NCBI RefSeq assembly: GCF_036013525.1
Contig: NZ_CP107853.1
Coordinates: 1,488,001-1,552,000, forward strand
From: Nonomuraea sp. NBC_00507
GTDB lineage: Bacteria; Actinomycetota; Actinomycetes; Streptosporangiales; Streptosporangiaceae
DNA: 64,000 nucleotides
Reading direction: 5' to 3'
A program made the position numbers and the translations under genes. Under the pieces are notes generated by a model. It searched no databases and was not told the DNA's origin. It saw only the letters and a list, made by a program, of their open reading frames with translations. This document shows positions 1-64,000 of this stretch, one piece after another; position 1 is the stretch's first letter; each line of letters begins with the position of its first letter.

Positions 1-206
1 CATCGCGAACAGCGTGCGCGCGGCGCCGTCCAACGGTTCCGTGCACCGGCAGGTCGTACTACGCGGAGGTAGGTGGGACGGGGCCTGTCCAGAAAACCGT
101 ACAGTCCCTAACCCGACCCTCGGCATAACGCTCCGCCCTGGTCCAGGACCGAACCCGGGAGAAACAGCGGCTGGAAAAGATCCTCGAAGACGCTCAGATC
201 AAACTT

Positions 207-430
207 GGGTTTCCCCTTGTGTCGTTGAGACATCGCCTAAGAGGAGGACCGGGCGATGGCAGAGACATGACGAAGGTTCGATCCCGACTTCCGGGACGGC
301 AATGTCCGGATCGTCGAGGAGACCGGCAAGCCGATCGCGCAGGTGGCCCGGGACCTGGGAATCAATCCCGGGACGCTGGCCAACTGGGTGAACATGGCCC
401 GCAAGCGCAAGGCACAGACTCGCTGGGCTG
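207..430 (+). pseudogene. IS3-family left end and orfA remnant
   Basis: A relic of an IS3-type element. Bases 207-254 match the outer end of the IS3 element at 5.1-6.7 kb (GGGTTTCCCCT..GTCGTTGAG..CATCGCC), followed by a purine-rich ribosome site and an ATG at 255. The reading frame is nearly identical to the intact orfA at 6368-6664 (MAET then RRFDPDFRDG, VRIVEETGKPIAQVARDLG, NPGTLANWVNMARKRK), but codon 5 is TGA where the intact copy has an Arg codon. Similarity stops near 420, so the rest of orfA and all of orfB are gone. Identity rests on the direct comparison within this window. Confidence 0.75.
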
Positions 431-1039
431 AAGCTCAAGCATGGGGGACCAGTGGGCGGCGGCCTGTCAATGGTCAGGTGCGTACATGGCCGCGGACACG
501 GCCTTGATCCCTCTTCCTCTTTCGGTGGATGGGCCCATCATTGGGACGTCGTCGCTGCTGTCGGCCAGCCGCTATGGCAGGAGTAGTGGGTGACCGGGAC
601 AGATCGCAGACAGGGCAACGACAGGAAGTCGTCGTAGGCTTTCCTTGCTCGCAAGGCCATGGGTAACGAGCGAGAGAGTGTCAATTCTCTGAAGCGTGGA
701 GACGGTTTTGTGCACAGCGGCTCTCAGCCGGGCCGACGAGGCGTTGCTCGTCTCTCGCGTGGTGAGCTGCCAATGAAATGGTCAGCTGGTGCAGGCCGCG
801 ATGGACCTTGCGAGCTGATCCGGCTTCCGGCACATGCCAGGGGTCAGAGTCGTTCGCGGCCCTGACCCTCTACGCGCGAAACACCGCTACCCAGCACGTC
901 CGAAAGTTGCACATCGATACGGCTGTCAGTGCGCCGTCAGAAGCCGCATGAGGTCGTGGCCACGCTTAGGACGCGTCGCCAACCAAGGCCATCAAGATCA
1001 ACTATGTCATGGACCCTGTCAGGCCATGATTGGAGCAAC
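431..1039. other. Intergenic, no supported gene
   Basis: Short open frames are present but none has a convincing start, codon bias or recognisable product. The sequence lies between the IS3 scar and the secreted hydrolase gene and probably contains the latter's promoter, which I could not pinpoint. Confidence 0.4.
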
Positions 1040-2611
1040 GTGCGAAGAAGGACATCATTGCTCACCGCCGCCTTCCTGGCGCTGGCGGCGATCTTACCCG
1101 TTCCAGCGGCCGGCGCGGCGACCGAGACGGAAACCGGCGCCACGACGCCCACGGGGCAGAGCATCATCACCTGGGCGCCCTGCGAGGAGGAGCCCAGCGC
1201 CGAGTGCGGCAAGCTGACCGTCCCGATCGACTGGTCCAGGCCGGAGGGCGAGACCATCGACCTAGCCATCGCCCGGCGCAAGGCCACCGACCCGGCGGCC
1301 CGTGTTGGGTCGCTGGTGATCAACCCGGGCGGCCCGGGCGGATCGGGTGTGGAGGCCGTGTACGGTGCACCCGACTCCTACACCGAGGAACTCCAGAAGC
1401 GGTTCGACATCGTCGGATTCGACCCCCGTGGCGTGGGCCGCAGCCACCCTGTGATCTGCACGGCGTCGGTGTACAACCAGATGCCGCACACCGTCATGAA
1501 GAGCCAGGTCGACTTCGAAGCCTGGGACGCCTTCACAAAAAAGCTGCACAAGGACTGCCGGGAGCGTACCGGCCCCCTGTATGACCACGTCGACTCGCGC
1601 AACGTCGCCCGCGACGTGGACGCCCTGCGCGCCGCCCTCGGCGAAGAGAAGCTCACCTACTACGGCATCTCGTACGGAACCCTGATCGGCCAGATGTACG
1701 CCGAGCAGTTCCCGAACCGTATCCGGGCCCTCGCGCTCGACAGCAACATGGACCACAGCCTCGGCGTCGCGGGCTTCCTGGCCACTGAGGCGGTCGCTGT
1801 CGAGGACGCGTTCGACGAGTTCGCGGGCTGGTGCGAGGCCGACGAGAGCTGCGTCCTGCACGGGCGTGATGTCCGCGCGATGTGGAAAGACCTGCTGGCC
1901 AAGGCGCGGCGCGGGGAGCTGTACTACCCGACCGCCCCAGACAAGCCGATGACAGAGCTGCAAGTCATCTACAACGCCGCGCTCGGCACCGAGGGGCCCG
2001 ACTGGCGCACGCTGAGCGAGGTCATCAACTGGCTGAGTGGCGGCCCTGAGCCGTCGTGGGTGCCGCCGTTGCCGGGCCGGGGGCCGGTGGAGGGCGACGT
2101 GGCCGAGCTGCCGACGCGGATCCTGTGTCAGGACTACAACCTCCGGGTGCGGAACTACACGGAGTACGCCGCTCTCATGCGCGTCTCCAACAGCCTGGCG
2201 CCCGACGTGCGGTACCACCCGTACCCGATCGACGACATGCCGATCTGCCTCAACTCGACGACGACTAACCCGCCGCACCGGTTGAAGTACACGGGCGACG
2301 CCCCGATCCTGCTCGGGAACTCGCTGCACGACCCTGCCACTCCGTACACATGGTCCGCCAACGCGGCCCGGCAGCTCGGATCGAAGGCGGTGCTGCTCAC
2401 GTACGAGGGCTGGGGGCATCGCATCTACGGCAAGGACAAGTGCCAGACGGACATCATCGACGAGTACCTGATCTCGTTAAAGACGCCTCCGCCCGGCACG
2501 CGCTGCGCCGTGGGCACAACTGCCGAGACCATGCAGCAGCAGCCGCAGCCGTGGCCGTCCAGCTCAAACCACTGGGCAGCGTCTCCTGCTAGGCCGGCGA
2601 CGCGCGGCTGA
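1040..2611 (+). CDS. Secreted alpha/beta-hydrolase, tripeptidyl aminopeptidase (TAP-like) type
   Basis: Predicted extracellular serine hydrolase of the alpha/beta fold, similar to actinomycete tripeptidyl aminopeptidases that remove N-terminal tripeptides or process secreted proteins. The GTG at 1040 is chosen because GGAG lies four bases upstream and it gives a clean Sec signal peptide (VRRRTS, hydrophobic core, AAGA) of about 26 residues; ATG 1004 is an alternative. The oxyanion region is INPGGPGGSG, the nucleophile is Ser211 in GISYG, and the likely acid and base are Asp431 (SLHDPATP) and His460 (GWGHRIY) in the C-terminal TAP-like domain. Length 523 residues is normal for the family. It stands alone, with no operon partner. 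The substrate cannot be told from sequence. Confidence 0.9.
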   Translation: MRRRTSLLTAAFLALAAILPVPAAGAATETETGATTPTGQSIITWAPCEEEPSAECGKLTVPIDWSRPEGETIDLAIARRKATDPAARVGSLVINPGGPGGSGVEAVYGAPDSYTEELQKRFDIVGFDPRGVGRSHPVICTASVYNQMPHTVMKSQVDFEAWDAFTKKLHKDCRERTGPLYDHVDSRNVARDVDALRAALGEEKLTYYGISYGTLIGQMYAEQFPNRIRALALDSNMDHSLGVAGFLATEAVAVEDAFDEFAGWCEADESCVLHGRDVRAMWKDLLAKARRGELYYPTAPDKPMTELQVIYNAALGTEGPDWRTLSEVINWLSGGPEPSWVPPLPGRGPVEGDVAELPTRILCQDYNLRVRNYTEYAALMRVSNSLAPDVRYHPYPIDDMPICLNSTTTNPPHRLKYTGDAPILLGNSLHDPATPYTWSANAARQLGSKAVLLTYEGWGHRIYGKDKCQTDIIDEYLISLKTPPPGTRCAVGTTAETMQQQPQPWPSSSNHWAASPARPATRG

Positions 2612-2891
2612 GCTGAGCTGCGGGTCTCTACGACGGTCAGCGGTTACATCAAACGACCGCGATCGTGCAGGCGATCCCGCTCCTGCAGCTCGTCGAAGAG
2701 GGCCGTTACCCAGGACGAAAGTGCTCACGGTTTCGTTCGGTAACGGCCCATCTCATAGTGAACATCAATCTCTCCGCGGCGGCCCAACAACTCGATCCGG
2801 GTGGAGGGCATCATCCCATTGGGCGCCGAAGCGTACAGGTGTCCACGCAGATCAATAACTCTTTCATAGCCAGCAAGGGACAATATAAATT

Positions 2892-3263
2892 ATGGCCCGC
2901 AATGATCGACGTTCAGCAGGAGAGATGTTGTCCGTGCTCGCCACCGTGTGGGTGTTGGGCACGCCGTTCTTATTCATATTCACCGTCACCTTCGGCCTGG
3001 GAGTCGGAGAAACTGAACCTGACAATATGCCACTCGCCATGGTCTTAGGGGTCGCTATGTACATAGTAGGAATTGGCATCCCTCTAGCCGGGACCTTGAT
3101 TTCCATGCTGGCCGGAAAATTCATACAAGCCGGTCTGTTCGCAATCGCCCTGATCGTGGCTGTGCTGGCCGCGTGGCAGATTAGACTATTCCCGTTCAGC
3201 TTTGAGAGTGCGGTTCGCGAGTCCATGTCGGTGATGTCGCTGTGTGATCGGATGGATTTGTAG
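2892..3263 (+). CDS. Small three-helix membrane protein, unknown
   Basis: Encodes 123 residues with three hydrophobic segments at about 12-35, 46-72 and 75-95, separated by short loops, and a charged C-terminus. I do not recognise the family. AAGGGA lies about 11 bases before ATG 2892; ATG 2925, which also sits after a purine-rich stretch, is an alternative and would remove 11 residues. Base composition is lower in GC than the neighbours. The last dozen codons run into the broken IS701 sequence that follows, so the native C-terminus may have been replaced by IS-derived sequence. Confidence 0.55.
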   Translation: MARNDRRSAGEMLSVLATVWVLGTPFLFIFTVTFGLGVGETEPDNMPLAMVLGVAMYIVGIGIPLAGTLISMLAGKFIQAGLFAIALIVAVLAAWQIRLFPFSFESAVRESMSVMSLCDRMDL

Positions 3264-3269
3264 CGTTGT

Positions 3270-3833
3270 TGCCGGTCGGTGGGCTCGGATGTGCACGGAT
3301 GTGCTGGGATGGCCGCGTGACCGAGCGCAAACGGAAGGGAGCATTGAGACCGAGACGTCCTCTCGGCCAGCGCGTCGTCCCAGCGTTGCGGCAGGAAGAG
3401 CCGCCAGTTCAACGCGGCCAAGCAGGCATCGGTGACCACGTGCACGCTGACCGCGATCTGGCAGTTGGTCACATTCCCCGCGGTCCCAGTGTACTGCCGG
3501 GCCACCCCTGGGGAGGCATCATCGTCCTTCAGATGCCCGCGGTGTCTTCCAGCACGCCCACCCGGGCGCCACTACATCGACGGCACGCTGCGCCAGGCGC
3601 CTGCGAACCGCCAGGTGATCCCAGGTAGAGGAGGTAACGAACTGCTGCAACCGTTGGGGATCCACCCCCAGCCGCTCGGCCATCGGCACCATCGACTTAC
3701 GCCGCCCGTCCAGCATCAGTCGCCGCAGGTACAACCTCGCCGTTGGACCGCTGCTCCCGACGTGCGAGGGAGCCGAACACCTCACCCGCGAAATCTTCTG
3801 GCCTCGGACATCAGCCAGCCCCGCCGGAGTCAT
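3270..3833 (-). pseudogene. IS701-family transposase remnant (N-terminal part)
   Basis: Reading the minus strand from 3833, the product has the conserved IS701 N-terminal segment (YLRRLMLDGRRKSMVPMAER, then LGVDPQRLQQFVTSSTWDHL). A frame change near 3515 leads to the next conserved block (QYTGTAGNVTNCQIAVSVH and NWRLFLPQRWDD), after which similarity fades near 3290. Only about 190 of an expected 400 or so residues remain, in at least two frames, so no active enzyme is made. An unrelated IS701-like C-terminal piece lies at 63.2-63.4 kb. Confidence 0.8.
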
Positions 3834-4123
3834 GCGAGGACCGTCTCACACAATCCCAAACTAACAAAGTGCTACTAAATGGTCCCGCCGACGCCCATGG
3901 ACCTGTGAACATGACGCGAGCAGCCGGCGACATTGACACGACAGCGAGGCGAAAGGGTCCTTTGCTAGAGTGCCCCTGTGTGGCAAAATATGATACCTAG
4001 AACAATCCGTCGCGGTCCACTTCAAGTGGAACTGCTGACCCCGATCAAGACCTGGTTGCGTCTAAAGCCGTCGGCGATCGACCTCCGAACCATCGCTGAG
4101 CAATCGCCAAACTTAGGATGAGC

Positions 4124-5068
4124 ATGAAACGCTGCATTCTTGGGGAACTTGCTGTCACCCTATTAGCCATAACAATCTTACCAGGACTCGCTTCTGCATC
4201 GCTCGCTGTTGCGGAACCTCCGCTAGCGCAAACGGATGCCGTACTGATTCAAGATCTCGCTAGAGATGTGAAGTCCCGTTGGGGTGTAAGCATCGACCCC
4301 AGAGACTATGACGTACAAATGACGCCGGCTGGAAGGCTCGTCAAACCTAAGGGGCCCGAAGTGGCGGTGAAGGTGACAACCGAATCCGATGGCTCCACAC
4401 ACGTCGCCATGTCCGCGCCTTCCGACTCGCGTGACGTAAAGCAGTTGACCCCGGCCACGGGCTCCACAATGCAGGAAGGCGTCACCTGGCCTTATCCCGC
4501 CTGGTGCTCTCAATTCTTCTCTGATGAGGATGGGGTCGGGCAGATGAGATGGTGTCATCAACAAGGTTTCACGACCTATCCCGGAAATCCCAAACGGTAC
4601 TGGGTCACCAAAACGTGGGCAACATGCTCGGCTAAGAAAGGCGGCCCAGATTTCTGGGAAGTAGACGAATGCTATTCCGGGACCCAAAGAAGGCCAGGAC
4701 TTCCCGATAGTTGGCGGTTAAACGTCCACGATTGGAACCCCAGATCCACGCAATACCCGCCAGGGACTTGCGGCCAGATCCCGCTGAATGTCACGGTCGG
4801 ACCCTTCAGCGTCGGGCACACTGTGAACACATGCGAGAAGCTCGTCCCCTCGCCTGGGCCTCGAGAAGAGGACTTTAAGGTGAGATGGGTAGGAGACTCC
4901 TACTGGGACACAGACGTTCGCGAAACCGCCAGCCTTTTATCAATAAGCGACCAGGCGCCGCCGGGGTCCGCCCATGGCTTTCCCAGCTATTATATTGTGC
5001 ACGTCGCCGGATATAAATATTCGCAGTGCAATCCTCCGCCGCAGATCATCGACATGTGCAACTTCTAA
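4124..5068 (+). CDS. Secreted Cys-containing protein of unknown function
   Basis: A 314-residue protein with a Sec signal peptide (MKRC, hydrophobic core through LPGLASASLAVA) and a mature region rich in Trp, Tyr, Pro and about nine Cys, suggesting disulfides outside the cell. ATG 4124 is preferred over ATG 4118 because AGG at 4115-4117 gives a proper spacing of six bases. No catalytic motif or family is recognisable; motifs such as WPYPAWCSQFFSDEDG and PPGTCGQIP may help a search. GC content and codon choice (ATA, TTA, AGA appear) are clearly less extreme than in adjacent genes, which suggests acquisition from a different source. The 290 bases upstream contain an AT-rich patch near 3985-4000 but no clear gene. 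Confidence 0.75.
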   Translation: MKRCILGELAVTLLAITILPGLASASLAVAEPPLAQTDAVLIQDLARDVKSRWGVSIDPRDYDVQMTPAGRLVKPKGPEVAVKVTTESDGSTHVAMSAPSDSRDVKQLTPATGSTMQEGVTWPYPAWCSQFFSDEDGVGQMRWCHQQGFTTYPGNPKRYWVTKTWATCSAKKGGPDFWEVDECYSGTQRRPGLPDSWRLNVHDWNPRSTQYPPGTCGQIPLNVTVGPFSVGHTVNTCEKLVPSPGPREEDFKVRWVGDSYWDTDVRETASLLSISDQAPPGSAHGFPSYYIVHVAGYKYSQCNPPPQIIDMCNF

Positions 5069-5394
5069 CGCAGGCCATGACGCGCCACCGAATCATGTGG
5101 GCTCTTCGGAGTTAGGTGGGGTCGGTGGCAATCCCCTCGAACCGTAGAGGCTCTGGTTGATCATCTTCGGTCTTTAGGATCTTGCTCGTGCGCCGCGCGT
5201 CCTCGCGATGGGCAGGCCTTGTCCTGCCCGCTTCTCCTGCCCACCGGGTCGCAGAGGCTCCGGGGTCAAGGGCGGCCGCAGGCCGTCGCCGTAGGCCGAT
5301 CGCGAAGCGACCCTTGAGGCCGGAGAGAGCGGGCCCCGGTATGCTGCGCGGCGTATCCCCCAGCCCGCACCCGGCAAGGGAAGAGCGCGGCGGC

Positions 5395-6385
5395 TCATGC
5401 CGCCTCCTTCTTGTCCTTCTGCCGCGCAGCGGCCCTGCGCTTGCGGCGAGCCTGCTTCTTCTCAGCGATCCGGGCGCGGATCTTGTCCTGCTCAGCCACG
5501 TCCAGCTGCTCGAACTCCACCGGCGGGCGCAGACCGTTGGCGGTATGCAACCGCTCATGATTGAAGTCCTCAACCCAGGCGGCCACCGCGGCGCGGGCCT
5601 GCCGGTGCGTGTCGAACGGTCCGGCCAGGCGCAGCAGCTCGAACTCCATCGAGGAAAACAGCGCTTCGGCGGGCGCGTTGTCCAGCGCCGATCCGGTGCG
5701 GCCCATCGACTGCTCAACTCCCAGCCGCCGGCAGGCCTGCCGGAACAGGCCCGCGGTGTACTCGCTGCCCCGGTCGGTGTGCATGACCACCCCCGCCACG
5801 TCCCCGCCCCGCACGGCCACGGCCATCTGCAACGCGCCCAGCGCCAGCGCGGCGTCGTGATGCTCGCTGATGGCGTAGCCCACGATGCGGCGGGAGAACA
5901 GGTCCGAGACCGCCGCCAGTTGCAGCGGGCCCTGGCCGGTGGGGATCTCGGTGCCGTCCCCGACCCAGCGCCGGTTGGCCGCGGTCGCCGAAAGTCGCGC
6001 CGCAGCCGGTCGCCGGCGTGCCAGCGGCCCGAGCCTGGGCGGGTGGTGCTCTTGCGCTTGCTGCCCGGGCGGGCGGCCAGCCCATGCTCGCGCATGATCT
6101 TCGCGACCGTGTTGTCGGAGATCCGCCAGCCTTCCCGGCGCAGATGCTCGGCGATCCGGGGCGAGCCGTCGGCGCCCTTGCGCCGCCAGAACATCGAGAT
6201 CACCGCCTCGACCAGGCGTAACCGCCGACGTTCCCGCGTACTGGGGCCATCGCGAGCACGTCCCAGCCACTTATACAGCCAGGCGGGCGAGACGCCCACC
6301 GCCCGGCATGACACCGCATAGGGGATGCGGTGATCACTCCTCTGGGCGGCGATGAAGCGGGCCAGGGCTACCGCTGCGTCGCTTC
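5395..6385 (-). pseudogene. IS3-family transposase OrfB (frameshifted)
   Basis: Catalytic subunit of the IS3 transposase with an rve integrase core. The frame from about 6385 carries the HTH_21-like part (SCRAVGVSPAWLYKW, RREGWRISDNTVAKIMREHG). Near 5998 the frame must shift by one base, within a run of T on the coding strand, to continue as SATAANRRWVGDGTEIPT and the DDE core: Asp in WVGDGT, Asp in HTDRGSEYT and Glu in APAEALFSSMEFE. The C-terminus is Lys/Arg-rich. All catalytic residues survive on either side of the single-base lesion, so this is a recent inactivation or a sequence error. It follows orfA in the usual overlapping arrangement. Confidence 0.85.
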
Positions 6386-6664
6386 CTTGACCCAGAGGAC
6401 GACGCTGCGTTTGAGCACATCACGCTCCATCCGCAGCTCGGCGTTCTCCTTGCGCAGCCGCGCCAGCTCGGCCCGCTCATCGGCATCCAGCCCGCCGTTC
6501 CCCAGCGCATTCCGCTTGCGAGCCATGTTCACCCAGTTGGCCAGCGTTCCCGGGTTCATCCCCAGATCACGAGCCACCTCAGCGATCGACTTGCCGGTCT
6601 CCTCCACGATCCGGACCGCACCGTCCCGGAAATCCGGATCGAACCTCCGTCGTGTCTCTGCCAT
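6368..6664 (-). CDS. IS3-family transposase OrfA
   Basis: A 98-residue DNA-binding subunit of an IS3 transposase: an N-terminal helix-turn-helix of the HTH_8 type (RRRFDPDFRDGAVRIVEETG, AEVARDLGMNPGTLANWVN) and a C-terminal leucine-rich coiled coil (ELARLRKENAELRMERDVLK). It ends with VVLWVKEATQR, where IS3 elements normally shift by -1 into orfB. The start has a strong upstream AGGAGG. Its near-identical relic at 255-420 marks a second insertion or deletion event in this region. Confidence 0.9.
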   Translation of the reverse strand: MAETRRRFDPDFRDGAVRIVEETGKSIAEVARDLGMNPGTLANWVNMARKRNALGNGGLDADERAELARLRKENAELRMERDVLKRSVVLWVKEATQR

Positions 6665-6715
6665 CGCCCCTCCTCTTAAGGCGATGCCTCAACGATACGA
6701 GGGGAAACCCAGTCG

Positions 6716-8011
6716 GGGTTTCCGCGGCCGCGTGGGTGGTGGTGCAGCGGGTGCGTAGGCGTTGGTTTTCGGGGTTGCGGAAGCCGTGGGCGTCGCGGGC
6801 GGTGATCTTGATGACGTGGTTGGTGCCTTCGGAGCCGGTGTTGGTGATGCCGGTGTGGAGGAAGGCGAGAATTTCGGGCCATCAGATTTTTGATGGTGGT
6901 GGCCGGGCGGCGGAGTGGGGGCAGGCCGCAGGTGGCGCAGCGGTCGTGGAAGCGGGACAGCCGGTCGGTGATGAGCGTGCGGTCGGGGTGGGTGCGGGCC
7001 AGGGCGAGCAGGTCCAGCAGGTCCAGCAGGTCTTTCTTGGCGTTGCACGCGGTCGGGATCGGCCGGCCCAGCCGTGCGGGCAGGGCTTGCAGGTCATCGA
7101 TCATCGGATCCGGTTGAGAGCCGTGCATCCGGGCTGCGGAGCGGGTGAACCGGTTGCGCAGTTCCCATTCCCGGTTGCCTGTGCGTCCGCGTCGGCCGCA
7201 GATCTGGACGGTGAGCGCGGTGTTGGCCAGGTGCACGAGGTGAAAGTGATGGGCCACCAGCGTGGTTCGCGGTAACGCGGCGCGTACGGCGGCTTTGAAG
7301 ATGGTGCACGTATCGATCGCGACGAAGTTCCCCCGCGCCCGCCAGGCCGGGTCACGCTGGTTGAGCCAGCTGGTGACGGCGGCGATGGTGCGGCCTTCGA
7401 CCTGGCCGAGCAGGCCCTGTTCGCCGGACAGATCGACGAACCCGGTGTGCCGGCGCTTCAGCGCCGTCGTCCACGTGCCGGTGGCCTCTTCCAGCATCCG
7501 CCGCGGCCGGCCGCGGCGGGCCTTCATCGATGCTCGGAACGGCGACCGGCTCGGGCTGGGCGGGCGGCGCCCGGCGGCGTGCGCGGTGAAAGCGCCGAGA
7601 CGATCGGCCAGGACATCTCGTGATCCTGGGCCGATGGGATCACCGTCGGCCCGCCATCTCCCACGACGGTGCCGGCGGCTTGGCGTAATCGCCGGGTCAG
7701 CCGGGAGCGTGCCGGGATCTGCGGCGCCTGTTCGGTGAACGTCTGACGCGGGCAGGACGCCTGGTCACAGCACCAGCGACGCTTGCGCCAGCGCAACGCA
7801 CACCGCCGCCCGCCGCCCGGCAGGTCCGCGGGCGGGTGCTCACCCATTCCTTCATCCGCACCGCGGCAACTCCGCACTGCGGGCCACATCTGGCCCGTTC
7901 ATCCGCGGTGGCCAGGTGCACCACCGGCCCGTCCTGCACTCCGTCACCTGCGGCGACGACCTTCGCGACACTCATCCCATCCCGGCCGAGCAGCAGCGCC
8001 GTATCGTTGAC
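6716..8011 (-). pseudogene. ISL3-family transposase (multiply frameshifted)
   Basis: Three consecutive frames on the minus strand reconstruct most of an ISL3 transposase. The N-terminus (VNDTALLLG, VVHLATADERARCGPQCG) keeps part of the zinc-binding region. The middle has CDQASCPRQTFTEQAPQIPA with CxxxxC, and the DDE domain holds FVAIDTCTIFKAAVRAALPR followed by LVAHHFHLVHLANTALT. The C-terminus (GITNTGSEGTNHVIKITARD, with the catalytic Glu) is again in a different frame and stops at the end of the adjacent IS3 element. At least two frame changes make it inactive. Confidence 0.75.
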
Positions 8012-8175
8012 AAGCTCGCGGCTTCTCTGACGTGATCTTCCTATCTCAACAACAAGAAGGATCACCGAGAGCCACGAACTCCCTCGAGCCCCCTGGAGCC
8101 CGGTGCACCCTCAAACCCCGATCAAGTTTCGAAGAGCCATCGTGTGGAGCCCGGCAGGTGTTCTCATAAGGCGAG

Positions 8176-8460
8176 TATGCGGTGATACGCGCGGCCAAGC
8201 GCCCTGGCTACCCGTATCTCGTGCTGGACGGCACGCTCATCCCCATCGATCGGGTGGCCGCCGACCGGCCGTACTATTCCATCAAGCACAAGAAGTACGG
8301 TATGAACATCCAGGTGTCCTGGCCGCTCCTGATGGCACACTCTTGTGGATCTCCGGCTCCCTACCAGGCTCGGTATACGACCTCAAAGCCCCCCGGATCT
8401 GGGGCATCGTGTGCCGCCTACAGGCGGTCGGCTGGTCACCCTGGCCGATAAAGGCCTGAT
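8176..8460 (+). pseudogene. IS5-type (DDE_Tnp_4) transposase fragment
   Basis: A frame starting near 8176 encodes AAKRPGYPYLVLDGTLIPID then RVAADRPYYSIKHKKYGMNI, the first catalytic Asp region of IS5/DDE_Tnp_4 transposases. A one-base shift near 8315 continues with APDGTLLWISGSLPGSVYDL and RIWGIVCRLQAVG. The N-terminal helical domain and the C-terminal catalytic Glu are missing. It lies between the ISL3 relic and the lectin promoter region. Confidence 0.75.
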
Positions 8461-8590
8461 CGACCGACTCGCCGCCACGGGCTCCGTGCTTCGGGTGACC
8501 GACCCGCACGACACCTCACCGACAGGGTTGGCCGCGACAAGCCGATCCCGCAGGAGCCATCAATGGCCAGCCTCCGATCACGTCAGCAGC

Positions 8591-8736
8591 GCGACAGGGA
8601 AACGACAGAGCGAACTGCCAGACTTCTGGCCGCGCGGGGCCGCCCTTCTTTGCGAATTCACCCGGGCAGGCGAACTCGTCCGGGCAGCGAGGCCGGACGG
8701 CCCGCGTCTTACAGTTCAACCTGAATCGGAGTTCCG
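8591..8736 (+). promoter_or_regulatory. Upstream region of the lectin gene, duplicated at 29.4 kb
   Basis: This roughly 145-bp region starts with GCGACAG-GAAACGACAG and ends with GAATCGGAGTTCC just before the TTG start. The same beginning and end, with related sequence between them, recur at 29358-29498, where no lectin follows. CGGAG at 8727-8731 is the ribosome site for TTG 8737 (five-base spacing). I could not assign -35 and -10 boxes with certainty. The conservation suggests a regulatory unit or a duplicated gene head. Confidence 0.5.
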
Positions 8737-9501
8737 TTGAAGAACATTGTCATGCTCGCGCTCGGAGCCTTCACCGCCTTGGCACCCGCACCTGTCCTGG
8801 CCTCCGCCGCATCCGCCGCATCCGTACAGGTTACGGTGGACAGCCATCTCCGGCCGGGGGAGACCCTCAAGGCGGGTCAGACCCGGCGCTCGCCCAACGG
8901 GCAGTACCTGCTGGCCATGCAGGCCGACGGCAACCTGGCCTTCTACAACAGCGCCAAGAAGGGGCTCTGGTCCACCGGAACAAGTGGCAACAGGGGTGCC
9001 ACCGCAGTGATGCAATATGACGGCAATCTCGTGGTCGTGAGCGCCGGAAGGAAGGCGTTGTGGTCCACGGGGACGGCGACCGCTCCGGGTGCGTCGCTCA
9101 CCGTCCAGAACGACGGCAATCTGGTCCTCTACAGCAAGGACGGGGACCCGCTGTGGGAACGCAGGGCGAACTTCGCCAGGCTGACCTCAAACCGGATGCT
9201 GGAGCCGGGCGAGTACATACGCTCTGCCAAGCGTCAGTACATCCTGCTCATGCAGAACGACGGCAACCTGGTCATGCAGCACAAGAACACCGCGCTATGG
9301 AGTAGCAAGACCGCTGGCAACGCGGGCGCGTTCGCCGTGATGCAGAACGACGGCAACTTCTGTGTCCATACCCGAGATGAGAAGCCGCTGTGGTGCACGA
9401 AGACCTCCTCCAACCCTGGCGCCTTCCTGCAGATTCAAGACGATGGCAACGCGGTGGTCTACAGCGCAGCGGGGAAGCCGCTATGGTCTTCCAACACGTG
9501 A
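8737..9501 (+). CDS. Secreted bulb-type (GNA-like) D-mannose-binding lectin
   Basis: A 254-residue exported lectin. The TTG start is set by CGGAG five bases upstream and gives a signal peptide (MKNIVMLALGAF to LASAASAAS). The mature protein has two B-lectin domains, about residues 30-140 and 148-254, with six degenerate sugar-binding repeats of the form QxDGNxVxY: MQADGNLAFYN, MQYDGNLVVVS, VQNDGNLVLYS, MQNDGNLVMQH, MQNDGNFCVHT and IQDDGNAVVYS. The third and sixth repeats keep the full QxDGNxVxY; the others vary at the Val or Tyr positions. Two Cys near FCVHTRDEKPLWC may pair. Such lectins bind mannose-rich glycans or act as bacteriocins; no immunity or partner gene is adjacent. Confidence 0.92.
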   Translation: MKNIVMLALGAFTALAPAPVLASAASAASVQVTVDSHLRPGETLKAGQTRRSPNGQYLLAMQADGNLAFYNSAKKGLWSTGTSGNRGATAVMQYDGNLVVVSAGRKALWSTGTATAPGASLTVQNDGNLVLYSKDGDPLWERRANFARLTSNRMLEPGEYIRSAKRQYILLMQNDGNLVMQHKNTALWSSKTAGNAGAFAVMQNDGNFCVHTRDEKPLWCTKTSSNPGAFLQIQDDGNAVVYSAAGKPLWSSNT

Positions 9502-9679
9502 TGTAGCTCAGCACCTGTAGAGCAGGGCCACGGCGAAGTATCGGTAACAGCCTGAGTGTCCGTTTCGTGGAGTGACTGTTCCAGGGGTGTAAGAGGGTCA
9601 AGACTCGTCTGAGGACGAGAACAGGCACGACCTTCGAGATCATGAGGGTCTCGACGCCTAATGATCTCCAGAGAAGACC
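9502..9679. other. Left flank of the ISAs1 element
   Basis: Noncoding. It contains a possible stem (GACTCGTCTGAGGACGAG near 9602-9620) that could be a terminator for the lectin gene or part of the ISAs1 end. The exact ISAs1 inverted repeat could not be fixed. Confidence 0.35.
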
Positions 9680-10356
9680 GTGCCTGTCCCCTCATCATCG
9701 CCGATCAGTGCTGCCCTTGGCCAACTGGCCGAGCGTGGGCTGGTGGCCGCCTCCTCTGCCGACTGCCTCAGCCTGCTGGAGTGCTTCCAGCGACTTCGCG
9801 ACCCCCGTGATCCGCGTGGTGTCCGACACGCACTGGCGTCGTTATTGGCCGGTGCCGCGGCTGCTGTGCTGGCCGGTGCGCGCTCGTTCACCGCGATCGG
9901 TGAATGGATCGCCGATGCCCCCGCCCAGGTGATGGCCGTCCTCGGGGTTCGGCGGGATCCGCTGAGCCGGGCATGGCAGCCGCCGGACGAGTCAACCGTG
10001 CGACGTCTGTTCGAGCAGATCGACACCGACGCCCTGGATCAGGCGGTCTGCTCCTGGCTGGCCGGGCGAGCCGCCACGGCTGGCGCCTTCACCGACGGCA
10101 CCTTCACCGACGGCCCGGCTCGTGCGCGTCGCCGAGCCGTGGCCGTCGACGGCAAGGCACTGCGCGGCACACGCAACCGCGGCGGTGAGCCGGTCCATCT
10201 GCTGGCCGCCTTCGGCCACGGCAGCGGCCTGGTCCTCGCGCAGACCGACGTAGATGGCAAGACCAACGAGATCACCCGCTTCCAGCCCTTGCTGGAGCCT
10301 CTCGACCTGGCCGATCACGTGGTCACCGCCGATGCCTTATGCCGAAGTCGGCATAA

Positions 10357-10392
10357 GGCGTCTTATGAGGACCTGCGGGTTATGCCGACCTC
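10357..10392 (+). repeat. RIT left terminal inverted repeat
   Basis: Begins GGCGTCTTATGAGGACCT and ends GTTATGCCGACCTC. It matches the reverse complement of 13683-13718 at 35 of 36 positions. Its inner 14-bp box GTTATGCCGACCTC (10379-10392) recurs inverted, with small changes, at 10433-10446, so each element end holds a pair of facing boxes about 40 bp apart. Confidence 0.9.
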
Positions 10393-10445
10393 GCTGTCCG
10401 GGGAGGTGCCTGGAACCGTTGTCGTGGACGGCGAGATCGGCATAA

Positions 10446-11435
10446 TCACAACCCTTCCAGGAAGGCCATGACGGTGTCGGAGGGACGGAAGCGGCCGGGA
10501 GCGGTATCCAACGGCGCTGTGCGGGCGAGTGCCTTTTCCTTGAGCGCGAGGTCGGCGTGGATGTAGATCTGGGTGGTGGCGACGCTCTCGTGGCCCAGCC
10601 ATAGGGCGATGACGGTGCTGTCGACGCCAGCCGCGAGCAGCCGCATGGCGGCGGTGTGCCGCAGCACGTGGGGTGAGATCTTCTTCTGGTTCAGGGTCGG
10701 CTGCGTGCGCCCGGCGAGTCCGGCGTACTGGGCCAGTCGACGTTCCACCGCGTCGCGGCTCATCGCGGTGCCATGCCGACTGGGGAAGAGCGGGTCGGCG
10801 GGGGCTTGGGGGCGTTCGGCGAGCCAGGCGCGGAGCACGGTTGTGGTGGTGGAGGTCAGCGGGGTGATGCGTTGTTTTCGTCCCTTGCCGTGGCAGGTGA
10901 CGTGAGCGCCGGTTCCCAGGCGGATGTCGGCTCGGGTGAGCGCGGTGAGCTCGGAGACTCGCAGCCCGGTCTGCAGGGCCAAAACGAGCATGGCGTGATC
11001 ACGGCGTCCGGTCCAGGTGGTGGTGTCTGGTGCGGCGAGCAGCGCGGTGATCTCGGGCTCGGTGAGGTAGGTGACCAGCCGGTGGTCGAAGCGCTTGGGC
11101 GGGATCGCCAGTACTCGCTGGATTACGGCCGCGTGGTCGAGGTGGCGCAGGGCCGCGAAGCGGAACAGGGCGTGGATCGCGGCCAGTCGGGCGTTGCGGG
11201 TCCGGACACCGTTGCCGCGGTCGTGCTCAAGGTGCTCAAGAAACGCGCCGGCCATCGGCGCATCCAGATCGATGATCTCAAGATCGGAGGGCTGCTTGCC
11301 GGTCTGCTCAGCGGCAAAGGCCAGTAAGAGCTTGAGCGCGTCCCGGTAGGCGGCGATGGTGTGCGCGCTGGCGCTGCGCTGCCGGGTCAGGTAATCGGTG
11401 AAGAACGCCTGCACGGTGGATGCCAGAGTACTCAT
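10446..11435 (-). CDS. Tyrosine recombinase, third gene of the RIT element
   Basis: A 329-residue site-specific recombinase that would cut and rejoin DNA through a 3'-phosphotyrosine link. The N-terminal SAM-like arm-binding domain (FFTDYLTRQRSASAHTIAAY) is followed by the catalytic domain with Arg in TGLRVSELTAL, the beta-hairpin Lys region CHGKGRKQRITPL, HVLRH in SPHVLRHTAAMRLLAAG, GH in LWLGHESVATTQIYIHAD and the nucleophile Tyr in IYIH. The ATG at 11435 overlaps the stop of the preceding gene (ATGA), which implies coupled translation; a longer upstream frame exists but would overlap it heavily. The stop lies beside the inner box of the left element end. Confidence 0.9.
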   Translation of the reverse strand: MSTLASTVQAFFTDYLTRQRSASAHTIAAYRDALKLLLAFAAEQTGKQPSDLEIIDLDAPMAGAFLEHLEHDRGNGVRTRNARLAAIHALFRFAALRHLDHAAVIQRVLAIPPKRFDHRLVTYLTEPEITALLAAPDTTTWTGRRDHAMLVLALQTGLRVSELTALTRADIRLGTGAHVTCHGKGRKQRITPLTSTTTTVLRAWLAERPQAPADPLFPSRHGTAMSRDAVERRLAQYAGLAGRTQPTLNQKKISPHVLRHTAAMRLLAAGVDSTVIALWLGHESVATTQIYIHADLALKEKALARTAPLDTAPGRFRPSDTVMAFLEGL

Positions 11436-12370
11436 CGGGGATCTTCCTGGTGCGTCTCGAGGCGGTCGGCCGCGAGAGCGAGCAACTCCGGAGCGGCGGA
11501 CAGATACCAGTAGGTGTGCTTGGGATCGGTATGGCCGAGATAGGTCGACAGGCGCGGCAGCATCGCCGGAACATCGGCCCCGGTCCGATACCACTCCAGC
11601 AGGGTGGTGACCGCGAACGTGTGTCTCAGGTCGTGAATGCGCGGGGTGCATCCCGATGACCGCGACCTCAACCCGGCGCGGATCACCAGCGCGTGGAAGA
11701 TCTCCCAGACCCGGTTGTAACGCAACCGGCAGCCCCGGGTGGACAGCAACAGGGCAGATGATCGCGGGCAGGGTATGACCTGGTCACATAGCCGCAGGTA
11801 GTCCCGCAGCCCAGCGGTAGTCGTCGGGTGAAGCGGCAGCTGCCGGGTCTTCCCGAACTTGGTGTCGCGCACCGACAACACGCCGAGCGTGGCGTCGAAG
11901 TCCTCGCGGTCGAGCCGGATGGCTTCTCCGATGCGCATGCCGGTGACGGCCAGCAGCCGGATCAAGGTCTGATAGGTCGCGGCGGGGAACGGGACGGGCA
12001 ACTGTCCGGCTGCCCGCGCCAAAGCGGCGATCTCGTGATCGGTATAGAGGTAAGGAACGACGTGTCGGTGGCCGCTGGGGATTAACCCGCGGGGCGGTAT
12101 CTGATGTGCTGGATCGATCGCATGCAGGTGGGCCGCGAAACCGCGGACCATCGACAGGCGCATCGCCCACCAGCGCGGGCGCGCTGAGCTCGGCAAGGCC
12201 GCCCAGGCCAGAGCATGGTCGACGGTAACGGTCGTGGCTTGGCTCGCCGCGAGATACTCCAGGAACTGCCGTAGCAGCTTGGCGTGCCGCTCCATCTTGA
12301 ACCCCATGGCCCGGCGGATGGCCAGGTACTCCTCCAGTCGCTGATGCAATCGGCTCACGTGGTCGCTCAC
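11432..12370 (-). CDS. Tyrosine recombinase, middle gene of the RIT element
   Basis: A 312-residue tyrosine recombinase. The N-terminal domain includes LHQRLEEYLAIRRAMGFKME. The catalytic domain has Arg in VTGMRIGEAIRL, the hairpin LSVRDTKFGKTRQLPLH, HDLRH in RIHDLRHTFAVTTL, GH in YLGHTDPKHTYWYLS and Tyr in the same segment. All signature residues are present. It overlaps both neighbours by four bases (ATGA on each side), so the three recombinases are made from one message in a fixed order. In RIT elements the three proteins are thought to act together; their separate roles are not established. Confidence 0.9.
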   Translation of the reverse strand: MSDHVSRLHQRLEEYLAIRRAMGFKMERHAKLLRQFLEYLAASQATTVTVDHALAWAALPSSARPRWWAMRLSMVRGFAAHLHAIDPAHQIPPRGLIPSGHRHVVPYLYTDHEIAALARAAGQLPVPFPAATYQTLIRLLAVTGMRIGEAIRLDREDFDATLGVLSVRDTKFGKTRQLPLHPTTTAGLRDYLRLCDQVIPCPRSSALLLSTRGCRLRYNRVWEIFHALVIRAGLRSRSSGCTPRIHDLRHTFAVTTLLEWYRTGADVPAMLPRLSTYLGHTDPKHTYWYLSAAPELLALAADRLETHQEDPR

Positions 12371-13578
12371 GTGCTCTCCCCGGGCCAGGGACGAGCCAGC
12401 GCACGGAGTCCCTCGTAGTCGACCTTGGCGTATTGCGCGGTGGTGATCGCGTGCTGATGACGCAGTACCTGGCCGATCTCTTCCAGCGACGCCCCGGCAT
12501 GGAGCATGCTGGTCGCCGCGGTGTGACGCAGTCGGTGCGCGAAGATGGTCCCCATGCCGCAGCGGCGGGAAGCGCGAGCCACCGCCTGCGTGACCGCGCC
12601 ACGAGTCAAGGGCCGGTGCGGGGCACGAATCCCGACGAATACCGCCCGGGTTTTCGCCGGAGCCGGGCGACCTGCGCTCAGGTAGGCCACCACCGCCTCT
12701 CCGACATCGACTGGGAGCGGCAGACGGTCGTGCCGGTTTCCCTTGCCGCGCACCACGATCTCGCCCCGCCGCCAGTCGATGTCGTTCAGGCGCAGAGTGG
12801 CCACCTCACCGGCCCGCAGCCCCAACCTGGTCAGCATCAACAACATCGCCCGATCGCGCCGCCCGACCGGGGTGGTCAGGTCGCACGAGGCGAGTAGCCG
12901 AGTGACCTGCTCACTGGTGAGGTACTTGGGAAGCCCGGACAGCTTCCAGTTGGCGGCCGTAGGCACGGCTCCCACCAGTGAGGAGCCAGTCACTCCGCGC
13001 AGATGCAGGAATCGCAGCAGCGATCGAAGCGCCGTAGCCGTGCGTTGCACCGTCGCCGGTGCGACGTTCTGCCCGCAGGCCAGGATGAACGCAGTCACAT
13101 CGACGGCAGTCAGTGTCTCCAGATTGAGGCGCCCGTCGCGGATCCGTCCGGTCAGGAACGGACGGATCAAGTCCGCTTCACGCTGGATGGTGGCTGAGAC
13201 CAGTCCGCGTTCTCGAGCGAGATAGACCGCGTACTCGGCCAGGAACGACTCCACCGGCCCGAGCGCCTGCTCCCGCCCGGGCAACGGCGCGATCCCGATC
13301 TTCTGCAGATACTCCGTCAGCGGTCGCAGCGCCCGTAGTGACAGCCCATCGCGACACCCGCCGGCCCGGCGATCAGCGACGAACTCCTTCAGCAGCGGCG
13401 TACGCACCGCCGAACAGTCCATGCCGCGTTCTCCCAGCCACCGGCTGAGACCCGCCATCAGCCGAAGATGGACGACCCGGACTTCCCGTGAGTAACCGAC
13501 CAGCTCCAACTCGTCGCTGAAGCCTGCCCGGAACGCCGCCAGTGGTCCCAGAACCTGGACCAGTGCTGGATCTCTCAT
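12367..13578 (-). CDS. Tyrosine recombinase, first gene of the RIT element
   Basis: A 403-residue tyrosine recombinase, the longest and first of the trio. ATG 13578 is chosen because GGGGAGGAAC precedes it directly; ATG 13617 would add 13 residues without a better ribosome site. The N-terminal region (residues 1-110) is unlike the other two and probably binds DNA arms. Catalytic residues: Arg255 in RLGLRAGEVATL, Lys in VRGKGNRHDRLPL, His348/Arg351 in HRLRHTAATSML, His374 in LRHQHAITTAQYA and nucleophile Tyr383. The promoter must lie in the 100 bases between this start and the right terminal repeat, where the recombinase boxes also lie, so self-repression is plausible. Confidence 0.9.
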   Translation of the reverse strand: MRDPALVQVLGPLAAFRAGFSDELELVGYSREVRVVHLRLMAGLSRWLGERGMDCSAVRTPLLKEFVADRRAGGCRDGLSLRALRPLTEYLQKIGIAPLPGREQALGPVESFLAEYAVYLARERGLVSATIQREADLIRPFLTGRIRDGRLNLETLTAVDVTAFILACGQNVAPATVQRTATALRSLLRFLHLRGVTGSSLVGAVPTAANWKLSGLPKYLTSEQVTRLLASCDLTTPVGRRDRAMLLMLTRLGLRAGEVATLRLNDIDWRRGEIVVRGKGNRHDRLPLPVDVGEAVVAYLSAGRPAPAKTRAVFVGIRAPHRPLTRGAVTQAVARASRRCGMGTIFAHRLRHTAATSMLHAGASLEEIGQVLRHQHAITTAQYAKVDYEGLRALARPWPGEST

Positions 13579-13629
13579 GTTCCTCCCCTCTCCACGTGTT
13601 AGGAGAGGCAGAAACATGATCGAGAGCCT

Positions 13630-13643
13630 GTTATGCCGACCTC
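13630..13643 (+). repeat. Inner recombinase-type box at the right RIT end
   Basis: GTTATGCCGACCTC faces its inverted copy GAGGTCGGCATAAC at 13683-13696, with 39 bases between. The left end has the same layout. The pairs look like core-type binding sites for one or more of the three recombinases. Confidence 0.7.
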
Positions 13644-13682
13644 ATCGTCTGGATACTGCTGGCCACTCAGGAAAACCAGCAG

Positions 13683-13718
13683 GAGGTCGGCATAACCCGT
13701 AGGTCCTCATAAGACGCC
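13683..13718 (-). repeat. RIT right terminal inverted repeat
   Basis: Reverse complement of 10357-10392 with one mismatch (A for G at position 19). The outer edge directly precedes the ISAs1 codon CTG at 13719. Unlike the left end, no extra hairpin lies outside it. Confidence 0.9.
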
Positions 13719-14195
13719 CTGCACACCCAGCGCGAGCACGCCACTTTCCTCATCGAGCAAAACGCGCGCACTACGTCTTGATGGTCAAGAAGAACCAGCC
13801 CAGCTTGTACGCGCAGGTCAAGCGGTTGTCCTGGAAACAGATCCTCGTACTGCACCGCGAACGCGACCGCGGGCACGGACGTGAGGAACGCCGCACCCTC
13901 AAAGTCGTCACCGTCACCACCGGACTGCTATTCCCTCACGCCGTCCAGGCGATGCAGATCAAACGCCAGGTAAGGGACGGCAGAGTGGGCAGATGGCGGA
14001 CTGTGACCGTCTACGCGATCACCGATCTGCCCGCCTGGCAGGCCCCTCCCGCCGACCTGGCCGCATGGATCCGCGGCCACTGGAACATCGAGAACCGACT
14101 GCATTACGTCCGCGACGTCACGTACGCCGAAGACCACAGCCAGGTCCGTACCGGCAACGCGCCCCGCGCCATGGCCACCCTGCGCATTCTCTGAA

Positions 14196-16140
14196 CTAAA
14201 TATGATCATGATTCGCTTGGCTCTTCGGCGCACTGGCTGGCATGCCGAGGTCGATGGCGGATGATCGGCGATTCAGTTGGGCGAGTTTGTCTTCGGCGCC
14301 GACGAGGCTGATCTTGAGTCCTTCGGCTTCGCCGAGCCAGCCTTCGCGTTCGGCTTCTGCGATGCGGTCGGTGAGATTGTCCCGGATCTCTTCCAGGCGT
14401 GGTCGTTGTCTTGGATCGGGCCAGAGCATCGGGCAGCGGATGCAGGCGTGTTCGTGGATGCAGGGGGTGGCGAACGCGCGGCCGCAGGTGCCGGTGGAGA
14501 CTTTTCGGCGTTCGAAATGGCCGAGGAATTCTTGCCATTCATCGTCAGTGGGGACGCGGTATTCCTCGGTGGGGCGCAGCGCCCGCCGCCGGGCCAGGAA
14601 CGCCAGGTGGGCTTGGATCGCTTCGTCGGGGTAGATCGCCTTGTAGCCGAGGGTGACGTTGATGTCGCGGTGACCGGCGATGATCTGCGCGATGTGCGGG
14701 GGCAGCCCGCTCATGATGGCATCGGTGATGAAGATCCGGCGGAAGTCGTGCGGGGTGTAGTGCAGTGGTTGCCCGTCTGCGGGATCAATCAGGCCGGTGT
14801 GGGCGAGAGCGGCGTTGAGCATGTTGCGGATGGCGCCGTCACAGATGCGGCGGTTTTCGACGCCGTATCTGCGCTGGAACAGCCACGGTGAGGCGGCCAG
14901 CCACACACATTCGCGGCGGTCGTATGCGGGGATGATGGGGATCGCCCCGGTGTCGTCCCGGACGCGGCGGATGATGGTGGACAGCACCTCGGCCAATTCC
15001 GGGCTGACCAGCAGGAGTCGTTCGGTATCGGTCTTGGACGGAGCGATCTGCAGCAACGGCACGAGTTCGCCGGTGGTGGGCAGCCGGTATTGGACCAGGC
15101 TGTGATGGGAGAGTTCGGTCAGCTCCTCGATGCGGACACCGGTGGCCCTGAGGATCTCCACCGCGGCCCATGCCCAGAACGCCAGATCTTCCTCCATGCC
15201 CAGGTCGCGACGTTTCCCGGTGAGTGGATCATCCACCCAGACCTTGTCCGTGACGGGGCGCGCGATGATCGATCGGGTCAGGGTCTGGCCGGCTGCGGTG
15301 AAGGTGTCCCCGGGCCGGGTCCGGCGGGCTGTCTGCAGCAGTGATTCGGCGTTCTTGCGTCGCTCGTCGACGGTGCGCACGAGCACCGGCAGGACAGGAA
15401 GCCGTTCACGGGTGCGGGCGTCCATTCGCGATTTGCGCTGCCGGGCGGCCTTGCGCTGGTTGATCTCCTCTGCGCCGATCGGACACGGAGCAACCCACCT
15501 GCCCCAGCGGCCGGGGTCTTCGATCGCCCATTGGGCCAGATCCAGATAGAAGGCCCGGACCGGCGTCAGGCAAGGGCGATAGCCGATCCGGTCGACGGTG
15601 ACGATCGTCTTGTCGCCCGTGTCCGTGGGGATCGTCTTTTGCCGGGTGCGCAGGCGTTGCTTCCACGCCTGGGCGACCTCGGCGGGCAGGTTCAGACTGT
15701 CGATCCCAGGGTGATGGCGTTCCAGGTCTTTCCAGAACCGGTTCGCCAGGTCGGCCGACAGGGTCCGCAAGGTGCTGTAGTCGATCGCTGGCTGGCGTTC
15801 GCGCAGATAGTCCACGAGCAGGTCGCGGATCGGACGACAGGCCAGGTGGTAACGGTCGATCAGTTCTTCGGGTGTTCGCTGCCCCGCACTGCGCAGTTCC
15901 CGCAATCGGTCGGGAACTCCAGCGCCGAAGACGCCCATCTGGCGAAGCACCCGATAGAAGGCGGTGCCGTCCACCATGGGCCGTTGATGAACGGTCATCT
16001 CAGTGTCCATCAATTCCAGGACGTCACCGATGGTGATGTCGGCAACCGCGCCGCCCTTGGCCGCGATGATGATGGCGGCGCGGTGCAGCACATGGCCCGC
16101 GGCCGTGGAGGAAAGGTGGGGGTCGCGATCGCACAGGTCC
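14196..16140 (-). pseudogene. tnpB: Tn554-type TnpB, C-terminal part (disrupted by insertion)
   Basis: This part encodes about 648 residues of a large tyrosine recombinase. The frame continues upstream from GTG 16091 to the transposon junction at 16140 (RDLCDRDPHLSSTAAGH). It keeps all catalytic residues: Arg in ATGVRIEELTELS, Lys in APSKTDTERLLL, HDFR in YTPHDFRRIFITD, GH in IIAGHRDINVTLGYKAIYP and the nucleophile Tyr in LGYKAIYP. A C-terminal four-Cys cluster (TCGRAFATPCIHEHACIRC) and a coiled coil follow. The first 170 residues lie at 21046-21552. Translation from GTG 16091 is possible, but the protein would lack its N-terminal domain. Confidence 0.88.
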
Positions 16141-16145
16141 CGCAG
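16141..16145 (+). repeat. Target-site duplication, left copy (CGCAG)
   Basis: CGCAG lies directly outside the TGT end of the inner transposon and recurs directly outside its ACA end at 21041-21045. Five-base duplications are the rule for Tn7, Mu-like and Tn5053-type DDE elements. Counting this copy only once restores the tnpB frame. Confidence 0.9.
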
Positions 16146-16185
16146 TGTTCCGCGCCACGCTGCATGAGGACGTAGTGGGGTTGTC

Positions 16186-16212
16186 GGTCGCTGATGGTGT
16201 TGATCAGTGACC
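16186..16212 (+). repeat. Subterminal motif, left transposon end
   Basis: GGTCGCTGATGGTGTTGATC then AGTGACC: a near-perfect palindrome (GGTCgCTGAT / ATCAGtGACC) 40 bases inside the TGT terminus. The right end has the related motif in inverted orientation. Likely transposase binding site. Confidence 0.6.
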
Positions 16213-16586
16213 GAGGGGTGGGTTGGGCGTGTCCGGTTTCGTGTGCGACGCCATCGTGAGCACGACCGCCCGCGTCTGAACTCGTGATCATGGTTTCAGT
16301 CGGGTGGCTTGGGCTTTGGGTTGCTCATGGCGCTCAGGGCCGCATGTCCCCGAGGCGTATTCCAGGGGTGTGCTATGCCCGACGGTGCGAGGTGTGGTGG
16401 ACGGTTGCCGACCGGATCGACCGGGACACGGTTGCCGTTCCCGTCACCGTGGGGGCGTGAGAAATCCTGGCGTTCAACAAGTCGGGATGATCCCATTTCT
16501 ATAGGCTCGCAAGACATGACGAAACCCTCCGGCCGCTCTGCCTTGATGGCCCAACTCGCTGCCACTTGCCGATCGGATTCCTCGGA

Positions 16587-17555
16587 TTGATCGATTTCCG
16601 GTATCACATCGCCTCCATCGTCTCGATCTTCCTTGCGCTGACGGTGGGCATCGTGCTCGGCACCTCACTGCTCCAGGAACCGGCACTCAAGACGACCCAG
16701 GACCTCACGGCACAGCTGGCCACGACGAAGGAGGAACTGCGCACTCAGATCAAAGCGCTGGAGCGCCTCCAAGCGGAGAATGACGCGTTCATCGCCGCCG
16801 CGACGCCAGAGCGAGTAGCCGAGTTGCTCAGGGGTGAGCGGGTCCTACTCATGGAGGCGCCGGATGCGAACCCCGCCGAGCGCGAGGCGATCCTGGACAC
16901 GCTCATACAGGCCGGCGCCGACTACGCCGGCCAGGTCACGCTCAAGGACGCGTACGTTGACCAACAGCGTCTCGACCAGCTCGGCATGCTGGTCAACAGA
17001 CTCATGCCGGTCGACATGCCCACCGATACCGCAGCCACCCCCTATGAGAAGGCTGCCATGCTGCTCGGCGCCGCGCTCATGACCAACGACCCCGCTCAAG
17101 CGGGAACTCTCAACAAGGAAAACCCCACAGTGCTCGACGAGTTCGAGCGGGCTGGACTGCTCAGCATCGACCGGGAGCCGGGCAAACGCGCGACGATCGC
17201 CGTCATGATCCCTCCCGAGGATCCGTACGAAGGCGAGCACGCCGAGGCGCAGGCCAGCGCACTCGTCTCGCTGGCAGCCAGGCTCGACGCAGCGAGCCGA
17301 GGCACCGTACTCGCTGGCGGCAACACCGCCACCCTCCCTGGCGGCCTCATCGCTGCCTTGCGCGACAAGAACGAGACCATCAAGCACATCACTACCGTCG
17401 ACACCGCCGATACCCCGTTGGGGCGTATCACGGTCGTCTACGCCCTGCGAGAGCAGCTGACCGGACGGGCCGGCCATTACGGCACGGGCCCCGGAGCTTC
17501 GTCATTCCCGCTCACGACGCCCTCGAAGGCATCGACCCCATCGCCTCACCGGTAA
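16587..17555 (+). CDS. MctB-like copper transporter (transposon cargo)
   Basis: A 322-residue homologue of the actinobacterial MctB family, which in Mycobacterium is an envelope protein that limits copper accumulation. TTG 16587 is chosen because the family begins (M)IDFRYHxxSI; TTG 16566 would add seven residues. Seen: N-terminal membrane segment (IDFRYHIASIVSIFLALTVG), a coiled coil at about 25-72, a soluble domain and the family ending YALREQLTGRAGHYGTGPGA. A weak GGA lies before the start. The family normally sits in a conserved housekeeping locus with recN and tlyA-type genes; here it is alone between the left transposon end and the transposition genes, so it appears to be captured cargo or a displaced paralogue. 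Copper binding cannot be judged from this sequence. Confidence 0.85.
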   Translation: MIDFRYHIASIVSIFLALTVGIVLGTSLLQEPALKTTQDLTAQLATTKEELRTQIKALERLQAENDAFIAAATPERVAELLRGERVLLMEAPDANPAEREAILDTLIQAGADYAGQVTLKDAYVDQQRLDQLGMLVNRLMPVDMPTDTAATPYEKAAMLLGAALMTNDPAQAGTLNKENPTVLDEFERAGLLSIDREPGKRATIAVMIPPEDPYEGEHAEAQASALVSLAARLDAASRGTVLAGGNTATLPGGLIAALRDKNETIKHITTVDTADTPLGRITVVYALREQLTGRAGHYGTGPGASSFPLTTPSKASTPSPHR

Positions 17556-17690
17556 GGGATTGCACCATCACCGAATCGAGATCAACGATCGGGATGTGAC
17601 ACGAGCATTGAGATCCCGGGTGAAGGCTGCGGGTTGGTGACGGTAGGAGATCAATCGGATCGTCCTGGTTGATCGTCGGGGAGGCCGGCC

Positions 17691-17725
17691 GTCACGGTGA
17701 CCGTGTTCTGAGTGACGTGAGTCAC
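17691..17725 (+). promoter_or_regulatory. GTCAC-type palindromes before the transposition operon
   Basis: Two palindromes, GTCAC-G-GTGAC (17691-17701) and GTGAC-GTGA-GTCAC (17712-17725), lie 70-100 bases before the first transposition gene. They share the GTCAC/GTGAC half-site with the subterminal motifs of the element, so the same protein could bind ends and promoter and repress its own operon. Binding is inferred. Confidence 0.45.
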
Positions 17726-17796
17726 ATGGCAACGGCCCTCCCGGTATCGATTGGCAGCGAGCTCGGAAGGGCCGTGCGTGCGTGCCCGGAGGCACC

Positions 17797-18432
17797 TTGA
17801 TCACGGTAGAGGTCGACGCGGCTGAGGTCGAGCGGCGATTACGAGCAGGTGAGATCACGTGCCCGTCGTGCGCTGGCGTGCTGACCGGGTGGGGCTTCGG
17901 GCGTCGGCGCCGGCTGCGGAGTATGGGCGAGGCGCTGATCGAGATCAGGCCGCGGCGGACGCGATGCGGCTCGTGCGCGCGGACGCACGTGTTGCTGCCG
18001 GTCACGGGGTTGCTGCGGCGAGCTGACGGGGTCGAGGTGATCGGGGCCGCATTGGAGGCGAAGGCCCGTGGCACAGGGCATCGCCGGATCGCCGCCGACC
18101 TGGGCCGTCCGCCGTCGACGGTTCGAGGCTGGCTGCGACGCTTCGCCGCGTCGGCCGGGCGGGTGCGGGCCGCCTTCACCACGGTGCTGGTGCGGGTGGC
18201 GGGCAGCACGCAACTGGTCCTTCCCGCGGCGGCGCCGACCGCGTTCGCCGACGCGGTGGCCGCCGTCGTCGCCTTGTCCATGGCCGTGGGGCGGCGCTTC
18301 GCCAAGGGCTTCTTCGTCAACGCGTTGTCCCCATGGCTGGTGGCCTGCGCGGCGACCGGCGGCCGTCTGCTGGCGCCGCCCGGGCGAGGCGAGTTGATCA
18401 ACACGAGTGCGCTCTTGGGAGCGATGATGTGA
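17797..18432 (+). CDS. Zinc-ribbon/HTH protein of the transposon (DUF6431-like)
   Basis: A 211-residue protein. TTG 17797 follows GGAGG by four bases; GTG 17782 is an alternative. The N-terminal half has a zinc ribbon with CPSC (residues about 22-25) and CGSC (about 59-62) followed by a His. The middle carries a helix-turn-helix (GHRRIAADLGRPPSTVRGWL) and the C-terminus is Ala-rich. It resembles proteins annotated DUF6431 that precede Mu-like transposase and ExeA-type ATPase genes in actinomycetes. It is the first gene of the transposition operon, 55 bases before the transposase. The zinc-binding plus HTH layout recalls TniQ/TnsD target selectors, but there is no clear sequence similarity; it could equally be a regulator. 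Confidence 0.75.
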   Translation: MITVEVDAAEVERRLRAGEITCPSCAGVLTGWGFGRRRRLRSMGEALIEIRPRRTRCGSCARTHVLLPVTGLLRRADGVEVIGAALEAKARGTGHRRIAADLGRPPSTVRGWLRRFAASAGRVRAAFTTVLVRVAGSTQLVLPAAAPTAFADAVAAVVALSMAVGRRFAKGFFVNALSPWLVACAATGGRLLAPPGRGELINTSALLGAMM

Positions 18433-18487
18433 GCGCGGCACGATTCCCGGTGATCTTTGTTGTCGATCATCGAGGAGTGGTGCGAGG

Positions 18488-19918
18488 GTGTCGAAGGCCG
18501 ATGAGGAAGCGCGTCGGCGAGCCGAGCGCGCCCAGAAGGTGGGGCTGTGGCGATATCAGCTCATCCGGGAGGCCGCTGATCCGGAGCTGACGACCAGGCA
18601 GCGGGGCCGGCTGGTGCGGGCGCTGGCCGACAGCACGCGCGAGGGCCCGTTCGGGGAGCCGATGCTGGTGTCGCGGGGGACGATCGATCGGTGGATCCGC
18701 GATTGGCGGGAGGGCGGGTTCGAGGCGCTGGTCCCGCATCCGCGTAACGTGACGCCGCGCACGCCGGAGCAGGTGCTGAACCTGGCGGCGGCGTTGAAGC
18801 GGGAGAAGCCGGAGCGGACCGCGGCGCAGATCGTGCGGATCTTGCGGTCCACCTCGGGCTGGTCGCCGTCGGCGCGGACGCTGATCCGGCACTTCGACCG
18901 GCTCGAGCTCAACACCCGCCCGGACGGCCAGGCCCCGCGCGCGTTCGGCCGGTTCGAGGCCGACCACCCAAATGATCTTTGGACCGGGGATGCGCTACAC
19001 GGCCCCAAAATCGCAGGTCGAAAGACGTTTCTCTTCGCGTTCATCGACGACCACAGCCGCCTGGTCGTCGGTCATCGGTGGGGCTATTTCGAAGACACCG
19101 TCCGCCTGGCCGCCGCGCTTCGCCCGGCGCTCGCGGCGCGCGGCGTCCCGCAGATGATCTACTTCGATAACGGCAGCGCGATGGTCGATGCCGCGGTGAA
19201 GCGAGCCGCGGCCCGCCTCGGCATCAAGATCGCGCATTCGGCGCCGGGCCGGCCGGAAGGCCGGGGGAAGATCGAGCGGTGGTTCGGCGAGGTCAGGCGC
19301 CAGTTCCTGGTCGAGATCGCTGGTGACGGGGAGACGTCGGGGACGAAGGTCACCAGCCTGACCGAGCTGAACCGGCTGTTCACGGCCTGGGTGGAGACCG
19401 CCTATCACCGGCGGATCCACTCCGAGACCGGTCAGACACCCCTGCAGCGCTGGATGGCCGGTTGCGCGGACGCGCCGTTCCCGACCCCGACCCCGGCGGC
19501 GCTGACCGAGGCGTTCAAGTGGAGCGAACGCCGGCAGGTCCGCAAGACCAGCACGGTTCAGCTGTTCTCCAACTTCTACGAGGTCGACGCGTCCTTGATT
19601 GGCCGCACCGTTGAGCTGGTCTTCGACCCGTTTGATCTGAACATGGTGGAGGTCCGCTGGAACGGCAGGCCGCAGGGGATGGCGATCCCGCAGGCCATCA
19701 CCCGCAACGCCCACCCCAAGGCCAAACCCGAGATGCCCGCGGCTCCCGAGCCGGCATCGACCGGCATCGACTACCTGCGGCTGCTGGAGACCAGCCACGA
19801 CCAGCAGGTGGCCACCGGCATCAACTACGCCGCCCTGATCGACCCTGCTCAGCAGGCCTCTGACCAGGGCAGCGGTCACGATGTTGACGAAGAACACCCG
19901 GGCGATGACGCGCAATGA
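18488..19918 (+). CDS. DDE transposase, TnsB/TniA/Mu-like
   Basis: A 476-residue transposase that would cut the element's 3' ends and join them to target DNA. An N-terminal HTH region (MLVSRGTIDRWIRDW, TAAQIVRILRSTSGWSPSART) leads to an rve core with the catalytic triad Asp in DLWTGDALHG, Asp in IYFDNGSAMVD and Glu in RGKIERWFGEVRRQF. A Mu-C-like beta-barrel (VQLFSNFYEVDASLIGRTVE) and a C-terminal tail of about 70 residues rich in acidic and Ala/Pro residues follow; in related systems the tail contacts the ATPase. GTG 18488 is the start, with GGAG about ten bases upstream. It overlaps the ATPase gene by ATGA. All catalytic residues are intact. Confidence 0.92.
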   Translation: MSKADEEARRRAERAQKVGLWRYQLIREAADPELTTRQRGRLVRALADSTREGPFGEPMLVSRGTIDRWIRDWREGGFEALVPHPRNVTPRTPEQVLNLAAALKREKPERTAAQIVRILRSTSGWSPSARTLIRHFDRLELNTRPDGQAPRAFGRFEADHPNDLWTGDALHGPKIAGRKTFLFAFIDDHSRLVVGHRWGYFEDTVRLAAALRPALAARGVPQMIYFDNGSAMVDAAVKRAAARLGIKIAHSAPGRPEGRGKIERWFGEVRRQFLVEIAGDGETSGTKVTSLTELNRLFTAWVETAYHRRIHSETGQTPLQRWMAGCADAPFPTPTPAALTEAFKWSERRQVRKTSTVQLFSNFYEVDASLIGRTVELVFDPFDLNMVEVRWNGRPQGMAIPQAITRNAHPKAKPEMPAAPEPASTGIDYLRLLETSHDQQVATGINYAALIDPAQQASDQGSGHDVDEEHPGDDAQ

Positions 19919-20919
19919 CCGGCCAGGTCGACACCCAGCTCGGCCTCGACCCCGGCAGCGATCCTGCACCTGATCCCGGCCCGCAGCCTCTTGACCGACC
20001 TGCCCCGCAGGCCGGCACTCCGGTCCTGCCGACCCCAGTACCTGACCCCTCCAGCGCCCGCTCTGCCCGGTCTCGGCGGCGAGAAAGTGACGACGACTCT
20101 CCCATGATGGACAAGCTCCAGGGCTACTTCGGCCTATCGAAGACCCCGTTCGGGCGGGGCCTGGCCCCCGCCATGCTGCACCGCCATGCAGCCCACTCCG
20201 AAGCCATCGCCCGCATCGCCTGGTGCGTCGCCGAACGAGCATTGGGCGTGGTCACCGGCGAAGTGGGAGTCGGTAAGACCGCCGCGACCAGGGCCGCGAT
20301 CTTCGGTCTCGACCCGGCCCGGCACCTCGTCATCTACCTCGGCAACCCCGACGTCGGAGTACGCGGCATCCACACGGCCATCGTCACTGCCCTGGGCGGT
20401 GTCCCCAAGAACCAGAAGGCCACCCTGATCCCCCAGGCCAGCGACATGCTGGCGACCGAGCAAGCAGAGCGGGGCCGCACACCCGTGCTCGTGATCGACG
20501 AGGCGCACATGCTGGCCCACGATCAGCTCGAATCGGTGCGTATGTTGACGAACTTCGACATGGACAGTTCCTCTCCGTTCGCCACGCTGCTGATCGGCCA
20601 GCCCACGCTCAAACGCAAGATCAAGCTCGGGGTGCTGGCCGCCCTCGACCAGCGCATCTCCGTCCGCTACCACATGACCGGGATGACGATCGAGGAGACC
20701 GCCGACTACGTCCGGCACCACATGACCCTGGCCGGCCGCTCCGACCCGCTCTTCAGCGACGACGCCATCGCTCTCATCCACGAAACCGCCCGCGGCTATC
20801 CCCGCTCGGTCAACAACCTCGGACGGCTGTCCCTGCTGGCCACCTACGCCGCCGGCAAGACCATTGTCGACGAATCCGCCGCCCGCACCGCCGTCAACGA
20901 ATCCGCCGCGCCAGAGTGA
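19915..20919 (+). CDS. AAA+ ATPase, TnsC/TniB/ExeA-like transposition regulator
   Basis: A 334-residue ATPase that likely marks the target and activates the transposase. After a Pro/Asp-rich, probably disordered N-terminus (residues 1-65) comes YFGLSKTPFGRGL, typical of ExeA-type proteins. Walker A is GEVGVGKTAATR, Walker B is VLVIDEAHML, sensor 1 is in ATLLIGQPTLK and the sensor 2 region in GYPRSVNNLGRLS. ATG 19915 overlaps the transposase stop (ATGA). A downstream Met at about residue 63 is an alternative start. About 120 bases of noncoding DNA separate its stop from the right transposon end. Confidence 0.9.
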   Translation: MTGQVDTQLGLDPGSDPAPDPGPQPLDRPAPQAGTPVLPTPVPDPSSARSARSRRRESDDDSPMMDKLQGYFGLSKTPFGRGLAPAMLHRHAAHSEAIARIAWCVAERALGVVTGEVGVGKTAATRAAIFGLDPARHLVIYLGNPDVGVRGIHTAIVTALGGVPKNQKATLIPQASDMLATEQAERGRTPVLVIDEAHMLAHDQLESVRMLTNFDMDSSSPFATLLIGQPTLKRKIKLGVLAALDQRISVRYHMTGMTIEETADYVRHHMTLAGRSDPLFSDDAIALIHETARGYPRSVNNLGRLSLLATYAAGKTIVDESAARTAVNESAAPE

Positions 20920-21004
20920 GCATCACCACGCCAGCTTGAACACCACGACCCCGCCCGAGCACCCTCGGTGGGGTCGTTCCACATCTGGCCATGCTCAACG
21001 CCGG

Positions 21005-21033
21005 TGTCACTTTCATCAACATCTTGAGTGACC
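21005..21033 (-). repeat. Subterminal motif, right transposon end
   Basis: On the minus strand this reads GGTCACTCAAGATGTTGATG then AAAGTGACA, seven bases inside the TGT terminus. It shares GGTCrCT, TGTTGAT and AGTGAC with the left-end motif, in the same orientation relative to its own end. Confidence 0.6.
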
Positions 21034-21040
21034 GCGCACA

Positions 21041-21045
21041 CGCAG
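21041..21045 (+). repeat. Target-site duplication, right copy (CGCAG)
   Basis: Directly follows the ACA terminus and matches 16141-16145. Confidence 0.9.
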
Positions 21046-21552
21046 CCTCGCCAGCCCTTCGACGTCACCGGCCTGAGCCATGAGCCGAGCGAGGTGACCG
21101 CCGCGCATGATGGCGGCCACGAACCAGGATAGGGAAGGACGCACGATGTCGGCGCAGATCGCCACTGTCAACGCCGAGCCGAGCAACTCGGCGTGCCCTC
21201 GGGCGTGCTGACCCTGCTCGCGCAGCCATTGAGCGGGGATTTGCCGCCAGGAGGCACCGGCGGTATCGGCGCCGCTGGCCAGCCATCGTTCCTGCCAGGT
21301 CTCACCGGGCTGGCCGGCCAGCCAGTCCAGCAAGAGCCCCAGACCCCGGCGTCGCTGTCGTTGGCCGCCTGCGCTGTCCAGCACGAATGGCGGGCCGGTC
21401 ACCAGCAGGAACACCTCGGCACGACCCTGGTGGGTAACCGGCCAGTCCACCGCCGCCGATCGGGCTGGGAACCGGGCATCCACGACCACGCGTCCCAGCG
21501 TCGCGGTCGCGGTGATGGCAGCGGGCGCGTCGATGCCAACGTCAGTGCTCAC
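21046..21552 (-). pseudogene. tnpB: Tn554-type TnpB, N-terminal part (cut by transposon)
   Basis: Starts with GTG 21552, overlapping the tnpA stop (GTGA). It encodes the N-terminal domain of the large recombinase (VDARFPARSAAVDWPV, RRRGLGLLLDWLAGQPGETW, RPSLSWFVAAIMRGGHLARL) up to GLARLR, where the transposon enters. With 14196-16140 and one copy of CGCAG the frame is 2,457 bases, 819 codons including the stop, and reads GLARLRDLCDRDP across the junction. The frame runs on into the transposon to a stop at 21016, adding only a few foreign residues. Confidence 0.85.
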
Positions 21553-22634
21553 GATGCCCCGCCCCCGAACAGGATGTTGAGCGTCTCGGGCCGATAGCCG
21601 GGTGCGGGCGCGGGCCGGATCCGCTGCTCGCTCTGGCGGACCTGCTCGGCGTGGTGGGCCAGCACCCGCCGGATGACATCTTCCTTGCGCGGCGTCAGGT
21701 AGATCTGAGTGGTGCTCAGCTGCGCATGCCCGAGCACGAGCTGGACATCGGTGAGCGGCAGAGCCGGGTCCTCGGCCATCCGGTAGGCCGCCGTGTGCCG
21801 CAGCGAATGCAACGTCGCCGTGGTGCCGGCCTTCTGGTTGACCCGCTCGAACATGCGGTGCACGGCGTGATAGGTCAACGGCCGGATCGGCCGGCGCAAC
21901 GTCCACCACAACGGCTGACGCCGACCCGGGGGAATCAGGTCGGACATCTCCACCTGATAGAGCCGCAGCCAGACGAACGCGTCAGTGGAAGCAGGCAACT
22001 GCTGCAACTCGCGGGTCCCCTTACGGACGACCGTGATCAGTTGACGTCCCGGATCGACCCCCGCCACCGTGGCCGACAACAGCTCCGACGCGCGCGCCCC
22101 GGTGGACACATAGAAGGCGACCAACGCGCGGTCCCGGTGCGATGGCAACGCCGCGAAGATCTCGTTGAACTGCTCATCCGGCACACTGCGCGGGATACGG
22201 CTGGGCACCCGCGGCCGGTAGAGCCCGCTGCGTTCGTTCCGGAACGGCTCCATCGGGTTGTGGTGCGCATTCGCCCGCCCGCCACGCCGCGACCGATGCA
22301 ACGGGAACGGATTCACGATCGGACCCGTGCCCACATCCTGGTGGAAATCGTAGAAGACCCGCAGCACCGTCTCGCTGTGAGCACGCACCGACGGCGCATA
22401 CGCCTCACCCGCCCGGCTTGCCTGCAACCACCGGCTGAAGTCCCGAGCCTCGATACGAGTCGCCCGATCCCAGGCGACCTCGACCGCCCATATGAACCGG
22501 AACCAGCGCAGCAGATCCATGCCATACGAACGGACCGTGGATTCCGACCGGCCCGCCGCCAGCAGATCCCGGAAGAACGCCGTCACCGCCTCCACACCCG
22601 TCCCATCGGGGGCCGACGATCCGGTAAGGCTCAT
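21549..22634 (-). CDS. tnpA: Tn554-type tyrosine recombinase TnpA
   Basis: A 361-residue recombinase, the same length as TnpA of Tn554. The N-terminal SAM-like domain (TAFFRDLLAAGRSESTVRSY) is followed by the catalytic domain: a degenerate Arg box in YVSTGARASELLSATVAG, Lys region VVRKGTRELQQLPA, HxxR in TLHSLRHTAAYRMAED, GH in QLVLGHAQLSTTQIYLTPR and Tyr in IYLTP. It is the first gene of the element and overlaps tnpB, so the two are co-translated. It appears intact, but without a whole TnpB the element is probably immobile. About 160 bases separate its start from the element's right end. Confidence 0.88.
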   Translation of the reverse strand: MSLTGSSAPDGTGVEAVTAFFRDLLAAGRSESTVRSYGMDLLRWFRFIWAVEVAWDRATRIEARDFSRWLQASRAGEAYAPSVRAHSETVLRVFYDFHQDVGTGPIVNPFPLHRSRRGGRANAHHNPMEPFRNERSGLYRPRVPSRIPRSVPDEQFNEIFAALPSHRDRALVAFYVSTGARASELLSATVAGVDPGRQLITVVRKGTRELQQLPASTDAFVWLRLYQVEMSDLIPPGRRQPLWWTLRRPIRPLTYHAVHRMFERVNQKAGTTATLHSLRHTAAYRMAEDPALPLTDVQLVLGHAQLSTTQIYLTPRKEDVIRRVLAHHAEQVRQSEQRIRPAPAPGYRPETLNILFGGGAS

Positions 22635-23109
22635 AACGATCGCCAGTGGCCACCAGCCGACCAGCCCGAGGCACCAGCAACACGGCCAGATCTCTGGACG
22701 GGCCCTCTTCTTCGATCATGGCTGGCCACTCTGACAGGACAAGTCGTGATCTATCCCCTGAACTGCAGAAACTCCACCAGTAGTTCAGTCAATAGGTAAC
22801 CTCGCCATCGGCGCCCTACGCCTGAACGGCGCCGACAACATCGCCCAAGCCATCCGCCACATCTCCCGCGATGCCACCCGCATCCTCACCGTCCTCGACC
22901 TCGCATGATCGACAAGCAAGAGAAAACTCCACTTCGCCGGAGCACTGGGGTCATGGGACCTTCTCCCGTGCTCTCCCAAGCCATCTGTTCGCCTGCCCGA
23001 GCTGCCGCCGCCTCGCTTGATGTGGTGGCAGACGCTCCCGTCCGCGCTGCTTATGATCGGTGTCAGGATGGGAACAGGTGGCGACCCACGAACTCATCGG
23101 AGGCGACGA

Positions 23110-23484
23110 TTGACACCGCAGAGCGCTCCCAACCACCAGCTGTCGATCACTTCGCGGCAGCGCCTCGTGTTGGTTGTCGGGGCCAGCCTGGGTGCTCTCG
23201 TCATGTTCGTGCTCATGTTCTTCGGTCTCATCGAAATCGGCTGGGCCGGGATGTGCGGTGGTAACACCTGTGCTGGGGGATTGCACATCAACTTCCTGCA
23301 GGCGGCACTCGTCCTGCCTCCCATTGCCGCCCTGCTCTTCGCCTATCACTGCTCGTTCTCCCGAACGGGAATCGTCGGCAGACTGCTCGTGGCCCAAGCG
23401 TTGGCCTTCTCGGTGGCCGTGATCGTATGGTTCGTCTCGGCGGGAACTCTCATTTATGTTGAGGACCTCGCCCTCTTCAGATGA
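23110..23484 (+). CDS. Small three-helix membrane protein
   Basis: A 124-residue protein. TTG 23110 is chosen because GGAGG lies six bases upstream. Three membrane segments are visible: about 19-41 (RLVLVVGASLGALVMFVLMF), 55-78 (INFLQAALVLPPIAALLFAY) and 92-114 (LVAQALAFSVAVIVWFVSAG). A loop between the first two has two Cys (MCGGNTCAGG) that may pair outside. No family is recognised. It lies just downstream of the ISAs1 right end and is followed by IS630 debris, so it has no partners. Confidence 0.6.
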   Translation: MTPQSAPNHQLSITSRQRLVLVVGASLGALVMFVLMFFGLIEIGWAGMCGGNTCAGGLHINFLQAALVLPPIAALLFAYHCSFSRTGIVGRLLVAQALAFSVAVIVWFVSAGTLIYVEDLALFR

Positions 23485-23949
23485 CTCCCCGGCCGCCCGG
23501 CTCTGGAGATCCCTTACCGCGTAGGCGACAGGCCTTGATCTGCTCTTGTGCGCCGCTGTTCGTCGAGCCGCAGGGGTGGCCAACGCCACCGCCGGGTGCC
23601 GCTGGTATAGCCTGATGTGGGTCGTCCTCGCCCATCTCGGGAGAGAGCATCGGCGCGTCCTGGGCGCTGGGCTGAAGATGGACCGCCCGCGAACCGGACA
23701 TCACATCCTTTAACGCCACCACGCCGAAGCCCTGACCTGTAGAGGGGGCCGGGCTGGCCGGACTTCGTGTCGTCCCGCGCCCGGGACGCGTGCAACCCGG
23801 CGTGATCGGAGGCCCAGGCGGCGCCTGTTCGCTGAGGGTGAGGTCGGCGCCAGCGACTCGAAGTGCTCCACCTAAGTGGTCGTCTCCGTAAACCTCACGG
23901 GGATTACGCGGCTGGGGCAGTCCGGCAGGCTGATGCTCGCAGTCGATGG
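23485..23949. other. Intergenic, IS-derived debris
   Basis: No gene with a credible start or product. A long minus-strand frame runs through it from the IS630 scar but has no recognisable sequence. Confidence 0.35.
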
Positions 23950-24165
23950 GCTGCTGGGAGTTGCGCTCTTTCTGCTCGTGTCGCTCGATACGGGCCAGTA
24001 GGTCCTCGAGGTCGGCCGGGGTGAATTTCCATCGGAAGGGCCGGGCAGTCTCGTTGTAACGACGCTCGAAGGCGATTAGCCGGTCTTCGACCTGGTCAAG
24101 ACTGGTGAAGTCGTTGGGTGTGACGACCTTGGGCTGCACGATGGACAAGTAGATCTCGTCGGGTA
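23950..24165 (-). pseudogene. IS630-type transposase C-terminal fragment
   Basis: The minus strand encodes EIYLSIVQPKVVTPNDFTSL, DQVEDRLIAFERRYNETARP and KFTPADLEDLLARIERHE, the C-terminal block of IS630-family transposases that includes the last catalytic acid region. The upstream DDE portion is gone and no start codon is associated. Confidence 0.75.
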
Positions 24166-24327
24166 GCCGGAGCGCGTTACCGCGCCCCGGCCCCCTCAGA
24201 AGCGGCCGTGCCCGTTTTCCAGACCTCGGCGGCACCCTGCTCATGCACGGCATGGCCGTGATCAGGCATGGGCGATCAATCGGCCTCCCCGGTCCGGTGC
24301 GTAGCCGTTGATACCGGCGGCGATCGC

Positions 24328-24750
24328 CTAAAGCCCATCGGCTTCCCGGCACAGCCACCCATCAGTCACCAGCCGCTGCAACCGCGACCGCACCCCCTCC
24401 ACCTGGGAGCGGGTGTCCGGCTTGCCGATCGCCTGCACGATCTCCCGCGCCCGCATCGGCTCATTCGCCGTCGCCAGCAACGTCACCACCTGCTGCCGGA
24501 ATCCATGCAACGCCGGCAGTGGCGACGACGGCTCTGCCTCGCAATCGCCGCGGGTGAGGTCGGCCTGTTCTTTCTCGACGACGGCGGTTTCATCGCGGTG
24601 ATCGACGGTGAACTCTGTCAGGGTCTCGCGGGTGATGGCCCGTCGCCGCAGCCGTTCCTCGACCACAGCCAACTGCGCCCGCAGGTCATCCACCTGCTGC
24701 AATGCGGCCGTCTCGGCCTGGGCCACGCGTTCCAACAGTGACGCCACCAT
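24328..24750 (-). CDS. Coiled-coil and winged-helix protein, IS-associated type
   Basis: A 140-residue protein. The N-terminus is a coiled coil (LLERVAQAETAALQQVDDLR, AQLAVVEERLRRRAITRETL); the C-terminus is a predicted winged helix (MRAREIVQAIGKPDTRSQVE, GVRSRLQRLVTDGWL). ATG 24750 follows GGGAGG by three bases. Proteins of this layout are common near insertion sequences in actinomycetes and may regulate or assist transposition; this is inference. A second copy of the coiled-coil part lies just upstream (24960-25100). Confidence 0.55.
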   Translation of the reverse strand: MVASLLERVAQAETAALQQVDDLRAQLAVVEERLRRRAITRETLTEFTVDHRDETAVVEKEQADLTRGDCEAEPSSPLPALHGFRQQVVTLLATANEPMRAREIVQAIGKPDTRSQVEGVRSRLQRLVTDGWLCREADGL

Positions 24751-24959
24751 CGCCTCCCAGAAGAGGAGCAGCCACATCCCATTGCCGCATTCACGCCATG
24801 CAGTCCAACAACTCCACACTGTAAACGGCAAAGCACTGGCAGTCACAAGCGCACCAAAGATCCTTACCAGCTGACGTTGGAGTGGAACGGCCACCGATGT
24901 GATTGTGAAACCCAGACCTACTCGCGACCCGCTGGCCGGCATCGACTGGCCCTGGCGCG

Positions 24960-25100
24960 CTCTGCTCGTCCTGGCCCGCCGGCATCCCCAGCGTCTCGCG
25001 AGTGATGCGAAAGTGCTCGACGTCCTGCTCGGCCGTCGCCACCTGCTCGTGGAGCTCCTGCAACCTGCCCGCGCCACTCCGACCGCACCTGATCAGCCCT
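24960..25100 (-). pseudogene. Fragment of a paralogue of the 24328-24750 gene
   Basis: Encodes LHEQVATAEQDVEHFRITRE then TLGMPAGQDEQ, which aligns with the coiled-coil part of the downstream protein (LRAQLAVVEERLRRRAITRETL). The winged-helix part is missing. This suggests a tandem pair of which one copy decayed. Confidence 0.45.
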
Positions 25101-25195
25101 ACTCAAGAACGGGCTCCGAGTGGTCCGCGGGTTAGCTTCCCGGCACTGATAGTGGGGCTGATGCGCTTGGTCCTGGCATCGGGCAAGATCCCTCC

Positions 25196-25732
25196 ATGCG
25201 CCTGACTCGCAACCCCCTCGCCCTGCTCTTCACCGCGGCCACCGGACTCGCTTCGCTCCTGACGCTCATCGAGGCGAGCACTCCCGGCCTGTCCTACTGG
25301 GCATTGGCACTGGCGCTGTACTGGCTGGTGCTCGCCATCGCCATGGCCTGGTTCGTACGGATGTTGGGCCCTGGCGAGCGCCGGCGGGCGTGGAAGCCCT
25401 GGATGTTCGTCCCAGTCGCACTGGCGCTGGGCGCCGTGCTGCTGGTCAAACTCGACGCGCCCCTTCACGCGCGCTTCGCCCTGTCGGAGCCGAGCCTGGA
25501 GCGCTACGCCCGGTCGGTGCGCGATGACTATGACAGCCGTCGGTGGTGGGGCCTGTATTGGGTGGACGACGTGGAGAAGATCCCCGGGTGAGCGAGGTTC
25601 ATGGTCACCTCGCTCACCATGAATTGGAAGAGCTACGGCTTCGCCTACGCCCCGGATCGGGTACCGGGCCCAGAAGAGGGAGTGTATGAACACTTCAGGG
25701 GCCCTTGGTACATCTGGACCGACGGGCCCTGA
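25196..25732 (+). pseudogene. Membrane protein gene with an in-frame TGA
   Basis: The first frame (25196-25591) encodes 131 residues: an N-terminal membrane segment or signal anchor (LLFTAATGLASLLTLIEA), two more hydrophobic stretches (YWALALALYWLVLAIAMAWF and WMFVPVALALGAVLLV) and a soluble region ending VDDVEKIPG. A TGA follows at 25589, but the same frame then runs on as ARFMVTSLTMNWKSYGFAYA and EGVYEHFRGPWYIWTDGP to a stop at 25732. The continuation matches what I recall as the usual C-terminus of an actinomycete hypothetical family. So one nonsense change, perhaps GGA or CGA to TGA, splits a 178-codon gene. Confidence 0.65.
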
Positions 25733-25739
25733 ACCCTCG

Positions 25740-25906
25740 ATGCATGACCTCCCGGTTCCACGTAGCAGCGCGCCCTTACCCGCCTTGTCCAGGCGGTCGT
25801 ACTCCTCCAGGATCCGGGCCTTGTAGGCGGCGGAGTAGGAACGCGGACGCCCACGTTCACGCACCTGAGGATCAGGGACCTCCGGATCCGGCTTGTCTGC
25901 TCCCAC
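25740..25906 (-). pseudogene. IS3-type OrfA N-terminal fragment
   Basis: Encodes PDPEVPDPQVRERGRPRSYS, AAYKARILEEYDRLDKAGKG and ALLR, the start of a transposase OrfA with an HTH of the IS3 group. It breaks off near 25740 and the rest of the element is absent. Confidence 0.65.
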
Positions 25907-26147
25907 GAAGGGATGTCTCCTTCCCCACCGTCAGCACAGAGTTTCATGCCTATTTGTTGCCTATGTCCATTTTGACAGGGAGGGTGGCGAGACCGACTCA
26001 GCTGGATCCTCCACGAGTACTCACATGCATCTTGAACTGCGTGGATGAGGTTTTCGACAGGCGCGCCGCTGTGCTCTGACGACCTTGGGGCGTCTGGACT
26101 GCCCCGGCTCTTTCTGCTCCCGATGCATCGGAGAGTTGCTTGCTGCT

Positions 26148-26166
26148 ATAGTGCGTAATGCAATAT
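26148..26166 (+). promoter_or_regulatory. Predicted PadR operator before the NmrA-like gene
   Basis: ATAGTGCG-TAA-TGCAATAT, an imperfect palindrome matching the perfect one before the PadR gene (ATAGTGCG-AGC-CGCACTAT). It overlaps a TATAGT that would serve as the -10 box and lies 16 bases before ATG 26182, so a bound repressor would block initiation. Confidence 0.6.
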
Positions 26167-26181
26167 AGGAGGAGGCAATAA

Positions 26182-26841
26182 ATGAGGATCTTGTTAATCG
26201 GTTCGACCGGTCGCACCGGCAGGCACGTGTTGGCGCAGGGCATCGAGCGCGGGCATGAGATCACAGCCTTCGCCCGCCGCCCGGAACTCCTGCCTCACAT
26301 GCCGAAACTGGCCGGCGTGCAGCAAGGTGACGCGCATGATCTGGAGGCGGTGCGCACAGCCGTGTCTGGCCAGGACGCGGTGATCGCCGCCGTCGGGGGC
26401 AGTCGCATCGCGGACAACCTCATCACGGCTATGCCGGAAGCCGGGGTGTCGCGATTGGTGATGACCAGCAGTCGGTCGGTGCCCGCCACCCGCCCTCGTC
26501 TCGCGGTGACGCTGGCATGGCTGTTCTTCCGGCAGGCGTACGTGGACCTCGCTCGGGCCGAAGGCATGCTACAGGTCAGCGGCCTGGACTGGACTATCGC
26601 CCGCGCCACCATGCTCACCGACAAGCCGGCGGCCGGGCGGGTGCACGTCGACTTCGAGGACAACGCGACAGGCGGCGCGATGCAACTGTCCCGCGCCGAC
26701 TACGCGATGACGCTGCTCGACGTCGTCGAGGACTCCGAGCTGATCGGCAAGGCGCTGGGAATCTGCGGGCCGAAGGGGAAGGTGTCCCCCGCTCGGCGTA
26801 CCCTCAGAGGTTCGACGGTGGACGTCGACGATTCGGGGTGA
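26182..26841 (+). CDS. NAD(P)-binding (NmrA-like / atypical SDR) oxidoreductase
   Basis: A 219-residue Rossmann protein of the NmrA-like atypical SDR type, probably a redox-sensing or reductase protein in the cytosol. The nucleotide site is the N-terminal IGSTGRTGRHVLAQG (GxxGxxG). Further strand motifs are AVIAAVGGSRIADN and LVMTSSRSVPATRP. The usual YxxxK catalytic pair is not clear; SGLDWTIARATMLTDKP is typical of the family. GGAGGAGG sits seven bases before ATG. It is followed after 70 bases by a PadR regulator, and both have the same palindromic operator. The last 15 or so residues are atypical and may reflect a local sequence change. Confidence 0.85.
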   Translation: MRILLIGSTGRTGRHVLAQGIERGHEITAFARRPELLPHMPKLAGVQQGDAHDLEAVRTAVSGQDAVIAAVGGSRIADNLITAMPEAGVSRLVMTSSRSVPATRPRLAVTLAWLFFRQAYVDLARAEGMLQVSGLDWTIARATMLTDKPAAGRVHVDFEDNATGGAMQLSRADYAMTLLDVVEDSELIGKALGICGPKGKVSPARRTLRGSTVDVDDSG

Positions 26842-26879
26842 GGGTTCGGCCGGCGGGTCGGTCGTGTGATCCTTCCGAT

Positions 26880-26898
26880 ATAGTGCGAGCCGCACTAT
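26880..26898 (+). promoter_or_regulatory. Predicted PadR operator (perfect palindrome)
   Basis: ATAGTGCG-AGC-CGCACTAT, 8-bp arms and 3-bp spacer, ending 13 bases before GTG 26912. It overlaps a TATAGT -10-like box. PadR repressors bind such ATG-rich or ATAGTG palindromes, so autoregulation is likely. Confidence 0.65.
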
Positions 26899-26911
26899 GG
26901 AGGAGGTTTTC

Positions 26912-27514
26912 GTGGCGCGACGTCCTGATCTGGCTGGTTTGACCGTGCTGGCCATGCTCACGGTGCGTGCCGCCCATCCGTACGAGCTCCATCGTTTCAT
27001 CGTCGACACGCACAAGGATTATGTGACGGGTTTGCCCAGGAGCCTGTATCACGCGGTCGAGAAGCTCGCTGGCGAGGACCTGATCGTCCCGGTAGAAACC
27101 ACGAGGGAGGGGCGCCGGCCGGAGCGAACGGTTTACGAGATCACTGACGAGGGGCGTAAGGAACTGTCGACGCGGCTCCGCGCGCTCCTGGAAACTCCTC
27201 ACCCCGACCGCCGTACCTTCACTGCGGCCATCTCTCTCATCGGCGCCTTGCCGATGTCCGACGCGCTGGCCGCCCTGCGAACCAGGGCGGCGGCGATCGA
27301 GGGGCAACTGGCCGGGATGGACGCTCATCTGCGTGCCCTGAAGGAAAACGGCCTGCCCGAGATTTTGATGATCGAGGTGGACTACGAGCGATCGATGAAT
27401 CAGGCAGACCTGGAATGGGTTCGTGGTCTGATCGTGCGCCTGGAATCGAAGAAACTCGACTGGAGCGATACCGGTAATCAGGGCCTACTCTCACAGGTGC
27501 TCGACCAACCGTGA
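26912..27514 (+). CDS. PadR-family transcriptional regulator
   Basis: A 200-residue regulator. GTG 26912 is preferred to ATG 26897 because the strong GGAGGAGG (26899-26906) lies between them. The N-terminal winged helix (LAGLTVLAMLTVRAAHPYEL, GLPRSLYHAVEKLAGEDLIV, RTVYEITDEGRKEL) is typical of PadR. The C-terminal helical dimerisation domain (AAAIEGQLAGMDAHLRALKE) is of the longer subfamily-1 type. It is expected to repress its own gene and the NmrA-like gene through the matching palindromes; the ligand is unknown, often a phenolic or drug-like compound in this family. Confidence 0.88.
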   Translation: MARRPDLAGLTVLAMLTVRAAHPYELHRFIVDTHKDYVTGLPRSLYHAVEKLAGEDLIVPVETTREGRRPERTVYEITDEGRKELSTRLRALLETPHPDRRTFTAAISLIGALPMSDALAALRTRAAAIEGQLAGMDAHLRALKENGLPEILMIEVDYERSMNQADLEWVRGLIVRLESKKLDWSDTGNQGLLSQVLDQP

Positions 27515-27819
27515 CCGAACGTCAGCGGTGCGCTCCCACGAGCACCGGAATCACCGGTCTGCTCGCTGCTCTCCCTGAGGCGTAATCGCGGGCACCACAG
27601 CCGCAAACTCCCCTCGGCACGCCGATCGCTTTCGCCATCAAGGGCGGACACGGCGAAGGGCGAGCGGCCACCACCCCTTCGCAGCCGCCGACTCCTTGCA
27701 CCTGTAGAGCCTTTCTCGTTTTCCTGCCGTTTCGGCAGCGAACCTCTTGCTCCAGCCGAGAGCTGTATCTCGCTTCGCCCTGTGAACACAGGCAGCCCAC
27801 ACCGAAGAAAGGGAGATTC
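27515..27819. other. Intergenic, promoter region of the TIM-barrel gene
   Basis: No supported gene. It should contain the promoter of the 27820 gene; a ribosome site AAAGGGAG is present five bases before its ATG. Confidence 0.4.
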
Positions 27820-28788
27820 ATGAATTACGGGATCAACTATGACACCGGGTTCTTGCCGGGACCGCAGCAGACACGCAAAACGTTCGACGTCGAGACCGTC
27901 AAGCGTGACATGCGCGCGATGGCCGATGACCTGCACTGCACCGTGGTACGCGTTTCGGGCAGCAACCCTGTGCGGCTGAGCGTGGCGGCCGAGCAGGCGG
28001 CCGCCGTCGGTCTGGGCGTCTGGTTCTCGCCGTTCCCCGTAGACCTGACGCCCGAGGAGACCATGGGCTGCCTGATCGAGTCCGCCGAGCGGGCCGAAGC
28101 GTTGCGGAGGAGCGGGGCTGAGGTGATCCTCGTCGCCGGCTGCGAGATGAGCGCCTACTGCGGTGGCTACCTACCGGGCGAGACATTTCTGGATCGATTC
28201 CATGCCATGAGCGGTGGTGTGGAGTTCTGGGAGTCGATCGGTCCGATCATGCAGCGGTTCAACGCCTGGCTGGGCGAGGTGGTCGAGACCGTCAGGAAGC
28301 GTTTCGGGGGACGCATCACCTATGCCTCCGGCCAGTGGGAGGTGATCGACTGGACGCCGTTCGACCTGGTAGGGGTGGGCGCCTACCGTGCCGCGTACAA
28401 CGCCCATGGGTTCCGCGAGGAACTACGCGAGCACTTCAGGCACGGCAAGCCGGTCGCCGTAACCGAGTTCGGCACCTGCGCCTACACCGGCGCGGGCGAA
28501 CGCGGTGCCATGGCGTGGCAGCCCCCAGCGGGGGCCGCCCGCGACGAGGGCGAGCAGGTGCGTTACTTCACCGAACTGCTTGACCTCTTCCACGAGGAGG
28601 GTGTGGATACCGCGTTGTGGTTCACTTTCGCGGGCTTCGCGCTGCAAGGGGAGCAGGATCTCAGCTCCTATGGCGTTGTGAGGATGCTCGACGAGACCCG
28701 GTGGACGCCCAAGGAAGTCTTCCGCACCATGGCCGCCAGATATGCACACGCGAAGGGGGACGCTACCGGCGCCAGCGAGTGCCGGTAG
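27820..28788 (+). CDS. Glycoside-hydrolase-like TIM-barrel protein
   Basis: A 322-residue cytosolic protein with the look of a clan-A glycoside hydrolase barrel. It opens with MNYGINYDTGFLPGPQQTRK; a strand-end acid is in VILVAGCEMSAYCGGYLPGE and a likely nucleophile Glu in KPVAVTEFGTCAYTGAGERG, with WFTFAGFALQGEQDLSSYGV near the end. Relatives are often labelled abortive infection protein in actinomycete genomes, on weak grounds. No signal peptide, so an extracellular sugar substrate is unlikely. It stands alone between a PadR locus and IS debris. The function is a guess from fold. Confidence 0.7.
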   Translation: MNYGINYDTGFLPGPQQTRKTFDVETVKRDMRAMADDLHCTVVRVSGSNPVRLSVAAEQAAAVGLGVWFSPFPVDLTPEETMGCLIESAERAEALRRSGAEVILVAGCEMSAYCGGYLPGETFLDRFHAMSGGVEFWESIGPIMQRFNAWLGEVVETVRKRFGGRITYASGQWEVIDWTPFDLVGVGAYRAAYNAHGFREELREHFRHGKPVAVTEFGTCAYTGAGERGAMAWQPPAGAARDEGEQVRYFTELLDLFHEEGVDTALWFTFAGFALQGEQDLSSYGVVRMLDETRWTPKEVFRTMAARYAHAKGDATGASECR

Positions 28789-28864
28789 GGATCGACCACA
28801 GCAAGACAGCACGAAGACCTGGCCACCAGGCGGACTGGCCGCCGCGTCCCCGATGATGATCGTT

Positions 28865-29010
28865 ACCGATCAGCGATGGCGCTTGCAGCTTGGTTTCTCG
28901 GAAGGCGGCGATGACGGCGGGGGTGCGCAGGTGTCCGCCGTTGATGAGGCCGTTGACCAGCGCTTCGCGCAGCTCAGCAGGGTCGGTGGTAGGAGTCGAC
29001 GCGGTCTCCC
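28865..29010 (-). pseudogene. Possible N-terminal remnant of a PCMT-like (FxLD-system) methyltransferase
   Basis: The minus strand encodes TDPAELREALVNGLINGGHL then RTPAVIAAFRETK, which resembles the N-terminus of protein-isoaspartate-type methyltransferases found with FxLD lanthipeptide precursors (usually ...RTPAVEAAFRxVPRH). The similarity ends there, and no methyltransferase domain or precursor follows. This could be a chance likeness. Confidence 0.3.
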
Positions 29011-29222
29011 TTCGAGTGAGGGTTGGGACTGGTGCGGATCGGCGGGTAGACGCGTCGGCTGTTTCTCGGTTGTGGACGCTCACGGCAAACGATGAGGGTC
29101 TTGCATCGTCGCATGCCCATGAGGTGTTTCCGGGGCGGGATGGGCTCGCCGTCCAGGCTGGTTGAGGTCGGCGAGTTCGCGGATGTGGGGGACCTCCGGG
29201 CCCTCCGTGGAGTCGCGGCGGC

Positions 29223-29330
29223 GATGGTGGCGCGGGCAGTGCCCGGCTGGCGGCCCGCGTTGGATTATGCGTGGCCAAGGACACCTCGCTGCGGCTGGTC
29301 CGCGCGGCGCATCGACCGGCCAGGTCTCGA
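29223..29330 (+). pseudogene. ISL3-type transposase fragment
   Basis: The plus strand reads RLAARVGLCVAKDTSLRLVR AA-HRPAR, matching the segment of ISL3 transposases just before the DDE core (usually ...VAKDTLLRLVRALPDP). Only about 35 codons remain. Confidence 0.55.
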
Positions 29331-29357
29331 GTGCGGTCCCTGCATCGCGCCAGGAGT

Positions 29358-29522
29358 GCGACAGCGAAACGACAGTGGAGCCTGTCAGGCTCTGGTCCTG
29401 CGCGGGTCAGCCGTCCAGCCCGTCGAGCGTGCAACCCCCACTGCACAAGGTAACGGAGGGCTGGCCCGCGTTTTCCGACAGATCCGAATCGGAGTTCCAT
29501 GAGTGCCGGTTCGGTCTTTTGA
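29358..29522 (+). promoter_or_regulatory. Second copy of the lectin-type upstream region, with a stub frame
   Basis: Starts GCGACAGCGAAACGACAG and ends GGCCCGCGTTTT...GATCCGAATCGGAGTTCC, like 8591-8735 before the lectin gene. It is followed by ATGAGTGCC and a seven-codon frame closed by TGA at 29520-29522. So the regulatory head was duplicated or left behind when its gene was lost. Confidence 0.5.
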
Positions 29523-29634
29523 CTACCCGCGGTGGCGCTTCGCCACAGACCTGATTTTCGAACGAAATAAGCCGGTCTAAGCGCTGACCGATTGAGGCTT
29601 ATGGCAAGCAGTGTCCGAGAAGGATGTGCGGTGG

Positions 29635-31224
29635 ATGTTTAGGTGGATGGGCTCGCGGGGGCGAAGGACGACTTGCGCGTTCATAGTGGCGGTAGCGCTA
29701 ATGGTCGGCAGCACGGTCGTGGCCTCTGCGCCGCTGCCTGCTGCTGCGGCGGGGCGGGTGCCGGCGCAGTTCATCGCCAAAATGTACAGCGAGGCGCTGG
29801 GCCGGATGCCTGACGCGGGCGGGTGGGCCGCCATGGTGGCGGACTTCTCGGCTCACGGTTGCTCGACCGAGCGCATCAGAGAGCGGGTGCGCGCCTTTTA
29901 CACCTCGTCGGAATTCGTGCAGTTGCCGTACGACGCTCAATCCAGGGTCTTGACCCTCTACCGCGGCGCGCTCAACCGCGAACCCGATCAGAATGGCTTT
30001 GATCACCACGTCGGCCTGCTCATGACCGATAAGCGCAACTGGTCCCAGACGGTGGAAAGCTTCGCTGCCGGCGACGAGTTGGGCTCCGTGGCGAAGACGA
30101 TCTGCGGCTCTGCCACCTACCATTACGGCACGGTGCCGGCTCCCACTCTCACCGCGGTGGGGACGGGATTCGCTGGAGGCACCGGACAGGCGTTGCAGAG
30201 CTTGTTGGACGCCGCTCCCGACAACAGCACCGTTTACCTGGCGCAAAAGGCCGTGGTACGACTCCAGGAAACGCTGGTCATCCCACCAGGTCGGACACTC
30301 GTCACGACCGGAGCCCCGCCGGTGCACCAATACGCGCGGCAGGCCCGGCTGGTGCGTGCGGGCAGTTTCAGTGCGCCGATGGTCCGAGTCCAGGGAGGGG
30401 GACGGCTGCTGAATGTCTGGGTGGACGGCCAGCGCGGTGCCCCGACGAACTATGTAGGGAAAGCGACCAATGTCCAGGTCATGGGCGGCAACGGGACACA
30501 GGTGAGCAGGTCCAAGATCTCCAACAGCCTCGGCTGGACCAGCCTGGAAGCCTTCGGCAGCTATGAGAATTTTCCCTGCCAGAGCACGATGATCAGCGAC
30601 AATCTGGTGACCGCCTACTCCTCCGACCACTATGGCGGGCGTTTGACCGATGGTCTCTCGGTGGCCTGCGAGAACGCCACTATCGAAGGCAATCGCATTA
30701 TCGACGCCACCGACGTGGGGATCGTGGTGTATCGGTCGAGTCCCGCGGTGCAGCGCTCCTCTATCCGCGCCAACATGGTGCTGAACGCCGGCAACTCCGC
30801 CTATGGTGCCATCGCTTTCGATGGCCTCCACAGCCAGAACACGACGCACGATTTCACCGGCGCCTCGATGAGCGCGAATTCGTTCTGGACCGGACCCGAC
30901 GCGCACGTGGAGATTGGTCTGGTCGTGGGCAGCCGGTCCTGGTTCGGCGTCCTCTCGGACGCGGGCACCGGCGCAGCCGTACGCGACAACTCCACGAACG
31001 GGTTGACAGCGGTCGTGGGTACTGGGATCGCCGTCACCGGCATGCACCGCGGCACCGTGCAAGGCAATGATCTACGGCTTTCGGTGGAGCCGATCGGCCG
31101 GTGCCCGCATGTCAACTTCGGTGTGGACGCCGACGGCCATGCCGACGACGGTGACTATCAACCTGGATGGACCAAGGTGAGCTTCACCGACAGCCAAGGA
31201 CGCGGCTGCCTCACCGCCCACTGA
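29635..31224 (+). CDS. Secreted DUF4214 plus right-handed beta-helix protein
   Basis: A 529-residue exported protein. ATG 29635 has AAGGA ten bases upstream; GTG 29611 and ATG 29647 are alternatives. The signal peptide (GRRTTCAFIVAVALMVG to PLPAAAA) is followed by a DUF4214 helical domain at about 40-145, with two repeats (FIAKMYSEALGRMPDAGGWA and VLTLYRGALNREPDQNGFDH). A pectate-lyase-like parallel beta-helix fills 165-520 (SKISNSLGWTSLEAF, ATIEGNRIIDATDVGIVVYR, SSIRANMVLNAGN). The architecture suggests a surface or secreted carbohydrate-binding or cleaving protein; no catalytic residues can be assigned. It is a single gene. Confidence 0.85.
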   Translation: MFRWMGSRGRRTTCAFIVAVALMVGSTVVASAPLPAAAAGRVPAQFIAKMYSEALGRMPDAGGWAAMVADFSAHGCSTERIRERVRAFYTSSEFVQLPYDAQSRVLTLYRGALNREPDQNGFDHHVGLLMTDKRNWSQTVESFAAGDELGSVAKTICGSATYHYGTVPAPTLTAVGTGFAGGTGQALQSLLDAAPDNSTVYLAQKAVVRLQETLVIPPGRTLVTTGAPPVHQYARQARLVRAGSFSAPMVRVQGGGRLLNVWVDGQRGAPTNYVGKATNVQVMGGNGTQVSRSKISNSLGWTSLEAFGSYENFPCQSTMISDNLVTAYSSDHYGGRLTDGLSVACENATIEGNRIIDATDVGIVVYRSSPAVQRSSIRANMVLNAGNSAYGAIAFDGLHSQNTTHDFTGASMSANSFWTGPDAHVEIGLVVGSRSWFGVLSDAGTGAAVRDNSTNGLTAVVGTGIAVTGMHRGTVQGNDLRLSVEPIGRCPHVNFGVDADGHADDGDYQPGWTKVSFTDSQGRGCLTAH

Positions 31225-31577
31225 GCCGCCAAAGGAAGAAGGGCTCAGCACCGAGAGCAGTCTCGATTCTCTCGTGCTGGATGGAGCGGTGGCCTCTCTG
31301 ACGCGACGCGCCGGTGTCGCGACAGATCACCGGTCTTGATCGGCGGCTCTGCTAGTTCAGACGCGGACGCCTTGTGATCATGCCATGGCGGATGCTTGGC
31401 CATCTCTGCCGAGGTATCGGACCAAGTTCGAAGCCGCGTGTGGAGCCCCCTGTCACCGCGCGGCGTCGATGGACAGAGACCGCGGGACATGGCGTATTTC
31501 CAGCAGCCGCACCCAAGATCCGCGACACCCAAAGATTTGCATGATCATCATTTGGGAGAGTTGAGAGAGGTGAGATC
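31225..31577. other. Intergenic upstream of the GNAT-aminotransferase operon
   Basis: No supported gene. GAGAGGTGAG immediately before ATG 31578 is its ribosome site. A CGAGAG..TCTCGATTCTCTCG stretch near 31250-31275 could form a terminator hairpin for the beta-helix gene. Confidence 0.4.
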
Positions 31578-33317
31578 ATGACCGCGGTTACCGATGGACT
31601 GGTACTGCGGTTGGCATCGCATGCCGACCATGAATGGATCTACCGCCTACGGCATGAGGTGTACGCGCCGGAGCTCGGCCAGCACGCGCCCAATGCGGCT
31701 GGATGGCTCACCGACGACCTCGACAAGGACAACGTCTACATCGTGGCAGCCGACCAGGACCGGCCTGTCGGATTCATCAGCATCACGCCTGCCTGGGCAA
31801 GCCGCTATTCGATCGACAAATATCTGCACCGGCAGGAGCACCCGACGCTGCGCGAGGACGAGAGTGGCCTGTTCGAGATCCGCATCCTGACCGTCGATCC
31901 GAGTCGACGAGGTGTGATGACCGGCAAGCTCTTGATGTACGCGGCGCTGCGGTGGGTGATGGCGCAGGGCGGTCGGACCATCGTGGCCTTGGGCCGTGTC
32001 GAACTCCTTCCGATGTACCTGGCCCTGGGGCTGACCTCCACCGGGGTGCCCGTGTGTTCCGGCGCTGTCGACTTCGAGCTCCTGACCGGTGAGGTCGCCG
32101 ATCTAACCGACCGGACACTGCGCAAGTACGGCCCACTGCTGCGTGATGTACGGCCGAGGCTGCGCTGGGAGTTAGAGGTGCCCTTCTGGCCCGAGATGGA
32201 GTCCTGCGACCACGGCGGCGCTTCCATCGAGGCCCTGGGGCGCCGATTCGACACCCTGACAGCGCACCGCGACATTGTGCCCGCCGACGTGCTCGACGCT
32301 TGGTTCCCCCCTGCTCCTGCCGTCCTCGCGGCATTGACCGATGATCAGGAGTGGATCCTACGGACCTCGCCGCCCGCGCGGGCGACTGGGTTGATCGAGG
32401 AGATCGCGGTTCGCCGGAACCTGCCGCAAGGCGCGGTCACTGTCGGCGCGGGATCCTCCGATCTGATCTACCGCACGTTCGGCAGCTGGCTGGACACCTC
32501 TTCACGGGTGCTGCTCGTTGACCCCTCCTATGGCGAATATGCCCATGTCGTTGAGCGGGTGATCGGCTGCCGTGCCGATCGGTTCTGCCTCCGTCGTGAG
32601 CAGGGGTGGCGGGTCGACCTGGACCGCTTCGCCGACCGCCTGCGTGGACGCTACGACCTGGTCGTCATCGTCAACCCCAACAACCCCACCGGCGTGCACC
32701 TCGACGCAGGCGAGCTACGCGAAGTGCTGACACAGGCACCGGGCGGAACGCGGTTCTGGATCGATGAGGCCTACGTCGGCTACAGCGGGCTCGGGCAATC
32801 GCTGGAGCGTTACGCGGCGAACTCGGGCAACACCGTCGTGTGCACGTCCCTGTCGAAGATGTACGCGCTGTCGGGCCTGCGAGCGGCCTACCTTACCGCG
32901 CCACCGCAGATCGCGGCCGGGCTACGCCGCTGGACCGCACCGTGGGTGGTGAGCCTGCCCGCGCAGATCGCCGCAGTGCGCGCCCTGCGTGATCCCGACT
33001 ACTACACCGCCCGCTGGGCGCAGACCGTGCTGCTGCGCGCCGAGCTGGCGGCATCACTTGCCACGATCGATGAGGACCTGCAGGTACACGAGTCGGTGGC
33101 GAACTTCGTCCTGCTGACGCTGCCCCGCGGTGGTCCCAGCGCCACCCGCCTGGTCGAACAATGTCGGCGCCATGGGGTGTTTCTGCGCGACCTGTCTCCG
33201 TTGTCAGCGGCGTTCGAGGGCAGGACGCTGAGGATCGCGGTACGCGACGCCTCGGCCAATGCCCGCACCGCTGCCACCGTCGCCGACGCGTTACGTGGCC
33301 TGCAGCGGACGCCGTGA
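31578..33317 (+). CDS. GNAT acyltransferase - PLP aminotransferase fusion
   Basis: A 579-residue two-domain cytosolic enzyme. Residues 1-200 form a GNAT-like domain (LASHADHEWIYRLRHEVYAP, DRPVGFISITPAW, FEIRILTVDPSRRGVMTGKL with the acetyl-CoA loop region). Residues 215-579 are a fold-I class I/II aminotransferase resembling HisC: GAGSSDLIYRTFGSWL, substrate and PLP contacts in IVNPNNPTGVHLD and WIDEAYVGYS, PLP lysine K427 in CTSLSKMYALSGLRAAYL, and the C-terminal Arg in LRIAVRDA. The next gene, a CdsA-like protein, overlaps by GTGA, so both belong to one pathway, perhaps making an amino-lipid or modified head group. Fusion of these two domains is unusual; the substrate is unknown. Confidence 0.85.
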   Translation: MTAVTDGLVLRLASHADHEWIYRLRHEVYAPELGQHAPNAAGWLTDDLDKDNVYIVAADQDRPVGFISITPAWASRYSIDKYLHRQEHPTLREDESGLFEIRILTVDPSRRGVMTGKLLMYAALRWVMAQGGRTIVALGRVELLPMYLALGLTSTGVPVCSGAVDFELLTGEVADLTDRTLRKYGPLLRDVRPRLRWELEVPFWPEMESCDHGGASIEALGRRFDTLTAHRDIVPADVLDAWFPPAPAVLAALTDDQEWILRTSPPARATGLIEEIAVRRNLPQGAVTVGAGSSDLIYRTFGSWLDTSSRVLLVDPSYGEYAHVVERVIGCRADRFCLRREQGWRVDLDRFADRLRGRYDLVVIVNPNNPTGVHLDAGELREVLTQAPGGTRFWIDEAYVGYSGLGQSLERYAANSGNTVVCTSLSKMYALSGLRAAYLTAPPQIAAGLRRWTAPWVVSLPAQIAAVRALRDPDYYTARWAQTVLLRAELAASLATIDEDLQVHESVANFVLLTLPRGGPSATRLVEQCRRHGVFLRDLSPLSAAFEGRTLRIAVRDASANARTAATVADALRGLQRTP

Positions 33318-34117
33318 CCGGTGTCGGTGATCTCATCCCGTATCTCGCCGGCATGTTGGCCGCCGGCGGGATCGCCGTGGCTGTGTCGCGGCGGCGAGAG
33401 TACATCCTGCGGTGGTGCGCCTGGGCGGTGGCCGTACCTGTCGTGGTCGTCGCCCTGTATCTCGGCCCTGGTGGTGCGGCCGTTCTGGCCGCGACGGCGG
33501 GGGTGGGATGCGCCGTCGAGTACGGTCGTCTGACCGGCCTGCCACGACCCGACCGTGTGGTGCTCACCCTCGCCACGACCGCGATGCCTCTGGCGGCCTG
33601 GCTGTTCCCCGCGCAGTTGCCTCAAGTGCTCGCCTCCGCCCTCCTGGCCGTCGTTTTGGTCCCGCTGTTAGCCGGGGACGCGACCGCTGGACTGAAACGG
33701 CTGTGCCTGGGCGTGTTCGGTGTCGTGTGGTTCGCGCCGCTGATCGGCGTGGTGCTGCTCGGTCCGGCCGTCCTGGCGTTGTTCGCCGCAGTGTCGGTCA
33801 CCGATATCACCGCCTCACTCGTCGGCCGGCTCCTGGGCGGGCCACCGTTGTCGCCGCTGTCACCGGACAAGCATTGGAGCGGCCTACTGGCTGGTGCCGT
33901 TGCCGGTCTGGTGATGCTGACCCTGCTGGGCGCGTTCACCCTCCCGTCGGTCGTCGCCGTGACGGTCGGCGCTCCCCTGGGGGACCTCCTGGAGTCGGTG
34001 ATCAAGCGAGGCGTTCAGGCCAAGGATTCCGCATCCTGGCTGGCAGGCGCCGGTGGACTGCTGGACCGGCTGGACTCCCTGCTGTTCGCCCTCGTCCTGG
34101 CCTTGTTGCTCGGCTGA
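33314..34117 (+). CDS. CdsA-like phosphatidate cytidylyltransferase
   Basis: A 267-residue integral membrane enzyme with about eight hydrophobic segments. Family members make CDP-diacylglycerol from phosphatidic acid and CTP. The CDP signature lies near the C-terminus: LESVIKRGVQAKDSASWLAG then AGGLLDRLDSLLFA, keeping SxxKR, KD and DRLD; the usual P-x-H before GG is replaced by A-x-A, so activity or substrate may differ. GTG 33314 overlaps the stop of the GNAT-aminotransferase gene (GTGA) and shows coupling. This is shorter and more divergent than a housekeeping CdsA, so it is likely a specialised paralogue. Confidence 0.82.
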   Translation: MTGVGDLIPYLAGMLAAGGIAVAVSRRREYILRWCAWAVAVPVVVVALYLGPGGAAVLAATAGVGCAVEYGRLTGLPRPDRVVLTLATTAMPLAAWLFPAQLPQVLASALLAVVLVPLLAGDATAGLKRLCLGVFGVVWFAPLIGVVLLGPAVLALFAAVSVTDITASLVGRLLGGPPLSPLSPDKHWSGLLAGAVAGLVMLTLLGAFTLPSVVAVTVGAPLGDLLESVIKRGVQAKDSASWLAGAGGLLDRLDSLLFALVLALLLG

Positions 34118-34633
34118 TGCGTTGAGCAACAACCTGGAGGAGAAGCCCGTGCATCGCGAGCGACGTTGCTGCCGTTGATCCGTGGGCATCATCGGCGCGG
34201 ACGAGTTCGGGCTGGGTGCGGGGCCGACCGATCCGAGCCGGGGCAGGATGGCGGCGATCATCGCGTGAATGCGCCGCATGGATCCCGTACGGGACGGCTG
34301 AAGGGGATGTGGCTGCTCAGCCGCGCGCGGTCTCCCCAGCAGGGCCAGGGCGATGCCGCCATCATCCATCAACGCCATGGCGCTGCGCAGGCCGAGACTC
34401 GCCGGTAGTGAAAGTGGCCTCCCGCGCGGCGATCATCGTGCTGGCGTATCTTCGCAGCACGCTTCCTGGCAGCCCCGGCGACCACGTGGCGCCCAGCCAG
34501 CCAGCATTCCCCCCGGCACCTTGCCCCCGCGGCCGCGCCATCAGACACGTACGGAGTCACTCCGAGCGCCTCGGGACCGTTGCCCGCCCGAAGCAGAGTA
34601 TTCATCCAGGCCAGCTCACCAGGGGCTAAGGCT
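34118..34633. other. Intergenic, no supported gene
   Basis: Several overlapping open frames on both strands, but none has a plausible start, conserved-looking product or neighbour relation. A decayed gene is possible, since short stretches look protein-like. Confidence 0.35.
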
Positions 34634-34817
34634 GTTCACTCGTCCTTGGGACGAAGCATTAGCCAACTGATGTCGTCGGCGCGAGTGCCATCACGGTAGG
34701 GGAGCGGCTCGCAATGCCTGCACTCTTGCACGAAGCCCGTCCGCTCCAGTACCCGGTGCGAGGTCGTGTTTGGGCTTCCCCTCGTAGCGTGGAGACCGAA
34801 CCAAGAGAGGTTTGGTC

Positions 34818-35189
34818 GTGGCAGGAACCACGAGGCGTCGCTTTGATCCGGAGTTCCGGGCTGGGGCGGTGAGGATCGTCAAGGAGACCGGCAAACCCGT
34901 CGCGCACATAGCGCAGGATCTGGGTATCAACGAGTACACGCTGTACAACTGGGTGCAGATGGACCGGCACTCAACAGGGCAGGTCGGGCGCGACGGCAAC
35001 GGAGGCGGCAAGCTGAAGGAGTCCGAGCAGGAGGAACTGGCGCGACTGCGGCGGGAGAAAGCCGAGCTGGTCAAGCAGCACGCCAAGGACAAGGCCGCCT
35101 GGGAGAAGGAGCGCGCCGAGTTGGAGGACGAGCGTGATGTCCTCAAACGATCCGTGGTCCTATGGGTCAAGGACTCGCTGAACCGATAA
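34818..35189 (+). CDS. IS3-family transposase OrfA
   Basis: A 123-residue protein starting at GTG 34818, with AGAGG nine bases upstream. HTH region: RRRFDPEFRAGAVRIVKETG and HIAQDLGINEYTLYNWVQMD. The second half is a long coiled coil (ELARLRREKAELVKQHAKDK, AAWEKERAELEDERDVLKRS) longer than in the other IS3 copy. It ends VVLWVKDSLNR and overlaps orfB in the -1 frame, as needed for the OrfAB fusion made by ribosomal frameshifting. Confidence 0.92.
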   Translation: MAGTTRRRFDPEFRAGAVRIVKETGKPVAHIAQDLGINEYTLYNWVQMDRHSTGQVGRDGNGGGKLKESEQEELARLRREKAELVKQHAKDKAAWEKERAELEDERDVLKRSVVLWVKDSLNR

Positions 35190-36097
35190 CTGTGGTGGAG
35201 TTCATCGAGTCCCAAAGGGCCGAGTTTGGTGTCCCCCACACGATCTGCTTCCGTGCGCTGGGAGTATCGCCCTCGTGGTTCTACAAATGGAAGAACCGCA
35301 GGCCAACAGCTCGGGAAGAGCGGCGCGTCCATCTGGACGAGGAGATCAACCGGCATTTCGCCGCCTCCGGTGGCACCTACGGGTCGCCGCGCATCACCCA
35401 GGACCTGAGGTCCGAGGGCTGGAAGCTGTCGGAGAACACCGTGGCCAAGCGGATGGCCGAACTCGGCTTGGCCGGGCGGAGGCCGAAGAAGCCGCGCTCG
35501 CTGACCCGTCAGGGCAAGCGGCCGGCCGCGCCGGATCTGGTGCGGCGGAAGTTCACCGCGGTCGCTGCGGATGTGCTGTGGGTCGGCGACGTCACGATGA
35601 TCCGCACCGATGAGGGGCCGCTGTACTTGGCCTCGGTCGAAGACCTGTTCTCCCGCCGGCTGCTCGGCTACGCCATGTCCGAGCACCATGACGCGGCGCT
35701 GACGGTCGCCTCACTGCAGATGGCCGTGGTCACGCGCGGTGGTGACGTGGACGGGGTGATCTTCCACTCGGATCGTGGATCGGAGTACACCGCTGCCCGC
35801 TACCAGGCCGAATGCCGGAAGCACAAAGTGGTGCAGTCCATGGGCCGGGTCGGGTGCGCGCTCGACAACGGAGCCGCCGAGTCGCTCAACAGCACGCTGA
35901 AGGTCGAGTTCGTATACCGGCACCGCTTCCGCACCCGGGCGGAGGCCCGGCTGAAGATTGCGACCTGGATCGCAGACTTCTACAACGTCAAGCGCAGGCA
36001 CAGTGCCAACGACGGGCTGCCGCCTGTCACATTCGAGCATCAGATGATCGAGAAGCGGCAAGCGTCAACGGGCCTGTTGAGGGCCGCTGTGGCATAG
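35162..36097 (+). CDS. IS3-family transposase OrfB
   Basis: A 311-residue DDE integrase-type subunit. N-terminal HTH_21-like region (GTYGSPRITQDLRSEGWKLS, ENTVAKRMAELGLAGRRPKK). The rve core holds Asp in LWVGDVTMIRTDEG, Asp in IFHSDRGSEYTAARY and Glu in NGAAESLNSTLKVEFVYRHR. The frame overlaps the end of orfA by 28 bases in -1 phase. No lesion is visible. Confidence 0.93.
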   Translation: MGQGLAEPITVVEFIESQRAEFGVPHTICFRALGVSPSWFYKWKNRRPTAREERRVHLDEEINRHFAASGGTYGSPRITQDLRSEGWKLSENTVAKRMAELGLAGRRPKKPRSLTRQGKRPAAPDLVRRKFTAVAADVLWVGDVTMIRTDEGPLYLASVEDLFSRRLLGYAMSEHHDAALTVASLQMAVVTRGGDVDGVIFHSDRGSEYTAARYQAECRKHKVVQSMGRVGCALDNGAAESLNSTLKVEFVYRHRFRTRAEARLKIATWIADFYNVKRRHSANDGLPPVTFEHQMIEKRQASTGLLRAAVA

Positions 36098-36415
36098 AAC
36101 CGTCTCCACGGTTTGAGGGGATTGACATGTTAGCCACATCGGTGCTGGCGATGACCCGGTGCAGCTTGGTGTTGGCGAACGCCCAGTTCACGAGCAGGTT
36201 CACCGCTCGGGTCACGAGGCCCTTGCCACGGTGGGCCTCCAGCAACGAGTAGCCGACCATGGCTTGGCCGAGCCGAGGCTCCATCTGCATGCGCTGAAAG
36301 TGCCCGGCGAACTCCCCTCTCGCGTCGCGTACGGCCAGCTGCCGGGCAGTGTGAGCGTGGAGCCGATTGACTATGGGCCGCGGAGTGTGATCGGCGCAGC
36401 TGGCGGCCACACCCT

Positions 36416-36850
36416 TCAAGGGGTCCTTTCGAACAGACAGAAGGGATGTCCGTCGGGGTCGAAGAGGACTCGGACGTGTTCTTGAGGTTGCACCGCGGCG
36501 AGGGCGGCGCCGCGATCGACAGCCCACTGTACGGCGACGTCAAGGTCATCGACGGCGATGTCGAGATGCTGGGTGGCATTCTGTCCGCCGGCAACGCTCG
36601 GCCAGGTCGGCCGGATGAACTGTTGTTCGTACTCGAAGTTCAGGACCGGCCCGGCCTCGGGAGATGGAGGGCGGATCTGGGCCCATCCGCCGCGAGTAGG
36701 GTCACCCGCAACAGGCGGTTCGTCAGCGGTTACCGTCAAGCCCAGCAATGCGGCGTAGAAGTGCGCGAGGTCATGCGGCTGGGAAGTGCCGATCGTGATG
36801 GAGGTGACCTGCAAACGTGCTTGTGAACGGTTTGACTCTGTGGCGTCCAT
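36416..36850 (-). CDS. VOC (glyoxalase/bleomycin-resistance fold) protein
   Basis: A 144-residue cytosolic protein of the vicinal oxygen chelate superfamily, with two beta-alpha-beta-beta-beta modules. ATG 36850 is chosen because GGAAGGA lies eight bases upstream; ATG 36871 would add seven residues. Motifs: TSITIGTSQPHDLAHFYAAL, TQHLDIAVDDLDVAVQWAVD and VRVLFDPDGHPFCLFERTP. Candidate metal ligands include His in QHLDIAV and Glu in CLFE. Families of this type act as dioxygenases, epimerases or drug-binding proteins; the role is not fixed. It neighbours the broken GNAT gene and may once have shared its operon. Confidence 0.85.
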   Translation of the reverse strand: MDATESNRSQARLQVTSITIGTSQPHDLAHFYAALLGLTVTADEPPVAGDPTRGGWAQIRPPSPEAGPVLNFEYEQQFIRPTWPSVAGGQNATQHLDIAVDDLDVAVQWAVDRGAALAAVQPQEHVRVLFDPDGHPFCLFERTP

Positions 36851-36973
36851 ACGATCGATCCTTCCAGTCATGCGACATCCAAAACCCGTGACCGTAGTTG
36901 ACGCTGGGGGTCTTCGGACACTACGGAGAAAGGGCTGCCCCGCGACGGGTCTTTAACTCGTGCTCCAGGTCTT

Positions 36974-38731
36974 TCAACTTCTGCTTGCCGGCGCATGAAG
37001 GTCCCCGGTCAGGCGCCAGCCTCGCCCGCTCGACTGCGCCTGCCATAGCCTCGCGTAGGCCCCGCCGGCGGCGAGGAGGGACTGGTGCGTTCCGGTCTCG
37101 GCTACGCGACCGTCGTGGACCACGACGATCTGGTCGGCGTCGACGACGTTGTTCAGCCGGTGTGCGATGAGCAGTATGGTGCTGTGCTGGGCGAGTTGGC
37201 GGATGGAGCGCCGCAGGTAGCGTTCGTTTTCCGGGTCGAGAGCGGCGGTGGCCTCGTCCAGCAACACGATTGGCGCGCGCTTGAGCAGGGCCCGCGCGAT
37301 CGAGACTCGTTGGCGCTCGCCACCGGACAGGGATATCCCGCCTTCGCCGACTCGGGTGTGCCAGCCGCGCGGGAGACGGGCGACGATCTCGTCCACCCCC
37401 GCGAGCTGGGCAGCTTCGGCCAGTTCCGTGTCGGTGGCCTCGGGCCGGCCGAGTCGGATGTTGGCCTCCAGGGTGTCGTCGAACAGGTAGACGTCCTGGA
37501 AGACCAGAGCGAGCTGGCGGGTCAGGTCCTCGGTGCGCAGGTCGCGCACGTCGACACCGCCGACCCGTACGGTGCCGTGCTGGGCGTCCCAGAATCTGCT
37601 TATGAGCCGGATGACGGTCGTCTTGCCGGAACCCGACGGCCCGACCAGCGCGGTCACCGAGCCGGGCGGCACATTGAGCGAGAAGTCGCGTAGGACCGGC
37701 GTCTCCGGCAGGTAGCCGAAGGTGACGTGGTCGAGCTCGAGCTGTCCCGGCCGGCGCAGCGGCGCGGAAACCTCCGGTTCCGGCATCCCCTGTTCCCGGA
37801 GCACGTCGGTGAGCCGGCGAAGGTCGTTCCCGGCGATCCGAATGGCGCCGGCGTACTCGCTGACGTCGGCGAGCGGGCCAGCGAAGCGGAACGCGAGCGC
37901 GACCAGCGCGACCGCGGCCGCGGGGGTGACGGCTCCATCGAGCGCCAGCCAGACCACAACCAGGATGAGCACGGTCACCGCGAGCTGCACTGCGAGCCCG
38001 CCCATGGTCAGGCCCACCACCCCCTGGCCGAGGGTGCGGCGGCGGGTTCGCTGCTGCTCCTCGATGGCCTCCTCCAGCGGCTGGTAGCCGTGGATGCTCC
38101 GGCCGAACGCACGCAGCACCCGCTGGTGCCGGCCGAACTCGATGACCCGGCTGCCGGCCTCGACGTCGGCGGCGTGGTTGCGTGCCTCTCCGCGGGCCAG
38201 GCTCGCGCCGGCGAAGCGGAACGCGAACGCGAGGACGGGAATGGACAGCGCAGTGGCGATCCCGAGGCGCCAGTCGTACCAGAACAGCGCGATCGTCACG
38301 GTGGTCGGCGCCGCGACGGCGATGACCAGAGGCGCCAGCAGATGGGCGAAGATTCCGGTGATCATCATGGTGCCGTCGGTGGCCACGCGGGTCAGCCGTC
38401 CGGTGCGGTCGGAGTCGAACCATCCGAGAGGGAGGCTCACTAGGTGGTCGCCGAGCCGCTGGTGCGTCGACGACATCGTCTCCAGTGCCGCGGCGGAGCC
38501 ACGCATGGTCTGCACGTACCGCACGACGCCGGCTGCCACGGTCACGACCGCGAGGGTCAGCAGGTGTATACCGATGGCGTCCCGTTCACCGGAGGCGAGG
38601 TCCTCCACCACCGGCACGAGCAGGGCCGCGGCGACACCGCTGAGCACCCCGTAGACGACGGTCCAGGCCACGTAGCCGGTCAGGATGTGTGCTCTGGACG
38701 GCCCCAGCAACAGCCGCAGATCGCTGATCAT
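36974..38731 (-). CDS. ABC transporter, fused permease/ATPase (second half of a heterodimer)
   Basis: A 585-residue half-transporter: six membrane helices at about 15-300 and a nucleotide-binding domain at 330-570 with Walker A GPSGSGKTTVIRL, Q-loop FQDVYLF, signature LSGGERQRVSIARALL, Walker B IVLLDEATAAL and H-loop LLIAHRLN. ATG 38731 overlaps the stop of the upstream ABC gene (ATGA), so the two form a coupled heterodimeric transporter. A longer frame extends upstream to 39121 but lies within the other gene. Both halves keep good Walker motifs. With an AraC-type regulator nearby, roles such as siderophore or drug transport are likely (IrtA/IrtB-like layout), but the substrate is unknown. 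Confidence 0.9.
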   Translation of the reverse strand: MISDLRLLLGPSRAHILTGYVAWTVVYGVLSGVAAALLVPVVEDLASGERDAIGIHLLTLAVVTVAAGVVRYVQTMRGSAAALETMSSTHQRLGDHLVSLPLGWFDSDRTGRLTRVATDGTMMITGIFAHLLAPLVIAVAAPTTVTIALFWYDWRLGIATALSIPVLAFAFRFAGASLARGEARNHAADVEAGSRVIEFGRHQRVLRAFGRSIHGYQPLEEAIEEQQRTRRRTLGQGVVGLTMGGLAVQLAVTVLILVVVWLALDGAVTPAAAVALVALAFRFAGPLADVSEYAGAIRIAGNDLRRLTDVLREQGMPEPEVSAPLRRPGQLELDHVTFGYLPETPVLRDFSLNVPPGSVTALVGPSGSGKTTVIRLISRFWDAQHGTVRVGGVDVRDLRTEDLTRQLALVFQDVYLFDDTLEANIRLGRPEATDTELAEAAQLAGVDEIVARLPRGWHTRVGEGGISLSGGERQRVSIARALLKRAPIVLLDEATAALDPENERYLRRSIRQLAQHSTILLIAHRLNNVVDADQIVVVHDGRVAETGTHQSLLAAGGAYARLWQAQSSGRGWRLTGDLHAPASRS

Positions 38732-40557
38732 GCCGGAACCTCCTCGTGCGGCGCCCACATGCGCGTGTACTGCCCTCGCGCGGTGAGCAACTCGGTGTGG
38801 GTGCCGGTCTCGACAATCCGTCCGCGGTCGAGGACGACGATCCGGTCGGCGCCGGTGATGGTGGAGAGCCGGTGCGCGATCACCAGCACCGTACGCCCGC
38901 TGGCCAGGCGGGAGAGCGCGTCCTGAATTGCAGCCTCCGATTCCGGATCGGCGAAGGCGGTGGCTTCGTCGAGCACCAGGATGGGTGTGTCGGCGAGCAG
39001 TGCCCGGGCGATGCTGACCCGCTGTGCTTCCCCGCCGGAGAGGCGGACGTCCTGCCCGACGACGGAGTCGTAGCCGCGCGGGAGAGCGGTGACCCGGTCG
39101 TGGATCAGTGCCGCCTGACACGCTTTGCGGATTTCGGCATCGGTCGCTTCCGGGCGGCCTAGCGCGACGTTGTCCCGGATGGAGCCGTTCAGCAGCTGCA
39201 CGTCCTGCAGCACGAATCCTATGTGGCGGTAGAGCTCGGCCGGGTCGATGTGCCGGACGTCGACGCCGCCGATGCGGATCGCACCGGCGGTCACATCGTG
39301 GAACCGGGGCAGCAGGGTGGCCAGCGTCGACTTTCCGGAACCGGATGGTCCCACCAGCGCCGTGACCGACCCCGGCTCACACGTGAAGCTCACTCCGTGC
39401 AGGACGTCATGGCGATCATCGGCGCCGTAGGCGAACCGGACGTCGTCATACTCGACCCGGTGGCCTGCCGGTCGCCCCGGCGACGTCGGCACCGGCAGCG
39501 GCGCGACCTCCAGCAGCCGCTGGATGCGCAGCGCGGCGGCCGCGGCCGTGCGCTGGTTCAGCGCGCCGAAGCCGAGCGGCTCGATCGTGACCGGGATCAC
39601 GCACGCCAGCAGCACACCGGCCAGCGCCTCACCGGGAGTGACCCAGCCCTGATCGACGAACCATGCGCCGCCGGCGATGGTGACCAGGCCGATCACGGGT
39701 GCGGACACCAGCAGTCCTGCCAGCGCTTCGATGCGGTTCATCGGCCGGACCCAGGCGGCGAAGAAGTCCGTGTACTCGGCGGCGGCCTGCCGGTAGGCGG
39801 AGTGCGCCTTGCGGGCCCGGCCGAAGGCTTTCACCACCGCGATGCCCGAGATGAACTCGACCACAGCATCGCTTAGCCGTGCGTTACTTTCGTCGATTTT
39901 AGCCATGACCTCGTTGGAGCCGCGCTCCATCCAGGCGTAGGCGGCCGCGTACAGCGGGAGTGTCGCCACCGCGAGCAGGGCCAGGCGCCAGTCCAGGACC
40001 AGGAGGTAGGTCAGCGCGCCGAGCGGCGTTACGACCGCCGCAGTCATCTCGACCGCCTGGTGGGCCACCAGCTGGTGCAGCGCGTCGACGTCGCCCATCG
40101 CAGTCTTGCGCAACCGTCCGGAAGAGTTGTGGGCGAACCAGCCGAGCGGGACCCTGCCGAGGTGGGCGATCATCCGGCGGCGCAGGATCGCCTGCAGCCG
40201 CACATCCGCCACATGTGTAATCGTCAACGCCGCACTCATGAACCCGCCGCGCAGCAGCAGCCCGAGGATGATCAACACCACCACCAGGACCACCCGGTCC
40301 CGGTCCAGCGGTGTTGCCAGCAGTGCGCCCGCCAGCTCGACCAAACCTACGAACGGCGCCAGCCCGGCCAACGCACCCAGCGCGCTGAGCACGCACGCCA
40401 GCCGGACGCGGCCGGCGACGGGACGGCGCACGTGTCTGAGCGCCCGTGCCGCCTCCCGCGAATCCTCCTCGCCCGGGCTCGCGCCGGCCGTACTCGCAGA
40501 CACGACACTGTCGATACTGTCGTCGAGGGTCTGCCCGATCATGAGGTCATCTGCCAT
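38728..40557 (-). CDS. ABC transporter, fused permease/ATPase (first half of a heterodimer)
   Basis: A 609-residue half-transporter with a 45-residue polar N-terminus, six membrane helices (first about VRLACVLSALGALAGLAPFV) and an ATPase domain with Walker A GPSGSGKSTLATL, Q-loop LQDVQLLNG, signature LSGGEAQRVSIARALL, Walker B ILVLDEATAFADPESE and H-loop VLVIAHRLS. The coupled gene follows at 38731. Its N-terminal 50 codons and the AraC gene upstream of it are repeated at 43589-44545, showing that the locus was partly duplicated. It is probably controlled by the AraC-type regulator. Confidence 0.9.
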   Translation of the reverse strand: MADDLMIGQTLDDSIDSVVSASTAGASPGEEDSREAARALRHVRRPVAGRVRLACVLSALGALAGLAPFVGLVELAGALLATPLDRDRVVLVVVLIILGLLLRGGFMSAALTITHVADVRLQAILRRRMIAHLGRVPLGWFAHNSSGRLRKTAMGDVDALHQLVAHQAVEMTAAVVTPLGALTYLLVLDWRLALLAVATLPLYAAAYAWMERGSNEVMAKIDESNARLSDAVVEFISGIAVVKAFGRARKAHSAYRQAAAEYTDFFAAWVRPMNRIEALAGLLVSAPVIGLVTIAGGAWFVDQGWVTPGEALAGVLLACVIPVTIEPLGFGALNQRTAAAAALRIQRLLEVAPLPVPTSPGRPAGHRVEYDDVRFAYGADDRHDVLHGVSFTCEPGSVTALVGPSGSGKSTLATLLPRFHDVTAGAIRIGGVDVRHIDPAELYRHIGFVLQDVQLLNGSIRDNVALGRPEATDAEIRKACQAALIHDRVTALPRGYDSVVGQDVRLSGGEAQRVSIARALLADTPILVLDEATAFADPESEAAIQDALSRLASGRTVLVIAHRLSTITGADRIVVLDRGRIVETGTHTELLTARGQYTRMWAPHEEVPA

Positions 40558-41178
40558 CGCTCGTGAACCATGTCTACGACCTTGGCGCGGCTCACCTGGC
40601 GGCGTCTTGAAGGAATGTTCCCTGACTGCCTCCCTGTCGTGGCCACCCTCGTGCCAGGCGCGATACAGCGCCGCAGGGGTGCATCCCGCCAGTTCCGCAG
40701 GTCGCGAGTGAGATGAGACTGATCAGCATACCCAAACTGCGCCGCGACGTCAGCGGCCGCCGCCCCTGCCATGATGGCCTCGATCGCGGGCGAAAGACGT
40801 ACGATCATCGCCGCCCGCTTGGGCGTCACCCCAATCTGGGCCGTGAACCGCGACCACAGTCCCGGCCAGCCCGGCAACCGCCCCGTCCAGGACGGAGTAC
40901 GCCGCCAGCGGCGAGAGATGGATGTCCACACAGGATACATCCCGCCCAGGCACCCGCACCGAGTTGACCCCCACCTCACTCAAGATCCCGGCCGCCACGG
41001 GCCCCGTTCGATCAATCCGCAGCTCACCATCGAGCACCAGCACGATCGTCAGCCCCGGCTGAGGCAGCACCCGCATGTTCAGGCCCCGCCCGGCACGGTC
41101 GTGGTAGCCCACCAACTCCACACCGTCGTACTCGGATCGGCCGACCGCCCGGACGACCCCCCATCCACCACCCTGCTC
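40408..41178. repeat. Duplicated AraC/ABC segment, copy 1
   Basis: Matches 43589-44545 in gene order and most of the sequence. It spans the first codons of the ABC gene and the AraC gene. This copy lacks about 240 bases inside the AraC gene and has a 17-codon insertion in the ABC head relative to copy 2. Confidence 0.8.
40560..41178 (-). pseudogene. AraC-family regulator with an internal deletion
   Basis: The minus strand encodes the N-terminal sensor part (EYDGVELVGYHDRAGRGLNM, LPQPGLTIVLVLDGELRIDR, CVDIHLSPLAAYSVLDGAVA) up to GLAGTVV, then in a shifted frame the DNA-binding part (LWSRFTAQIGVTPKRAAMIV and FGYADQSHLTRDLRNW). The complete copy at 43736-44551 shows that about 80 codons between these are missing. 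The join is at CTGTGGTC, present at the right breakpoint and similar at the left, consistent with a microhomology deletion that also shifts the frame. It cannot make a working regulator. Confidence 0.85.
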
Positions 41179-41227
41179 AGCGGAGCTTGTTACTTGAAGA
41201 GTGGCTCTGCCAAGATTCCTGTGGTAA

Positions 41228-41368
41228 CTAACTGTGGTGCTTCTGGGCGAGGAGTATCCGTTTTGGGAGCAGCGATAACCCGGCCTTGCCGTACGTCTGC
41301 CGCTTCAGGAGCTTGATCTTTATGTTAACCACGCCCTCGGTTGGCCCGTTGCTGTAGGGCAGGGCAGG
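41228..41368 (-). pseudogene. ISL3-family transposase C-terminal fragment
   Basis: Encodes LPYSNGPTEGVVNIKIKLLK then RQTYGKAGLSLLPKRILLAQ and a stop at 41228. This is the conserved C-terminus of IS204/IS1001/IS1096-type ISL3 transposases (SNGxxEGxVNxIKxxKRxxYG), with the catalytic Glu. The rest is absent. It marks an old insertion at the edge of the duplicated segment. Confidence 0.8.
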
Positions 41369-41711
41369 GCCAAGGATCTTGACGCCCTGCCTTGTCGTCG
41401 CAGGAAGGTGGAGTGGCCGGATCAGGCGTGTTCCTCAAAGCGTGTGGGATCGCCTCTGACTGGAGGTCTGAGCGGGCGCATCGTGCATGGCCGGAGGATT
41501 CCGCCATGCCGAATCTGCTGTTGCGCGAGATCCGCGCGACGAAGAGGAAGAGCGCGATGTCCGTCGGCTGGCCGGTGCCCGCCACGCAGCGCGTCGAGCA
41601 GAGCACGGGCACGCGCCAGCAGTGGGCCGACCATGCGATTGAGAGTTCTGTTTGTTCTTGTCCGTTCTACGCCGGTGGACGAGGTGTTGGGTGGCGAGTC
41701 TGGCCGTGTCG

Positions 41712-42284
41712 TCATCCGTCATCTTGCGATGAGGTCCCGGCTTCCCTGCGTGCTTTAACCCGCTGGTAGTGTCTGGCCGCCTTGGCGCGGTTGCCGCAGC
41801 CCTCCTTGGTGCACCAGCGGCGCAAGTGGCGGCGGTCTAGGAAGAGCCAGCCGCAGTTGTCCGCCTGGCAGACGGATACCGCCCGCAGATCGGGTGAGGC
41901 GAGGAGGTCGGCGCCCTGCCGCGCGATGGTCCAAAGCACCACGTCGGGAGAGCTTTCGTCGTCCCACCCCCACGCCAGGTCGGGGGTCAGCTGGGCGTGG
42001 CCCATAGCGACCCGTAGGTGACCGTTGACGAGCTCCAGGTCGCCTGATTCCGGAGAGCTCTCGTTCGCGACGGCCAGGAATGTGCAGAACAGGGCCTCCC
42101 GCAGCGCCCGCGCCGCAGCCAGCGTGTCGGGTGTGCCAACGGGCGCCGGGATCGCCGCCTGCCCAGCCCAGTCCGCGAGGTCCTGAGCCGTCTGTAGGTG
42201 ATCGTATGGCTCCGGCCCGGTGTGCCAGCTCACGGTGTTGGTGAAGTCGAGCGGGAGCGAACCTGCGATGAACATGAACGGCAT
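41712..42284 (-). CDS. CGNR zinc-finger (ABATE-domain) regulator
   Basis: A 190-residue probable transcription factor. The N-terminal ABATE-like domain (LPLDFTNTVSWHTGPEPYDH, LAAARALREALFCTFLAVAN) leads to a C-terminal CGNR zinc finger with Cys in VCQADNCGWLFLDR and RWCTKEGCGNRAKAARHYQR, the family signature. ATG 42284 is chosen since TATAGT lies directly upstream and no ribosome site is seen, suggesting a leaderless message; a longer frame starts at 42308. It is divergent from an MFS transporter across 53 bases with repeated GACTCTAAC boxes, so it likely controls that transporter and itself. Confidence 0.88.
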   Translation of the reverse strand: MPFMFIAGSLPLDFTNTVSWHTGPEPYDHLQTAQDLADWAGQAAIPAPVGTPDTLAAARALREALFCTFLAVANESSPESGDLELVNGHLRVAMGHAQLTPDLAWGWDDESSPDVVLWTIARQGADLLASPDLRAVSVCQADNCGWLFLDRRHLRRWCTKEGCGNRAKAARHYQRVKARREAGTSSQDDG

Positions 42285-42337
42285 GACTCTAACTATAAAG
42301 GTTGACACAGGGGGTTAGATGCCACGACTCTAACCCT
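42285..42337. promoter_or_regulatory. Divergent promoter with GACTCTAAC boxes
   Basis: Between the CGNR regulator and the MFS gene. GACTCTAAC occurs at 42285-42293 and 42326-42334, each within three bases of a start codon, and an inverted part (GTTAGA) at 42314-42319. TATAGT (minus strand, 42292-42297) suits a leaderless start for the regulator. TTGACA at 42302-42307 could be a -35 for the MFS gene. The boxes are a good candidate operator for the CGNR protein. Confidence 0.55.
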
Positions 42338-43567
42338 ATGTTGCTTCTCAAGAGGGTAGAAGGTCACGACTTCCGGTCGCTCTGGGCCGCGCAGTCCATC
42401 TCCCAGGTGGGATCCCAGATCACCACTGTGGCGCTGCCGTTGGCCGCCGTCTCGCTATTCGACGCGGGTCCCGCCCAGATGGGCTTGCTGAACGCCGCCG
42501 GCTACCTGCCCGCGCTCCTGCTCACGCTGCTGGCGGGCGTGTGGATCGACCGCAGCCGTCGCAGACCGCTGCTGCTCGGCGCCGATCTCGGGCGAGCGGT
42601 TATGATCGGTCTGATCCCGGTAACGGCGCTGGCCGGAGCGCTGGGGATCGGTGGCCTCTACCTGATCGTCCTGATCAGCGGGGCGCTGACGGTGCTGTTC
42701 GACACGGCCTACCACGCGTACGTGCCCACACTCGTTCCGAGCCAGAGTCTGGTGCGGGCCAACAGCCGCCTGCAGTTCAGCGCCTCACTCGCCCAACTGG
42801 CCGGACCCGGGCTGGGCGGCCTGTTGGTCCAACTGCTCAGCGCGCCGGTGGCGCTGGCCTTCGACGCGCTCTCCTTCCTGGCCTCCGCTCTCTTCCTGTT
42901 CCGCATACGGCACCGCGAGCAGCCACCGGTCCAGTGCGGGAGCAGACGGCTCCGGCAGGAGATCGCCGAAGGGCTACGTGCCACGTTCGGCAACCGCTAC
43001 GTCCGTCCGGTCGCACTGGAAGCGGCCACGTTCAACTTCTTCGGTCAGTTCATCGCGGCCCTGTACGTGCTCTATGCCGTTCTCGACCTCCGGCTCTCCG
43101 CCGGCGTCATCGGCGCCATCGCCTCGACGGCGGCGGGCGGCGCCGTGCTGGGCGCGCTCGCCGCCGAGCCTCTCGTTCGCAGGCTGGGCTTCGGCCCCGC
43201 CCTCATCGCCACCATGATCCTCGCGTCCACACCGCTCATCGCCATCCCCCTCACGTCCAGCCCTATCGTGCTGGCCGCCGCCTACTTCATCGAGGGCTTC
43301 GGCCTGGCCGTGTCTAGCTCGCAAGCGGTCACCCTGCGGCAGGTCGCCGTCCCCGCCGCAGTGGTCGGCCGCGCCAACGCCGCCTACCGCACGCTGTCGT
43401 ACGGCGTCCTCCCGCTCGGCGCCCTTGCCGGCGGCCTGCTGGGCGACCTGATCGGCCTACGCCCCGCCCTGCTGGTCGGCACGCTCGGCCTCGCCCTCGC
43501 TCCGCTGCCGGCGTTGCTATCCACGGTGCGTCATCTACGCACGGCAGAGGACGCCCGACCTGCATGA
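42338..43567 (+). CDS. MFS efflux transporter
   Basis: A 409-residue membrane transporter with about 11-12 helices, of the drug-export type often found with small regulators. Motif A-like sequence is in LAGVWIDRSRRRPLLLGADL, and the central loop is at about 190-215 (FRIRHREQPPVQCGSRRLRQ). ATG 42338 has no ribosome site and directly follows GACTCTAACCCT, so the message may be leaderless. Expression is probably under the divergent CGNR regulator. It ends just before copy 2 of the AraC/ABC duplication. The substrate is unknown. Confidence 0.88.
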   Translation: MLLLKRVEGHDFRSLWAAQSISQVGSQITTVALPLAAVSLFDAGPAQMGLLNAAGYLPALLLTLLAGVWIDRSRRRPLLLGADLGRAVMIGLIPVTALAGALGIGGLYLIVLISGALTVLFDTAYHAYVPTLVPSQSLVRANSRLQFSASLAQLAGPGLGGLLVQLLSAPVALAFDALSFLASALFLFRIRHREQPPVQCGSRRLRQEIAEGLRATFGNRYVRPVALEAATFNFFGQFIAALYVLYAVLDLRLSAGVIGAIASTAAGGAVLGALAAEPLVRRLGFGPALIATMILASTPLIAIPLTSSPIVLAAAYFIEGFGLAVSSSQAVTLRQVAVPAAVVGRANAAYRTLSYGVLPLGALAGGLLGDLIGLRPALLVGTLGLALAPLPALLSTVRHLRTAEDARPA

Positions 43568-43588
43568 GAGGGCGGTCCGCAGGTCTAT

Positions 43589-43686
43589 GCGGCCGGCGAC
43601 GGGACGGCGCACGTGTCTGAGCGCCCGCGCCGCCTCCCGCTGGTCACCGTCGTCGACGGTCTGCCCGGTCATGAGGTCATCTGCCA
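43589..43686 (-). pseudogene. ABC transporter N-terminal stub
   Basis: Starts MADDLMTGQTVDDGDQREAA and continues RALRHVRRPVAGR, the first codons of the transporter at 40557, then loses similarity. Downstream sequence is unrelated. Confidence 0.8.
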
Positions 43687-44545
43687 TCGGTCGTGAACAT
43701 GTCCACGACCCTGGCGCGGCTCACTCGGCGATGTCTTAAACGAATGTTCCGCTGTCGTGGTCGCTCTCATGCCATGCGCGATACAGCGCCGCGGGGGTAA
43801 AACCTGCCAGTTCGCGCAGGTCCCGGGTGAGATGAGATTGGTCGGCATACCCGAAGCGCGCCGCGACCTCGGAGAACGCCGTCCCTGCCACGATGGCCTC
43901 GATCGCGGGGGCGAGGCGCACGATCATCGCGGCCCTCTTGGGGGTCACCCCGATCTGGGCGGTGAACCGCGACCACAGGCGCTTGCGGCTCCACCCCGTC
44001 TCGGCCGCGAGGGCACCTGTCCGGCGCCGCCCACCGCTGGCCACGAGTCCGCGCCAGACAAAGGCCACCTCCGGGTCGACGGAACGGTTCGTGTGCAGCC
44101 TGTCGGCGAGCGCCGCGCGGAGTTCGCCGAACCGCTCCTCCCATCGGCCGGTGCCCGCGAGCGCCGCACGGAGCCGACGAGCTTCGGAACCCCACAGGTC
44201 CTCGAAGCTGACGACTGTGCCGGCCAGCTCGGCGACTGCCCCGTCAAGGACGGAGTACGCCGCGAGCGGCGAGAGGTGGATGTCCACACAGGCCACATCC
44301 CGGCCGCACACCCGCACCGAGTTGACCCCCACCCCACTCACGATGCCGGCCGCTACCGGTCGCGTCGGGTCGATCCATAGCTCACCGTCGAGCACCAGCA
44401 CGATCGTCAACCCCGGCTCGGGCAGCACCCGCATGTCCAGGCCTTGCCCGGCACGGTCGTGGTAGCCCACCAACTCCACGCCGTCGTATTCGGGCTGGCC
44501 GGCCGGCCGGACGACCTCCCAGCCGCCGCCCTGCTCAGCGCGCAG
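43589..44545. repeat. Duplicated AraC/ABC segment, copy 2
   Basis: Matches 40408-41178. Here the AraC gene is whole but the ABC transporter gene is cut after about 33 codons (43589), where the MFS 3' region begins. The two copies have therefore decayed in opposite ways. Confidence 0.8.
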
Positions 44546-44551
44546 AACCAT
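43736..44551 (-). CDS. AraC-family transcriptional regulator
   Basis: A 271-residue regulator. The N-terminal part is a cupin-like sensing domain (EYDGVELVGYHDRAGQGLDM, LPEPGLTIVLVLDGELWIDP, ACVDIHLSPLAAYSVLDGAV). The C-terminal 100 residues hold two HTH motifs of the AraC type (TGALAAETGWSRKRLWSRFT and EVAARFGYADQSHLTRDLRE), ending with the family motif FTPAALYRA. ATG 44551 is preferred because similarity to copy 1 begins there; a longer frame runs to 44659 without a clear ribosome site. Since the other copy is broken, this gene is the likely controller of the ABC pair four kb away. Confidence 0.85.
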   Translation of the reverse strand: MVLRAEQGGGWEVVRPAGQPEYDGVELVGYHDRAGQGLDMRVLPEPGLTIVLVLDGELWIDPTRPVAAGIVSGVGVNSVRVCGRDVACVDIHLSPLAAYSVLDGAVAELAGTVVSFEDLWGSEARRLRAALAGTGRWEERFGELRAALADRLHTNRSVDPEVAFVWRGLVASGGRRRTGALAAETGWSRKRLWSRFTAQIGVTPKRAAMIVRLAPAIEAIVAGTAFSEVAARFGYADQSHLTRDLRELAGFTPAALYRAWHESDHDSGTFV

Positions 44552-44842
44552 GGCGAAGACGGGCCTTGGTGATGCCGGTGTCGACGAGATCGATGGATGA
44601 TCCCGCAGGGCAGTTTCCGTACATACTTCGACAGTATCGCCGCGAAGAGCTCTTCCCACATCGGGACCAGGATCACCCGCGGCGTCACCTTTACCATCTT
44701 CTGTCCCAGCCCCGTCAAAAGCGGCGTCGCCCGCCGGGTGGCCAGGCGGCGAAACTCCTCCGGGCCACCCGGCGGGGTTCCGCCCCGGAATGTGGCCAGC
44801 GCAGGAGCGTCCGCGGTGTGACCGCCGTTCTGACCGACTACG

Positions 44843-45268
44843 CTAACGCGCCCGACCAGAGCGCCCGATGAGTTGATTTCCGGGCCACCTCGCCCATCCG
44901 ATCACCGCGCATGCGATCGCCGGGATAGTCGGTCCGAGTAGTCCGTTGTGCAGGATGAAGGCTTGGGTGGCGATGGCGCAGATCATGAGGGCGGTTAGCG
45001 CGAGCGCAGCCAGGCCGCACAGGCGGGGAATCAGCAGTCCGATCGCGCCCGCGATCTCTAGCCCACCAGTCAAATATCGGAACCACTGACCGAGTCCGAT
45101 GATGCTGAACATCTCGGTCGTGCCGTTGATGCCTGCGAGCTTCGGATATGCCGCGGCGACGAAGTACACCGCCACCAGCACCTGAACCACCCATAGGGCT
45201 GTTACGAAGGTCCGACGGCCGCTGAACGGTCGCACTCGCGGCGGAGGCGTAGCACCACTGCTGGTCAT
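44843..45268 (-). CDS. DoxX-family membrane protein
   Basis: A 141-residue protein with four membrane helices: FVTALWVVQVLVAVYFVAAA, WFRYLTGGLEIAGAIGLLIP, LAALALTALMICAIATQAFI and GLLGPTIPAIACAVIGWARW. The family pattern YPKLAG..E....GLGQWFRYLTGGLEIAGA is clear. GGAAGGA precedes ATG by about seven bases. DoxX-like proteins are linked to quinone or thiol redox stress; they often sit near ECF sigma factors with SnoaL domains, as here (200 bases away). Confidence 0.88.
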   Translation of the reverse strand: MTSSGATPPPRVRPFSGRRTFVTALWVVQVLVAVYFVAAAYPKLAGINGTTEMFSIIGLGQWFRYLTGGLEIAGAIGLLIPRLCGLAALALTALMICAIATQAFILHNGLLGPTIPAIACAVIGWARWPGNQLIGRSGRAR

Positions 45269-45497
45269 GATTCGTTCCTTCCAGATCGCTCACGGAGGAC
45301 GAACCGCCGAATCCGTTCCCCGGCCAATGACCAGCGAGCTCAAGGGCTCGTTGCCCCTTCTCGGGGACTTCCCGATGGGCGGCTTGGCGGTCAGGCGTTT
45401 CGGCGGGTCATCGGTGAACGGGCATCGGCATGTGCCTCGGCGGGTGCCGGACATGCTTCCGAGCGCAAACCGCAACAAGGTCTCGGGCTGTCGTTGA

Positions 45498-46490
45498 TCA
45501 GGTCAGACGGGGCGGGAGCCCGAAGGTGGGTAACAGGTCCGCGTCGAAGGTGGTGATCTCCGCAATGACGCCTGCCTCGACGCGTAGCACATCGATTTTG
45601 AACGGCCGCCATGTGGTTTCTCCGGGCCGTCTGAGGTAATTGGCAGCCGCCAATTGACGGTTGGCCCGGGTTGCGACGAGCCGCCAACTGGCGACGAACG
45701 CCGGATCGAACGCGAGATCGTACAGCGGTGCCAGCGACTCTCGTCCCTGATAGATGGTGGGCTCAGGTGGCATGGTGAGCCGCACCTCCTCAGACACCAA
45801 TGCTGCCAGCGCGTTAACGTCGGCTCATTGCATGGCGTCCACATAGCGCTCCAGCAGCGCGCGTTCCTGCGTGCTCGGTGTGGTGGCGGACCGCTCGGGG
45901 CGGGGCATTGGCAACTGTTCCTGCAGCGTGGTGCGGGCTCGCTGCAGCGCACTGTTCGCCGCCGCTACGGTGGTCTCCAGCATCGCGGCGGCCTCGGCCG
46001 CGGACCAGTCAAGGACATCGCGCAGGATCAATACGGCTCGCTGCCGTGGTGGCAGGAGCTGGATGGTCATCAGAAACGCGAGCGAGATTGTCTCTCGCCC
46101 TATGACCACGGTCTCAGGCTCCGTGTCGCTGGGCGCGATCTCGTTCAACAGATGATCCGAATACGGCTGCAGCCATGGCACGTCGGCAACGGAGCCCTGC
46201 GATGAAGCCCGCCGTGACCGGCGTCTGAGCGCGTCCAGGCAGATGTTGGTCGCGATCCCGTACAGCCAGGCACGAGGCCCAGCGCTGCTCGTAACGGTGT
46301 CGCGATGTTGCCAGGCACGTAGGAACGTCTCCTGCACCAGGTCCTCTGCCTCGGTGAACGAGCCCAGCATCCGGTAGCAATGCACGTGCAGCTCACGACG
46401 GTGCCGCTCCACCAGCGCGGCGAACACCGATTCAGCGTCTTCGCCCGTCCCGGACAGTGCGGGCACGGAATACGAGGCCACCGTCGACAT
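45498..46490 (-). pseudogene. ECF sigma factor with SnoaL-like C-terminus, in-frame TGA
   Basis: The first part (46490-45825) is a sigma-70 factor: region 2 (VFAALVERHRRELHVHCYRM, LGSFTEAEDLVQETFLRAWQ, SAGPRAWLYGIATNICLDAL) and region 4 (LPPRQRAVLILRDVLDWSAA, MLETTVAAANSALQRARTTL). After ...YVDAMQ comes TGA at 45827-45825, but the same frame goes on as ADVNALAALVSEEVRLTMPP and LAPLYDLAFDPAFVASWRLV to 45498, the SnoaL-like regulatory domain of this sigma type. One nonsense codon, perhaps from CGA, separates them. The shortened sigma protein keeps both DNA-contact regions and may still work or be deregulated. ATG 46490 overlaps the preceding stop (TAATG). Confidence 0.8.
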
Positions 46491-47089
46491 TACGGTGCCT
46501 TCCAGTCGCCGGCACCCTTCCTTTTGACCTTGTACCGTAGGTGTGTCACATCCGGCGCGTCGATGAGTTGCGTACGCTCCAGGTGCACTTGGGTGTCACC
46601 CAAATTCTCGAAGAGCCGACGACCGGCACCGAGCAGTACCGGCACGAGGTGGATGGTCAACTCATCGAGCAGCCCGGCCCGAAGTGCCTGCTGTACGGGT
46701 GTAGCTCCGTGTAGCCCGACGTCTTTGGGCCCAGCGACCTTCATCGCTTGCTTGATGGCGGATTCGAAGCCATCGGTGACAAAGGAGTACGTCGTAGCGC
46801 CCCGGCGGCGGGGTGGCCCGCCGCGATGGGTGAGGACGAACACCGGACAGCGAAACGGCGCCTCCGCACCTCAGGCTTTCTCGGAGATGTCGAAGCCGCG
46901 CCGGCCGACGACGAGGGCTCCGAGCCGATCGAAGAGCTCAGCCAGGATACCGACCTGGCGACGATCGCCGCTGCCCATCCAGCGATGCAAAACCTCTCCG
47001 CCATGCCCGAGCTGTCGCTCAGCGCAGTCACCCGGTGCGGCGATGAAGCCGTCCAATGACATGCTGATCGCCGCGTACACGTCACTCAC
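46490..47089 (-). pseudogene. Dihydrofolate-reductase-like protein (RibD C-terminal fold), in-frame TGA
   Basis: GTG 47089 follows GGAGGAAATTC and starts VSDVYAAISMSLDGFIAAPG, the hallmark of the YyaP/RibD-C reductase family. The frame reads GALVVGRRGFDISEKA, then TGA (46873-46871), then continues in phase: GAEAPFRCPVFVLTHRGGPP, VTDGFESAIKQAMKVAGPKD, GLLDELTIHLVPVLLGAGRR to 46490. Family members usually have Trp-Gly at this point, so TGG to TGA is the likely lesion. The full gene would be 199 codons. It is coupled to the sigma gene (TAATG), which also has an in-frame TGA. Confidence 0.78.
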
Positions 47090-47464
47090 GAATTTCCTCC
47101 AGGTCTCCAGCGACCCCCGGTAGCGGCTCACGACGTCCGCCCACCACATAAGACGACAACCATCTCTGGAACTCATCGGTGGCGCGACGACCAACTGAAA
47201 ATCCACTGGGGCACACCACGGCGAGCGGCCGTACCTGTGCGACTGCAGACGCGCATCCCCCGACTACGACACGCACTCGCTGTTCTCGCCTCGCACGTGA
47301 ACAGCGCCGTGAAACAACTCAGCGACAAGGCTTCCCGCTGCTGCCGACCGGTGGCGGCATCCACGACGAGCGGGCCCGGTGGATCGCATGACCCCATGCA
47401 AGGAGGAGATCGACGGGAACATTCGTTCAAGACATCGGCGCGCAGGGGCGGTGACATTGGAGCT

Positions 47465-47881
47465 ATGAGTTACAGCGTCATCCAAACCGCCTTTCAGGCG
47501 CTGGCCAGCTATGACCCCGATCGGATCTCCGCGATCTTCGCCGAAGACGCCGAATGGCTGTCACCCCCTGGTAACGCCGTTGCCGTCGCGCTTGAGGCGA
47601 CCCACCACATGGTGGGCAGAAAGGCGATCGTGCACTTTTTCGCCGAAGATTTTCCCCGCTTGTTCGTGCGCGACGTCATCCTCACCTTCCACGGGTTCCA
47701 CGCCGCCGGCGAGCGAATGATCGTGGAGGCGACCCTGGCGGCGAAGCTCGCCGACGGCAAGCACTACATCAACGACTACTGCTTCGTCTTCGAGCTCCGG
47801 GACGGGCTGATCCATCGGGCCCGCGAATACGTGGACACGGCCCGCGGGCATCGCATGATCTTCGGCGAAGTCCTACAGTAA
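47465..47881 (+). CDS. NTF2-like (SnoaL-type) protein
   Basis: A 138-residue cytosolic protein with the NTF2 cone fold: SVIQTAFQALASYDPDRISA, IFAEDAEWLSPP, HHMVGRKAIVHFFAEDFPRL, GERMIVEATLAAKLADGKHY and INDYCFVFELRDGLIHRARE YVDTARG. Such proteins bind or transform small hydrophobic molecules, for example epoxide hydrolases and ketosteroid-isomerase-like enzymes. GGAG is three bases before ATG 47465, with GTG/ATG upstream alternatives in a longer frame. A decayed paralogue lies at 59.3-59.6 kb. Confidence 0.85.
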   Translation: MSYSVIQTAFQALASYDPDRISAIFAEDAEWLSPPGNAVAVALEATHHMVGRKAIVHFFAEDFPRLFVRDVILTFHGFHAAGERMIVEATLAAKLADGKHYINDYCFVFELRDGLIHRAREYVDTARGHRMIFGEVLQ

Positions 47882-48355
47882 CCATCCCCGGCTGGCCATG
47901 GCCCCGGTCGCCCCGACGAACCGGCAGGCCAGGGCGGCGGACCTGCCTCGGCGGCTCTGGTGCACGAGCGGGAGGCCGCTCACCATCGACACCGCCGCGC
48001 TGAGTGATCAGCGAACCTCTTTCAGGCTCACGTGGCCTGAGCGGCGACGCGGGGATGCAGGCGGGCTTCTCCCTTCTCCGAGCGGATCACAGTGAACACG
48101 GAACCATCCGGACCCGCCCCTTGGAAACGGTGGCCAGCCAGGTTGCTGACGGGGAGCCGGCTCGCCAAGGGTGTGGGCGCCTGGTCACGCGAGGGTAAGG
48201 GGCGCTTTGCCAGCCTGTCTCTCGGAGGCGCGGTTCAAGCGCGCGACGTTTGTGTGAAGGCGCCTGCATGCTTTGCGGCAATGGTCGCAAGACCTCGTGG
48301 CAGAGCGGCTTCTAGCCTGGAACGGCATCAGAGGCAACGGGATGAGTGTGAAGCC
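47882..48355. other. Intergenic before the peptide-degradation operon
   Basis: No convincing gene. It must hold the promoter for the amidohydrolase-peptidase operon; I could not identify an operator. Confidence 0.4.
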
Positions 48356-49585
48356 ATGAGCGAGTTCTGTCTGATGGGTGCGCGGCTGGTGGACGGCCTG
48401 GGCGGTGAGCCGGTCGTGGACATGTCGATTCATGTCGCCGATGGACGTGTCGCTGGCTTGGGCCCTCCGCCGCGGGGGGTGGAGATGATCGACTGCACAG
48501 GGCTGACGATCACTCCAGGTCTGATCGACGCGCACGTACATCTGGGACTGTCGAGCGATATCGGCGCGACTTTCCATCAGGAGCTGTCCGTGGCCGAGTT
48601 GGCCGCTGACATGTTCGGCAATTGCGCCCACACTCTGGATGCTGGGTTCACGACCGTACGTGACACCGGGGGCGTCGACGCGGGCCTCGCCAGGGTCGTT
48701 GCGGCGGGAAAGGTTCCTGGCCCGCGGATCCTGCAATGTGGTCCGCTGCTGTGCCAGACGGGCGGGCACGGTCACCTCGGGGCCGCATGGGAGCCGTCGG
48801 CGGATTGGTGTCGGCACGACATTCCGGGCCTGCGCAGCCTGTCGCTGCTGTGCGACGGCGTGGAGGAGGTCAGGAAGAACGCGCGTGAGGCGTTCCGGCG
48901 AGGCGCGGACTTCCTGAAGCTGTGCGTCACCGGCGGTGTCGTCTCCCTGCACGACCGGCTGACCGACACCCAGTTCGCCGTGGAGGAGATCGCGGTCGCC
49001 GTCCAGGAGGCCACCGCGAGGGGAACCTACGTGACGGCACACGCCCACAACAACGACGGTGTCCGCAACGCCGTGGCGGCGGGGGTGAAATGCATCGAGC
49101 ACGGCTCGTCCATCGACGAGGCCACGGCGGCGCTGATGGCCGAGCACGATGTCGCTCTGGTGCCCACGCTGGCCGTGGTACGCGCGCTGGAGTCGGACTC
49201 GCAGGCCACGGGGCTGCCCGCGGCGATCGCCGACCGCATCGGCATCGTCCGGCAGGGGCAGGTCGATGGCCTGCTGGCCGCGCGCGCCGCCGGGGTGCGG
49301 GTCGGTCTGGGCTCGGATCTCATCGGGCCCGATCAGAGCGGCCGGGGGCAGGAACTCGTACTGCGGGCGGAGACCGAAGGCCCCATGGCGGCGCTGGTGT
49401 CGGCGACCAGCGGAAACGCCGACATCATCGGCATCGCTGACGAGGTCGGCTCGATCGAAGTGGGGAAGCAGGCCGACCTGGTGGGCTTCGCCGCCGATCC
49501 ACTTGCCGATCCCAAGGTCTTCGCCGATCGTGACCAGGTGGTGCTCGTCGTCCAGCGTGGCCGCGTCGTCAAGGATCGCCGCTGA
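48356..49585 (+). CDS. Amidohydrolase (imidazolonepropionase/Xaa-Pro dipeptidase-like)
   Basis: A 409-residue metal-dependent hydrolase with a TIM barrel. Metal ligands expected for the subtype are visible: HVH in GLIDAHVHLGLS, Lys in FLKLCVTGGVVS (carboxylated bridge), His in YVTAHAHNNDG, His in KCIEHGSSIDE and Asp in VGLGSDLIGP. The N- and C-terminal strands form the usual small beta domain (CTGLTITPGLIDAH, GSIEVGKQADLVGFAADPLA). Relatives act on dipeptides such as Xaa-Arg or Xaa-Lys, or on organophosphates. Its stop overlaps the next ATG (TGATG). ATG 48356 lacks a strong ribosome site; the longer frame to 48092 is not protein-like. First gene of a three-gene operon. Confidence 0.88.
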   Translation: MSEFCLMGARLVDGLGGEPVVDMSIHVADGRVAGLGPPPRGVEMIDCTGLTITPGLIDAHVHLGLSSDIGATFHQELSVAELAADMFGNCAHTLDAGFTTVRDTGGVDAGLARVVAAGKVPGPRILQCGPLLCQTGGHGHLGAAWEPSADWCRHDIPGLRSLSLLCDGVEEVRKNAREAFRRGADFLKLCVTGGVVSLHDRLTDTQFAVEEIAVAVQEATARGTYVTAHAHNNDGVRNAVAAGVKCIEHGSSIDEATAALMAEHDVALVPTLAVVRALESDSQATGLPAAIADRIGIVRQGQVDGLLAARAAGVRVGLGSDLIGPDQSGRGQELVLRAETEGPMAALVSATSGNADIIGIADEVGSIEVGKQADLVGFAADPLADPKVFADRDQVVLVVQRGRVVKDRR

Positions 49586-51654
49586 TGCGCCCCTACTACC
49601 CCGAGGCCCGCGTCGTCGAGGCGCAGGAAGAGCTTGCCGGTGTGCGGATTGCCGATCCGTACCGGTGGCTGGAGGGCGACACCGACGAGGTCCGGTCGTG
49701 GCAGCACCGGCAGGGCGAACTGGTCGAGTCCTTCGTCAAGGACTGGCCGGGGGCCGCCTGGCTGCGGGAACAGGTGGACCGCTGCACCGTTGCGCGGATG
49801 GGCGCGGTTCCCCGATACGCGGGAGGGCAATGGTTCCGCACCCAGCAGGTGGAAGGCCCGTCACGCGTTCAGGCCGTGGTGTCCCAGGCGCCGTTCGGGC
49901 CGGGGCGCGTGGTGTTCGACCCCCGCACCGACAATGCTGGCCGGCCGCCGTACGTGTCCTGGATCTCACCCTCGCCGGACGGGAGAACGCTGGCTCTGGG
50001 CGTCTGCCGCGATGGCAGCGAACGCAACACCATCCGGCTGGTGGACGTGGACTCGGGGCGCGAGCTGGCGGACGCGCCAGCCGCTGAGCTCATGGACGCC
50101 TGGTCGGGCGGCGCGCATTGGCTGCCGGATTCGCGAGGCTTTTTCTTCAGCGCCGCCGACGGCGGCCCGACCAGCGGTGTTCAGCGCGTGCTGCTCCACG
50201 TACGCGTACCGGAACCGGCTACCACGGTCGTCGACGTGCCATGGCTTGGTGAGCAGGACTACCGGATGGTCCTGGTCGCATCGGATGGCCGGAATGCCGT
50301 CGCGATGGAGCGGATCATGAACCCGGTCCCGGTCGCCGTCGCCGAACTGCCGGGTACGGCCACGCTGAAGTGGCGGCCGTTCATCACCGAGATCGAGGGG
50401 ACTGTCGCTGGGCATCCGATCGGCGACCACCTGGTCGCCGTCACCGACGTGGACGCGCCGCGCGGACGGGTTGTGGCGATTCCCCTGGACAGCCCCACAC
50501 CGAACGATCCGTCCACGTGGCAGGAACTGGTGGCGGAGTCGGACGCTATTGTCCGTGGCGTCGTGCCGGTGGGCGACCTGCTGTACGTCAACGAGTTCGC
50601 CGACACCTACGCGCGGGTGCGCATCGTGGACCGGACCGGCGCCCCACGAGGCGAGGTTCCGCTTCCGGGCAGGGGCGCGCTCGACCAACAGCCGTTCCCG
50701 TTCATGGCACTGTCGCCGCGCGGGCATCCCGAGGAGTTCGTCTTCGCCTACTCGACGTTGACCGAGTCGTCAGGCGTCTACCGGCACCTGCCGGCCTCGG
50801 ACGCAGTCGAAGTGCTGGCCGAGCCGGCGGTCCGGCTGGAGGGAGCCGTCACCGAGGACAGGTGGGCGACCTCCGCCGATGGCACCTCGGTGCCCTACCA
50901 TGTGGTCCGCCGCGCCGACGCGGATGCCGACCAGGTCCTGCCCACCCTCATCAACGCCTACGGCGGCTACAACGTGCCGTGGGTCCCTTCCTTTCCGGGC
51001 CCCATGGCGGCGTTCGTCGCCGCAGGCGGGGTGCTGGTCCACGCACACCTGCGCGGCGGCGCCGAGTTCGGCCGCGCCTGGTGGCAGGCGGGCCGGATGC
51101 GAAACAAGCAGAACTGCTACGCCGACCTGTACGCGATCGCCGAGGACCTCATCGGTACCGGAACGACCACGCCCGAACTGCTGGCCGTCACCGGCGGCTC
51201 CAACGGTGGCCTGATGTCGGGAGTGGCGCTGACCCAGCGGCCCGGCCTGTGGTCGGTCGTGGTGCCGCGGGTTCCGTTCCTGGACGTGCTGGGCGCGTGC
51301 CGGGAGGGATACGGGCGGATGGCCGTGTCCCTGGAACTCGGCGACATCACCGATCCCGAGGACGTGCTCCGGCTGGCCGCCCTGTCGCCCTATCACGCCA
51401 TCCGCCCGGGAACGTCGTATCCCGCGGTCTTCGTCGTCGCAGGGGACACCGATCCCCGATGTCCGCCGTGGCACGCGCGCAAATTCGTCGCGCGCCTGCA
51501 GGCCGCCCAGACCGGCGACGCGCCGATCCTGCTCCGAGTATGGGAGAACGCGGGACACGGCTGGGCCACCGACCGCGCCATCTCGATCGAGGAGAACACC
51601 GAATGGCTCTCCTTCGTGATGCGCTGGCTGAACCTGACCCCTGAGGAGACCTGA
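49585..51654 (+). CDS. Prolyl oligopeptidase-family serine peptidase (S9A)
   Basis: A 689-residue cytosolic peptidase: a short N-terminal segment with DPYRWLEGDTDEVRSW, a seven-blade beta-propeller at about 70-405 and an alpha/beta-hydrolase domain at about 415-689. The catalytic residues are Ser539 in TGGSNGGLM, an Asp in VVAGDTDPRCP (about 621-623) and His658 in NAGHGWATD. The family cuts short peptides after proline; residues such as ARMGAVPRYAGGQWFRTQ and WISPSPDGRTLALGV are typical. It overlaps both neighbours by one base (TGATG), so the three hydrolases are translated together. Confidence 0.92.
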   Translation: MRPYYPEARVVEAQEELAGVRIADPYRWLEGDTDEVRSWQHRQGELVESFVKDWPGAAWLREQVDRCTVARMGAVPRYAGGQWFRTQQVEGPSRVQAVVSQAPFGPGRVVFDPRTDNAGRPPYVSWISPSPDGRTLALGVCRDGSERNTIRLVDVDSGRELADAPAAELMDAWSGGAHWLPDSRGFFFSAADGGPTSGVQRVLLHVRVPEPATTVVDVPWLGEQDYRMVLVASDGRNAVAMERIMNPVPVAVAELPGTATLKWRPFITEIEGTVAGHPIGDHLVAVTDVDAPRGRVVAIPLDSPTPNDPSTWQELVAESDAIVRGVVPVGDLLYVNEFADTYARVRIVDRTGAPRGEVPLPGRGALDQQPFPFMALSPRGHPEEFVFAYSTLTESSGVYRHLPASDAVEVLAEPAVRLEGAVTEDRWATSADGTSVPYHVVRRADADADQVLPTLINAYGGYNVPWVPSFPGPMAAFVAAGGVLVHAHLRGGAEFGRAWWQAGRMRNKQNCYADLYAIAEDLIGTGTTTPELLAVTGGSNGGLMSGVALTQRPGLWSVVVPRVPFLDVLGACREGYGRMAVSLELGDITDPEDVLRLAALSPYHAIRPGTSYPAVFVVAGDTDPRCPPWHARKFVARLQAAQTGDAPILLRVWENAGHGWATDRAISIEENTEWLSFVMRWLNLTPEET

Positions 51655-53603
51655 TGGATGTCCCCGCCATCGCACCGGCCGACGTACTCACGCTCTCACA
51701 CCTGGTCGAAGCCTGCTTGTCGCCCGACGGCGAACAGGCGGCCTACATCGTGGCGGCCACGGCGACCGACACTATGACCGATTACACCTGCTTGTGGATC
51801 GCCGACGTGGACACGGCGCAGGCGCGGCGGCTCACACAACCCGGAGACGTGGTGACCGGGCCCTCGTGGTCGCCGGACGGCGACAGAATCGCCTACCGCT
51901 CGCACGCGTCCGGCACGCCGCAGATCCACGTCATCGATGTCGCTGGAGGCTCCACCAGGCAGATGACGAGCGCCACGCCGGGTGTGGCCGCCACCGGGCC
52001 GTTCTGGTCACCATCCGGCGAACACATCGCCTACACCGCGCCGGTGAAGCCCCCGCGCGACTCGAGCCGACCGTACCGGGTGACCCGGCAGTTCTGGCGG
52101 CTCGACGGGGCAGGGCTGATCGACGACGTCACACACGAGTTGTTCCTCATCGGCGTCGACGGTGGCGAGCCGCGACAGTTGACCGAGGAGGATGGGCTGA
52201 TCATGTCGGCCCAATGGTCCGCGAAGGGGGACCGGCTGCTGTACGTCGCGTTCGTCGAACATGACACACCGAGGTGCGTGGTGCGCTCGTGCGACGCGAT
52301 GGGCGGTGATGTGCGCACCCACTATGAAGAGGACAACTACGGCTTCTGGCCGACGGTGGCGTGGTTGCCCGACGGCCGGATCGTGCGCTCCACGACCAAC
52401 CTGGTCGCCAAGGGGATGCCGCCGGTCGCGATCGTCATCGACGGCGGCGTCGCGGAGCCGGAGCTCCGCAGCGGACCGGTGGACGGCTGGATCTATGGGC
52501 TGGTCGTCGGAGACCTGCCGCTGGCGCCGTTCGTGACACCACGGCTGCTGGTGTCGCCTGACGGCGAATCTGCCTACGTGCCCGTGCAACGCGGCGGTTC
52601 CAGGCACGTCTGGGAGATCGCGCTCACCGGAAAGCCGTCGGCGCGTCCGCTGGAGAAGAGCGACAGTGTCAGCGTGGCCTTTGACGTACGGATGGGCCGA
52701 GTGCTGGTCGGTACGATGTCGATGCACGAGCCACCGGACCTCGCCGTAGTGGACCTTGCCGGCGGTGAGAAGCGCCGGCTGGGGAGGCTCAACGGCAACG
52801 CCTTTCGTGCCGGCGAGCGCTTCGAGATCGAACCGCTGGCGTTCGGCGACGCAGACGGCGCTGCGCTGGAAGGGTGGTTCCTGCGCCCCCGGCACGCTCG
52901 CGGCCCGGTGCCCACCATCGTGCAGTGCCATGGCGGCCCCCACGCCGCGTGGGGGCACGCGTTCTCCTTCGACAACGAGTTCCTGCTCGCCGCAGGCTAC
53001 GGAGTGCTGCTGGTCAACCAGCGCGGCTCCACGGGTTACGACCGTGAGTTCGCTACCGATCTGCACGGTGACTGGGGCCATCACGACGTCGGCGACATCC
53101 TCGCGGGGCTCGACCTGGTCGTCGACCGCGGGCTCGCCGACCCCGAGCGGCTCGGGATCTTCGGCATCTCCGCAGGCGCGTTCCTGGCCGCCTGGATCAC
53201 GGCCCACGATCACCGCTTCCGTGCCGGGATCGTCGAGAGCCCTGCCATCAGCTGGACGGCCATGAGCGGCGGCGACGTCGGCCACCACTACTGGCGCTGG
53301 CTCGGCGGCAAGAACGGCCTCGGCGTGGAGGCGGCCGAGCCCTACGTACGGTTCTCGCCGACCACCTACGCCGGGGCCTGCAAGACCCCCATGCTGATCA
53401 TCCAGCATGAGGGCGATCTGCGGACGCCACCGGCGACGAGCGAGGAGTACTACAGCTTGCTGCGCATGCACGGCTGCACCACCGAGATGCTGCGCATGCC
53501 GGTGACTCCGCACAGCGGCTCACTCGAGTTGGGCAGCCCCATCACACGGGTCGCCCAGAACGAGGCAGTCCTGGAGTGGCTGAACCGCTTCGTTCTGGCC
53601 TGA
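51654..53603 (+). CDS. S9-family peptidase (acylaminoacyl-/dipeptidyl-peptidase type, S9C)
   Basis: A 649-residue peptidase: a WD40-like propeller at about 1-380 (SWSPDGDRIAYRSHAS, FWSPSGEHIAYTAPV, QWSAKGDRLLYVAFVEHD) and a hydrolase domain. The active-site residues are Ser506 in FGISAGAFLA, Asp588 in QHEGDLRTPP and His620 in TPHSGSLELG. HGGPHAAWGHAFSFDNEFLL and YGVLLVNQRGSTGYDREF are typical of the S9C group, which removes N-terminal acyl-amino acids or dipeptides. It is the last gene of the TGATG-coupled operon. The unusual ISAG (rather than SYGG) around the serine may shape specificity. Confidence 0.9.
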   Translation: MDVPAIAPADVLTLSHLVEACLSPDGEQAAYIVAATATDTMTDYTCLWIADVDTAQARRLTQPGDVVTGPSWSPDGDRIAYRSHASGTPQIHVIDVAGGSTRQMTSATPGVAATGPFWSPSGEHIAYTAPVKPPRDSSRPYRVTRQFWRLDGAGLIDDVTHELFLIGVDGGEPRQLTEEDGLIMSAQWSAKGDRLLYVAFVEHDTPRCVVRSCDAMGGDVRTHYEEDNYGFWPTVAWLPDGRIVRSTTNLVAKGMPPVAIVIDGGVAEPELRSGPVDGWIYGLVVGDLPLAPFVTPRLLVSPDGESAYVPVQRGGSRHVWEIALTGKPSARPLEKSDSVSVAFDVRMGRVLVGTMSMHEPPDLAVVDLAGGEKRRLGRLNGNAFRAGERFEIEPLAFGDADGAALEGWFLRPRHARGPVPTIVQCHGGPHAAWGHAFSFDNEFLLAAGYGVLLVNQRGSTGYDREFATDLHGDWGHHDVGDILAGLDLVVDRGLADPERLGIFGISAGAFLAAWITAHDHRFRAGIVESPAISWTAMSGGDVGHHYWRWLGGKNGLGVEAAEPYVRFSPTTYAGACKTPMLIIQHEGDLRTPPATSEEYYSLLRMHGCTTEMLRMPVTPHSGSLELGSPITRVAQNEAVLEWLNRFVLA

Positions 53604-53962
53604 CGGTTGTTGGCGCGATGCGGGGCCGCGAACGGTGTCGTTCGTTCCCCGCGCAGTGTGCTTGCTCTACCGTCGAGGAAGGCGCCTGCCAGGGCGACGA
53701 CCATCCCGAGAATCGCGAAGGGCACGACGACGTCGAACGTGCCCGCCGGTGCTCCCTGTGCGGCCGGACCTGTTGGGAGCGAGAGCGTCGGCAGGGCGGC
53801 CGCCGCCAGGCCCGCCACCGCGGCCATCCAGAGATACTGGGAGAACGCGGTGGTGTCCACCGGCCGGGAGGCGTTGCTGCGCGCGTTGAGAACCGCGGCG
53901 AAGATCGCGATGGCGATTCTGCCGGCCATCACTCGGGTGAGCAAAGGCTGTGGCGAGGCCAA
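53604..53962 (-). pseudogene. Possible membrane-transporter C-terminal remnant
   Basis: On the minus strand a frame from 53962 encodes three hydrophobic stretches: AGRIAIAIFAAVLNARSNAS, YLWMAAVAGLAAAALPTLSL and VVPFAILGMVVALAGAFLDG, as at the end of an MFS permease. It has no clear start and runs into the peptidase gene. It may be the end of a deleted transporter or chance. Confidence 0.3.
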
Positions 53963-54087
53963 CGGCTCCCCAGCATCCGTCGCAGATGTCGTTCCCCGAT
54001 TTCAACATTCGTCGGTCGTCAGCCTCCGGCTGCGGCGGGCGCGCTGGTCGAACACCGCATCGAAGGGTGAAGACAGGAGCAGCCATC

Positions 54088-55389
54088 GTGAATACGGACG
54101 CGGTAGTCATCGGTGCGGGGGTGATCGGTTCGTCGATCGCGCTGGAGCTGGCGCGTGGCGGCTGGAACGTCGTCGTCGCGGACCGTGCGGGCGGGCCGGG
54201 GCATGGATCGACGAGTGCCTCCAGCGCCATCGTGCGCTTCAACTTCTCGACCCATGACGGAGTGGCGATGGCCTGGGAGGCCCGGCACTGCTGGGAGGCA
54301 TGGCGAGATCACCTCGCCTCCAGCCATCTGACGAACCTCGCGCGCTTTCACCGGACCGGGTTGGTTCTGCTCGATGTGGACGCGTTCCCGAGGCAGGTTT
54401 TCCTGCCCTTGTTCGACCGGGTCGGCGTTCCATATGAGGAGTGGGACGACACAGCGCTCGCCGATCATGTCCCGGGCATCGACACAGGCCGCTACTGGCC
54501 GCCCGCCCACCTCACCGATGAACGGTTCTGGGCCGAGGCCCGCGGTTCCCTGGGAGCCGTGTTCACGCCGGACGCGGGTTTTGTCGACGATCCACGGCTG
54601 GCCGCCGAGAACCTCGCCACGGCCGCGGCCGGGCACGGTGCCACGTTCGTGTTCAACGCCGAGGTCGTGGACGTGCTGCGCCGGCGTGACCGCGTGCACG
54701 GCGTACGGCTCGGCGACGGACGCGTGATCCGCTCAGCCGTCGTGGTGAACGCGGCAGGACCCTGGTCCGCTCAGCTGAACCGGCTCGCCGGAGTCGGTGC
54801 CGAGTTCTCGGTCCGCGTCCGGCCGCTGCGTCAGGAGGTCCATCGTGTCGCTGCACCGCCCGGTCCCGGTGGAGAGATGGCTCTCGGGGTGATCATCGCC
54901 GACATGGATCTCGGCATCTACCTGCGGGCCGATCACGGTGGCGGATTGCTCGTCGGCGGGACCGAGCCGGAGTGTGATCTCCTGCACTGGCTCGACGACC
55001 CCGATGAGGCCGGGATCCACCCGACCAAGCAGGTCTTCGACGCACAGGTCACCAGGGCGGCCCGACGACTGCCCGGTCTCGGCGTGCCGGATCGCCCCAG
55101 CGGAATCGTGGGTGTCTACGACGTCGCCGACGACTGGACGCCCATCTACGACCGTACGGATCTGCCGGGCTTCTACGTCGCCATCGGCACCAGCGGCAAC
55201 CAGTTCAAGAACGCCCCGGTCGTCGGCCGGCTCATGGCGGCCATCATCGAGGGTGTCGAGAACGGCGCCGATCACGACACGCATCCGGTGCCGTTCACAG
55301 CAGAGCACACGGGTGAGGCCATCGACCCGCGGGCGTTCTCCCGCAGGCGCCCGCGCAACGAGCGCAGCTCCGGAACCGTTCTCGGCTAA
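54088..55389 (+). CDS. FAD-dependent amine/amino-acid oxidoreductase (DAO family)
   Basis: A 433-residue flavoprotein like sarcosine oxidase, glycine oxidase or D-amino-acid dehydrogenase. GTG 54088 has AGGAG eight bases upstream. The FAD site is the N-terminal AVVIGAGVIGSSIALELARG (GxGxxG) with the acidic strand end VADRAGG; the second half holds VVVNAAGPWSAQLNRLAG and the C-terminal flavin motif YVAIGTSGNQFKNAPVVGRL. The conserved Arg-Gln in RPLRQEVHRVA is of the family. It probably oxidises an amine or amino acid, perhaps released by the adjacent peptidases. It converges with the PucR gene, overlapping it by four bases. Confidence 0.88.
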   Translation: MNTDAVVIGAGVIGSSIALELARGGWNVVVADRAGGPGHGSTSASSAIVRFNFSTHDGVAMAWEARHCWEAWRDHLASSHLTNLARFHRTGLVLLDVDAFPRQVFLPLFDRVGVPYEEWDDTALADHVPGIDTGRYWPPAHLTDERFWAEARGSLGAVFTPDAGFVDDPRLAAENLATAAAGHGATFVFNAEVVDVLRRRDRVHGVRLGDGRVIRSAVVVNAAGPWSAQLNRLAGVGAEFSVRVRPLRQEVHRVAAPPGPGGEMALGVIIADMDLGIYLRADHGGGLLVGGTEPECDLLHWLDDPDEAGIHPTKQVFDAQVTRAARRLPGLGVPDRPSGIVGVYDVADDWTPIYDRTDLPGFYVAIGTSGNQFKNAPVVGRLMAAIIEGVENGADHDTHPVPFTAEHTGEAIDPRAFSRRRPRNERSSGTVLG

Positions 55390-56600
55390 TGCAGCTCGAT
55401 CAGCCGCGCCACCTTGAGAGCCAGGTGCACCGCGAGTCGGTCGTCCCCGCTGGACAGCCGGATGCCGGCGATCTCCTCGATCCGGCGCAGCCGGTAGTAC
55501 AGGCTCGCACGGTGGATACGCAGGTGCTCCGATGTCCGCTTCACGTCGCCGGCGTTGTCGAGGAAGGTCTCGAGGGTGCGGACCAGCCCTTCGTTACCGC
55601 CATCGTGGTCCAGCAGCGCTCGCAGCCCGGGGTGCAGGCTCCGGGCGAGCCGGTTGGGCGGGAGCTCGGCAAGCAGGCCGTAGACCCCGAGGCGGGAGTA
55701 CCGGACGACCGGCCCGAGCACACGGACGACCCGTGCCACGTTCGTCGCGGCCCGTGCCTCGCGATACGACTCGTACGCGGACACCAGGGCGCTGCGCGGC
55801 TCGCCGATCCCGATCCAGCATTCGTCGCGCGCCCGGCCGGACTCCGCGATGACCTGCTCGCGGATCGCCTCGGCCAGCTCCTCCATGTCGCCTGGTACCG
55901 GACGGCCGGCGTGAACGACGATGAGAATGCCGTGGTCCGGACGAGCCAGCTGGATACCGTTTCCCGGCGCGAGCCTGCGCCGCCCACGATCCAGCCCCGC
56001 CGCGAGCGCGAGCCTGTCCCGCTCGGCGAGCGGTTCGTCCATCGTGTGGGTCACGGTCACCATGAGCGCGGTCACGTATCCCGCGACGACGAGTTCCTCC
56101 TCGATCAATCGTCCCGCCGCGTCGGCCCGCAGATCCGAGTCGTCTGAGAGTAGGTCGCGCGCCAGCTCACGCTGCCGGCCCCGGCTTAGTTCACCCAGCA
56201 GGTACTCCCGGTGCATGATCAGCGCCGCCTGCTCACCTGCCTGCCGCACGGCTCGTACGTGAGCGTCGGTCACCGGGCCGTCGGTGAGCAGCAACCACAG
56301 GAAGCCGAGCAGCTTGTCCTCATGACGGATGGGCATGACCATCCGGTCCGCGTCGAGGCCCAGATCGGGCCGGGCCGGCACCATGACAAGGTCACGCGAC
56401 TCCAGCAGGCCGAGACCGTGCACGTAGGTCACGATGGCGTCGGACACCCTCCTTCGCATGATGGACTCCAGGCGCGCGGAGTCGAAGCCGCCGGCGTGGC
56501 TGCTGTAGGCGAGAAGCCGGATGCCCGGGTCGTCGATTGCCACCGAACGACCAAGGCGGTCCCCCAGGCTGTCGATGAGACGCTGCAGGGCGGAGGCCAT
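55386..56600 (-). CDS. PucR/CdaR-family transcriptional regulator
   Basis: A 404-residue regulator. The N-terminal GAF-like sensing region (VAIDDPGIRLLAYSSHAGGF, DRMVMPIRHEDKLLGFLWLL) is followed by the central GGDEF-like CdaR domain (WIGIGEPRSALVSAYESYRE ARAA) and the C-terminal PucR HTH (LVRTLETFLDNAGDVKRTSE, HLRIHRASLYYRLRRIEEIA). Such regulators sense nitrogen compounds, purines or amino acids and activate nearby catabolic genes. Here the neighbours are the oxidase, the two S9 peptidases and the amidohydrolase, which it likely controls. ATG 56600 begins a normal-length protein. Confidence 0.9.
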   Translation of the reverse strand: MASALQRLIDSLGDRLGRSVAIDDPGIRLLAYSSHAGGFDSARLESIMRRRVSDAIVTYVHGLGLLESRDLVMVPARPDLGLDADRMVMPIRHEDKLLGFLWLLLTDGPVTDAHVRAVRQAGEQAALIMHREYLLGELSRGRQRELARDLLSDDSDLRADAAGRLIEEELVVAGYVTALMVTVTHTMDEPLAERDRLALAAGLDRGRRRLAPGNGIQLARPDHGILIVVHAGRPVPGDMEELAEAIREQVIAESGRARDECWIGIGEPRSALVSAYESYREARAATNVARVVRVLGPVVRYSRLGVYGLLAELPPNRLARSLHPGLRALLDHDGGNEGLVRTLETFLDNAGDVKRTSEHLRIHRASLYYRLRRIEEIAGIRLSSGDDRLAVHLALKVARLIELH

Positions 56601-56877
56601 GGCGCCAAGCGTAGGCGCCAGACGAACGCATCGCCGCCGCGGTGCTCACGCGTGGTCGGCGGGCGGCGCCGCGGTAACTATCTCGTCCTGTCCCGCCCGG
56701 AAACTCGATCTCGTGCTGTGAGCTGGAGTTTTGCTGCGTGATCAGGGCGACTGCGACCATTGCGAGTGTTGTCGCTGGTCTATTGGTTGGTGAGGTGCTC
56801 GTTCGGCGTGCTGGCGGTGCTCACCTTCAGGGAGGTCTTCACAGCTGAAGGGGCTGCGGGCCATCGCCATACTGCCG
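56601..56877. other. Intergenic upstream of the PucR gene
   Basis: No supported gene; probable PucR promoter region on the minus strand. Confidence 0.35.
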
Positions 56878-57060
56878 CGGACGCCGAGGATGAACGCCAT
56901 CTGCGAGCCGGTCATGGGCTCCCTGCGCCGCGAACTCCTGGATTGGATCCTGATCCTCAACGAACGCCACTGTTCGCCGACGTCCCCAACCACGTGTGGG
57001 CCAGGGACATCACCCGGACATCACCAAACTCCGCGGTTCGGACAAGGGCGTCTGCCCACC
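56878..57060 (+). pseudogene. Integrase-core (IS481/IS3-like) fragments
   Basis: First piece: MNAICEPVMGSLRRELLDWI LILNERHC, the Glu-containing end of an rve core (usually ANAICERxxGTLRRELLD). Second piece, just after in another frame: NHVWARDIT and DITKLRGSDKGV, which belongs earlier in such a protein (first catalytic Asp region). The order is reversed, so this is rearranged debris. Confidence 0.65.
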
Positions 57061-57142
57061 CGCTCCGAAGCGACTTTGGTCGGGATTGCACCGCTACCTT
57101 TGCCCGATGTGGGCGGCGCGCGGCCCCACGTAGCGTTCGTCT

Positions 57143-58129
57143 ATGCGTCGTGTCGCTCCCGCTCTGGGACTGTTCCTGCTAGCGCCGTTCGTCGGCGAGT
57201 ACCTGCTGGGCAACATCGCCCTCGACGGGCTGTGGCTCGGGCTGTTCTTGGCGCCCCTGTACGGCTTCGGAGCGCTGCTGATCCGGGAGACGACACGCCG
57301 AGCCGGGGGCGGGTGGCCCACAATGGCCCTGCTGGCGGCGGCTTACGCGCTGATCGAGGAGGGACCGGTGGACCAGTTGCTGTGGAACGCCTCCTACGCG
57401 GGTCACGATTATCTACATGGTCCGACCTACCTTCCGGCGCTGGGGATGAGCGTGGAGCTCACGCTGAGCGTGGTGGCGCTGCACGGGGTGTGGAGCATCT
57501 GTGTGCCCATAGCCCTGATGGAGTCTTTCGTGCTCCGGCGCAGGACCGAACCGTGGCTGGGCCGTACCGGTCTGGCGGTGACCACCGTGGGCTACGTGCT
57601 GGGGGCGGCGCTGGTGTTCTGGGGAAACTACAGTGAGGAGCGGTTCATGGCCTCGCCCGGCCAGTTCCTCGGGGTGGGGGTGGTGATCGTCGGGCTGGTG
57701 ACGCTGGCCTTCGCCGTGCGATCGCGGCGGCGGCCGCCGGTGGCGGGGCGGGCGCCCTCACCGCTGGCCACAGGGGCGGCGGCGCTCATCGGGACCAGCC
57801 TCTATTGGGGGCCGTCGGTGCTTGTTACGGCCGAGTGGTATGAGTGGGTCGGGGTGGCGGTGTGGTGTGTCATCGCGGTGGGTGGGATGCTGCTCCTGCT
57901 CCGGTGGTCGCGGCAGGAGGGGTGGGACGCGCGGCACCGGTACGCGCTGGCGGCGGGGGCGACGCTGACTTACATCTGGGCCGCGTTCCCGGTACGGCCG
58001 GAGCTGGGGACAACGCCCACGCTCGAACTCGTCAGCGACCTGGTGTTCGGCACGGTCGGCCTGATCGTCGTGGCGTTCGCGGGGCGGGTGGTCTGGAGCG
58101 CGTCGCGGGTCAGCTCCACATGTACGTGA
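57143..58129 (+). CDS. Polytopic membrane protein, unknown
   Basis: A 328-residue protein with about nine hydrophobic segments, beginning ALGLFLLAPFVGEYLLGNIA and ending LVSDLVFGTVGLIVVAFAGR. A polar patch in YALIEEGPVDQLLWNASYAG HDYL, with two Glu, an Asp, Asn and His in or beside a membrane helix, may be a functional site; it recalls intramembrane CPBP proteases only loosely. No ribosome site is evident before ATG 57143, so the message may be leaderless or the start may differ. No operon partner. Confidence 0.7.
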   Translation: MRRVAPALGLFLLAPFVGEYLLGNIALDGLWLGLFLAPLYGFGALLIRETTRRAGGGWPTMALLAAAYALIEEGPVDQLLWNASYAGHDYLHGPTYLPALGMSVELTLSVVALHGVWSICVPIALMESFVLRRRTEPWLGRTGLAVTTVGYVLGAALVFWGNYSEERFMASPGQFLGVGVVIVGLVTLAFAVRSRRRPPVAGRAPSPLATGAAALIGTSLYWGPSVLVTAEWYEWVGVAVWCVIAVGGMLLLLRWSRQEGWDARHRYALAAGATLTYIWAAFPVRPELGTTPTLELVSDLVFGTVGLIVVAFAGRVVWSASRVSSTCT

Positions 58130-59274
58130 GACCACGTGGCTTGGTCAGGCCGGCTGTCGATCTTTGTCCGGGTATCTCTGCATCGCCCATACAAGGCCAT
58201 GAATACAAGCTCGGCCTACATCACCCCGCCTCCTCAAGGGCATGATCGTCGCTGTCAGGCCGGACAGCCTACGCCGACGGGCTGTCAACGAGGGGCCATG
58301 TTGGGGCGGGCAAAGACCGAGCCGATCGGCGCCTGCCTTCGATACTTACCGACTAGACCCGAGTGCAGCAAAATGGCGATGGGACTCAGCTCCTCTCGGC
58401 GGCATCGCAAGACTCGGCCGGGCACGCCCAGGTCGTGACGAAGCCCCATACCGAAGCTGAAAGGGCGTGTTCGTCCGCTCTCGTCCGCCGAGGACGTGTT
58501 CCGACCTTTACCGTACGCCGGTGCTCGAAGGGGCCGCCGTGTGACGCACGCTGGCCAAGGAGGTGCTCATCTTGATCCAGGAGACCGCGTTGGCCGCCGC
58601 GCAGGACGACTGGCAGGGTGTGGGCACCGCCAACATCCGCTTCCACCAGATCTGAAACTTCTAGAACGGCAGCCCCAGGATCGACAAGGCTGCCGGTGAT
58701 GTCGCAGACCACGGTGTGGAGGCGGTCCAGGCCGCGGCCGACGGCTGAGGTATTAGCTCGCTGGTTCAGCGAACAGCATTCGCACGGTCGCGGAAGGAGG
58801 TGCGGCTATACAGGAGCCGGTTGCGCTCGGGCATGGGTGTGAATCCTGCCTGGTTCCGAGTGGCGGATGAACCGGACGAGTGAGGCATGATCAGGAAGAG
58901 AGTCATCCCGGCCGCTTCTGGAAGCCGTCGAGCCATGCTGTGCACATCCCGATCACGCGCCCGCGTTCGGCTCGGATTCGTACCAGCCATCCCATGGTCG
59001 TCACGTTGCGAACGTATGGGACACAAGGCGTGTCCTCGCCGTCTTCGATCGTCCCTCTCCACCGGTGCTCGGCCACCCATACGTCGACCAGCCCCGCGTC
59101 CCGGTCGGAATCCGTCCATGCTGACACCGATCAGCCGGCTGAGCCCAGCGGGATCGTGACGTGGTCACAGCCCCTCTGCTCCTGCACGGGAGATCGCACG
59201 GCCACGTTCTATGAGGGACTCGATCGGAAGATTTATCCAGGACGCCAGCGCGCAGGGCCGCTGACAGTGGGTTC
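58130..59274. other. Long intergenic stretch, no supported gene
   Basis: More than 1.1 kb with several overlapping frames on both strands, none with a credible start, ribosome site and conserved-looking product. It is likely gene debris between the membrane protein and the NTF2-like relic. Confidence 0.35.
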
Positions 59275-59615
59275 TTGAGCAGCAGCATCATCATCCAGAA
59301 CGCGTTTCGGACGCTCGCCGGTCATGACCTGACCAGATCTCCGCGTCCTCACCAAGCGACTTCCCCGCTCGTTCGTGCACGATATCACCGCCGCCTTCCA
59401 CGAGTTCCAGGCCGACGGCGAGCGGGTGATCGTGGAGGCGACTCTAACGGAGACCGTCGCCAACGGCAGTCATTCTCTCAACGACTACTGGTTCGTGTTC
59501 GAACCCCCACCCCAAGACAGGCTGGTCCAACGGGTCCGCGAGTATGTGGACACAGCCCGTGAGCACCACATGATCTTCGTCGAAGTTCCGAAAGAGTTCG
59601 TTCTGACTGAGAATC
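59275..59615 (+). pseudogene. Decayed NTF2-like paralogue
   Basis: Starts SSSIIIQNAFRTLAGHDLTR, matching MSYSVIQTAFQALASYDPDR of the gene at 47465, then loses about 40 codons and changes frame to FHEFQADGERVIVEATLTET, GSHSLNDYWFVFEPPPQDRL and QRVREYVDTAREHHMIFVEV. The matching gene has FHGFHAAGERMIVEATLAAK and REYVDTARGHRMIFGEVLQ. So this is a paralogous copy with an internal deletion. Confidence 0.75.
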
Positions 59616-59669
59616 CAGACGACAGCTCGCGGGCGGTTGAAAGACAGGGCAGTTGGCTATCGTCGGGCC

Positions 59670-59825
59670 ATGTCGAAGAAACTCGCTGGAACGGTTCTCA
59701 CTGTGATGATCAGCCTCACCGGCTGGACGCTCGCCAGCGCGGCTGCCGCCGACAGTACGTCCCACCCTGCTTCGGGTACAGACTCCCAGCATGTCACAAC
59801 CGTGAACTACTGGCCCTTCGACTGA
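59670..59825 (+). CDS. Small secreted peptide (51 residues)
   Basis: ATG 59670 starts MSKKLAGTVLTVMISLTGWT followed by LASAAAADS, a clear Sec signal peptide with a likely cut after LASAAA. The mature peptide would have only about 25 residues, rich in Ser, Thr and His and ending VNYWPFD. A longer frame starts at 59637. The ribosome site is weak. No export or modification gene is nearby. It could be a truncated secreted protein rather than a true peptide. Confidence 0.45.
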   Translation: MSKKLAGTVLTVMISLTGWTLASAAAADSTSHPASGTDSQHVTTVNYWPFD

Positions 59826-60600
59826 CCTCGGCCACGACAGGCATCAACCACACCATTACAAGGTCCTGCACTACTTCTGGGTCGGATGGTGATTCGCGCG
59901 GGTGTGAAGGGCGATCGAGTGGGCGCGGCAGGTGACGCTCAGCATAGCCGTCGTCCTCGCCATCGAAGCGGACCTTGCTCGCCGGAGTCGGTGGATGGCT
60001 GAATCGTCAATCGGCCGTCGGCAGCCTCGTGCCAACCGTGGTCGCCAGCGTTGTTCATCTGTGTTCGGTGGTATTGCGTCCACCTCGGCACTTCAACCAA
60101 TATTGAGGTCAAGGGGATACGACGCTCATGACCTGCTGCTGGGCAGCGGCCAGAGTGGCACGCGATGCATCCCTGCGACCGCTGGCCCGACAGCGCGTGC
60201 AGTTGTTCATTCTCCGCCCGCTGCACTCCCTGACCGTAACCACCAGTCCGGCTGCCGACGGCTATGCCCGGTAGCTGGATGCGCTCCTTGGGCATGTGCA
60301 CCCCGCACTCGGTCGAACTGTGCCCCCATGGGTCTTCGATCGAGGCCTGGGCTCGGGCCGCCATGTGCTGGCGCATTTCCGTCTTGCAAGGGCCGAATCG
60401 CGGTAGCCGATCAGTTCGCTTATCTGACAGGGAGGGCATCGGTGCAGGTGCCGTCGTGGTGATTGGGATGGTGACGGTACCGCCCGTGGCGATCGGGCAG
60501 AAGACGGCGGTGTTGCCGCGGGCGTGAGAACGATCATTCCTGAGAAGAGCATGAATCCTTTTGGTGTGTTGATTGCTCTTATGACAAACGGCCGTTGGGG
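59826..60600. other. Intergenic, no supported gene
   Basis: Open frames on both strands are long only because of high GC. Nothing recognisable. The 3' part should hold the promoter of the small-peptide/sigma operon. Confidence 0.35.
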
Positions 60601-60621
60601 CCAGTGTTCCAAGGAGGTTCG

Positions 60622-60714
60622 ATGGAGATCATCGTCGTTGCCGTGGTCATCGCTGCGGTGTTGGTGTGTGGCTGCGTGCTGTACTTGCGGAAGAGGGCGC
60701 GCTCGCGTGGCTGA
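60622..60714 (+). CDS. 30-residue single-span membrane peptide, coupled to the sigma gene
   Basis: A very short gene with a near-perfect ribosome site: AAGGAGG ends five bases before ATG 60622. The product is MEIIVVAVVIAAVLVCGCVL then YLRKRARSRG: one membrane span followed by a strongly basic tail, with two Cys near the inner face. Its TGA (60712-60714) overlaps the GTG of the ECF sigma gene (60707), whose own ribosome site is weak, so sigma translation may depend on this peptide's translation. It could be a leader for coupling or a membrane partner of the sigma system. Confidence 0.65.
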   Translation: MEIIVVAVVIAAVLVCGCVLYLRKRARSRG

Positions 60715-61264
60715 CTCCCTTACGTCCTCGTGGGCGGGAAACCAACTCGTCGCGGCGGCCCAGCGTGGTGACGAGGCTTCGATCGCCTTGTTGGTCTCGG
60801 GTGCGTACCCGCACGTCCGGCGTTTTGCGTTCTCGCTCTGTGCGAGCAGCCAGGACGCGGAAGACGCGGCGCAGGAGGCCATGATCGTCCTGTTTCGCAA
60901 GATCGGGACACTGCGAGCGGCCGCGGCGCTCGCCTCCTGGATGTTCCAGATCGTGCGCAACGAATGTCTGCGGCGAGCGCGGGCGGTGCTACGCCGGAAT
61001 GAAACGATCAGCGAAGTGGCCATCCCCTCGGCTGAGGACGACGTGCTGGACAGGCTGGAGGTCGAGCGCGTGGCTGCGGCGATCGCTTCATTGCCTGACG
61101 ACCAGCGCCGCGTGCTGATCATGCGCGATGTCCAGGGTCTGCCGGGAAGCACGGTGGCCAGGTCCCTCGGGCTGAGTACGGCGGCGATGAAGTCCCGGCT
61201 GCACCGCGGACGCGTAGCCGTGCGAGCCCGCTTGAACGATCTCGACGGGGGCACACCAGCATGA
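60707..61264 (+). CDS. ECF RNA polymerase sigma factor
   Basis: A 185-residue group-4 sigma factor. Region 2: LVSGAYPHVRRFAFSLCASS, QDAEDAAQEAMIVLFRKIGT and ASWMFQIVRNECLRRARAVL. Region 4: IASLPDDQRRVLIMRDVQGL and STVARSLGLSTAAMKSRLHR GR. GTG 60707 overlaps the upstream 30-residue gene and its stop overlaps the next ATG (ATGA), so three genes are coupled. No classic zinc anti-sigma gene is present; the downstream membrane protein is the only candidate for control. Confidence 0.9.
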   Translation: MADSLTSSWAGNQLVAAAQRGDEASIALLVSGAYPHVRRFAFSLCASSQDAEDAAQEAMIVLFRKIGTLRAAAALASWMFQIVRNECLRRARAVLRRNETISEVAIPSAEDDVLDRLEVERVAAAIASLPDDQRRVLIMRDVQGLPGSTVARSLGLSTAAMKSRLHRGRVAVRARLNDLDGGTPA

Positions 61265-61542
61265 AGGATCAAGTGATGCGGGGCGAGAGATCGTTTGCAA
61301 GCACATCTGTACCGATTCACCTGGTACGGGGCATCATCGGATTCGGACTGCTCTCCGGGTCGATCGCCTTGGTCCCAGTCGTCGGCCTCTTCAGCTTGCT
61401 TCTCCTGCCGGCGGGTGTCGTAGCGCTACGTGGCTGCCCGGCTTGCTGGTTCCTCGGGCTGGTGCAGACCATATCCCGCGGACGCGTGGAGCGATCCTGC
61501 GTGGATGGCCGCTGTCACCTGACCTCACAGCGCGCTACTTAG
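61261..61542 (+). CDS. Small membrane protein (DUF2892-like) in the sigma operon
   Basis: A 93-residue protein with two close membrane spans (LVRGIIGFGLLSGSIALVPV and VGLFSLLLLPAGVVALRGCP) and a Cys-containing tail (GCPACWFLGLVQTISRGRVE RSC). The RGCPxCW..GLxQT pattern is that of DUF2892/YgaP-type membrane domains. ATG 61261 overlaps the sigma stop (ATGA). The CPAC pair and further Cys (SCVDGRC) could bind metal or sense redox, which would suit a sigma-controlling sensor, but that is inference. Confidence 0.7.
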   Translation: MKDQVMRGERSFASTSVPIHLVRGIIGFGLLSGSIALVPVVGLFSLLLLPAGVVALRGCPACWFLGLVQTISRGRVERSCVDGRCHLTSQRAT

Positions 61543-61654
61543 TCCACAACGCTGCCCGGGGGCTGTTGTGTGATCTCGACGAACTGCGACCTGGAGTCAG
61601 AGGTGGGCACGACGCTCGGGCGCCACGCGGATGGTGCTGATGTCGATGGCATGG

Positions 61655-61841
61655 TCTCTTGCCTGGAATGCCGCCGCCGCACCGACGTAGTCGGGACCTT
61701 CCCCCCAACCGCGAATCGATCATCCGGTTCGTCGGCGCGGTACTGGCCGAACAGAGCGACGAATGGACCGAGCAGCGCCGCTACATGGACCAGGAGATGC
61801 TCGCTGAATGCCGAAAGAAGACGGACACGGAAATGATATAA
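61655..61841 (+). pseudogene. IS256-family transposase C-terminal fragment
   Basis: The frame ends PPNRESIIRFVGAVLAEQSD then EWTEQRRYMDQEMLAECRKK TDTEMI and a stop at 61841, the typical C-terminus of IS256-type transposases. Nothing of the catalytic core remains. Confidence 0.75.
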
Positions 61842-62069
61842 AAGAGGCTAAAGTGAACGTTGAGGCCATTATGACGTAATAATCCATCGGATCATAGAGT
61901 GGCCTTCGCAAACACTACCTCCCTGGGCGCGGGCCCCGTGGAGGTCGGTCCAGTAGGAGGCGAGCATGCCAACTGGCGAGCTGAGGATATCGAAGCGTTC
62001 TCGGCTGGTGGGGCAGACGGGCTCGACGAGATCGGGTGGCTGAGGGCACCAGGGGTGGGGCGGGTTTCG

Positions 62070-62385
62070 AGTGGCCGGGATTGGGGCGGCGCACGTGCGG
62101 GCCAAGGTGCGCTTCGAGAAGAACATTCGCGCGCTGGTCAAAGCGACGATCGCATCGGGCGTGTGCATGGCGCCGCTCGGCGCCGACACCACCGTGATTC
62201 CCCGGTCGCCCGAGGCTACATGGCTGGGTCGACGCCGGTGTGCTCAGTGCCGCGGACGTGCCCACGGGCCTACTAGTGATCGGCCAGGTCCTGACGGGCA
62301 GGAGATCGTCGCCGCCCTGGTATGCGGGTTCGGCCGGCCGATCACCTACCAAGACGTGTCCGAGGCATCCCTCGAACGGGAGTGA
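62070..62385 (+). pseudogene. Possible NmrA-like reductase remnant
   Basis: A patchwork frame that ends AALVCGFGRPITYQDVSEAS LERE, with LSAADVPTGLLVIGQVLTG in another frame just before. This resembles the C-terminal part of NmrA-like NAD(P)-binding proteins (VIGPEVLTxxEIAAxLxxxxGRPITYxDV). At least one frameshift. The stop is directly before the next gene. Confidence 0.45.
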
Positions 62386-62386
62386 C

Positions 62387-63049
62387 ATGAACGAGAACAC
62401 ATTCCAACGGATAGCGGGTTCCAGCGGCATCGCTGTTGGTCTGCTGGCCACCTCCAGTGTTCCGCTCTATTTCCTGTATTCGGGAGCACCGCCCGCTGGC
62501 AACGTCCTCACAAGGATCTTGCTGAACATCCTGGCGGGTGCAGCGACCCTGATCTTTCTGGCGGGGCTACGTCAGCTGATCCGCAACGCGGGAAGCGACC
62601 TGGAGTGGCTGGCGAGCCTGGCGTTCGGCGCCGGACTGGCGTACGTCACCATCACCCTGGTCGCCGCATCGATCGAAGCCGGAGTGGTCCTGGAACATTC
62701 AGGGGGCGGGGTCGATCCCACTATCCACGGACCGCTCGCGCACGCGAACATGCTCATGCATGGCTCGATCTCTCGGCTGCTCACGGCGATCCTACTAACC
62801 GCCGTCGGGTACGCGATCACACGGGGCGGATTCCTGCCCTCCTGGACGGGACGCAGTGCCTACATGATCGCCGCAGCCAACCTCGTCTTTGTACCGTCCC
62901 TGTTCTTTGGCACGGACGCCTCCCAATTTTATAGCGCCGTCGGCTGGGGAAACAGTGCACTCACCGCCGCTCTCATCGGCTATTGGGCACTGGCCGTCGG
63001 CATCGTGATGGTGAAGCGGAATGTACCAAGTCAACCGAGACAGGGATAG
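62387..63049 (+). CDS. DUF4386-like membrane protein
   Basis: A 220-residue protein with about six membrane helices: GIAVGLLATSSVPLYFLY, ILLNILAGAATLIFLAGLRQ, LASLAFGAGLAYVTITLVAA, ISRLLTAILLTAVGYAI, AYMIAAANLVFVPSLFFG and ALTAALIGYWALAVGIVMVK. ATG 62387 follows GGGAG by five bases. The layout resembles DUF4386 proteins of unknown role. It may have shared an operon with the decayed NmrA-like gene before it. Confidence 0.75.
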   Translation: MNENTFQRIAGSSGIAVGLLATSSVPLYFLYSGAPPAGNVLTRILLNILAGAATLIFLAGLRQLIRNAGSDLEWLASLAFGAGLAYVTITLVAASIEAGVVLEHSGGGVDPTIHGPLAHANMLMHGSISRLLTAILLTAVGYAITRGGFLPSWTGRSAYMIAAANLVFVPSLFFGTDASQFYSAVGWGNSALTAALIGYWALAVGIVMVKRNVPSQPRQG

Positions 63050-63192
63050 CGGTAACCATCGGTAGTTGGTTTGTGATCCGTTGCGGCAGTAGGTAGAGGT
63101 TGACGCCGATGCCCTTGGTGAGGCCGGCGAGTTCGGGCGCGCAGAGGTTGAGGGCGCCGTTGCGGGCCAGGCGGTCAGGCTGCCCAGCAGGG

Positions 63193-63400
63193 TCAAATAG
63201 GCGCGAATTCGGCGGAGGCGTTCGGGCCAGAGTCCGGGGTGAATGTGGGTGCTGGAGTGCTGTTGTCTGGCGGTGAGGTGTTAGGGGTCGGAGTTTCGCG
63301 TTGGTCGGGGTCGTCTTCTGGTTGCTGTCGGCAGAAGCTGAAGGCCAAGTTGACCAGGGCCCAGTGACGCCTAACAGCTGGGGCCGTAGAAGCAGTCTGA
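63193..63400 (-). pseudogene. IS701-type transposase C-terminal fragment
   Basis: The minus strand reads VRRHWALVNLAFSFCRQQPE then DDPDQRETPTPNTSPPDNST, like the variable C-terminus of IS701 transposases (RHWQLVNLAFTFCW...). The stop is at 63193. Upstream catalytic sequence is missing. Confidence 0.55.
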
Positions 63401-64000
63401 CGACCAGCGCCCGAAACGCGATGCCCGCCGTGCGGGCCTTGTTCACCAGAGGTGACGAGCTGGCCTTGGTGCGAAACGCGGGTCTTACGCCCCTTCGACC
63501 AGGGCGGGCGAACCGATGTACTGGCGCAACACGTATGCGGTCGCATGCCCGGACTTACGATCGCCCGAGTCGTCCAAGAGCAGCGCCCCAGCAGTGATTT
63601 GAACAGCGTGCGGCGCGGTTGCCAGCGCCGTCAAGAGCAGTCAATTCGCCGATCGTTGAGCGGCTCGTGCTCCTGTTGCCGGACACCCGTTGTGTCCATG
63701 GCGGCGCCACTTGTGATGTCCATGTAGATTCCGGCATTTCGGACAGTGGTCGGAGGTGTGCGCGTGAGTTCGTGGACACGCTGTCGCCCTGATGCTCACG
63801 ACAGAGAACACGTCCTCACGCGGGTGAGGCTCACGATCATCAGGAAGATTCGTGGACATGCTGTCGTCGGCTTGCGGGCAGGAGGGCGGGATGATCAGCT
63901 TCCGCGAGGGGCAATGAGCAAGTGGCCGCCCGCGATCATGGCCATAATCGACCAGAATGGCGTCTCATGCAGGCTCAAAACGCGGGCCGCGCCGATCGCG
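63401..64000. other. Window end, no supported gene
   Basis: Possible further IS debris on the minus strand, but nothing I can name. Confidence 0.3.

Follow-up and report, generated by a model that had tools for sequence, protein, structure and literature searches.

A transposase gene of the ISAs1 type in Nonomuraea sp. NBC_00507, a soil actinomycete, is broken up by other mobile elements, and the question is whether these elements piled up by accident or selected their sites. The window, by which we mean the whole stretch of DNA analysed, comprises 64,000 nt of contig NZ_CP107853.1 (1,488,001-1,552,000), and coordinates below are window positions. The host gene is found in three parts:

9523..10336, forward strand: ISAs1 left part, coding at 9680-10336 up to ..VVTADA, with Pfam DDE_Tnp_1_assoc/DDE_Tnp_1
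13719..14186, forward strand: ISAs1 middle part; frameshift of one base near 13757-13760
22798..22952, forward strand: ISAs1 right part, coding at 22798-22905, stop codon at 22906-22908

When the pieces were aligned separately to the intact homologue P0002, residues 2-208 corresponded to 9680-10336, residues 209-221 to 13719-13757, residues 223-364 to 13760-14185 and residues 365-399 to 22798-22905. The order of the pieces was unchanged in the ISAs1 homologues P0003-P0005, and an uninterrupted ISAs1 DNA copy (L107) aligned as 9523-10336, 13713-14186 and 22798-22947, with similar breaks for other relatives. P0002, with which the window pieces are collinear, scored 206 bits against the NCBIfam ISAs1 transposase model (cut-off 70). 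The first gap is a RIT (recombinase in trio) element, and the second is a Tn554-like element split by a 4,895-bp TnsB-like transposon. The nest within one ISAs1 gene is thus real, as the original prediction held, although its depth is three and not four, since the RIT and Tn554-like elements are siblings side by side in ISAs1 and the TnsB-like transposon lies inside the Tn554-like element. The predicted collinearity was borne out, as the ISAs1 parts and the long recombinase parts match uninterrupted relatives end to end. The idea that three unrelated chemistries had used one gene failed: only two guests entered ISAs1, each a tyrosine-recombinase element, and the DDE transposon actually entered the Tn554-like element. 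ISAs1 was probably entered independently by its two guests, one of which would have been split afterwards. The proposed dating stands for ISAs1 as the first element and for the Tn554-like element before the inner transposon; it falls for the RIT element, for which nesting alone sets no order relative to the other two.

The Tn554-like element consists of the following:

14187..22797, reverse strand: Tn554-like element, ends TTCTCTGAACT.. and ..GTAGTTCAGTCAATAGGT, holding the inner transposon
14196..16145, reverse strand: long tyrosine recombinase gene, C-terminal part
21046..21552, reverse strand: long tyrosine recombinase gene, N-terminal part, with a presumed GTG start
21549..22634, reverse strand: short tyrosine recombinase gene, 361 aa

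Counterparts of 21046-21567 and 14196-16145 directly adjoin in all seven relatives L115-L121. Tn554 itself inserts at a site in radC, whereas this element entered ISAs1 at a conserved Arg|Asn. It has a short and a long tyrosine recombinase, and no third gene for TnpC is obvious, as judged from the ORF list alone. Actinobacterial Tn554-like elements are described with a long recombinase of 611-828 aa and a short one of about 350 aa, some of them missing the third protein (PMC3414803). The present proteins are comparable (about 818 aa with the two parts added, and 361 aa), but the copy in the nest is split by another transposon. The features of that transposon are:

16146..21040, forward strand: inner TnsB-like transposon, 4,895 bp, TGT..ACA ends
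16141-16145 and 21041-21045: 5-bp target duplication CGCAG
16566..17555, forward strand: cargo gene of the MctB family, 329 aa (PF11382, 1e-85)
17782..18432, forward strand: DUF6431 protein gene; HTH, and four Cys invariant in 15 sequences
18488..19918, forward strand: DDE (rve) transposase, TnsB-like
19915..20919, forward strand: AAA ATPase (AAA_22)

Its position in the long recombinase gene was predicted correctly; its end at 21045 was not, as this takes in one CGCAG copy and the true end is 21040. The transposon resembles the Tn7/Tn5053 superfamily in its TnsB/TniA-type rve transposase, AAA ATPase partner, TGT..ACA ends and 5-bp duplication, and differs in having a DUF6431 protein and no TniQ or TnsA match. 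Since none of its four ORFs gave a Pfam or NCBIfam match to TniQ/TnsD (nor to TnsA), we call it TnsB-like and file it under neither Tn7 nor Tn5053. A search of PDB sequences returned no match for the AAA ATPase. A TniQ-like role for the DUF6431 protein was considered and rejected: the model reached a pLDDT of 81.6, yet no PDB fold matched at E<=0.001.

The RIT element, on which the question of site choice mainly turns, is arranged as follows:

10337..13718, reverse strand: RIT element, antisense to ISAs1, between its left and middle parts
10331..10336, forward strand: left core GATGCC, codons Asp-Ala
13713-13718: right core GACGCC (consensus of the cores GAYGCC)
10337-10356: palindromic spacer, 20 bp
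10357-10392 and 13683-13718: inverted repeats, 36 bp, single mismatch
12367..13617, reverse strand: recombinase 1, 416 aa, Phage_integrase, presumably RitA type by length and order
11432..12370, reverse strand: recombinase 2, RitB type, 312 aa, Phage_integrase
10446..11651, reverse strand: recombinase 3, RitC type, Phage_integrase, start uncertain, 401 aa as listed ORF

The three recombinase genes are adjacent, overlapping and of the same direction, and the terminal repeats are 36 bp long against about 34 bp expected. Mobility is indicated by a near-identical copy in another gene of this genome (L048), with 1 mismatch in 3,362 bp, located in a core. The inner transposon likewise has a second copy, with 0 mismatches in 4,895 bp and its own duplication CTACA. 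Judging from these near-identical copies, the RIT element and the inner transposon have each moved recently. They also bear on the idea that the nest is an assembly artefact or a chimera at its junctions, which we regard as hardly credible, since the junctions carry exact cores, inverted repeats and 5-bp duplications, both elements recur elsewhere with different flanks, and the assembly has two contigs. The assembly break considered in the original prediction is countered by the same features.

Both RIT copies interrupt ISAs1-type genes at the ADA|LHTQ codons, one copy reversed relative to the other, and in each case the palindrome lies 5' of the target; the pieces of these two genes are 42-45% alike in protein. 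The core covers an Asp conserved in 118 of 120 sequences, which we take to be the second catalytic residue, and an Ala conserved in 119. For the Tn554-like element, four of the six relatives examined by eye are in IS transposase genes too (L117, L120, L121 and L124; the remaining two are L115 and L119). Given this second, divergent ISAs1 gene hit at the same catalytic codon and the similar habit of the Tn554-like relatives, target choice is a better account than the predicted landing pad, of which two guests in one gene remain. Were the nest accidental, with elements accumulating at harmless sites and the ISAs1 gene hit twice by chance, the frameshift, a further break absent from the original prediction, would fit. 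So would the finding that G363, of the same species, has no near-identical region, as expected of variable, decaying DNA: over window 8000-24400 it is at most 87% identical, bar one 31-base match, and the empty site called for was not found at this locus. The copy at the matching codon, together with RIT insertions at the same profile column in unrelated hosts, makes accident improbable, and as regards the RIT element this explanation was already weakened. Among 24 RIT relative loci, ISAs1 flanks occurred in none except L048 and L134, which overlap one target.

To see the sites more broadly, RIT relatives were gathered by similarity to the window RitB, so that related elements are included and loci are not fully independent; targets and catalytic residues were assigned by visual inspection of the translated flanks and by familiar motifs. 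The 49 loci with a recognised target represent 23 site types. RIT insertions fell at columns 159-161 of the IstB_IS21 profile in four loci, at about 244-257 of Transposase_mut in three and at 93/94 of DDE_5 in two; on the ArdC MPTase-PolyVal profile they fell at 52|56 in L267 and at 56 in L278. Among DUF6431-type rve genes, those of L062 and L200 carry a RIT element at the second Asp; in L199 the second Asp holds a RIT remnant and the first a RIT end. Mobile-element families matched 31 times in 94 boundary pieces (52 loci), against 7 times in 70 pieces (42 loci) taken 1.5 kb away from the RIT boundaries, or 9 times if phage terminase is included. Some targets are not clearly mobile genes: DUF3489, a gene that may be NUDIX, and the ADH_zinc_N and NLPC_P60 families matched at boundaries. 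In an out-of-sample plasmid set (12 fetched among 40 matches listed, labelled by eye and from record annotation), 9 of 12 had clear repeats and 8 of these 9 a recognised target, all mobile-element genes. From these insertion positions, repeats, cores, spacer sides, orientations and parallel sites, all read from sequence, we consider it about 70% probable that the RIT element is site-specific, with a core matched to conserved target codons, and that for it the nest is not random.

In all 32 counted loci, which cover 10 target types, the 20-bp palindrome lies on the side characteristic of its type, and both RIT orientations were seen in every one of these types; this suggests that the circle junction contains a pair of inverted cores. 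L289 was excluded from the spacer count, because the stretch under its best-scoring palindrome, on the 5' side as against 3' in L176 of the same target type, reads as native coding sequence. L225 has a palindrome at both ends, which a simple circle model does not predict. We infer a circular intermediate, with strands exchanged at the core, and roles for the three recombinases. These would join the RIT ends so that the junction reads inverted repeat, core, 20-bp palindrome, reversed core, inverted repeat. The 6-bp core would pair with a conserved gene stretch, here the Asp-Ala codons of ISAs1. As the target core is one-directional and either circle core may pair, insertion could follow in either orientation, with the palindrome ending on one constant side of the target. 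Across RITs, the cores would lie on strongly conserved codons of mobile-element genes, often those of the active site; as every member of a family has these codons, matching sites would be easy to find. Inteins and group II introns follow a like logic of insertion at conserved codons.

Cores lay on active-site codons in 8 of the 23 site types, across what we take to be unrelated folds (DDE, RT, Walker B, HExxH and tyrosine recombinase). At 2.4% per site, a rough estimate from three catalytic codons times eight overlapping positions per ~1 kb, the chance of this is ~4e-8; it becomes 2.8e-6 once 15 unrecognised sites are scored as misses, and weakens to 1.2e-3 at 10% per site. We see an even chance that RITs home on catalytic codons of rival mobile elements from such a two-core circle with its palindrome side fixed. 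Each subtype would then have a core fitted to one conserved catalytic codon of DDE transposases, reverse transcriptases, IstB (Walker B), ArdC (HExxH) or tyrosine recombinases, and entry would inactivate competitors at a residue that cannot vary. Alternatively, the short-core specificity is real and the active-site link a by-product, as conserved DNA keeps a fixed core and makes targets recognisable. Most of the mechanism is common to both readings, which differ only in what is selected. The 9 of 23 site types at positions without a known catalytic role and the 15 loci, out of 52 whose flanks were usable, at which no target was recognised speak for a by-product, and the active-site types in unrelated folds speak against it; that account seems doubtful to us.

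Published RITs, e.g. from Cupriavidus metallidurans with 34-bp terminal inverted repeats (PMC10214605 Table 1), share with the present element a trio of adjacent, overlapping tyrosine recombinase genes as well as the terminal repeats. They interrupt IS66 tnpA and radC (PMC2864759) and a Tn6049-like transposase gene (PMC3414803). The descriptions cited from these three sources name no target rule, and in a 2023 table the target specificity of RITs is entered as 'not formally tested' (PMC10214605). What we describe in addition is the placement of the core on catalytic codons, the palindrome kept to one side and insertion in both directions. GInt and SE elements similarly combine several cooperating tyrosine recombinases with site-specific insertion and with circles, such as would be formed by the RIT, but are described as needing four conserved genes where the RIT has three (PMC5385486, PMC10214605). 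If correct, our reading would state outright which targets RIT elements choose, give a model of their integration that can be tested, open short, defined cores to laboratory tests, and mean that tyrosine-recombinase elements can use intein-like placement in invariable codons. Comparison with relatives suggests that the nest is less accidental than it appears, and nests of mobile elements call for caution against assuming random hits.

The inner transposon was also considered as an element aiming at tyrosine recombinase genes, which was rejected: a profile search detected no recombinase ORF at 17 of 21 triad loci. End-only matches in six genomes (G010, G028, G052, G007, G040 and G008) had no readable target and no element genes, bar an 18-residue DUF6431 match in L065. 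Both own copies of the transposon (window and L047) lie in tyrosine recombinase genes. Among the other four triad loci, L195 has a recombinase ~1.7 kb off, and RIT recombinases are present in L199 and L200; one flank of the relative in L190 reads, by eye, as a RIT recombinase.

The window belongs to a 12.9-Mb genome of two contigs, and its nested elements, all lying within one ISAs1 transposase gene, are as follows.

10337-13718, minus strand: RIT (recombinase-in-trio) element
14187-22797, minus strand: Tn554-like element with a long and a short tyrosine recombinase
16146-21040: inner TnsB-like transposon, inside the long recombinase gene

When pieces of the window were each aligned separately against intact proteins, the ISAs1 pieces covered residues 2-208, 209-221, 223-364 and 365-399 of the intact homologue P0002 in turn, with a one-base frameshift in the window gene costing one residue. 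The uninterrupted ISAs1 DNA of locus L107 aligned to 9523-10336, 13713-14186 and 22798-22947, and several matches from other genomes start at exactly 22798. Residue order and uninterrupted DNA agree with the original prediction that the pieces are collinear parts of one protein. The nest had been described as four levels deep; its depth is three, because the RIT and Tn554-like elements are siblings, both directly inside ISAs1. The proposed dating holds in that ISAs1 is older than both guests and the Tn554-like element older than the inner transposon; it does not fix the sequence of the RIT and Tn554-like insertions. Positions 8181-8457 resemble a piece of a further transposase gene; loci L127 and L129 have this stretch too, close to their ISAs1 copies.

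The long recombinase was examined at 23 loci. It is unbroken in all seven relatives L115-L121, where both window parts are adjacent, which bears out the predicted split by the inner transposon; at the other loci the alignment begins further in or parts are truncated. The closest relatives of the Tn554-like part are ~74% identical. Its insertion point in ISAs1 lies between an Arg and an Asn, invariant among the 97.5% of aligned homologues covering them. By-eye labels place relatives in IS21 istA (L117, L121), in IS1380-like genes (L124) and, for L120, in an ISL3-like gene that has the same CTGCGCA; L115 and L119 gave no target label.

The RIT has 36-bp terminal inverted repeats and is flanked by 6-bp cores, GATGCC on the left and GACGCC on the right. 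The uninterrupted motif was present in 4 of 11 relatives searched, as GCCGATGCCCTGCACAC in three and GCCGACGCCCTGCACAC in one. The core codons encode Asp-Ala of the ISAs1 motif ADALHTQ, the Asp of which we take to be the second catalytic Asp; in the alignment, Asp is conserved in 118 and Ala in 119 of 120 sequences. A second RIT copy in the genome, with one mismatch in 3,362 bp, points the other way and occupies the same codons in another, divergent ISAs1 gene, whose pieces are 42-45% identical to those of the window gene. Since a 20-bp palindrome (10337-10356 in the window) is found on the 5' side of the target at each copy, having turned with the element, and has no counterpart in the four uninterrupted genes, it is part of the RIT. 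In L134, a different, divergent RIT (6594-8613) neighbours this second copy at a distance of ~1 kb.

A genome scan using an alignment of proteins of the RitB type, the second of the three recombinases, gave 80 loci, the best 80 of 512 confirmed stretches. Together with earlier loci, inverted repeats of score at least 24 were present in 66 of 105, and 52 of these had usable flanks after removal of one duplicate. The target was recognised in 37 of the 52; four loci outside that set (L168, L257, L199, L200) and eight plasmid loci bring the recognised loci to 49. Pfam matches on flank pieces placed RITs, in different hosts, at IstB_IS21 columns 159-161 (four loci), Transposase_mut columns ~244-257 (three) and DDE_5 columns 93/94 (two), and in ArdC metallopeptidase at column 52|56 (L267) and 56 (L278). 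In DUF6431-type transposons, the kind to which the inner transposon belongs, the rve (DDE transposase domain) second Asp is hit in L062 and L200 and the first in L206 and plasmid L287; one of the flanks of L225 is consistent with the first. In L199 (1600-1880) a single rve gene was hit at both catalytic codons: the first Asp carries a RIT end, the second a short RIT remnant, perhaps the scar of an excision or deletion. In L062 (4537-8798) the RIT that splits the rve gene places both element kinds in a direct nest. Further sites, labelled by eye, were reverse transcriptase YAD|D, IS3 Glu and tyrosine recombinase HxxR; some labels (L168, L257, L219, L185), on short or unmatched pieces, are without Pfam support.

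With active-site codons taken from family motifs and labels made by eye, 8 of the 23 site types (23 of 49 loci) have the core touching such a codon, six (7 loci) have it near one and nine (19 loci) have it elsewhere. On these by-eye labels, the binomial chance of 8/23 is 3.9e-8 at 2.4% per site and 1.2e-3 at 10%; entering 15 unrecognised sites as misses gives 2.8e-6 at 2.4%. The longest open frames touching a RIT boundary, taken automatically (94 pieces, 52 loci), gave 31 matches to nine mobile-element families (Resolvase, Transposase_mut, IstB_IS21, Recombinase, DDE_Tnp_1, rve, RVT_1, DEDD_Tnp_IS110, Phage_integrase), with ADH_zinc_N and NLPC_P60 among the non-mobile matches. For 70 pieces from 42 loci, taken by the identical rule at a distance of 1.5 kb, the figure was 7 (Mu-transpos_C_2, IS66, Phage_integrase, Tn3, ISL3), rising to 9 if phage terminase is included. 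Both counts are among the matches listed (25 of 40 and 25 of 42 families, respectively), and one piece may count twice.

The palindrome stands at exactly one side in each of 33 typed-target loci, a set that excludes L225. In the eight site types with at least two such loci (25 loci), its side with respect to the target strand never changes, although both element orientations are present. Six plasmid loci (L287, L290-L294) also agree, and L206 joins as partner of L287, which brings the agreeing loci to 32 of 32, from 10 types. L200, with a single RIT end on its contig, agrees with L062 outside the 32. Three loci were not counted: L296 and L297, which are single or untyped, and L289, where the best-scoring palindrome would contradict L176 yet the stretch reads as native coding DNA. 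This rule would be most simply explained by a circle junction in which the palindrome sits between two inverted cores. L225 (Kibdelosporangium philippinense) carries the 20-bp palindrome at both RIT ends, which a simple circle model does not predict.

Earlier papers report RITs inside IS66 tnpA, radC and a Tn6049-like transposase gene (PMC2864759, PMC3414803), and RIT target specificity is listed as not formally tested (PMC10214605). Neither the active-site nor the spacer rule is stated in the portions of RIT literature searched; their novelty is provisional, because the main RIT papers (2009, 2013) lay outside the literature compared.

The inner transposon is bounded by the target duplication CGCAG, and its second copy, identical over 4,895 bp, has its own duplication, CTACA. 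With second copies this similar, the RIT and the inner transposon both moved recently. Besides an AAA ATPase and a transposase matching TnsB in the PDB (2.1e-8), the inner transposon encodes the following.

16566-17555: MctB-family cargo gene, chromosomal homologue 50% identical
17782-18432: DUF6431 protein with an HTH and four Cys that are invariant across 15 sequences

An additional MctB match (77-82%, two pieces) lies at 1646281-1647058 of the same contig. The DUF6431 protein gave no TniQ match, and its predicted model no PDB match at E<=0.001; in other actinobacteria it is encoded alongside an rve transposase and an AAA ATPase. Both copies of the inner transposon in this genome (window; L047) lie in tyrosine recombinase genes, and at L190 the right flank reads like a RIT recombinase; no recombinase was seen near most other loci with this triad. 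In other Nonomuraea (G010, G028, G052, G007; loci L049-L052) the left end of the inner transposon recurs over ~113-120 bp at 89-93% identity, with little else of the element.
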